Source of the DNA: an uncultured Bacteroidota bacterium
GTDB taxonomy: Bacteria > Bacteroidota > Bacteroidia > Chitinophagales > Chitinophagaceae
DNA length: 32,397 nt
Direction: 5' to 3'
Assembly (NCBI GenBank): GCA_903881585.1
Contig: CAIRTW010000067.1
Coordinates: 1-32,397, forward strand
A program made the translations under genes and the position numbers. Under the pieces are notes generated by a model, which saw only the letters and a program-made list of their open reading frames with translations, was not told where the DNA came from and did no database searches. Below are positions 1-32,397 of the stretch, piece by piece; the first letter of the stretch is position 1; each line of letters begins with the position of its first letter.

Positions 1-1
1 G

Positions 2-259
2 CCAAAACCCGTTGCGAAACCCGCAGCCATTGTGCCTGAGAAAAAGAAATTCTCGTTCAAGGACAAGCGGGAATATGACCAGCTGGAAAAAGAGCTCGCA
101 GCGCTGGAAGCCGAGAAGGTCACCATCACCGAAAAAATGATGGACCAGACGCTCAATTACGACCAGGTGCAGCAGCTCAGTAATCGTATGGTACACATCA
201 CCCAACTGGTGGAAGAAAAAGAAATGCGCTGGCTGGAGCTGAGCGAGTATATTTCGTAA
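2..259 (+). CDS. ABC-F family ATPase, C-terminal end (partial)
   Basis: The frame is open from the window edge to the TAA at 257-259, so the gene begins outside the window. The GTG at 32 is internal and not a real start, because the frame continues upstream through a Pro/Ala/Lys linker. The visible 85 residues hold a basic start (KKKFSFKDKREYDQLEKEL) and then a charged, heptad-like coiled coil with many Glu, Leu and Lys. This is typical of the C-terminal coiled-coil domain that follows the second ATPase domain in Uup-type ABC-F proteins, which act on ribosomes or nucleic acid rather than in transport. The ATP-binding domains are not visible, so the exact subfamily cannot be given. No neighbour shares its transcript with certainty: the next gene starts 123 bases on and has its own promoter-like box. 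Confidence 0.8.
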   Translation, partial: PKPVAKPAAIVPEKKKFSFKDKREYDQLEKELAALEAEKVTITEKMMDQTLNYDQVQQLSNRMVHITQLVEEKEMRWLELSEYIS

Positions 260-347
260 GTCATGGGTCGTAAGCCTGTCGGAGCAGTCCATTAAGACAA
301 GCTGTTAATATTTCTATATAAAAATTCACCCAACGGGTATTTTCCTC

Positions 348-355
348 TATTTTTG
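348..355 (+). promoter_or_regulatory. Bacteroidota-type -7 box (TAnnTTTG) for the LolA-like gene
   Basis: TATTTTTG matches the Bacteroidota sigma-A -7 consensus TAnnTTTG exactly and lies 27 bases before the ATG at 383. No clear TTG -33 element is seen at the usual distance, so the call rests on the -7 box and its position. It implies a leader of about 20 bases and argues against the TTG at 353, inside the box, as a start. Confidence 0.5.
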
Positions 356-382
356 CACTCTAAAATTTTAAAAAACAGAAAA

Positions 383-1114
383 ATGAAAATAGTTAAATTA
401 TCTATGCTGTCGGCCATGATGCTGATAGCTGGTTTTACCACCGTAAAGGCACAGACAGCTGATGAGATCATCCAGAAACATATAGACGCAATAGGCGGCA
501 CTGACAACTGGAACAAGATAACATCGATGAAAAAAGTAGGCACCATGACTATGCAGGGAATGGACCTCGGATATACCGAGATCATTGTTAACGCTAAACT
601 GTACCGGACTGACTTTTCAGTTATGGGTATGAATAATTACATGATCCTTACCCCAAAGGAAGGTTGGGCATATATACCTGCCCAGGGTATGGATAAAGTA
701 ACACCAGTTCCGGCCGAGCAACTGAAAGGCGCAGAAGAGAAAATGACCACCAAGCTTTTCATGCTCGCCGATAAATCCGGCATTGACAAATCAGAATACG
801 TTGGCAGAGATACGATCACTAACATACCCTGCTTTAAAGTGAAAATTACCGGCAAAGACGGCATTGTACAGACCGATTATTTTGATGCTGCAACTTATTA
901 CATGGTACGCACCGAAATGACCATGAAGGTACAGGACGCAGAGCAGGAAGTAGCTATGAGCTTCAGCGACTTTAAGAAACAACCGGAAGGAATTGTTATC
1001 CCAATGACAATGACCTCACCATTAGGCGTGGGCGATCTTACTATAAAGTCTGTGGAGATAAATAAACCTATAGCTGATGAAGCGTATAAGCCCAGCGCAG
1101 CTGATAAAAAATAA
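383..1114 (+). CDS. Secreted LolA-fold-like (outer membrane lipoprotein-sorting-like) protein
   Basis: This is a 243-residue protein starting at the ATG at 383. An in-frame TTG at 353 is less likely because it overlaps the -7 box and adds residues before the signal peptide. Residues 1-23 form a signal peptide (MKIVKLSMLSAMMLIAGF, cleavage after VKA). The mature part begins with TADEIIQKHIDAIGG, the usual opening of Bacteroidota proteins annotated as outer membrane lipoprotein-sorting or LolA-like. These have a half-barrel that holds lipid or lipoprotein tails in the periplasm. The rest alternates beta-type stretches such as VGTMTMQGMDLGYTEIIV and TDYFDAATYYMVRTEMTM. No catalytic motif is seen. 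It appears monocistronic, with its own -7 box and a strong terminator 23 bases after the stop. The family call is by resemblance of the N-terminal motif and strand pattern; the function is not known. Confidence 0.75.
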   Translation: MKIVKLSMLSAMMLIAGFTTVKAQTADEIIQKHIDAIGGTDNWNKITSMKKVGTMTMQGMDLGYTEIIVNAKLYRTDFSVMGMNNYMILTPKEGWAYIPAQGMDKVTPVPAEQLKGAEEKMTTKLFMLADKSGIDKSEYVGRDTITNIPCFKVKITGKDGIVQTDYFDAATYYMVRTEMTMKVQDAEQEVAMSFSDFKKQPEGIVIPMTMTSPLGVGDLTIKSVEINKPIADEAYKPSAADKK

Positions 1115-1137
1115 TTTTACGCCTTTACAAAACCATA

Positions 1138-1174
1138 AAAAAACCATCCCGGCATTTGTCGGGATGGTTTTTTT
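1138..1174. terminator. Bidirectional rho-independent terminator between convergent genes
   Basis: A perfect 11-bp stem (1141-1151 with 1160-1170, AAACCATCCCG / CGGGATGGTTT) has an 8-base loop. A-rich sequence lies on the left and a T run on the right, so it gives a U tract on either strand. It lies between the stop of the LolA-like gene (1114) and the stop of the minus-strand adhesin (1196) and can end both transcripts. Confidence 0.9.
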
Positions 1175-1195
1175 ATGGAACAACTTGTCTGGCTC

Positions 1196-4100
1196 CTACC
1201 TCACCAGCGTCAGATCACCTTTCTCTTCTATAGTGTTGCCACCGCAATCATAACTAATATAGTAGTAGTACACGCCCATATCCTGCGGTACACCGTCAAA
1301 GCTGCCATCCCATGATGGATTTGAATTGGCGCTCTCAAATACGGTTTGTCCCCAACGGTTCACGATGCGGAACTCATGGAAATTGTGATAGCCATTGAAT
1401 ATAGGCCGGAACTTGTCGTTGAGCCCATCTCCATTCGGAGTGAACGCCGTTGGGAACAGCACAGAACAACAGGCGTCCGGGCTGAACTGCTGGCTGGCGC
1501 TTGCGGTACAGCCAAATGGATCGGTAACCGTAAGCGTTATTTCGGTTCTTCCCTGTTGCAGCTTGCCCCATATATTCGGCTGGTTATTGTTGTTGAAACA
1601 ATGTTCCGGCTGCCACAGATAAGAGCAGTTCGCATCGTCATAATGCGCCTTAAACAGGACACTGTCCTCAAGGCATAATATACCGGTCGATTTTGGCACG
1701 GCGCTAAATGTTGCATCCGGCTGCGCATGTACATCTATTGTATCTACTATAGGTACCGATGGGCAGAGGAGGTTTGAAATCGCCGTAAGCGTAACCGAAT
1801 AAATACCTGCCGATGGGAAAGTAATGATGAACGGTCCGCCGTGATTAGATGACCCGGCAAGTACGGTAGCCCCGCCAAAATTCCAGGTGTAGTCTGTTAC
1901 CCCTGCGCCAATGTGCGACAGTGCAACAGTAACCGAATCGCCAAAGCAAACATTTGGTTTCACATAAAATGCCGCATCCGGTGTATTGATATAGACCGTC
2001 ATTGGCAGCGTATCTTTTGAATTGCACGCGGCATATCCATCGCCTACTGTCAGCATAATAAAATTACCCCCCAATACCGTGTCGTAATACATGGTCATAG
2101 AAGGATTACTGAGCGATGACCCTGCATACAGAACGCCATTAGATGGCAGTGTCCATGAATAGGTCTCGCCGGGGAAAGTAGGCCCGGAATAAGCGAAGCT
2201 GATCGTATCTCCCTGGCAAGCTGTTGGCCTGGCCGGTATTATGGAAAATATAGGATGTACATGCACCGTAACCTGTAGTGGGGCCCGTGCGCCTTCGCAG
2301 CCCGTTACATCCTGGCTTACATACCATGTAGTGATACCCGGAATATTGGTTGGCGGTATGGGAGCTAATGCCGTACCTGTACCGCCCGCAGACACTGTGT
2401 ACCATAGGAGGTTGCTTCCTATCGCCGTAAGTGGCACTGCTGTCTCGTTCTGACAATAATCGAGACTCGTAGTAAGCGGCGCTGCCGGCAGCGGGATAAT
2501 AGTCATCGGCGCAGTGATGGCGCACCCTGTGCTTAGTGTATAAGTGATGGTAGCGGAACCTGCTGAAACACCTGTTACCAATCCCGTGGCATCGATAGTG
2601 GCGATCGCTGTATTGTTGCTCACCCATGCACCACCGGGGCTGCCGTCATTTAATGTAACTGTGGCGCCCATGCAAACACTTGCGCCGCCGCCTATGGCTG
2701 CTGGCAGTGGGTTTATCAATACAGGGATCGTAACATAACAGCCGCCGGCAATAGTATAAGTGATCGTTGCCAGACCTGCTGAAACGCCTGTTACAATTAC
2801 CGACCCGCTTACAGAAGCCACAGCAGGTGCGCTGCTGGACCACGTGCCGCCAACTGATATATCAGACAGCGTAGTGGTCAGGCCAACACAGGCATTGGTA
2901 ATACCCGTGATAGCGGCAGGCAATGCATTAACAGTAACAACACGCGTACTGAGGCAACCCGCCCCTGATGTGTAGCTGATCGTTGCCGTGCCGGCCGACA
3001 CACCGCTAACCAGCCCGGTGCCCGCGCCTATAGTGGCTACAGGTGGAGTACTGCTAGACCATGTTCCGCCTCCCGTTGCATCTGCGAGGGTGGTAGCGCC
3101 GCCAACACACATAACTGCAGTGCCGGTTATAGCCGCCACATTATCAACAGTAAAAGTAACCGCGGCCGAACAGCCTGCAGCGGTTAAGTAGCTTATAGTA
3201 GTGGTGCCGTTAGATACGCCTGTCACAAGCCCTGCGGCGGTGATCGTAGCAACACCAGGGATGGTGCTTGACCACGTGCCTCCACCGGTAGCATCGTTAA
3301 GTATAGAAGTACCACCCACACATACCGTAGTAGTACCTGTGATGGGCGATATCGGATTTACCGTAACAACAGCATTCACAGAACATCCCGATGCCGTAGT
3401 AAAGACAATGGTGGAAGTGCCGCCGGATATTCCGGCTACAATGCCGGTGCCGCCTATGGTAGCCACCGAGGGAGTACCTGAGGTCCAGCCGCCGGCGCCT
3501 GCTGCATCAGCCAGCGTTGTAGTGCCGCCCTGGCATACGGTAAGTGTTCCCGTTATTGGTGAGAGCGGGTTCACGGTAACAACGGCAGATGCTGTGCATC
3601 CTGCCGCAGTAGTATAGACAACCGTAGTTGTGCCGTTAGAAAGCCCGGTCACCAGGCCGGTACCAGCGCCTATGGTAGCCACAGCGGGCGTACCGCTGCT
3701 CCAGGTGCCACCCGGTGCAGCATCGGCAAGCGTTGATGTAGCTCCAGCACAAAGCGCGAGAGTTCCGGTTATCGGAGATATGGGGTTAACAGTAACAACA
3801 ACTGAGGTGGTGCAACCCGCCCCCGTAGTATATACTATCGTTGATGTGCCGCCTGATATCCCTGCCACTAGGCCGGTGCCCGCGCCTATTGTTGCCACTG
3901 TGGGCGTTCCCGAGGTCCAGCCTCCGCCACCGGCAGCATCGGCAAGTGTAGTTGTAAGTCCTTCACAAACACTCAGCGTGCCCGTTATCGGGGAAAGCGG
4001 CGTTACCGTAACCACTACAGACACCGCACAGCCCGCCGCTGTGGTATATACCACAGTTGTAGTGCCATTGGTTAGCGCGGTAACAAGGCCGGTGCCAGCA

Positions 4101-6703
4101 CCTATAGTCGCCACCGCCGGTGTGCCACTGCTCCATGTGCCACCACCTACCGCATCATTCAATGTTGTTGTGCTGCCGGGGCATAGAGAAAGTGTACCGG
4201 TAATCGGCGCTGTTGGATTGACCGTAACAACAACGGACGCTGTGCACCCAGCCGCAGAAGTATAAATAATTGTAGTTGTGCCACCTGCAATACCGGTCAC
4301 CAGGCCCGTGCCTGCGCCTATAGTTGCTACAGTCGGAGTCCCCGAACTCCACGTTCCTGCACCAGCCCCATCGATGAGGGCGGTCGTATTACCGGGGCAT
4401 ACTTTCAATGTTCCCGTGATCGGGGCAATAGTACTAACCGTAAGTGTTGCAGTAACATAACAAGTTGCGCTGCCGTAGGTGATCGTAGTAACACCCGCAG
4501 CCACACCCGTTACCAGGCCACCTGCACTTATTGTAGCAGCGCCTGGATTACTGCTGCTCCACAGGCCGCCAGCGGTGGCATCAGTCAGCAAAGTAGTGGA
4601 ACCAGGGCATACCGTTAACGTACCAAGAATCGGTGTTGGTAATGCTATTACAGTTACTACGATTGTGGATGTACATCCTGTTGCATTATTTGTAAAGGTA
4701 ATAGTAGTAGTACCGGGGGAAACAGCAGTTACTACCCCACCGGGGCTGGTTATAGTAGCCACACCGGGATTGCTGCTCACCCATGTGTGCGCTCCTGCCG
4801 TTGCATCAGCAAGTGTAGATGTATTGCCTACGCATAAAGTAGTTGTACCTGTAATAGGCGCTACCGTATTTACAGTCACAGTAACAACGCCGGTAGTAGT
4901 TATGCCACAGAAGTCTGTAATGGTCAGGTTATAAGTGGTAGTGCCAGCCGGCGACACGGTAACCGGTGAGCCTGCTACGGGGCCGGGCGTCCAGCTATAG
5001 GTATAGGGGGGCACACCATACTGCCCCACCGCTGAAAGCGAAGTAGATCCACCGGCGCATATAGTGGCTGGTGCGGCCGTGGCCGAAACAAACTCTACAG
5101 TATGGCCGACAACAGTGATGATCAGCGGCTGGCTGCCATAAGCATAAGTCGTCGCACACGCGGGCGCTACATCGTAAGCCTGGTAGAAGTACATGGTTAT
5201 GTTCAACGGATAAGACGCACACTGCGGCGCAGGCACACATGGCCCGAGGCCTGAAGTTCCGGCACCAGCAGTCCCCCAGATCGAATACATCGTACCGCCG
5301 GTTGCTGTACACGTTCCTGGACCGATCCCTCCGGGAGGGCCACACGTCCATACATTGCCAAACGCCAGTGTTCCAGGGCTACGGCAGGCTCCCTTGTAAA
5401 AGAAAGACCCGGCATATTCTACCCAGTTTGGCGCAACAGCGGTGTACTGAAACTGGAATTGAATGTCGGTTACCGTACAGTTAGCCGGTGTGTTTGCCGC
5501 GTTAGCATATGGGCAACCTGATGTTGCAGTTAAAGCTGTGAGATAAGTGCTTCCGTTTATTGTCGTTGTGGTATTGGTACTTACCAGCGGGTCAATAATA
5601 ATGGGATACGCTAAAGTAGGCTTATTAAGGTAACTGCCCGGCAACGCAATATCCAGCACATTGTTTGCACCAATGAGGTAACTTAAAGGCGCCAATGTGT
5701 TCTTATAATTCCCCTTTTCATAAACTGTTGGCGCGCCCATCGCATATCTTGTCTGCCCGGCATTGTCGTTGATCCTGATATCGCTGCTTGTCTCCGTCTG
5801 CCCTCCTGCATTAAGGCTAAGGCCGTTATCCATTCGCAGGTGGTCTCTGATGAGTAGTCGGCCTGATGCGTACTGCGGCAGGGAATGATTTATGTAGAAG
5901 TTCGTTTTTATAGCCCCTCGCAAAATATTCATCTCAATGTCTATCCCCGGCCAAGCGCTGTTCACATACACGCCTCCATCACCTGCTGTGTGGTGAGCGT
6001 AGTCAGCCGCACCTAAATTGACTTGCCGACCATCCGGCTGCACATATATAAGCTCAAGGTTACGGTTGAAACTGATGCCTTCCCCGGCTTTTCCCAATGA
6101 AGAAAAGCTGTTTCCTGCGTTGGTATTTATCTTCACGGGTATTGCCTCTTCAGAAATAGTATAAACACCCTTATTGCTGGCATCCGGCTGTAATTGGGTT
6201 TTTATCGTTCTCCAGTTGTCCTGGGCATCACGGTAGTGCATCGGCTGGGTCGATGTCTGGGTCATCTTTTCTTTACTCCCATTATGTAGGCCTTCCTTTA
6301 CAAATGTCTTTGTGGTCTCTGTCCGCTCGCCTATTAGTTCATAGCAATCGCTGCAAGGAGCGCCTCCATACAACACACCAAAATCAGGATGCATTTCATA
6401 GCCGGCATTTGCAGCAACGGCTTCTGCGCTCAGGTTCTTCTTTACCGGAGTAAACGATTTGTAGTTCGGGCTTTTCTCCAGGCTCTTTCGCCTTGCCTCG
6501 GCAGCATCATTATTGCTCACTGGCCTGTTTATCTGTGTAGCGCTGCTCACCGGCGCCCAGGCGGCACCGGTGGGTGCTGTACTTGCGGCTGTTGTCAATG
6601 GGTAAACACCCATTACACCTTGCCCTGATGAATCAGCAGAAATAAGCAACACTGCCCCAACGATAGCAGGCAAGATAAACGACCGGGTAAAAAACGAACT
6701 CAT
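1196..6703 (-). CDS. Giant BIG2/PKD-repeat secreted protein with type B (CHU_C) T9SS sorting domain
   Basis: 1,835 residues. Residues 1-28 form a signal peptide (MSSFFTRSFILPAIVGAVLL, then SADSSGQG). Residues about 100-375 form a module ending in YPIIIDPLVS, seen in RHS-like and other large secreted proteins; I cannot name it. Residues about 376-540 are Cys-rich (for example CTATGG and CVPAPQC). A PKD-like domain (about 541-612) comes next, then 11 tandem BIG2-like Ig units of 71-74 residues (613-1403) with the pattern PITGT..VC.G.T.TL.DA.GGGTW. An Ig-like and three PKD-like domains (1404-1744) follow. The end (1745-1835) is a gliding-motility C-terminal domain with FPTAFTPNGDGLNDKF and NRWGQTVFES, the type B T9SS signal. 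It is probably a cell-surface adhesin or matrix protein. The repeats are highly alike, so long antisense frames here are by-products. The ATG at 6703 is the only good start before the signal peptide. Confidence 0.9.
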   Translation of the reverse strand: MSSFFTRSFILPAIVGAVLLISADSSGQGVMGVYPLTTAASTAPTGAAWAPVSSATQINRPVSNNDAAEARRKSLEKSPNYKSFTPVKKNLSAEAVAANAGYEMHPDFGVLYGGAPCSDCYELIGERTETTKTFVKEGLHNGSKEKMTQTSTQPMHYRDAQDNWRTIKTQLQPDASNKGVYTISEEAIPVKINTNAGNSFSSLGKAGEGISFNRNLELIYVQPDGRQVNLGAADYAHHTAGDGGVYVNSAWPGIDIEMNILRGAIKTNFYINHSLPQYASGRLLIRDHLRMDNGLSLNAGGQTETSSDIRINDNAGQTRYAMGAPTVYEKGNYKNTLAPLSYLIGANNVLDIALPGSYLNKPTLAYPIIIDPLVSTNTTTTINGSTYLTALTATSGCPYANAANTPANCTVTDIQFQFQYTAVAPNWVEYAGSFFYKGACRSPGTLAFGNVWTCGPPGGIGPGTCTATGGTMYSIWGTAGAGTSGLGPCVPAPQCASYPLNITMYFYQAYDVAPACATTYAYGSQPLIITVVGHTVEFVSATAAPATICAGGSTSLSAVGQYGVPPYTYSWTPGPVAGSPVTVSPAGTTTYNLTITDFCGITTTGVVTVTVNTVAPITGTTTLCVGNTSTLADATAGAHTWVSSNPGVATITSPGGVVTAVSPGTTTITFTNNATGCTSTIVVTVIALPTPILGTLTVCPGSTTLLTDATAGGLWSSSNPGAATISAGGLVTGVAAGVTTITYGSATCYVTATLTVSTIAPITGTLKVCPGNTTALIDGAGAGTWSSGTPTVATIGAGTGLVTGIAGGTTTIIYTSAAGCTASVVVTVNPTAPITGTLSLCPGSTTTLNDAVGGGTWSSGTPAVATIGAGTGLVTALTNGTTTVVYTTAAGCAVSVVVTVTPLSPITGTLSVCEGLTTTLADAAGGGGWTSGTPTVATIGAGTGLVAGISGGTSTIVYTTGAGCTTSVVVTVNPISPITGTLALCAGATSTLADAAPGGTWSSGTPAVATIGAGTGLVTGLSNGTTTVVYTTAAGCTASAVVTVNPLSPITGTLTVCQGGTTTLADAAGAGGWTSGTPSVATIGGTGIVAGISGGTSTIVFTTASGCSVNAVVTVNPISPITGTTTVCVGGTSILNDATGGGTWSSTIPGVATITAAGLVTGVSNGTTTISYLTAAGCSAAVTFTVDNVAAITGTAVMCVGGATTLADATGGGTWSSSTPPVATIGAGTGLVSGVSAGTATISYTSGAGCLSTRVVTVNALPAAITGITNACVGLTTTLSDISVGGTWSSSAPAVASVSGSVIVTGVSAGLATITYTIAGGCYVTIPVLINPLPAAIGGGASVCMGATVTLNDGSPGGAWVSNNTAIATIDATGLVTGVSAGSATITYTLSTGCAITAPMTIIPLPAAPLTTSLDYCQNETAVPLTAIGSNLLWYTVSAGGTGTALAPIPPTNIPGITTWYVSQDVTGCEGARAPLQVTVHVHPIFSIIPARPTACQGDTISFAYSGPTFPGETYSWTLPSNGVLYAGSSLSNPSMTMYYDTVLGGNFIMLTVGDGYAACNSKDTLPMTVYINTPDAAFYVKPNVCFGDSVTVALSHIGAGVTDYTWNFGGATVLAGSSNHGGPFIITFPSAGIYSVTLTAISNLLCPSVPIVDTIDVHAQPDATFSAVPKSTGILCLEDSVLFKAHYDDANCSYLWQPEHCFNNNNQPNIWGKLQQGRTEITLTVTDPFGCTASASQQFSPDACCSVLFPTAFTPNGDGLNDKFRPIFNGYHNFHEFRIVNRWGQTVFESANSNPSWDGSFDGVPQDMGVYYYYISYDCGGNTIEEKGDLTLVR
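2495..4867 (-). repeat. Tandem array of 11 BIG2-like coding units (about 216 bp each)
   Basis: Each unit encodes about 72 residues running from PITGT..(V/L)C through GGGTWSSGTP.VATIGAGTGLV to GC...VVVTVN. The units follow each other without linkers. Similarity is strongest between 3356 and 4216, where alternate units match best. Confidence 0.85.
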
Positions 6704-7056
6704 GAGTTTCCTTATTTATAAAAAAGACTGAAAAAAATACCAATAGTAAAGACAATACACAAAGCAAAGAAGTTGGGTACTAACTTCAATTACTATAGGT
6801 ATTTGCCTGTCTGAAATCAACATAAAAATAAGGTATATGCACATATTATTATAGTAAATTCACCCATTTTTTATTAACATTAGAAATTACCCGCAACTGA
6901 TTTCGTGGCCAGGTAACCAGAAAATAATTCCGCTTAGAAAGATATATTTCCTGGAGCAACAAACGTTTTCCAATTGTTTCTTACTTTCACAATATCAACA
7001 ACTTCATTTCAGAACTACGGTCGGGCGCAGATGGTGCGTATAAAGAGCTGGTAGAA
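6704..7056. other. Intergenic region between the divergent adhesin and sigma-factor genes
   Basis: This stretch is AT-rich and non-coding over most of its length. On the minus strand CAATAGTA (6741-6748) reads TACTATTG, one mismatch from TAnnTTTG, and may be the -7 box of the adhesin gene. No equally good box was seen for the sigma gene. From 6928 onward the frame of the sigma factor is open without a stop, and from about 6994 it reads as conserved sigma-factor protein, so the true intergenic part probably ends near 6990. No repeat or RNA gene was seen. Confidence 0.5.
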
Positions 7057-7563
7057 ATGTACCGGCAAAAGGTGTTTAATACCGCCATCAGCATGGTGCA
7101 GGACGAAGGTGTTGCTGAAGATATTACCCAGGAAGTTTTTGTGACAATATTCAGGTCTGTACTGTCTTTTAATGAGCAGTCTTCCCTGTCCACCTGGATA
7201 TACCGTATTACTGTAAATAAGTGCCTGGACCACCTCCGCAGCAAAAAAAGGCAGCGGTTCACCCTTTTCGGCCAGCTGTTTCAAAAAAACGGAGAGCCGC
7301 TCAGCGAGCCAAAAACATTTGACCATCCCGGCATAAAACTGGAGCAACGTGAAAATGCACGGTATTTGTTCACGGCTATTGAGGAACTGCCTCACAACCA
7401 GAAAACGATCTTTATACTGGCACATATAGAAGAATTGCCGCAGAAAGAAATAGCCGAGATCATGAATATGTCGTTAAAAGCAGTGGAATCTGTGCTGCAA
7501 AGAGCCAAAGTAAACCTAAGAAAAAAACTATCTGTCTATTACGACCGAAGGAAAACTAATTAA
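7057..7563 (+). CDS. ECF (sigma-70 family, extracytoplasmic function) RNA polymerase sigma factor
   Basis: 168 residues from the first ordinary start codon. Region 2 spans about 5-65, with AEDITQEVFVTIFRS and the -10-binding helix LSTWIYRITVNKCLDHLR. Region 4 spans about 105-160, with LPHNQKTIFILAHIEELPQ and the helix-turn-helix KEIAEIMNMSLKAVESVLQR. The reading frame continues upstream of 7057 with NNFISELRSGADGAYKELVE, which matches the normal ECF N-terminus, so the ATG at 7057 cuts into the first helix of region 2. No ATG, GTG or TTG lies in frame between the stop at 6925-6927 and 7057. The real start may be ATC 6994 or ATT 7006, or an ATG may have been lost by mutation or misread. It is followed after 20 bases by a membrane protein gene and then a Spy/CpxP-like gene, an arrangement that suggests control by these partners. 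Confidence 0.93.
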   Translation: MYRQKVFNTAISMVQDEGVAEDITQEVFVTIFRSVLSFNEQSSLSTWIYRITVNKCLDHLRSKKRQRFTLFGQLFQKNGEPLSEPKTFDHPGIKLEQRENARYLFTAIEELPHNQKTIFILAHIEELPQKEIAEIMNMSLKAVESVLQRAKVNLRKKLSVYYDRRKTN

Positions 7564-7583
7564 ACAGCGTCTAAAAAGTAGTT

Positions 7584-7883
7584 ATGAAAAATAACACGAA
7601 CAAGGAAACCTGGATAAATGAAGCACTGAACAGCACATCGGGCATGCACCGCGCCACACCTCATGCTGATCTCTACGACCGGGTAATGGCTGGTGTCAGC
7701 GGTCCTGAAAAAACAGTAGCTTCCTTGCCCGCAAAACACTGGATCGCGGCCGCGGTACTGTTATTGATATTTAATATCACCGCCATTATTTACGCCATAG
7801 AACAAAACAAAGCCGAGCCAGGCACAGCCATATCCGGCACATTGTTTACAGAGATTCAATCCACAACCACTTATAATTACTAA
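7584..7883 (+). CDS. Small one-TM membrane protein, putative anti-sigma factor
   Basis: 99 residues. The N-terminal part (1-50) is polar and begins MKNNTNKETWINEALNS. A single membrane span lies at about 53-72 (WIAAAVLLLIFNITAIIYAI), and a short tail of about 27 residues would lie in the periplasm. It begins 20 bases after the ECF sigma gene and ends 3 bases before the Spy/CpxP-like gene. Its position and topology fit a membrane-bound anti-sigma factor of the CnrY kind, where a short cytoplasmic segment holds the sigma factor. No zinc-binding anti-sigma motif (HxxxCxxC) is present. The anti-sigma role is inferred from context only. Confidence 0.75.
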   Translation: MKNNTNKETWINEALNSTSGMHRATPHADLYDRVMAGVSGPEKTVASLPAKHWIAAAVLLLIFNITAIIYAIEQNKAEPGTAISGTLFTEIQSTTTYNY

Positions 7884-7886
7884 TCC

Positions 7887-8456
7887 ATGAGCGCGCACAA
7901 CGGATCGAAATTCTGGAAATGGACCGTCGCATTGCTGGTCGTCTGCAACATCGGGCTTTTGCTTACGGTATGGATCATGCCACGAATGCGGCCCGGCCCT
8001 CCTGGTGGAGAAGGGCCACGAAATTTCGTCATCAGCAGCCTTAAATTCACAGACGACCAGGTAAAGAAATACGATGCGCTCATAGATGTCCACAAGCAGA
8101 CAATGGACTCGCTTCGCGATGAATCGATGAGATACCGCCAGCGGCTGTTTGAAAACCTGAGAAATGTGGCCACCGGCGCTGCTGAAGCAGATTCGCTCGC
8201 ACAATGTATTGCCTATGATCAAAAACAAATAGAAATGGTTACCTACAATCATTTCGCACAGGTAAGGGCCATATGTACCGACGCTCAAAAAACTGAGTTT
8301 GATAAAATAATAAGGGAAGTAATAAAAAAAATGAACGGCAAGGGGAGAGGCGGCCCACCTTCACGCGGCCCAGAGAATGGCCCACCCGGCGGGCGAGACG
8401 ATCGCAATCATCCACCACCTCCGCGCGACCGCCCCGGCCCGCCGGAAAATGAGTAA
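7887..8456 (+). CDS. Spy/CpxP/CnrX-like membrane-anchored periplasmic sensor or chaperone
   Basis: 189 residues. A membrane anchor or uncleaved signal lies at about 9-30 (FWKWTVALLVVCNIGLLLTV). A Pro/Gly linker follows (RPGPPGGEGP), then a helical domain (about 45-150) with LKFTDDQVKKYDALIDVHKQ near its start and QKTEFDKIIREVIKKM near its end. This is the antiparallel helical layout of the Spy/CpxP/CnrX/ZraP group, with TDDQ in the place of the LTxxQ motif. The C-terminus (about 152-189) is rich in Pro, Gly and Arg (PPSRGPENGPPGG), likely disordered. In CnrX a periplasmic metal-binding helical domain controls an anti-sigma factor. Here there is no clear His-rich site, so the ligand is unknown. 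It is third in the sigma operon, separated by 3 bases from the gene before it. Confidence 0.8.
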   Translation: MSAHNGSKFWKWTVALLVVCNIGLLLTVWIMPRMRPGPPGGEGPRNFVISSLKFTDDQVKKYDALIDVHKQTMDSLRDESMRYRQRLFENLRNVATGAAEADSLAQCIAYDQKQIEMVTYNHFAQVRAICTDAQKTEFDKIIREVIKKMNGKGRGGPPSRGPENGPPGGRDDRNHPPPPRDRPGPPENE

Positions 8457-8504
8457 TTGATCCGCTCATCTCCTTACCCTCTGCATCTCTCCATACTGAC
8501 TCTT

Positions 8505-8549
8505 GGAGGCCTTAAAAACGCAATACGAGAACGGCGTTTTTGCGCCTCC
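8505..8549. other. Long imperfect hairpin upstream of tmk
   Basis: GGAGGC (8505-8510) pairs with GCCTCC (8544-8549), and AAAAACGC (8514-8521) pairs with GCGTTTTT (8534-8541), with a CTT/GC internal loop and a 12-base terminal loop. It lies 49 bases after the end of the sigma operon and 77 bases before tmk. There is no U tract after the full stem, but the inner arm ends in five T, so it may terminate the sigma operon or structure the tmk leader. Confidence 0.55.
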
Positions 8550-8625
8550 TGCGAGAGATCCCTTCATATCGAGAGAGAACCCCTTTACGGGGAAATACGT
8601 ATTTTCACGCCATTATTAGCTCACA

Positions 8626-9243
8626 ATGAAAAACTTATTCATAGCCCTGGAAGGGATAGATGGCAGCGGAAAAAGTACGCAGGCAAAATTGCTCGCTGAA
8701 AAACTCACCGAAGCTGGCCATAATGTTTATACCACTTTCGAGCCCACGGGTGGTATGATTGGCTCTGTGCTGCGCAACATCCTGAAGGGTACAATAAAGG
8801 CAGATCACCGCACCATAGCCGGCCTCTTCCTCGCCGACCGCCTCGACCACCTGCTGAATGAGGATACCGGCCTTGTAAAAAAAATGAAGGAAGGCTATAC
8901 AGTCATTACAGACCGTTATTACTTTTCGTCCTATGCATATCATGGTGCGCATATGGACATGGACTGGGTGATTGCAGCCAATAAGATGTGCGCCGACATC
9001 CTTAAACCCAGCCTCACTTTGTTTATAGATATTTCGCCCACAACGGCCATGCACCGTATTAATACCAACCGCGCCTCCACTGAGCTTTTCGAAAACAGGA
9101 AAAGCCTCGAAGCCATCCGTGAAAAGTATTTTGAGGCATTCACAAAACTCAAACACGATGAAAGCATCTTCATCACCAACGGCGACCGCCCCGCAGAAAA
9201 CGTAGCAGAAGAGCTTTGGGTAAAAGTGAGCTCAGTATTATAA
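8626..9243 (+). CDS. tmk: Thymidylate kinase (dTMP kinase)
   Basis: 205 residues, the usual length. It transfers phosphate from ATP to dTMP to give dTDP in the cytoplasm, an essential step in dTTP synthesis. The P-loop GIDGSGKST is at residues 10-18, the substrate loop reads FEPTGG (38-43) in place of the common REPGGT, and the DRYYFSSYAYHG motif is at 96-107. LID-region residues follow (NTNRASTELFE). The EPT form occurs in some dTMP kinase groups, so this is a variant and not a defect. The start at 8626 places ALEGIDG at the normal distance from the N-terminus. It is transcribed away from the sigma operon's hairpin and converges with the small lipoprotein gene 56 bases later; no clear terminator was seen between them. 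Confidence 0.96.
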   Translation: MKNLFIALEGIDGSGKSTQAKLLAEKLTEAGHNVYTTFEPTGGMIGSVLRNILKGTIKADHRTIAGLFLADRLDHLLNEDTGLVKKMKEGYTVITDRYYFSSYAYHGAHMDMDWVIAANKMCADILKPSLTLFIDISPTTAMHRINTNRASTELFENRKSLEAIREKYFEAFTKLKHDESIFITNGDRPAENVAEELWVKVSSVL

Positions 9244-9299
9244 AACACGCGGCAGATGTCTTCATTGTTTTTCAGCACCATTACTGTAAAACGACAAGA

Positions 9300-9779
9300 T
9301 TAAGGAGACGAGAAACTGCCCTCGGTATTTATATTGGCTCTTATATTATTATCAGTTTGTGATGTAGTTTGCCGGGTATACCTGTTATTGACAAAATCGT
9401 AGGTAACCTGGTCATTCATTATAAAATAAACGCCAGCAGAGCCATTATAGCTTCCACTGAAGGTCACCGTGTTCCCATAGTTGTAGTAATAAAAAAGCGT
9501 ATCATATTCACCATATGAATACTGCTCACTGGCAAAAGCTATTTTAGTAGTGCTAAAAACTATGATAGCATCCCAAAAGCTCCTATTAGTTGTATCATTA
9601 TGATAAACTCCGAGATTATCAGTGCCCTGGGAATATTCAACTCCTGTCCAAAGGTGATTGCCCGCCATTTGGGAAGTATGATTGTCCGACGGCTTTGCCG
9701 CTGGTGGCGATGCTTTCTTTTTACATGCTGCAATGCCCAGCTCGGCAACAATAAAAAGAATTACAACGAATGTCTTCAT
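9300..9779 (-). CDS. Small lipoprotein of unknown function
   Basis: 159 residues from the ATG at 9779. A longer frame runs to 9839 but crosses the terminator of the next gene and puts a second hydrophobic stretch in front. The N-terminus MKTFVVILFIVAELGIAAC is a lipoprotein signal with Cys19 as the lipid-bearing residue, followed by KKK and a Pro/Ala linker. The rest is rich in Tyr, Thr, Asn and Ser with alternating strands (YDTLFYYYNYGNTVTFSGSY, VYFIMNDQVTYDF), consistent with a small beta barrel or sandwich such as the lipocalin-like proteins common in Bacteroidota. The fold is an inference from composition; no family was recognised. It stands alone between tmk and the next terminator. Confidence 0.75.
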   Translation of the reverse strand: MKTFVVILFIVAELGIAACKKKASPPAAKPSDNHTSQMAGNHLWTGVEYSQGTDNLGVYHNDTTNRSFWDAIIVFSTTKIAFASEQYSYGEYDTLFYYYNYGNTVTFSGSYNGSAGVYFIMNDQVTYDFVNNRYTRQTTSQTDNNIRANINTEGSFSSP

Positions 9780-9827
9780 ATAATACATTAAAATTAAAGA
9801 AATTAACCAACATATTGCAAAACAAAA

Positions 9828-9852
9828 AAAAGCGCCCACAAAGAGCGCTTTT
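9828..9852 (-). terminator. Rho-independent terminator of the propeller-Ig gene
   Basis: AAAAGCGC (9828-9835) pairs with GCGCTTTT (9845-9852). Read on the minus strand the stem is followed by a run of eight T. It lies 25 bases after the stop at 9877. Its sequence and that of the bases up to the stop closely resemble 14612-14665, after the neighbouring metalloprotease gene. Confidence 0.85.
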
Positions 9853-9876
9853 CTTAAAGATCATGTCAAATAAAAA

Positions 9877-10980
9877 TTACTTATCGATCACCACATGAAA
9901 CACTACCCTGCTCTCACCCGAAGTAACGGTCACCAGGTACATTCCGGAAGGAACTGATTTTTCCAGCTTTATCTGTTCATGCACCTTTCCATTATTCGCC
10001 ACCGCAGTTTTCTTATAGATGGTCTGCCCCAGCATGTTGGTCACGGCTATATTCACATTGTCAGACTGCGACTTTAATGCCCCTTCAATAGTAAAAGAGC
10101 CCGCGTTGGGATTAGGCATCAGGGTAAATGTATTTACACCTCCCACCTCTGAAATACCAGCCGGTATCACCTGCACGGAGCTGCCACCGCTTATTATGCT
10201 GCGTGGGTCGGAGCAAACAAAGCTGCTGGTCTCTTCGCAGTTTACGATCTGTCCCTGCCGCAACGAATCTGTAACATAAACATTGCTGGTAGCGCCCGGA
10301 ACAGGCGTACCATTAATATACCACTGGAACGCGGGCGCAGCGCCTGCGCCCGCGGCCACTGCCGTAAACGTATCTACACTCCCCGCTACAATCGATGACT
10401 GGGAAACACTAACCGACAATGAATTTGAAGTTGGCGTAAATACGTGAACTGTAAATGTATCGCTTATAGCAACGCTGTCTGTGAGGCACGGAACACCATG
10501 GGCCGTCATTGTTAAAACAAGGACATCTCCGTCCAGCGGGGCGTAAATATAGTATGGCCCTGTAGCTACGTTGATGCCGTTTTCGGTCCACAAATAAGTG
10601 GGCGCTGCGCCGCCATATACCGGTACCGCAATAAACTCCACTGTATCTCCTGCACAAGTGCTGTCGCCATGTACCGATGTGATGCTCACCGAAGGCGTCA
10701 GCATGGGGCTGATGGTCATTGTCACGCTGTTTACAGCCGTATCCGGGAATGCACAAATATCATTGCTGGTCAGCACCACTTTTACTACGTCGCCATTCGC
10801 CGGAGTGTAAGAATATGTAACGCCCGCGCCGGTTGCAGTACCATTCACATACCACTGGTAGGCCGGGCCACCGCCCCCATACGTTGGCACTGCAGTAAAT
10901 GTTTCAGGAGAGGTAGTAAGGCAAAGCACGGTGCCAAGGCTTGTTGATATATTAACTGTAGGCACAACGATTGGGCTTGG
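9877..10980 (-). repeat. C-terminal cassette copy 1 (three Ig modules plus type A sorting domain)
   Basis: About 1.1 kb that is alike in 14666-15763 and 18977-20077. Shared marks are TYLWTENG.NVATGPYY, GSVDTF.A.A.GAG.AP.FQW and LGQT.Y, with FHVVIDK at the end. The copies stand at the 3' ends of genes with unrelated N-terminal domains. Confidence 0.8.
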
Positions 10981-13900
10981 GTTCACCGTCACCAGTACGC
11001 CCAATGAAGTACCTGAACAACCTGTTGCATTGGTGATGACCACCGTATAATTGCCGCCTGTGCTGGCAGTGTATGCTGCCGAGGTAGCACCCGCAATATT
11101 TACACCGCCCACCTGCCACTGGTAGGTATAGCCCGCACCGGCAGTAGCGTTAAGCACCACAAATCCACCGGTACAGAAGGTAGTGGTACTTGCGGGGATG
11201 ACACCGGCAGTCAATGCGGCAACAATGTTTACTGTAATAATGGCGCTCGATACACAGCCCGCTGCATTGGTCACCGTATAACTGATATTGTCTGATCCGA
11301 TAGCCATGCCGGTAACCAGTCCGCCTGCGGAAACAGTGGCGATTGCCGGGGTGGCGCTGCTCCATACTCCGCTTGCAGTAATATCAGACAGCGGCGAAGT
11401 CTGCCCTATACAAATTGATATGTTACCCGTAATACCAGCAACTGCTGTGGCGGCATTTACAGTCATATTAAATGTTGCCGCAGCGCTGCCACATATATTC
11501 GACTCCGTATAAGTAATGATAGCAAATCCGGCAGCAACGCCGGTCACATCTCCTGATGCATCAACTGATGCTATGGTAGCATCACTGCTACTCCAGCTGC
11601 CCGCTGCGGTTGCATCAGTTAACGTTGTTATCTGTCCGATGCAAATGTTTGAAGTGCCGCCTACCGGTGTCACAGTGGGCGAACTTAACACTGTAACAAC
11701 TGTAGTAGCTGAAGTAACAACGCAAGCTCCCTGAGTCACAATAACGGCATAGTTGCCGCCAGCGTTGGCCGTATAGCTCGATAGCGTTGCTCCCGGTATG
11801 TTCACTCCGCCCAGCAGCCACTGATACGTGATACCAACACCTGTATTTGCATCCAGCTCCACACTGCCGCCGGGGCAGAATGTTGCAGGGCCAGCCGGAG
11901 TGATTGTAGCGCCCGGACCGGAAGTGATCGATACCGTTGTAATTAATGATGTGGAGCTACATCCACTGTTATATACGATCACCGTATAATTCCCAGCAAG
12001 TGCAGCCGTATAAGATGCCGTAGTAGCTCCTGCGATATTGCCGCCACCCAATTGCCACTGATAGGTATAACCCGCTCCTGTATTTGCATCAAGCACCACA
12101 CTGCCGCCTGTGCAGAACGTAGTCGGCCCTTCCGGAGTAATAGTAGCCCCTGGCGGCGTACCCACCGTAACTGTTGTGATGGCCGATGTGGAATTGCAGC
12201 CCGCTCCTGTTACAATCACTACGTAGTTACCGCCCAAAGTAGCTGTATATGATGAAAGTGTCGCTCCGGCAATATTACCTCCGCCCACTTGCCATTGATA
12301 AGTAAGTCCTGTTCCGGTATTCGCATTCAGCACCACACTGCCACCTGTGCAGAATGTCGTTGGCCCGGCGGGGGTGATGGTTGCTCCGGGCAGTGCGTTC
12401 ACAGTTACTATAGCGGTAACGGCACAGCCGGTGCCCAGCGTATAAGAAATGGTTGATGTACCTGCTGCAACACCGGTTACAATACCGGTACTCGCCACAG
12501 TCGCCACAGAGGTAGTTACACTACTCCAGGCACCGCCGCCGGTAGCATCGCTCAGGTTAGTCGCAGAACCGGCACACGTAGTCAATGTGCCCAAAATAGC
12601 TGTTGGCAGCGGGTTTACAGAAACAACCACCGGCAGCGACGTACTGTCGCAAGTTGCGCTGTTATACACGATCACATTATAAGTGCCGGTAACAGTAGCC
12701 GTATAAGAAGATGTAGTGGCACCGGCTATTACAGCCCCACCGCGCTCCCATTGGTAAGTAAGCCCGGTACCGGTATTTGCATTCAGCACCACCGTAGCTG
12801 GCGAACAGACTGAAGTCGCTCCGGCCGGCGTTATAGTGGCTACAGGCGGCACACAGACTTTTACAAATGCCCACCAGGTATCCCATGTATTCGCAGCAGT
12901 TGCACTGCATTCTTGTATGGTCCAGAAGTCTGTGCTGTTCAACGGGTCCAGTACAGTTCCTGAATAATCGCCCCAGCGGTCGCGTGTACTGCCAAAGTTT
13001 TTGAAGTAGGTATTCTGTCCGTGCCTGTAGGTAAATGCGGGCCGCATAGAATCGACCGCATCCGTATGCATATGCAGCGCATAGGCGGCACATGGATGTA
13101 TTAATTTGGAGGTTACGCTAAAACCGATCAGCGCATCATTACTGGTATTAACCGCAACCGTAGGGAAGGTATAAAAACTATTGTTGGTCGCAGAGGGGTC
13201 ATCTATCAGCCCTATCTGCACAGGAACTCCCAGCGTATCTGTCTGCCACCATTGTGCCGATACACGGGTTGGGTTAGTTGTTGTGCTGTAGGGAAGAAAA
13301 ACAGGATGCGCGAACCACAATTTACCGTTCATCTGTATCACCTGTGTCACGCGGTCATCGTTTGCCTGTATCAGGTTGGCAGTGCCCAGTTGTGGCACAA
13401 AGTCGGCCCCGCCGGTACCTGTCACTGCATTCGATTCTCCCTGCCAGTTGAACCCCGCAGATGCCGGAAAACCAACAGAGGTCATGGTTTCAGAACCAAC
13501 AGCGCCAGATATCTTCCACAATTGCATTTGTCCGCCACCAGTAGCCGTTCCATCCCAGCTCTCTATCATGTACTGATTCTGTTCGGTTACATCGTAAGTA
13601 ATTGCAGGGGCTATCGAAAACGAGTTTGTCTGAACAAAACTGGTATAGGTAGCGCTTGTGCCGGAAAGAAGATTAGCCTTATTGAATGCAAAAACTTTTG
13701 CCCCATTATAACCGCCGCCTGTAACTGGAAACAGGTTGCCCGTTACGGTTACCCACTTCCCGTTAAAGCCTACTTCCGGATAATCAAGCCAGCTCACGCC
13801 AGTTGCATCCACCAGCACTTTGAACATCCACCAGCCTCCAGTAGGGTTGCTGGTCTTCGATACTGCTATGAGTATAGAAGATGTCGCAGACTCAGCACCC

Positions 13901-14463
13901 CAGTCAGTAATAAATATCCAGCGGTTGCTGGTAGCATCATAATGTATTCTCGGATCATAAGAGCCCGCCCCTACTATCGGCGACCAGAACCCATCGAGCG
14001 AGACTGTGGAAACGGTAACGCCGGCCCTTGTCTGAATGCGGACATTGCTGTTTATGGTAGTGATACAATAATTGGAATCCACCGCCCCATGGGTATCCGG
14101 CGGAATAACTGTGCCGGGATCTACGATAGCTTCAAACGTATCTGTTGGTGAAGGAGACACCGGCAAAGAAGGCGGCGCGAAACCATAGTGCGGCACACCA
14201 CCTGGGGGCGTCGGCCGGTAGAATATCAGCGAAGGGTCAGTTGCAGGGCCATGCGACGGACGCTCATTTTCATCCTCGTCATTTTCAGGCTCTTTCACCA
14301 CCGCTGTTTCAGGATGCGCAATGAAGTAATTCATGAGGTCCGTAAAATTCATTTCGCCCCTGGTCTGCTCATGCCCGTGGCCCACAATTACCTGCGCGTA
14401 AACATGCAGATTTGAGCATACCAAAACACCGATCATTAGCGTGTAAAGTCTAATTAGTTTCAT
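9877..14463 (-). CDS. Secreted propeller-like protein with mixed Ig domains and type A T9SS sorting domain
   Basis: 1,528 residues from the ATG at 14463; an in-frame TTG lies two codons earlier. Signal peptide at 1-23 (MKLIRLYTLMIGVLVCSNLH, ending VYA). Residues about 105-540 form a globular domain with repeated short strands and Trp-rich turns (YDATSNRWIFITDWG, GGWWMFKV, RWGDYSGTVLDPLNSTDFW). This looks like a beta propeller seen in other secreted Bacteroidota proteins; no catalytic residues are evident. Then come eight Ig-like modules of two kinds: five of the GATITPAGPTTFC...YQWQ type and three BIG2-like. Three longer Ig modules follow (VSITSVHGDSTCAGD, YLWTENGINVATGPYY). The C-terminus is a type A sorting domain: FTLMPNPNAGSFTIEG, MLGQTIYKK, GMYLVTV, HVVIDK. 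The product is probably exported and then anchored or released. The last 365 residues closely match the two genes upstream of it. Confidence 0.9.
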   Translation of the reverse strand: MKLIRLYTLMIGVLVCSNLHVYAQVIVGHGHEQTRGEMNFTDLMNYFIAHPETAVVKEPENDEDENERPSHGPATDPSLIFYRPTPPGGVPHYGFAPPSLPVSPSPTDTFEAIVDPGTVIPPDTHGAVDSNYCITTINSNVRIQTRAGVTVSTVSLDGFWSPIVGAGSYDPRIHYDATSNRWIFITDWGAESATSSILIAVSKTSNPTGGWWMFKVLVDATGVSWLDYPEVGFNGKWVTVTGNLFPVTGGGYNGAKVFAFNKANLLSGTSATYTSFVQTNSFSIAPAITYDVTEQNQYMIESWDGTATGGGQMQLWKISGAVGSETMTSVGFPASAGFNWQGESNAVTGTGGADFVPQLGTANLIQANDDRVTQVIQMNGKLWFAHPVFLPYSTTTNPTRVSAQWWQTDTLGVPVQIGLIDDPSATNNSFYTFPTVAVNTSNDALIGFSVTSKLIHPCAAYALHMHTDAVDSMRPAFTYRHGQNTYFKNFGSTRDRWGDYSGTVLDPLNSTDFWTIQECSATAANTWDTWWAFVKVCVPPVATITPAGATSVCSPATVVLNANTGTGLTYQWERGGAVIAGATTSSYTATVTGTYNVIVYNSATCDSTSLPVVVSVNPLPTAILGTLTTCAGSATNLSDATGGGAWSSVTTSVATVASTGIVTGVAAGTSTISYTLGTGCAVTAIVTVNALPGATITPAGPTTFCTGGSVVLNANTGTGLTYQWQVGGGNIAGATLSSYTATLGGNYVVIVTGAGCNSTSAITTVTVGTPPGATITPEGPTTFCTGGSVVLDANTGAGYTYQWQLGGGNIAGATTASYTAALAGNYTVIVYNSGCSSTSLITTVSITSGPGATITPAGPATFCPGGSVELDANTGVGITYQWLLGGVNIPGATLSSYTANAGGNYAVIVTQGACVVTSATTVVTVLSSPTVTPVGGTSNICIGQITTLTDATAAGSWSSSDATIASVDASGDVTGVAAGFAIITYTESNICGSAAATFNMTVNAATAVAGITGNISICIGQTSPLSDITASGVWSSATPAIATVSAGGLVTGMAIGSDNISYTVTNAAGCVSSAIITVNIVAALTAGVIPASTTTFCTGGFVVLNATAGAGYTYQWQVGGVNIAGATSAAYTASTGGNYTVVITNATGCSGTSLGVLVTVNPSPIVVPTVNISTSLGTVLCLTTSPETFTAVPTYGGGGPAYQWYVNGTATGAGVTYSYTPANGDVVKVVLTSNDICAFPDTAVNSVTMTISPMLTPSVSITSVHGDSTCAGDTVEFIAVPVYGGAAPTYLWTENGINVATGPYYIYAPLDGDVLVLTMTAHGVPCLTDSVAISDTFTVHVFTPTSNSLSVSVSQSSIVAGSVDTFTAVAAGAGAAPAFQWYINGTPVPGATSNVYVTDSLRQGQIVNCEETSSFVCSDPRSIISGGSSVQVIPAGISEVGGVNTFTLMPNPNAGSFTIEGALKSQSDNVNIAVTNMLGQTIYKKTAVANNGKVHEQIKLEKSVPSGMYLVTVTSGESRVVFHVVIDK

Positions 14464-14482
14464 CCGCAATAATTATTTTTTG

Positions 14483-14514
14483 TAAAGATATGAAAGATTG
14501 GAATCAGGCTACAA
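14483..14514 (-). promoter_or_regulatory. Possible promoter of the propeller-Ig gene
   Basis: On the minus strand TTG (14512-14514) is followed after 21 bases by TATCTTTA (14483-14490), one mismatch from TAnnTTTG. The predicted transcript start lies about 13 bases before the ATG at 14463. The spacing fits Bacteroidota promoters, but the mismatch makes this tentative. Confidence 0.4.
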
Positions 14515-14577
14515 TGAATAATATTTTTTTCGGCTTTAAACCTTACTCAATTTATACGCATATTTATGCGTTTCCCT

Positions 14578-14642
14578 CTATCGGGTTGGCTCCCTATGGC
14601 CAACCTCAATAGGAAAAGCGCCCCACAAGAGAGCGCTTTTCC
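14578..14642 (-). terminator. Double hairpin with terminator after the reprolysin-like gene
   Basis: The first hairpin met by the minus transcript is GGAAAAGCGC (14612-14621) paired with GCGCTTTTCC (14633-14642), 10 bp, 23 bases after the stop at 14666. A second hairpin pairs GGTTGGC (14584-14590) with GCCAACC (14599-14605) and can be extended by CTAT/ATAG. The first is a likely terminator and is closely related to the one at 9828-9852. Confidence 0.8.
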
Positions 14643-14665
14643 CTAAAGACTCATTCGGAATAAGA

Positions 14666-15763
14666 TTACTTATCAATCACTACATGGAACACCACATGCC
14701 CTTCTCCTGCAGTAACACTCACAAGGTATATACCATTTGGCACTATGCTCGAAAGGTTTAGCTGCGCATTCACTTTGCCATTGCTTACGGCAGCCGTTTC
14801 CTTGTAAACGGTTTGCCCAAGCATATCGGTTACTGCTATGTCCACATGTTCGTCTGCTCCTGATCGCAGGGAACCTTTTATGGTAAATGACCCTCCGCTA
14901 GGATTAGGCGATAATGTGAGGCTGTTGATACCATTCCCAACTTGTGCAACACCGGCTGCGGCTACAGATACCGAAATCCCTCCGCTGGTCACTGTATTAG
15001 GCGTGGAGCAAGCAAAGCTGCTTGTCTCTTTACAGCTTACCATTTGTCCGCCCTGCAATGTATCGGTTATGTACATAGGCCCGCTTACACCCGGCACTGC
15101 TATACCGTCAATAAACCACTGGAATGTAGGTGCAGAACCCGCGCCGCTCGCAATAGCTATAAAGGTATCTACAGAGCCCTGCGCTATGCTGGACTGTGTC
15201 ACAAACACAGACAGGTTATTCACTGACGGGCTGAAGACGTGCACAATAAAGATGCTGCTGACAACTACATTAGTTGTTACGCAGGGGTGATTGCTGGTCA
15301 TCGTTAGCACCAGTGTATCACCATCGTGTGGCATATAAGTATAGTAAGGCCCGGTAGCCACATTCGTTCCATTCTCTGTCCAGAGATAGGTGGGCGCTGT
15401 TCCGCCATATACAGGCAACGCCGCAAACTGCGCAGTATCACCGGCACAAGTGGTATCTGCATGAAGTGAAGTGATGCTCACAGACGGCGTAACCGGAGCA
15501 CTCATAGTAACAACAACAGTTGAGCTGGCAGTATCAGGCAATGCACATGAAGCGCTGCTGGTCAGCAATACGCTTACCACGTCGCCGCTGGCCGGTACAT
15601 AAGTGTATGCTGCGCCCGCACCTGCAGTCAAGCCATTCACATACCATTGGTACGTTGGCGATGCCCCGCCATTAACCGGGTTAGCAAAAAAGGTATCTGC
15701 GCCCGAAGTACAAATGGTTATTCCCGGATCAGCCGAAATAGAAACCGATGGAACAACAGTAAA
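14666..15763 (-). repeat. C-terminal cassette copy 2
   Basis: Encodes three Ig modules and a type A sorting domain matching 9877-10980 and 18977-20077. Similarity to copy 1 continues past the stop into the terminator hairpin at 14612-14642. Confidence 0.8.
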
Positions 15764-18700
15764 ACCGGAACCCACTACCACCGTTACATATGCAGAAGTG
15801 GCGCCGCATCCATTCGCATTGGTGATTGTAACACGATAGTTATCCGCGGCGATCGCGGTATATGTCACGCCTGTTGCACCAGTGATATTACCTGCGCCAT
15901 TTTGCCACTGAAAGGTGTACCCTGCCCCGGAAGAGGCGGTAAACAAGGCACTGCCACCCGCACAGATCGTATAAGTACCCGCAGGAGATATAGATGCAAC
16001 CGGCAACGCATTTACAGTAAGTGTAGCAACAGCGCTGCCGCCGCAACCACTGGACACTGAATAGCTGATGATCGTCGTCCCCGCCGTTAGCCCGCTTGCT
16101 AATCCGCCTGCGCCGATAGTTGCAACCGTCGTATTGGAACTGCTCCAGGTACCTGCGGCTGTTACATCGCTGAGCGGAGTTGTAGCGCCCTGGCAAATGT
16201 TTCGCGTACCAGATATTGGGGCAACAACCGCGCCTGTATTAACAGTGACTACGATGGTTGCATTTGTAGTGCCGCAGGTGTTGCTCACCGAATAAGATAT
16301 TAGCGAAGTACCCGCCGTCAAACCTGAAACAAGGCCCGCAGCGCTCACACTTGCCACTGCCGGGCTGCCACTGTTCCAGGTGCCGCCACCGGTTGCATCT
16401 GTCAACGGTGTAGTGCTTCCGGTACAAACCGTGGCTGTGCCTGTGATCGCAGATACCGTTGGCAAAGGATTTACCGTGATCACCTGTGTTACAGTGCCAC
16501 CTGTGGCAACATAGCTAATGACCGAAGTACCTCCGGATACCCCTGTCAATAAACCTGAACCGGAAACAATTGTCGCTACAGCGGTGTTGCTGCTCGACCA
16601 TGTCCCGCCCGAAGAACCGTCTGTAAGGGTTGTGGTTGCGCCCTGGCAAATAGAGAACGCACCATTTATAGGCCCTACTGTAAGCGGATTATTATTTAGC
16701 GTGAAGTTGTTGCTGTTGATATTGAAGAATACATTTCCATTACCCTTCACCTTTATCCGCGCAGTAGTTGATGATGTTGCCGGATTGGGCAGCACCACAC
16801 TCGCCGTGCCGGTATTTGGGAAAGTTCCTACAGTATATGTCCATGTAAATCCGCCATCTGTTGACACATAAATATCCACATTAGCTGCGCTCACCGGAGC
16901 TACGTCTGTACCCACTACGTTCCATGTTATAGTTTGAGTAGAGCCTCCCAGGTAAACAATGCCTGTCGTTCCCTGGCTGGTCACTTTAAAGCCGGCTTTG
17001 GTAGGTGTCTGCACGGCGTTCAGGTGTATCGTATCATCAGGAAAATGGAAACAGCCGTAGCCGGATATAACGCCACGTGCTACATACTTGAAGGTAAGGT
17101 GGCGTGCAGTATCAGGCGCTTTTTCGCCTTCTGCGCCTTCTGTGCCTGCATTGGTCAGGACTCCGGAAAGCACCATGTTTATATTCGGGAAGATGCGGGT
17201 TGTAGTGTAAACGGGATCAAAGCTCCGGAAAATAGGTCCGTTAATATAGGTCTGGTTCAGCCTTTTGCCAAAATCACCCAGGTTCCATTGCAGCCACTGG
17301 TAGGTCTTTGCACTGTCTATCGTTGTTGAATCGACAGAAGTGGGACCAATAAGCTCGAACGGTGTCTTATAAGGGATGGAATAAGACGCTATAAAATGAG
17401 GCAGAGTGTCCACATGGTTTCCGGTGCTTGTAATAACCGCACATGCGTTTTCAGCACCATTGAGTTTGGTCACTATCTGCACAAGACTGGACGCGCTGAA
17501 ATAAGGGTCACTATGGTACTGCAGATCATCAGGATTGCAAATACCTGCATAATCCATAATAGTTCCGCCGCTGCCGGGCTCGTAAGCACAAGATGAAACC
17601 GCATTGCCGGAACAGCTTCCGTCCGCATTGTTGTTAAAGGTGTGATTTGACCCATACTCGTGGCCCATTTCATGCGCTACATAATCTATATCATATCCGT
17701 CGCCGACAGGTGTTGGCGAGCCGGTGCAGCTTTGTGCCTTTGAGCCGGCATTACAAACTACGCCTAAAGACGACACCCCGCCGCCACCTGTGGTAAATAC
17801 GTGGCCAAGGTCAAAATTTGCTGTACCGATAATAGCAGTTGCCGTTGTCTGGTTTTGTGTAAGACAGGCATTACCATTATTATCAATCGTCGCAAACGGA
17901 TCATTACCATTTGTATGCCCTGCACAGCCAAAGATCAGCAGGTCTTCATTTGTACAGAAATTCATCTGTACAGAGAACTCACGGTTATACACTCCGTTAA
18001 TACGGTTCATAGATGTGGTCATCGCGCTGAATGCCTGTGTTATCGTTGGCAGCACAATGCCCGTTGCTGCATTGCAGTAAAAACTATCCGCAGTTAATGC
18101 CAGCCGGTATGTTCTCAGGTTCCAGCCGTTCAACGTACGCGCCGCGCTGCGATGGGCATCGTGGCCGTCTGCATGCAGGTCTTGCGGCAGCAACTGCGTC
18201 TCCACACCGTGCGTCGGTGATACCTGGTCAGGGCTTTGCACTTCACACTTCATGAGCTGGCTGAATGTGCGCACTTCATCCTTTTTGTAATGGGCAAAAT
18301 AATACCCGTCATGAAAGTGGTCGTAAGGATCAATGAACGCGGTTTTATCTGTCTGGAAGATCATCGCATGAAATCCGAAAACGGTAAAGTCGAGCTTCAC
18401 CGTGATGCGCCCGTCGTCAACGGCTTCCCCTGTAAATGTTTTAATGTCGGGATACCTTGCAGCCAACGCATCAGGCATCATGGATGACTGCCATACCCTG
18501 AAGCTCCTGAACGTACCATCGGGCAATGGCAACAGGATGATCGCGCCCTGTTGGGGATCGGACGAAAGGCTCACCATCTGCGCTCGTAATTCTGTTTCAT
18601 CCAATCGGTAACTGACATACGCGCGGGGATGAAATGGCATCAGCGATGCCGATGGCGCTCCTGAGGAAACCTCATGCCAGTAATTAACCGGCTGCCTTGT

Positions 18701-18799
18701 TACTGTTGTTCCCGCAGCCCGCGAACGGCTTTGGGCAACCGCATTTGCTGCATACAGGGCAACAACCGTAATAACTAAAAAGGTAAAGAACTGCTTCAT
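14666..18799 (-). CDS. Reprolysin-like (M12B) zinc metalloprotease with Ig domains and type A T9SS sorting domain
   Basis: 1,377 residues. Signal peptide at 1-22 (MKQFFTFLVITVVALYAANA). A propeptide-like region extends to about 220. The metzincin catalytic domain (about 225-455) has HEMGHEYGSNH at 376-386, giving zinc ligands His376, His380 and His386 with catalytic Glu377, and the Met-turn GTIMDYAG around Met415. It is therefore predicted active as a secreted endopeptidase. A module at about 460-740 (including TQTITWNVVGTDVAPVSAAN and VDIYVSTDGGFTW) is common after this protease type in Bacteroidota. Three BIG2-like modules, one Ig module and the shared C-terminal cassette follow, ending NSLTLSPNPSGGSFTIKG and HVVIDK. 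A weak promoter (TTG 18848-18850, TATTTTG 18825-18831 on the minus strand) lies just upstream. It appears monocistronic, between its own promoter and terminator. Confidence 0.94.
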   Translation of the reverse strand: MKQFFTFLVITVVALYAANAVAQSRSRAAGTTVTRQPVNYWHEVSSGAPSASLMPFHPRAYVSYRLDETELRAQMVSLSSDPQQGAIILLPLPDGTFRSFRVWQSSMMPDALAARYPDIKTFTGEAVDDGRITVKLDFTVFGFHAMIFQTDKTAFIDPYDHFHDGYYFAHYKKDEVRTFSQLMKCEVQSPDQVSPTHGVETQLLPQDLHADGHDAHRSAARTLNGWNLRTYRLALTADSFYCNAATGIVLPTITQAFSAMTTSMNRINGVYNREFSVQMNFCTNEDLLIFGCAGHTNGNDPFATIDNNGNACLTQNQTTATAIIGTANFDLGHVFTTGGGGVSSLGVVCNAGSKAQSCTGSPTPVGDGYDIDYVAHEMGHEYGSNHTFNNNADGSCSGNAVSSCAYEPGSGGTIMDYAGICNPDDLQYHSDPYFSASSLVQIVTKLNGAENACAVITSTGNHVDTLPHFIASYSIPYKTPFELIGPTSVDSTTIDSAKTYQWLQWNLGDFGKRLNQTYINGPIFRSFDPVYTTTRIFPNINMVLSGVLTNAGTEGAEGEKAPDTARHLTFKYVARGVISGYGCFHFPDDTIHLNAVQTPTKAGFKVTSQGTTGIVYLGGSTQTITWNVVGTDVAPVSAANVDIYVSTDGGFTWTYTVGTFPNTGTASVVLPNPATSSTTARIKVKGNGNVFFNINSNNFTLNNNPLTVGPINGAFSICQGATTTLTDGSSGGTWSSSNTAVATIVSGSGLLTGVSGGTSVISYVATGGTVTQVITVNPLPTVSAITGTATVCTGSTTPLTDATGGGTWNSGSPAVASVSAAGLVSGLTAGTSLISYSVSNTCGTTNATIVVTVNTGAVVAPISGTRNICQGATTPLSDVTAAGTWSSSNTTVATIGAGGLASGLTAGTTIISYSVSSGCGGSAVATLTVNALPVASISPAGTYTICAGGSALFTASSGAGYTFQWQNGAGNITGATGVTYTAIAADNYRVTITNANGCGATSAYVTVVVGSGFTVVPSVSISADPGITICTSGADTFFANPVNGGASPTYQWYVNGLTAGAGAAYTYVPASGDVVSVLLTSSASCALPDTASSTVVVTMSAPVTPSVSITSLHADTTCAGDTAQFAALPVYGGTAPTYLWTENGTNVATGPYYTYMPHDGDTLVLTMTSNHPCVTTNVVVSSIFIVHVFSPSVNNLSVFVTQSSIAQGSVDTFIAIASGAGSAPTFQWFIDGIAVPGVSGPMYITDTLQGGQMVSCKETSSFACSTPNTVTSGGISVSVAAAGVAQVGNGINSLTLSPNPSGGSFTIKGSLRSGADEHVDIAVTDMLGQTVYKETAAVSNGKVNAQLNLSSIVPNGIYLVSVTAGEGHVVFHVVIDK

Positions 18800-18916
18800 T
18801 TTTGTTTGTTAGTTATAGTGTGGACAAAATATTACAACTCTAAATTACAAAAAATAAATCCCTGCTTATTGAATGTTTCCATATTTCCCCCTCGGCATAT
18901 GAAATAAGACTGGTAC

Positions 18917-18964
18917 CATTTCATCAGAAAGGCGTTCCTAGTGGAGCGCCTTTCTGATGAAATG
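18917..18964 (-). terminator. 18-bp perfect hairpin after the M4 protease gene
   Basis: The arm 18917-18934 is fully complementary to 18947-18964, with a 12-base loop. It starts 12 bases after the stop at 18977. No U tract follows on the minus strand, so it may act as an RNA 3'-end stabiliser or a weaker terminator instead of a classic one. Confidence 0.7.
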
Positions 18965-18976
18965 CTATTGCTGTTA

Positions 18977-20077
18977 TTATTTATCGATCACCACATGGAA
19001 CACAACGTGTCCGTCTCCTGATGTGATGCTCACAAGGTACATGCCATTTGCGATCGTATTGCCCAGGTTTATCTGCTGGTTGATCTTACCATTGCTGGCT
19101 GCAACGGTCCTTGTATAAACCGTCTGGCCAAGCATATCTGTTATCGCTACAGTTGCATTCTGATCCCCTGCAGATAACAGTGAACCCTTTATCGTGAATG
19201 AACCTGCATTGGGGTTAGGCAGCAAAGTGAAGCTGCTGATGCCACTTACCTGCTGAACACCCGTTGGTGCAACCGAAACCAGGATACCACCGCTGGTCAC
19301 CACATTAGGCTCAGAGCAAACAAAACTGCTCATTTCCCGGCAGTTTACTATTTGCCCATCCCGCAGCGAGTCTGTTATATACATAGGGGACGTTGCACCG
19401 GGAACCGGTGTGCCATTAATGTACCACTGGAATGTTGGCGCTGCACCTGCACCGCTTGCAACAGCGATAAATGTATCTACTGATCCCGACGATATGTTCG
19501 ACTGCGTAACGAATACCGAAAGATCATTCACTGAAGGAGCAAACACATGCACTATAAAGATGTTGCTGACAGCAACATTCGTAGTAAGGCAAGGATAGTT
19601 GCTGGTCATGGTCAGTATCAGTGTATCGCCATCATGCGGCGGATAGATATAGTAAGGCCCTGTAGCTACGTTTATGCCGTTCTCCGTCCACAAGTACGTA
19701 GGGGCTGTGCCTCCAAAAACAGGTACGGCGGCAAACTGCACCGTATCACCGGCACAGGTGCTGTCGCCATGCACTGATGTAATGCTTACCGCCGGTGTCA
19801 TCAGTGGGCTCACCGTGATCACGATACTTGTACTTGCGGTATCCGGTGTTGCACATCCTGCATTGCTGGTCAACAGACAGGTTACAATATCGCCGCCATT
19901 AGGCACATAAGTGTAAGTAGATCCCGCGCCTGCAACAATACCATTTACACTCCATTGGTAAACCGGGGCGCCGCCGCCATTTACCGGGTTGCCTGTAAAT
20001 GTTTCTGATGGCGCCGGCATACAAACCGTATCACCAAGGCTCGATGTAATACTAACGGAAGGAACTACAGCCGTGGT
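18977..20077 (-). repeat. C-terminal cassette copy 3
   Basis: Encodes three Ig modules and a type A sorting domain matching copies at 9877-10980 and 14666-15763. The hairpin after this copy has a different sequence, so the similarity ends near the stop codon. Confidence 0.8.
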
Positions 20078-23000
20078 ACCTACCGTCACGGATACCAAAG
20101 CAGATGAACCGGAGCAACCATTTGCATCGGTAGTCACCACACCGTAATTTTCAGTAGCGCTTGCACTGTAAGTAGCGCCTGTAGCGCCGGTAATATCCGA
20201 GCCACCTGCCTGCCACTGATAGCTGATGCCGGTGGCCGATGTAGCGCCAAGTGATGCGCTTGCCCCAAGGCAAAGTGTAATAGGTCCGGCCGGGCTGATC
20301 GTAACTGTTGGAAGTGCATTTACGGTAACAACAGCTGTAGCGCTTGACGTACAACCTGAAGTGGTCACTGCATAACTTATCGTAGCAGTACCTGCACCTG
20401 TACCTGTCACCGCACCTGTGGCATCAACAGTAGCAACCGCAGGAGCGCCGCTGCTCCACGTGCCCGCAGGCTCGGTATTGGAGAGATCCGTCACGCTGCC
20501 AAGACATACTGATAGAGTGCCTCCAATAGCGGATACTGCTGTAGGGCCTGAAACAGTCACTATTGTAGTAGCATAAGCAGTACCGCATGTATTTGTTGCC
20601 GCATAAGAGATAAGAGCTGTCCCTGCAGATATGCCGGACACAAGGCCAGTAGCATCAACCGTTGCTACCACAGTGTTTCCGCTGCTCCATACGCCGCCGG
20701 TAGTCGCATCTGTAAGTGGCGTTGTCAGCCCGATACATACAACACCAACACCGGTGATCGGCGCAGCTGATACAGAATTAACAGTCACAGCTACAGGCAA
20801 TGAGGTGCTGTCGCAACCCGATGTTTTGTATTCCATAACCGTATAGCTGCCGCCTGCGCTTGCAGTATAGCTGGAAGTTGTGGCGCCTGGTATTGCTACC
20901 CCGCCAAGCTCCCATTGATAGTTGAGCCCGGTAGCGGTATTTGCATTTAATATTACACTGCCCGGTGAGCAGAATGTTGTTGACCCTGCCGGGGTAATAA
21001 CCGAAGGAGGTGGAGTGCATATCGGCCCATCTACAAGGAAGTATCTCGAGAAGCCGGTGAATGTGCCTTTGAAGCCTACATAGTTAGAGCCGGTAAGCAA
21101 TGTTGGTGTTACCTCTATAGAGTTGGCCGGTGTTATCGTAGCATCGGTAGGCTCATCTGTTTTCAGCAGGAATAAAGTACCTGCCGCAACACCATTCAAC
21201 TCCGTATTCGTCAGGTACATGGTAATATCATAAGTAGTTATCGAAGCGCTCAATGATGGCGTCACCGATATTTCCTTCAGCGACCTGTTGATCGAAGAGA
21301 AAACGGCGGGTACAAAACCTACGCCGCCTTGAGTAACTGTAGCATTCGTACACCCGAGATTATAAGTGACGTTATTAAGGCCTGCTATCAGGGATGTATC
21401 CCCGGTGGTAGTATAGAAATATACCTCTTCGCCTGAATTTACAAGCCAGGTTTCTGTACTTCCAGCCACGGTTTCAATATGCGTAGGCGGTACTGTTTGT
21501 TTAAACCGTACCACGGGGCGTGCGGTATTCTGGGTGGCCGCATTGTACCCCAGCGTACAGCCGGTACCAGTTCCTGTATTTGATATATTATTGTCAAATA
21601 CCACTCCGCCTTCCTGTATACCGTCCATCTTATCGTTTCCGGTGAACGCCGCAGCGTTTTGCCCGTAGCATATTTCTACAGCCACATTGCTGACTCCGTC
21701 CCATGCGAAATTGGTCGTAAAATTAATGGAATCCATCCCCAGATTAGTGGTCACATTGCCAGTAAACACTGTGGTTAGGCCGGTCGCAAATGCGGTGCCC
21801 AGGTCGGCAATAGCAGTATTGCCCATGCTGATGGTATAACCAATATACGGAGCCGTAGATGCCTTGGTTGTAATGTTGAAGGCGATCTGCGATAATGGCG
21901 CGCCTTTTCGCACACCCGCAGCGGACAGCTCGCTTGCGTACAGCAGGAACTGCTGATGGGCCCGTCTGTCCAGACCGGTGAATGCAGATGTCAGATTGGA
22001 AGTCACGAGGGTCCCAGCGTTAAGTATAGGATAATTGACACCTCCCAATAAAGGAACACTATCATCATTATCTATATACACCTGCATGGTATCATTTGTA
22101 GGCGATATTGATGCATCGCTGCCTCCTGCACTGAGTGTAAATGCCAGCCTGAAACTCTTGCTGTCGTTAACAGCGCCATTGTCAGCGATGGTCATACTGA
22201 GATACTGAGTGGATGTATCCCCCGGCGCCCACGAAAGTGTTGATACCAGTAGCTGGTAATCAACCCCCACAATGCCGGTACCTCCGGGAGCAATGAGCAC
22301 ATTCACAGTTGGTGTGCCGCCAGTGATCGCCGGGCCAAAAGGCTTCATGCCAATTGAGATCGTCTTAACAGCGGGACATGAGGTAGTTGGTACTTTCTCA
22401 GCAATATGCTGAACTGTGTTTACAAAACCGATCTGTGGGGTGCATGGCACAAAATTAGCGCCTACACCCACGGCATACCACGCGGCCGTAACTGCCTGCA
22501 CCTCATTTGAGCAGGCACCGTAAAGCGTAGTGGCGGCGGCAATGGATGTTGTTCGCAATACGGGGTAAGTAGCATTATCGGCAAGTATCAGTTCTGTCTG
22601 ATAAAGGATATTCTGCGAAATTGTAAAATCCTGGCCCGCTACGGTATAGCTGTTGCCAAGGTCATTTGTTCCGGATCCGCCCTCGGTCAGTAAGTAGTAC
22701 CATTTACTGATAACACCCATATTCGTATGCACGCCACATTGATCATTCCCACCGCCTGGCGTACAGGTAGTTACACTATACCAGTTGGTGCCAAGGTATG
22801 TATCTGGCAGCCCGAACAGCTTCGGATAATCCAGCCTGCGCAGCGGCGTGCCGCAGCCTATCTCTTCGCCCATCCACCATGTTTGTTTTGGCACAGCATC
22901 CACTTCGTGCGGGTTGCCCCAGTTTTCTATCGTAGCGCCCCAGCAGTCACTGAGCCCTTCGTCTATACCTCCCGACTCCTTCGAATAGATGAGGTTACAC

Positions 23001-24178
23001 GTAGCCTGGCACACGCCATGGCCTATTTCGTGAGCGGTAACATCAAGACTTACAAGCGGTGTAAATCCCCCGCCTGCGCAGCCAGATCCGTCTCCATAGG
23101 TCATTTCAGTGCCATTCCAGTAAGCGTTATCATAATTGTTGCTGTAGTGCACATATTGCAGCAATACTCCATTAAGATTATCCCAGCTCAGGCGTCCCTG
23201 TACATTCTTCCAGTAATCATACACTATTTCAGCTCCCCAGTGTGCATCCAGCGCCACGGTATCGGCGGTTGACGTCGGCCATGTGTCAGCTGCGCTTGTA
23301 TATTCCAGGGCAGTGGCATAGTTGGTGCCGTGGTTAAGGTTAAAGGTATGCACTCCGTTCCCTCTCGTAGAGTCAAACAGCTCATAAGTAGCGCCTACAT
23401 GCGACGTCTGGAAGGGCACTACCCCGCTATATTCCGAGTGCCCCGTTACCGCAGTGTGTTTGATAAGCGAGTTTGAAAACAGCATTTTACCGGTTACAGC
23501 ATCTATATACACCACCTGCCGGCTCATTGGCCGTATCGCATATATATTGAACGACCATGCCAGGTGCAACTTCCGGTCGTCTTTGCCGCTGGAGTAGTCT
23601 TCTATCAACTCCAACTGGCCTTTCGGCAGGTAAGAAGTGTCAGGATTGTTAGACATTGCCTTAATACGGCCTTCCTCAGCAGGGTCCTGCCACATGTATT
23701 TTTCAGCTCCTACATAACTCAGCGCATTTGTAAACGCAGCACTGGCGCTGATTGCCGGCACTGTAGAAAATGAGTTATCTATCGGGTAATAGTTGCCCGT
23801 GATAAAACTTACTTTACCATCTTTGCTCATTAATGTATAGCTGCCGTACGACACCTTGATACCTTTATAGTACTCAGTATAGCGGTCGGAAGTGACCTTC
23901 ATTTTGGTAGTAGTGGAATATTGCAGCTGCATATGCGTATTCACGCCATCCATTCCCAGGTATTTCATGAAAATGTCACGTGACTGGGCAGGTTTCCAGT
24001 TTGCGTTCTGTGAAAACGAGATGGACACAGGCGTATGATCTGTCTTATTTCTTTCTATAGATAGGATGGTCTTGTCGGCATTTGTTTGCTGCGCACTTAC
24101 AGTTGTGCCAAATAACAATGTACATACAGGTAAAAGCAGCGCATAATTTCTCATCATGCTCTTCGTAAAGAAATACAT
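18977..24178 (-). CDS. M4 (thermolysin-like) metalloprotease with Ig domains and type A T9SS sorting domain
   Basis: 1,733 residues from the ATG at 24178. The frame extends to 24247, but the -7 box at 24223-24230 lies inside that part, so the longer start would be upstream of transcription. MM at 24157/24154 is an alternative start. The signal ends near LLLPVCTLLFGTTVSA. An FTP-type propeptide lies at about 90-130 (RYTEYYKGIKVSYGSY). The M4 domain (about 300-600) has HEIGH at 383-387, GGIDEGLSD with zinc ligand Glu407, and GVHTNMGVISKWYYLL with catalytic His484, so it should be active. A Calx-beta-like stretch (about 600-720), a jelly-roll-like region with a TARPVVRF end (about 725-910), two Ig modules, two BIG2-like modules and the shared C-terminal cassette follow. 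The end reads FTLLPNPNAGSFTIKG and HVVIDK. It is divergent to the peroxidase gene and is probably a secreted peptidase. Confidence 0.94.
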   Translation of the reverse strand: MYFFTKSMMRNYALLLPVCTLLFGTTVSAQQTNADKTILSIERNKTDHTPVSISFSQNANWKPAQSRDIFMKYLGMDGVNTHMQLQYSTTTKMKVTSDRYTEYYKGIKVSYGSYTLMSKDGKVSFITGNYYPIDNSFSTVPAISASAAFTNALSYVGAEKYMWQDPAEEGRIKAMSNNPDTSYLPKGQLELIEDYSSGKDDRKLHLAWSFNIYAIRPMSRQVVYIDAVTGKMLFSNSLIKHTAVTGHSEYSGVVPFQTSHVGATYELFDSTRGNGVHTFNLNHGTNYATALEYTSAADTWPTSTADTVALDAHWGAEIVYDYWKNVQGRLSWDNLNGVLLQYVHYSNNYDNAYWNGTEMTYGDGSGCAGGGFTPLVSLDVTAHEIGHGVCQATCNLIYSKESGGIDEGLSDCWGATIENWGNPHEVDAVPKQTWWMGEEIGCGTPLRRLDYPKLFGLPDTYLGTNWYSVTTCTPGGGNDQCGVHTNMGVISKWYYLLTEGGSGTNDLGNSYTVAGQDFTISQNILYQTELILADNATYPVLRTTSIAAATTLYGACSNEVQAVTAAWYAVGVGANFVPCTPQIGFVNTVQHIAEKVPTTSCPAVKTISIGMKPFGPAITGGTPTVNVLIAPGGTGIVGVDYQLLVSTLSWAPGDTSTQYLSMTIADNGAVNDSKSFRLAFTLSAGGSDASISPTNDTMQVYIDNDDSVPLLGGVNYPILNAGTLVTSNLTSAFTGLDRRAHQQFLLYASELSAAGVRKGAPLSQIAFNITTKASTAPYIGYTISMGNTAIADLGTAFATGLTTVFTGNVTTNLGMDSINFTTNFAWDGVSNVAVEICYGQNAAAFTGNDKMDGIQEGGVVFDNNISNTGTGTGCTLGYNAATQNTARPVVRFKQTVPPTHIETVAGSTETWLVNSGEEVYFYTTTGDTSLIAGLNNVTYNLGCTNATVTQGGVGFVPAVFSSINRSLKEISVTPSLSASITTYDITMYLTNTELNGVAAGTLFLLKTDEPTDATITPANSIEVTPTLLTGSNYVGFKGTFTGFSRYFLVDGPICTPPPSVITPAGSTTFCSPGSVILNANTATGLNYQWELGGVAIPGATTSSYTASAGGSYTVMEYKTSGCDSTSLPVAVTVNSVSAAPITGVGVVCIGLTTPLTDATTGGVWSSGNTVVATVDATGLVSGISAGTALISYAATNTCGTAYATTIVTVSGPTAVSAIGGTLSVCLGSVTDLSNTEPAGTWSSGAPAVATVDATGAVTGTGAGTATISYAVTTSGCTSSATAVVTVNALPTVTISPAGPITLCLGASASLGATSATGISYQWQAGGSDITGATGATYSASATENYGVVTTDANGCSGSSALVSVTVGTTAVVPSVSITSSLGDTVCMPAPSETFTGNPVNGGGAPVYQWSVNGIVAGAGSTYTYVPNGGDIVTCLLTSNAGCATPDTASTSIVITVSPLMTPAVSITSVHGDSTCAGDTVQFAAVPVFGGTAPTYLWTENGINVATGPYYIYPPHDGDTLILTMTSNYPCLTTNVAVSNIFIVHVFAPSVNDLSVFVTQSNISSGSVDTFIAVASGAGAAPTFQWYINGTPVPGATSPMYITDSLRDGQIVNCREMSSFVCSEPNVVTSGGILVSVAPTGVQQVSGISSFTLLPNPNAGSFTIKGSLLSAGDQNATVAITDMLGQTVYTRTVAASNGKINQQINLGNTIANGMYLVSITSGDGHVVFHVVIDK

Positions 24179-24222
24179 ATACTCAGTATTTTTATGGTTG
24201 GAAATAATAACTCGTAATTTAA

Positions 24223-24230
24223 CAAAGCTA
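24223..24230 (-). promoter_or_regulatory. -7 box (TAGCTTTG) of the M4 protease gene
   Basis: An exact match to TAnnTTTG on the minus strand, 44 bases before the ATG at 24178. A small hairpin (CACCC 24241-24245, GGGTG 24252-24256) sits directly upstream where the -33 element would lie. No TTG at standard spacing was found. Confidence 0.55.
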
Positions 24231-24329
24231 TGTAAAAAATCACCCAATGAGGGGTGAAAGCCAGTTATTTAGTGGCGAATAACCCTTCAAATAAAAAACA
24301 ACGACAATGTGTGTCCGAGGCCATCTATT

Positions 24330-24363
24330 TTGCATATAAATTAAAAAACCACGCTTACATTTG
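24330..24363 (+). promoter_or_regulatory. Promoter of the peroxidase-cytochrome operon
   Basis: TTG (24330-24332) is followed after 23 bases by TACATTTG (24356-24363), an exact TAnnTTTG box. The ATG of the peroxidase gene follows 38 bases later. This is the best complete Bacteroidota-type promoter in the window. Confidence 0.6.
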
Positions 24364-24401
24364 AGTATTCAAACGCTGTTTGAGTACTCTGAACGAAACT
24401 A

Positions 24402-26321
24402 ATGATGAAAAAGATACGGATTCTGTCTGTGATTGTAGCGGTGGTAGTTTGTTCTTTTACGCTTGGCAAACAGGCCACCACTTACCGCACACATTACGTC
24501 AATGCACTCAGCGGTTTTGAAGAAGCCACCCATACTTTATACAACACCATAAAGAACACCGACTGCGCCTCCGCTCCCGGCAAAGCACAGATAAAACAGG
24601 AGATTGGCAACGCGCGGCTGAAAATGAAAGGGATAGATATATGGCTGCGCTACCTGGAACCTGTTGCCTATAATAAGATCAATGGCCCGCTGCCCGTGGA
24701 GTGGGAAAATGAAGTATTTGAAAAGTTTGAAAAACCATACCGCAGGGAGGGAGCCGGACTGTCGTTAGCGGAGCTATACCTCGATAACCCCACTATAAAT
24801 AAAGACACCTTGCTGCAACTGGTGCAGCAATCACTTACTGCCATCAAAACATACCAGGCCGATTCTATAACCGGGCAGCTGGATACTTTCGATCATTTCT
24901 TCCTTGCCAACAGGCTCTTCCTGCTCAACCTGGCCGCTGTCTATACCACCAGTTTCGAATGCCCCGACCCTAAAAATGTGGTCCCGGAACTCCAGTCTAT
25001 GCTTGCCGAAATAAAAAGTATCTGCTCTGATTTCAACGTGTCCTTCCCGGCAACACCTCTTACTAACGACTACCTGGCTCTGTACGATAAAACCATATCC
25101 TTTGTCAACGCCCAGCCCACAGACTATACACAGTTCGATCATTACACATTCATCAAAGACTATGTCAATCCGCTCTTTGCTATTAACCAAAAGCTCATTA
25201 ATGCGTATGGCGTAATGTCAAAAAGCTATAACGACTATACCTTGAACAATGATGCGCCCTCCATTTTCGATAAGGCGCTCTATACACCACAAAACTCGAA
25301 AGGGATATTTTCACTGGTAAAAGATCCCGCGACACTGGAAGAAATAAAGCACATAGGCAAACTGCTGTTTTACGATCCCATTCTCTCGGGCAATAACCGG
25401 CGCAGCTGCATATCCTGCCATAAATCCACACAGTATTTCACAGACACTGCTGTGCAGACCAGTATGCAGTTCAACGAAAAAGAAAGGCTCACAAGAAATA
25501 CACCTTCGCTGGTAAATGTGATCTACAATCACCTGCTGATGCTGGATGGCAAGCACATTTCTTTGCAGGCACAGGGCAGGGCCGTAATGACCAACCCAAT
25601 AGAGATGGGCGGCAATGAACACGATATTGTTACCAAGGTGCTGAGCTGCAAGGAATACAAAACAGCATTCAAAAAATTTGCTAAGTTAACACCAGAAGCA
25701 AAAGATGTTTCCTTCGAACACATCGTCTCCGCAGTCACCTATTATTACAGCGAGTTCAGCAACTACTATGCGCCGTTCGATGATGCCATGAACAGCAATA
25801 AACCTGTTAGCACAGAAAGTATAAAAGGCTTCAATCTGTTCATGGGTAAAGCCCGGTGCGCAACCTGCCACTTCGTTCCGCAGTTCAACGGGGTGAAGCC
25901 GCCTTATATCAGCTCTGAGTTCGAGGTACTGGGCATACCTTCCGACACCACCTATCATACCCTAAGCGAAGACCGCGGACGATATGAGGTAAACCCCGCC
26001 GATGAAACAATGCACGCCTTCAGGACCGGATCTATTCGAAACGCAGCATACACCAAGCCATACATGCACAATGGCGTCTTCACCACATTGGAGCAAGTTG
26101 TGGATTTTTATGATGCCGGCGGCGGCATGGGAAAAAAGCTCCCTGTCGCCAACCAGACCCTTTCTTCCGACTCATTAAAACTAAGCAGTTCGGAAAAAAA
26201 AGAATTAATTTCGTTCATGCATTCGCTGAATGAAAAGATCATTTTCCAGATGCCGCCCGAAACATTGCCTGCATCTTCCAGCAAGGAACTCAACAGCAGA
26301 AAAGTTGGCGGCGAATACTGA
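24402..26321 (+). CDS. Di-heme cytochrome c peroxidase / MauG-family protein with long helical N-terminal extension
   Basis: 639 residues, starting MMKKIRILSVIVAVVVCSFT (signal peptide or anchor). Residues about 30-300 are mostly helical, with many Leu, Asp and Tyr, and match no family I can name. An imelysin-like or other helical fold is possible. Residues about 305-610 are the di-heme peroxidase: first heme site CISCH at 336-340, second CATCH at 486-490, plus LLFYDPILSGNNRRSC and the C-terminal TKPYMHNGVFTTLEQVVDFY typical of the family. Standard bacterial peroxidases of this type are about 330-350 residues, so the extension nearly doubles the length. It would use electrons from a small cytochrome to reduce H2O2, or oxidise another substrate, in the periplasm. 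A cytochrome c lipoprotein gene follows after 19 bases. Confidence 0.93.
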   Translation: MMKKIRILSVIVAVVVCSFTLGKQATTYRTHYVNALSGFEEATHTLYNTIKNTDCASAPGKAQIKQEIGNARLKMKGIDIWLRYLEPVAYNKINGPLPVEWENEVFEKFEKPYRREGAGLSLAELYLDNPTINKDTLLQLVQQSLTAIKTYQADSITGQLDTFDHFFLANRLFLLNLAAVYTTSFECPDPKNVVPELQSMLAEIKSICSDFNVSFPATPLTNDYLALYDKTISFVNAQPTDYTQFDHYTFIKDYVNPLFAINQKLINAYGVMSKSYNDYTLNNDAPSIFDKALYTPQNSKGIFSLVKDPATLEEIKHIGKLLFYDPILSGNNRRSCISCHKSTQYFTDTAVQTSMQFNEKERLTRNTPSLVNVIYNHLLMLDGKHISLQAQGRAVMTNPIEMGGNEHDIVTKVLSCKEYKTAFKKFAKLTPEAKDVSFEHIVSAVTYYYSEFSNYYAPFDDAMNSNKPVSTESIKGFNLFMGKARCATCHFVPQFNGVKPPYISSEFEVLGIPSDTTYHTLSEDRGRYEVNPADETMHAFRTGSIRNAAYTKPYMHNGVFTTLEQVVDFYDAGGGMGKKLPVANQTLSSDSLKLSSSEKKELISFMHSLNEKIIFQMPPETLPASSSKELNSRKVGGEY

Positions 26322-26340
26322 GTAACGAAAAATAACACCG

Positions 26341-26745
26341 ATGAAAAAACAATACCCGGCCCTTTTATTCATAGCTGTCTGCGCTGCATTTATGCAATGT
26401 AAGAGCAGCAGCAAGATCACTTACAACATCCCCACTACCCTGTCAAAAACACAACACGATGAGCTGCTGGACAAATGCAAGAAGGGCAAAGAACTCTTTA
26501 AGGCAAATTGCTCCGGCTGCCATGGCATTTTCACCGCAGGGAAGGATGGCATACCCAATTTCACTGCTACGCAAATAGATAATTACTCTGCCCGCTTCCT
26601 AAGGCACGATCCAAAAAACCATGCGGTAACCAAAGAAATGAGCCCCGACCAGATGAATGATGTGCTCATGTTCCTGCGCTTCCGGAATGTGAAAAAGGCA
26701 GATAATACAGCGGAAAAAAAAGCTAACCCTCCCCTGCATCAGTAA
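26341..26745 (+). CDS. Cytochrome c lipoprotein, probable electron partner of the peroxidase
   Basis: 134 residues. The signal MKKQYPALLFIAVCAAFMQC ends in a lipobox with Cys20, so the protein is likely lipid-anchored. The single heme site is CSGCH at 57-61, in the context KGKELFKANCSGCHGIF. Met100 (KEMSPDQM) is a likely second heme ligand. The tail is polar. It starts 19 bases after the peroxidase gene and is probably co-transcribed. Electron donation to that enzyme is inferred from this pairing. Confidence 0.9.
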   Translation: MKKQYPALLFIAVCAAFMQCKSSSKITYNIPTTLSKTQHDELLDKCKKGKELFKANCSGCHGIFTAGKDGIPNFTATQIDNYSARFLRHDPKNHAVTKEMSPDQMNDVLMFLRFRNVKKADNTAEKKANPPLHQ

Positions 26746-26753
26746 CTTCCCTC

Positions 26754-26770
26754 GCCAGGATCCTTCCGGC
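26754..26770. terminator. Weak hairpin between convergent genes
   Basis: GCCAGGA (26754-26760) can pair with TTCCGGC (26764-26770) with one A-C mismatch, one wobble and a 3-base loop. It is the only stem seen in the 32 bases between the cytochrome gene and the convergent BIG2 gene, and no good U tract follows directly. Confidence 0.25.
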
Positions 26771-26777
26771 ATGCACA

Positions 26778-29700
26778 TTATTTTTCTATTACAAAATGTA
26801 TTGTGCTCCGCCCGGTGCCACTGACAATGTTTAGCAGATAGACACCATTTGCGAAATTCTTATCAAGTTGTATTTTTTCATCCAGAAGACCGCTTTTCGT
26901 CACGGTTTCTCTTTTAAAAACCACCTGCCCAAGAATATCGGCAATTTCTATAAAAATCGCCCTATCAACGGCAACTTCAAACGACCCTTCTAAGGTAAAC
27001 TGGCCTTTATTGGGATTTGGCACCAACAATATTTGCCTCGCGTCTCCAGTGTATTGAGTAATGCCGACAGGCACAACGTGCAGTTTAACATCATTAAATG
27101 AAGTATATCCACAAGGGCCGAAGCCTACCACCCTGCACGAAACAGAATCATTGTTTGAAAAATCGTTTTCATAAAAGATTGTCGATGTAGCACCCGAAAT
27201 TATTGTCGAATTGACGATCCATTGGTAAGAATTAATAGGAACGCCATTTGTAATAATGGCTCTGAAAGTATCGGTTTCCGACGGATGAATAGTAGTTCCT
27301 GGCGAAGATATGATCTCAACAGCTGGCATTAAAGAAGAGGTATCGACGTTCATAATTATATGATTGCTCGACACCGTATCGTTGACTTTACAACGAAGGC
27401 TGCTCACCAGCCGGCAAAAAATATTATCACCTTCTGCGGGCACTAAACTGAGCGTTAAACCAGATGATATAAACGCCCCGTTCCGCGACCACATATATAT
27501 GGGCAGAAGACCAGCATTAACACCTAAGGCTGTAAAGATGGCCCCAGTACCCGTGCACACCGTATCTCCCGGATCAACAGAAATGTGCACAGAAGATGTA
27601 TCTGTATGTATCACCGTCATGGTGTCTGCATCCACTACAGTCGAGGGAATTGCACAAGCCGCACTGCTGGTGAACATTACTTTTACCGAATCTCCATTAA
27701 TTGGAACATAGCTATAGATCGAACTGGTAGCGCCTGCAATAATTGCCCCGTTCACCTTCCATTGGTAGGCCGGCACAAGCCCTCCATTCAACCCTGCCGC
27801 GGTAAAGAGTACTGAGGTGCCGGAACAAACCGTATCGCCCGTTGAATTGCTTACGGTAACGGAAGGTATTGTAACAGCATTGACGGTAACTATTACGGTC
27901 GAAGCACACCCTGTAGGCAGCTCATAAGTAATAATGGCTGTACCTGGAGTAACGCCTGTAACGACACCTGAGATAGAGCCAACTGTGGCAGCCGAACCGC
28001 AACTCCAGTTGCCACCGGAAGTAGCATCTGTAAGTGTTATTGCGAGACCAACACAAACTTCACCCGGCCCGGAAACAGATAAAGGCAGTGCATTGACAGT
28101 CACAATAGCCGTAACAAAACCACCCACGGGGAATGTATAAGTAATTACTGCTGTCCCGGAAATTAAGCCGGTCAAATTTCCCGATCCATCTACCGATGCA
28201 TTAGCACTGGCGCTGCTCCATGTACCCCCTGCCTCCGTATCGCTTAGCTGGGTTCCCGCACCTACGCATACACTCATCATACCGGCAACAGGTGGCGTTG
28301 GATCGACTGTGAACACCATTGTCGTATAACAACCAGAGCCCAGGCTGTAAGTAATAACAGACGTCCCTGCCGAGATGCCCGTAATTAGCCCTGACAAGGA
28401 ACCAGCCGCTGCGTTGCCATTACTGCTTGCCCATATACCTCCGCCCGTCATATCACTTAATGTAACCGTGAACCCGGAGGAGACAATATTGATCCCCAAT
28501 ATCGAAGATGGCAATGGGTTTACAGATATTATTCTGGTAACTGTTGTAGTGCCGCACTCGTTCGATACAGAATAGGATATTGTTGCTACCCCTGTACTTA
28601 ACCCGTTTACTGTACCCGAAGACCCTACAGTCGCAATGCTCGCAGAACCGCTGCCCCATGTGCCGCCCGCCACATCGTCACTCAGGAGAATTGCCGATAG
28701 CTGGCAAACATTGTCCGCACCGTTGATAGGGATAACTGAAGGCAACGGATCTACTGTTACAACTTTAGTTACAGATGCATCGCCGCATGAGTTGGTAGTT
28801 GTGTAGGTAATAATTGCCGTTCCACCTGATAGTCCTGTCACTACACCAGTAGTGCCCACGGTGGCGATCCCTGTTGCACCGCCACTCCAGGTACCTCCCA
28901 AAGCCACATCGCTGAGCAGTGTTATTGCGCCCCCCGCGCACACTTCGGCGCTTCCGGTAATGGGACCCGCATCTGGCAAAGGATTTACTGTAACCACTTG
29001 AGAAGCCGTAGCATTACCGCAACTATTCGTTACACTATATGAAATAATTGAAATGCCTGCAGATACACCCGTTACAACACCCGTTGAACCTATAGCAGCA
29101 ACGATGGTTGTTGCGCTGCTCCATGCACCGCTGCCAATACTGCCGAGATCAGTTAGTGCAGTTGTAGCTGTAGGGCAGACACTAAACATGCCCGATATAA
29201 GACCTGCGTTTGGCAGTGGATTTACCGTTACTACCTTGGTAGCTGCAGCCACGCCGCAGCTGTTTGTAACTATGTATGATATCGTCGTCATCCCGGCAGC
29301 GACACCCGTAACAATACCAGTAGAACCTACAGCGCCAAACCCGGCAGCAGTGCTGCTCCATACGCCACCAGCAGCCAGATCGCTAAGCACTGTTGCCGCG
29401 CCACCAGCGCATACTATTGCGACACCTGTGACAGAGCCTGCATTTGGCAAAGGATTTACTGTGACCACTTGTGTCGCCGCAGCCAAACCGCAACCGTTTG
29501 TCACTGTATAAGAAATACTTGCCGTACCTGCCGCGACACCAGCAACAATGCCCGTTGTCCCAACCGTCACGAACGCGCTGGCAGCACTGCTCCATACCCC
29601 ACCGGCAGCAACATCGCTAAGTGGTGTATTTGCCAATACGCAGACTATCGCCATACCGGCAATCACACCTGCGTCCGGCAACGGATTTACCGTAACGACC

Positions 29701-32189
29701 TGCGAAACTCCAGCAATACCACAACTATTACTCACTGTATATGATATAACAGATGTACCCGCTGCAATGCCAGAAACAATGCCTGCCGAACTCACTGTGA
29801 CAAACCCGGTATCAGTGCTGCTCCACACACCGCCGCTCGCAGCATCGCTGAGCAGGGTTGTTGCACCACCTTCGCATACTACCGGAGTACCGGTTATAAC
29901 TCCGGCATTGGGCAGCGGATTTATCGTAACGGACTGTGTAGCCGCATCTGTACCGCAGCTGTTATTGACCGTGTAAGAAATAGTAGATATACCCGTAGCT
30001 AAACCGGTAACAATACCCGTTGACCCGACCGTAGCAAACACAGGAGCCGTACTGCTCCATGTACCGATGCTTACAACATCGCTTAGATTGGTTACTGCAC
30101 CGCCTTCGCAGACCACAGCAACACCTGTTATTATCCCCGCATTTGGCAACGGATTAACTGTTACTACCTGGGTAGTAACAGCAACCCCGCAACTATTGGT
30201 GACAGTGTAGGAAATGGTTGCAGTCCCGGCTGCAATGCCAGTAACAATACCAGTTGAACCGACCGCAGCAACAGCCGCATCTGTGCTGTTCCAGGCTCCG
30301 CCGGCAGAAGCATCTGTGAGCTGAATTGCAGCGCCACCTTCGCATACTATTGCTGCACCTGTTATCATCCCTGCATCTGGCAATGGGCTTACGGTCACTA
30401 TATTGGTAGCCGCAGCAATGCCGCAACTATTAGTAACCGAATAAGAGATAGTAGCTATGCCCGCCGTTACGCCACTGACAATGCCAGTAGATCCCGCAGT
30501 TGCAATACCTGTGTCAGTACTGCTCCACACACCGCCGCCGGTTGCGTCAGTGAGCTGCGTAGTTGCGCCGCCTGCGCATATAATTCCTATACCGTTTATA
30601 GCGCCTGCATCCGGCAATGGGTTGACCGTAACGATCGCTGTAGCAGCAGCTGAGCCGCAGCTATTTGTTACAAAATAAGATATGATACTGATACCTGCCG
30701 ACACCCCTGTTACAAGTCCGGATGTACCTGCCGCGGCCACTTCCGGCGACACAGAACTCCAGGCGCCACCTGAAACACCATCTGTCAAAGAAGTAGTTGC
30801 CGCAACGCATACTACAGGCGTTCCCGAGATAGACCCGGCACTGGGCGGTACATTTACGGTGACCACTATAGTTGCAGATGCCGAACCGCAACTATTCGAG
30901 ACACTGTAGGATATCGTTGCGGTGCCAAATGAAACACCTGTGACAAGGCCAGAAGATCCCGCAGTTGCAATACCTGTGTCAGTACTGCTCCACACACCGC
31001 CGCCCGTTCCGTTATCACTTAGCAACGTCGCAAACGAAGAGCATACCGTTAGAGCGCCCAATATCGTGCCGCCATCTATTGAAGGATTAACCGTAACGAC
31101 CTGCGTTGCCGCCGCAATGCCGCAGCTATTGGTTACAGCATAGGATATAGTCGTTGTGCCGGCAGCAAAACCGGTAACAATACCGGTTGAGCCAACCGTC
31201 GCGGCACCTGTAGCTGTGCTGCTCCAAACTCCGCCGACGGTAGCGTCACTAAGTGTGACAGACGATGTTGGGCAAACTGTAGCCGTACCCGTCACTATTC
31301 CTGCAACAGGTAATGGATTTACTGTGACGAGTTGTGTCGCAGCGATTGTACCGCAGCCGTTAGTCACTGTATAGGATATGTTGGATATACCCATTGCCAC
31401 ACCGGTCACAATGCCTGTTGATCCAACTGTGGCAAAACCCATCGCGGTACTGCTCCAGATGCCCCCACCTGTGACATCAGTGAGAGGCGTTGTTGCTCCG
31501 CCGGCACATACGATAGCGATACCTGTGATCGCACCAGCTTCGGGCAAGGGGTTTACGGTTACGACAGCCGTTGCTGATCTGCAGCTTGCCGGTGAAGTAA
31601 AAGCTATTGTAGTAGTCCCTGCCGCTATCCCCGACACCACACCTGCGGAACTTACAGTACCAATAGCGGGGTTGGATGAAGTCCAAATACCTGTGCCAAC
31701 ATCACTCAGCGTTATATTCTTACCCGCACAAACACTCGCCGACCCAGTGATCGGATTTGGCAAGGGGTTTACAGTTATGGTCATTGTTGCTACTCCCCAG
31801 CCCTTGTTGTACACGATAACGGCTATGCCTGCCGAAACGCCTGTTACGGTGCCGCTTGTCAGGTCCACTGTGGCAATGGCCGTATTGCTGCTTCTCCATA
31901 CGCCACTGCCAGTATCATTTAGCGTAGTTGACGCGCCTACACAAATATTGGTGAGACCGGTGATCTGGGCCATATTTGGGAACACCTGCTGAAAACCTTG
32001 TGTCAGCAGCACACTATCCGACCGAAAGGAAGCTGTCGCAGGCTCTCCGATAGTAGCAGTCAGCATATAGCCTGTGCTCGTATCAGATCTGCCACTCGTT
32101 GTCAGCACCCTAAGCGGAGCTATCTGTGCGTGCGATACGATACCCGCAATACACAGCATCAACAAAAAAATGATCCGCTTGTTAAGCAT
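26778..32189 (-). CDS. Secreted protein with 18 tandem BIG2-like Ig domains and type A T9SS sorting domain
   Basis: 1,803 residues from the ATG at 32189. An in-frame TTG at 32210 would add seven residues before the signal peptide. Signal at 1-22 (MLNKRIIFLLMLCIAGIVSH). Residues about 23-73 form a short head with YMLTATIGEPATASF and LLTQGFQQVF, common at the N-terminus of Bacteroidota T9SS proteins. Residues 74-1437 are 18 tandem BIG2-like units of 68-79 residues. The typical unit runs from PLP.AG.ITG..VVC.GG via GGGVWSST.TG.ATVGSTG to SY.VTNSCG....TQVVTVN. Most carry one Cys near the start and one near the end. Three longer Ig modules and the sorting domain follow (ILLVPNPNKGQFTLEG, ILGQVVFKR, GVYLLNI). 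There is no enzymatic domain, so an adhesin or stalk role is likely. The sorting domain differs more from those of the other three type A proteins here. Confidence 0.9.
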   Translation of the reverse strand: MLNKRIIFLLMLCIAGIVSHAQIAPLRVLTTSGRSDTSTGYMLTATIGEPATASFRSDSVLLTQGFQQVFPNMAQITGLTNICVGASTTLNDTGSGVWRSSNTAIATVDLTSGTVTGVSAGIAVIVYNKGWGVATMTITVNPLPNPITGSASVCAGKNITLSDVGTGIWTSSNPAIGTVSSAGVVSGIAAGTTTIAFTSPASCRSATAVVTVNPLPEAGAITGIAIVCAGGATTPLTDVTGGGIWSSTAMGFATVGSTGIVTGVAMGISNISYTVTNGCGTIAATQLVTVNPLPVAGIVTGTATVCPTSSVTLSDATVGGVWSSTATGAATVGSTGIVTGFAAGTTTISYAVTNSCGIAAATQVVTVNPSIDGGTILGALTVCSSFATLLSDNGTGGGVWSSTDTGIATAGSSGLVTGVSFGTATISYSVSNSCGSASATIVVTVNVPPSAGSISGTPVVCVAATTSLTDGVSGGAWSSVSPEVAAAGTSGLVTGVSAGISIISYFVTNSCGSAAATAIVTVNPLPDAGAINGIGIICAGGATTQLTDATGGGVWSSTDTGIATAGSTGIVSGVTAGIATISYSVTNSCGIAAATNIVTVSPLPDAGMITGAAIVCEGGAAIQLTDASAGGAWNSTDAAVAAVGSTGIVTGIAAGTATISYTVTNSCGVAVTTQVVTVNPLPNAGIITGVAVVCEGGAVTNLSDVVSIGTWSSTAPVFATVGSTGIVTGLATGISTISYTVNNSCGTDAATQSVTINPLPNAGVITGTPVVCEGGATTLLSDAASGGVWSSTDTGFVTVSSAGIVSGIAAGTSVISYTVSNSCGIAGVSQVVTVNPLPDAGVIAGMAIVCVLANTPLSDVAAGGVWSSAASAFVTVGTTGIVAGVAAGTASISYTVTNGCGLAAATQVVTVNPLPNAGSVTGVAIVCAGGAATVLSDLAAGGVWSSTAAGFGAVGSTGIVTGVAAGMTTISYIVTNSCGVAAATKVVTVNPLPNAGLISGMFSVCPTATTALTDLGSIGSGAWSSATTIVAAIGSTGVVTGVSAGISIISYSVTNSCGNATASQVVTVNPLPDAGPITGSAEVCAGGAITLLSDVALGGTWSGGATGIATVGTTGVVTGLSGGTAIITYTTTNSCGDASVTKVVTVDPLPSVIPINGADNVCQLSAILLSDDVAGGTWGSGSASIATVGSSGTVNGLSTGVATISYSVSNECGTTTVTRIISVNPLPSSILGINIVSSGFTVTLSDMTGGGIWASSNGNAAAGSLSGLITGISAGTSVITYSLGSGCYTTMVFTVDPTPPVAGMMSVCVGAGTQLSDTEAGGTWSSASANASVDGSGNLTGLISGTAVITYTFPVGGFVTAIVTVNALPLSVSGPGEVCVGLAITLTDATSGGNWSCGSAATVGSISGVVTGVTPGTAIITYELPTGCASTVIVTVNAVTIPSVTVSNSTGDTVCSGTSVLFTAAGLNGGLVPAYQWKVNGAIIAGATSSIYSYVPINGDSVKVMFTSSAACAIPSTVVDADTMTVIHTDTSSVHISVDPGDTVCTGTGAIFTALGVNAGLLPIYMWSRNGAFISSGLTLSLVPAEGDNIFCRLVSSLRCKVNDTVSSNHIIMNVDTSSLMPAVEIISSPGTTIHPSETDTFRAIITNGVPINSYQWIVNSTIISGATSTIFYENDFSNNDSVSCRVVGFGPCGYTSFNDVKLHVVPVGITQYTGDARQILLVPNPNKGQFTLEGSFEVAVDRAIFIEIADILGQVVFKRETVTKSGLLDEKIQLDKNFANGVYLLNIVSGTGRSTIHFVIEK
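30489..30539. repeat. 51-bp exact direct repeat, copy A (BIG2 unit 7)
   Basis: This stretch, beginning AGATCCCGCAGTTGCAATAC, is identical base for base to 30954-31004. The copies are 465 bases apart, which is exactly two domain units, and the phase is preserved. Confidence 0.9.
30954..31004. repeat. 51-bp exact direct repeat, copy B (BIG2 unit 5)
   Basis: Identical to 30489-30539. The bases to its right in the window (towards the start of the unit) are also similar but carry scattered differences, so a short tract has been copied and not a whole unit. Confidence 0.9.
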
Positions 32190-32295
32190 AAGCAGTTTGA
32201 GGAAAGTCAACTAAATTCTAAGGCACTATATTAAATTCAATGGCGGAAATAAAAGCGCGCGACCCGGTACTGGCATAGGTAATACCAATTAGACA

Positions 32296-32397
32296 TTAAA
32301 AAACGGCACTAAAGCTATTCATATAATAGTCGAAGGATGTGAGCGTTTTTATAGTTTCATTTTCAATGCTTTTTACTAGATCGGCAACTTTATCAGA
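32296..32397 (-). CDS. Possible C-terminal end of an unknown gene (partial)
   Basis: From the right edge the minus strand reads 33 codons without a stop and ends at TAA (32296-32298). The peptide has a protein-like composition (SDKVADLVKSIENETIKTL, then TSFDYYMNSFSAVF), with an amphipathic helical start. It is too short to assign, and an open run of this length can arise by chance. If real, it lies 106 bases upstream of the BIG2 gene on the same strand. Confidence 0.4.
   Translation of the reverse strand, partial: SDKVADLVKSIENETIKTLTSFDYYMNSFSAVF

What the first reader, a model, noticed from the sequence alone, without database searches (positions are those of the whole stretch)
9828..20077. 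Same C-terminal secretion cassette fused to three unrelated N-terminal domains
The last 365 or so residues (three Ig modules plus type A sorting domain) of the propeller-like protein, the M12B protease and the M4 protease are close copies, while their N-terminal parts are unrelated. This points to spread of a 1.1-kb module by duplication or gene conversion, giving different catalytic heads the same export and anchoring tail.
Basis: partly seen in the sequence, partly recalled or inferred. Interest (0 to 1): 0.6.

Follow-up and report, generated by a model that had tools for sequence, protein, structure and literature searches.

The report
Shared stalk domains overwritten between genes
Several unrelated secreted proteins of a Bacteroidota bacterium end in the same four-domain tail, and in its relatives two of those four domains have been copied from gene to gene, so that within one genome they stay more alike than in the matching genes of distant relatives.

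Summary
The 366-residue tails of A (9877-14469), B (14666-18799) and C (18977-24247) are 61-69% identical in protein and 62-69% in DNA, with saturated synonymous sites: old relatives, not close copies. Heads B (M12B) and C (M4) are confirmed; the 'propeller' of A is not. A fourth close member (Kelch head) and nine distant ones lie elsewhere in the genome.

Tails of 28 genomes show concerted evolution. Between distant lineages a tail is no closer to the tail of its own head's orthologue (45.7%) than to other tails (45.2%), while different heads in one genome share 60.5%. One clade per head is rejected for A and C tails. At close range tails mostly follow their own orthologue.

The unit exchanged most recently is mainly the Ig2-Ig3 doublet, about 540 bp, up to the linker before the sorting domain. 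In three neighbouring gene pairs, one from the named strain F. stenotrophus RB1R16, all or most of it is 81-96% identical in DNA while the rest of the tail is 58-63%. So the 1.1-kb 'secretion cassette' is not the usual unit; 19 of 26 refined tracts spare the sorting domain. The selective reason is unknown.

The parts
9877..14469 (-). Gene A, 1530 aa: unclassified head (orthologues in nine other fetched genomes), Ig-like/Big_2 array, shared tail
   Evidence: ORF; Pfam/NCBIfam; head without Pfam match and without meaningful PDB match; head orthologues
10699..10968 (-). A tail, Ig1
   Evidence: AlphaFold of the homologous C tail
10159..10698 (-). A tail, Ig2-Ig3 doublet (main unit of exchange)
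9877..10158 (-). A tail, type A sorting domain with stop codon
   Evidence: TIGR04183 36.8 bits, cut-off 23
14666..18799 (-). Gene B, 1377 aa: reprolysin-like M12B protease (HEMGHEYGSNH zinc motif), Ig-like array, shared tail
   Evidence: PF13688 1.2e-22; motif
15491..15757 (-). B tail, Ig1
14954..15490 (-). B tail, Ig2-Ig3 doublet
14666..14953 (-). B tail, type A sorting domain with stop codon
   Evidence: TIGR04183 34.9 bits
18977..24247 (-). Gene C, 1756 aa by the longest ORF (TTG start; by eye the true start is an ATG downstream): FTP propeptide, M4 thermolysin-like protease (HEIGH), Ig-like array, shared tail
   Evidence: PF01447/PF02868/PF07504; motif
19799..20068 (-). C tail, Ig1
19262..19798 (-). 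C tail, Ig2-Ig3 doublet
18977..19261 (-). C tail, type A sorting domain with stop codon
   Evidence: TIGR04183 38.8 bits
26778..32210 (-). Gene D, 1810 aa: Big_2 array, no catalytic head found, diverged copy of the same tail (32-35% aa)

Best explanation
The three genes encode T9SS cargo proteins: a signal peptide (by eye), a head (two metalloproteases and one unclassified), an array of Ig-like repeats, and a tail of Ig1-Ig2-Ig3 plus a type A sorting domain. The tail belongs to a genus-wide family that evolves in concert. Gene conversion within a genome overwrites tail DNA from one cargo gene to another, so that at depth tails follow the species while heads follow their own family. Older events, in the ancestors of species groups, homogenised the whole tail. 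Recent events mostly cover only Ig2-Ig3, from about the Ig1/Ig2 junction to the linker before the sorting domain, often between neighbouring genes. In the window the tails are products of such an old event and have since diverged. Shown: tail phylogeny, segment pattern, recent tracts with shared synonymous sites. Inferred: that the mechanism is ordinary homologous gene conversion, and that the proteins are exported and their sorting domain cut off by PorU, leaving Ig2-Ig3 as the C-terminal stalk of the mature protein.
For: Tail tree clusters at depth by lineage, not by head. One clade of A tails rejected (dlnL 742, p-AU 6e-59) and of C tails (dlnL 559, p-AU 7e-85). Identity, 51 tails: same genome/other head 0.605 (n=30), other lineage/same head 0.457 (n=247), other lineage/other head 0.452 (n=753); heads of orthologues across lineages 0.598. 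gyrA recovers the species of the two largest lineages as clades (87/97 and 100/100; 7 of 8 and 8 of 9 members sampled). Cross-lineage quartet, DNA: G000/G006 B-C 29 orthologous, 118 paralogous, 29 control sites. Segments, same genome/other head vs other lineage/same head: Ig1 .563/.492, Ig2 .698/.468, Ig3 .664/.458, CTD .501/.412, upstream 45 residues .46/.43. Recent tracts with pS before|inside|after: Jr151 codons 89-276 .79|.16|.79; AM2607 84-250 .63|.32|.82; F. stenotrophus 89-276 .66|.56|.72, weaker. AM2607 mosaic: Ig1 of each gene is closest to its own orthologues, cores 89% identical to each other. Core segment tree needs 7 lineage changes, the least possible for eight lineages. SprA, PorV and a C25 peptidase 1.3 kb from PorV are present.
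Against: Inside the window no recent tract is seen; synonymous sites are saturated, and inside the window's species group orthologous sites outnumber paralogous ones overall, also in the core (505 vs 372). Some events do not fit the Ig2-Ig3 unit: G019 L101/L304 covers codons 3-216, a G008 trio is alike over the whole tail, some G010/G024 pairs are alike only in the sorting domain, and 7 of 26 refined tracts reach beyond codon 282. In most of the 815 within-genome pairs the core is less conserved than its flanks; it exceeds their mean by over 0.1 in 13 pairs, and the reverse holds in 51; over 0.15 in 5 against 7. Lineages were defined after seeing the tail tree, and six of the eight have no gyrA support. 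87 of 409 scanned pairs beat every null simulation, so the null is lenient. The C heads show a discordance of their own (window species group not one clade, p-AU 0.012). B and Kelch tails were not AU-tested.
Confidence: 0.82

Rival explanations
1. Old duplication only: the tail was fused once to each head before the genus arose and has been inherited vertically since.
For: Among close species A and C tails, and less firmly B tails, group with their own orthologues (A 100/98, two C pairs 100/99 and 99/97, B 94/85); synonymous sites in the window are saturated.
Against: One clade of A or of C tails is rejected; across lineages same-head tails are no closer than other-head tails; recent tracts exist.
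Confidence: 0.05
2. The whole 1.1-kb tail including the sorting signal is the mobile unit.
For: Ig1 and sorting-domain trees also need fewer changes of lineage than of head (10 vs 15 and 8 vs 15); a G008 trio is alike over the whole tail.
Against: 19 of 26 refined tracts end at or before codon 282; inside the window's species group paralogous sites exceed control sites clearly only in the core (Ig1 129/115, core 372/167, sorting domain 121/136).
Confidence: 0.12
3. No DNA exchange: tails in one cell are kept alike by selection, through co-evolution with a lineage-specific surface partner.
For: Could explain why old pairs are alike in protein with saturated synonymous sites.
Against: Synonymous similarity confined to tracts (pS 0.16 and 0.32 inside against 0.63-0.82 outside in Jr151 and AM2607) needs DNA copying.
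Confidence: 0.07
4. Artefact of metagenome assembly: related tails collapsed or joined.
For: Many of the genomes are labelled MAGs; the window's own genome has 5.23% contamination.
Against: Tracts are 81-96% identical, not 100%; one is from Flavipsychrobacter stenotrophus strain RB1R16, a record not labelled MAG (L098); the cross-lineage pattern is seen over 28 genomes.
Confidence: 0.03

Closest known systems
Gingipain/HagA adhesin modules of Porphyromonas gingivalis (PMC5266723, passages seen)
   Same: T9SS cargo genes with different heads (rgpA, kgp, hagA) hold identical repeat sequence within and between them and show combinatorial modularity of the modules before the sorting domain
   Different: There the modules are cleaved-adhesin and DUF2436 domains in a few genes of P. 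gingivalis and P. gulae; here they are Ig-like modules behind at least four head families across a genus, with tracts covering one doublet, tested by trees across species
Recurrent concerted evolution of prokaryotic genes (PMC6053082, abstract and section list seen)
   Same: Paralogues in one genome more alike than orthologues, recurring in lineage after lineage
   Different: That survey reports 26 genes (by its abstract); here one segment of otherwise unrelated multidomain proteins is homogenised
Helicobacter pylori bab paralogues (search listings only)
   Same: Gene conversion among surface-protein paralogues (recalled; the listings only show the terms together)
   Different: There the paralogues are one family (recalled); here the heads are unrelated
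T9SS type A sorting domain (TIGR04183; PMC12618676 and PMC11285876, passages seen)
   Same: The last ~90 residues match the type A domain models
   Different: The exchanged doublet lies upstream of it; PorU-processed P. gingivalis cargo has 67-88 residues after the cut, so a tract ending about 90 residues from the end stops at or just before the expected cut

Membership tests
T9SS type A cargo | C-terminal TIGR04183/PF18962 domain | tested here: met
   A, B, C and D above cut-off
T9SS type A cargo | T9SS encoded by the same genome | tested here: met
   SprA 2459 bits, PorV family 372 bits, a C25 peptidase 1.3 kb from PorV; other components not searched
T9SS type A cargo | Export through T9SS and removal of the sorting domain by PorU | not testable with these tools
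   needs culture and proteomics
T9SS type A cargo | Sec signal peptide | not tested
   hydrophobic N-termini read by eye only
Concerted evolution by gene conversion | Paralogues in one genome more alike than orthologues of other lineages | tested here: met
   0.605 vs 0.457; AU tests for A and C; not met among close species
Concerted evolution by gene conversion | Sharp tracts with shared synonymous sites between diverged flanks | tested here: met
   Jr151 and AM2607 clearly, F. stenotrophus weakly; not met in the window itself
Gingipain/HagA-type adhesin module sharing | Cleaved-adhesin or DUF2436 modules | tested here: not met
   neither family among the Pfam hits of A-D at E<=0.01
M12B (reprolysin) protease, head B | Family match and HExxHxxGxxH motif | tested here: met
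M4 (thermolysin) protease, head C | Both catalytic-domain models and HExxH | tested here: met
Beta-propeller, head A | Propeller fold | tested here: inconclusive
   AlphaFold pLDDT 42.5 from 7 sequences; no meaningful sequence match

The most novel reading that the evidence does not exclude
Ig2-Ig3 is the part of each cargo that remains nearest the cell after the sorting domain is cut off, and it acts as a common stalk through which different secreted proteins of one cell contact each other or a shared surface partner. Gene conversion keeps this interface matched within a cell and lets it drift between species, like a strain-specific coupling, while the universal sorting signal need not be matched.
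Probability: 0.2. Interest if true: 0.72.

Novelty: new variant of a known kind. Interest (0 to 1): 0.55.

Why it matters
Here the part most recently exchanged is mostly not the signal but the two domains before it. If general, tail similarity in Bacteroidota cannot be used to infer relations between cargo proteins, and the doublet becomes a testable candidate for a common function on the cell surface. It is also a case in which a segment inside unrelated multidomain bacterial proteins, rather than a whole gene, evolves in concert across a genus.

Tried and rejected
Recent duplication in the window: rejected by saturated synonymous sites. Purely vertical tails: rejected across lineages for A and C. 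Propeller fold of head A: AlphaFold failed, so no fold search was made with it. PDB look-up of the tail by sequence gave one weak match, titin, E 0.017; Foldseek gave Ig arrays, best the Aureispira grappling-hook protein (E 8.5e-13, TM 0.33), which supports Ig-like folds but not homology. A search for conversion in the window's own B-C pair is suggestive only: core sites G000/G015 15 orthologous, 25 paralogous, 12 control; longest paralogous run p=0.016, uncorrected for 19 quartets.

Literature: eight searches, three of them with lists cut short, listed no paper on concerted evolution of T9SS cargo tails; the nearest is the gingipain paper. Most subscription journals and preprints are not held, and PMC7323717 only cites a concerted-evolution paper in its references.

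Rows dropped: the tail tree used 60 of 98 selected ORFs, those whose locus I had assigned to a genome; the identity table used 51 of the 60, leaving out eight unclassified heads and one Vps10 head; 204 of 258 tails were kept after removing duplicates. Only four genomes (G000, G020, G015, G006) had their matches listed in full; the others come from the best-scoring part of a cut list, so the 815 pairs are not a random sample. Tract scan: 409 of 815 pairs passed the filters and gave an interval, the 26 best were refined. The upstream profile was anchored without gaps and understates identity; one search aligned it.
Full report
WHAT IS THERE. The window is the whole of contig C67 of a 4.85-Mb draft genome; named records with related tails are labelled Chitinophagaceae, Flavipsychrobacter, Taibaiella, Sphingobacteriales or plain Bacteroidetes, among others. 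On the minus strand lie A (9877-14469), B (14666-18799), C (18977-24247) and, beyond two plus-strand cytochrome genes, D (26778-32210). B carries an M12B protease with a full HExxHxxGxxH motif; C carries an M4 protease with HEIGH. A's head has no Pfam relative, no meaningful PDB match and no usable model. All four end in a type A sorting domain above cut-off. An AlphaFold model of C's tail (35 sequences, pLDDT 87.6, pTM 0.55) shows strands at 7-90, 96-179 and 185-261, read here as three Ig-like modules, a weakly predicted linker (271-280) and the sorting domain (282-364).

HOW ALIKE. The tails of A, B and C are 61-69% identical in protein and 62-69% in DNA; pS is 0.68-0.73 and the longest identical run is 17 nt. 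At residues identical in both, the same codon is used in 43-45% of cases against 34% expected from codon usage; pairs with D, whose tail is 32-35% identical, give 39-45%, so this excess is no sign of recent copying.

HOW WIDE. The own genome holds 63 matches to the tail profile at E<=1e-5; the fourteen at E<=2e-64 cover nearly the whole tail: A, B, C, D, the Kelch-headed gene on C337 and nine others. All 24 same-genus genomes searched match (weakest best E 2e-82); of 15 genomes of other families in the order 8 match at E<=1e-10 (best 7e-43). A member in the relative G020 has a Vps10 head (L149).

CONCERTED EVOLUTION. A tree of 60 tails shows two levels. Among close species A tails group with their own orthologues (100/98); C tails form two pairs (100/99 and 99/97); B tails group with weaker support (94/85). 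Deeper, tails cluster by species lineage whatever the head: 20 tails with A, B, C, Kelch and Vps10 heads from the window's species group form one clade (100/100). Holding A tails together costs 742 log-likelihood units and C tails 559; B and Kelch tails were not tested so. gyrA, an independent marker, recovers the species of the two largest lineages as clades (87/97 and 100/100). For the other six lineages gyrA is unresolved or lacks members, so they rest on the tail tree itself. Among 51 tails of 28 genomes, same genome/other head averages 0.605 (n=30), other lineage/same head 0.457 (n=247) and other lineage/other head 0.452 (n=753), while heads of orthologues across lineages average 0.598. 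Pairs are not independent. Head trees are broadly vertical, with exceptions: C heads of the window's species group are not one clade (p-AU 0.012), and for A heads it is borderline (p 0.054), where AM2607 stands apart.

WHICH PART MOVES. By segment, same genome/other head against other lineage/same head is Ig1 .563/.492, Ig2 .698/.468, Ig3 .664/.458, sorting domain .501/.412, and the 45 residues upstream .46/.43. In segment trees the core needs 7 changes of lineage, the least possible for eight lineages; Ig1 needs 10 and the sorting domain 8, against 19 (core), 15 and 15 changes of head. So lineage signal exists in the whole tail and is strongest in Ig2-Ig3. Inside the window's species group, summed quartet sites (orthologous/paralogous/control) are Ig1 446/129/115, core 505/372/167, sorting domain 400/121/136: only the core has a clear excess of paralogous over control sites. 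Three of the 17 quartets involve AM2607 and give 127 of the 372; without them the core is still 482/245/150. Quartets share sequences, so this is descriptive.

RECENT TRACTS. I collected 204 near-full tails from 38 genomes, giving 815 within-genome pairs. A scan for an elevated stretch, allowing for column conservation, gave an interval in 409 pairs that passed the filters; the highest of 120 null simulations scored 9.1 and 87 pairs exceed it, so the score alone is lenient and the strongest cases matter. Refined tracts: Jr151 codons 89-276, DNA identity 0.96 inside and 0.58 outside, pS .79|.16|.79; AM2607 84-250, 0.89 and 0.59, pS .63|.32|.82; F. stenotrophus RB1R16 89-276, 0.81 and 0.63, pS .66|.56|.72. 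Older-looking ones, with pS of 0.63-0.72 inside: G019 C-Kelch 81-277, G012 C-B 94-270, G015 A-B 88-269, window C-Kelch 76-277. Of the 26 refined tracts, 11 end at codons 266-282 and 8 begin at 84-97, near the two junctions; 19 end at or before 282. The first three pairs and the G019 C-Kelch pair are neighbouring genes. In AM2607, Ig1 of each gene is closest to its own orthologues while the two cores are 89% identical in protein: a mosaic.

RESULTS AGAINST. Not all tracts fit: G019 L101/L304 spans 3-216, G008 has three tails alike throughout, some G010/G024 pairs are alike only in the sorting domain, and two G007 pairs share only codons 142-183 or 151-183. Over all 815 pairs the core is on average less conserved than its flanks (.527|.508.481|.526); it exceeds their mean by more than 0.1 in 13 pairs and falls short by that much in 51, by more than 0.15 in 5 and 7. 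The core leads only among close pairs: in 39 of 60 pairs with overall DNA identity of 0.6 or more, but in 136 of 755 below that. For 16 tails of the own genome the nearest tail is in another species of the group for 15 and in the same genome for one, B; in G011 it is in the same genome for 11 of 16, but no close relative of G011 was sampled. Conversion is therefore occasional, and in the window old.

HOW IT PROBABLY WORKS. The genome encodes SprA, PorV and a C25 peptidase near PorV, so export by T9SS is expected. By the literature, type A domains are carried by the PorV shuttle (PMC12618676, passages), and PorU-processed cargo of P. gingivalis has 67-88 residues after the cut (PMC11285876, passages). 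Tracts ending at codon 276 of 366 stop about 90 residues from the end, at or just before such a cut. If the same holds here, the exchanged doublet is the C-terminal end of the mature protein. Whether matching it within a cell is selected, or conversion is merely tolerated there, the data do not decide.

KNOWN OR NEW. Shared modules among T9SS cargo genes, in varying combinations, are known from gingipains and HagA (PMC5266723, passages), and recurrent concerted evolution of prokaryotic genes from PMC6053082 (abstract). Eight literature searches listed nothing on concerted evolution of T9SS tails. I file it as a new variant of a known kind.

Noticed in passing
window 1196-6703 (-): 1835-aa protein with a Big_2 repeat array and a type B sorting domain (TIGR04131/CHU_C), so type A and type B cargo genes lie near each other.
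   Followed up: no
window 24402-26745 (+): Di-haem cytochrome c peroxidase (MauG type) followed by a small cytochrome c gene, between the secreted genes C and D.
   Followed up: no
window 7057-9243 (+): Sigma-70 family factor of 168 aa, an LTXXQ/heavy-metal-resistance-like protein and thymidylate kinase.
   Followed up: no
window 28937-31477: Ten copies of a 207-nt repeat, mostly 231-237 nt apart, in gene D; the nine others are 63-70% identical to the reference copy, in the Big_2-like array.
   Followed up: no
L066:9506-13675 (AM2607 gene A): A head only about 57% identical to the window's, grouping with a distant lineage (96/97), while its Ig1 and core resemble the window's species group; perhaps an incoming head or a hidden paralogue.
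   Followed up: partly
L067 and L137 (gene C of G012 and G015): M4 heads do not group with those of G000/G020/AM2607 (p-AU 0.012) although their tails do; possible old exchange of heads.
   Followed up: partly
L350, L361, L355 (G008): Three tails on different contigs, 81-96% identical in every segment: recent whole-tail copies.
   Followed up: no
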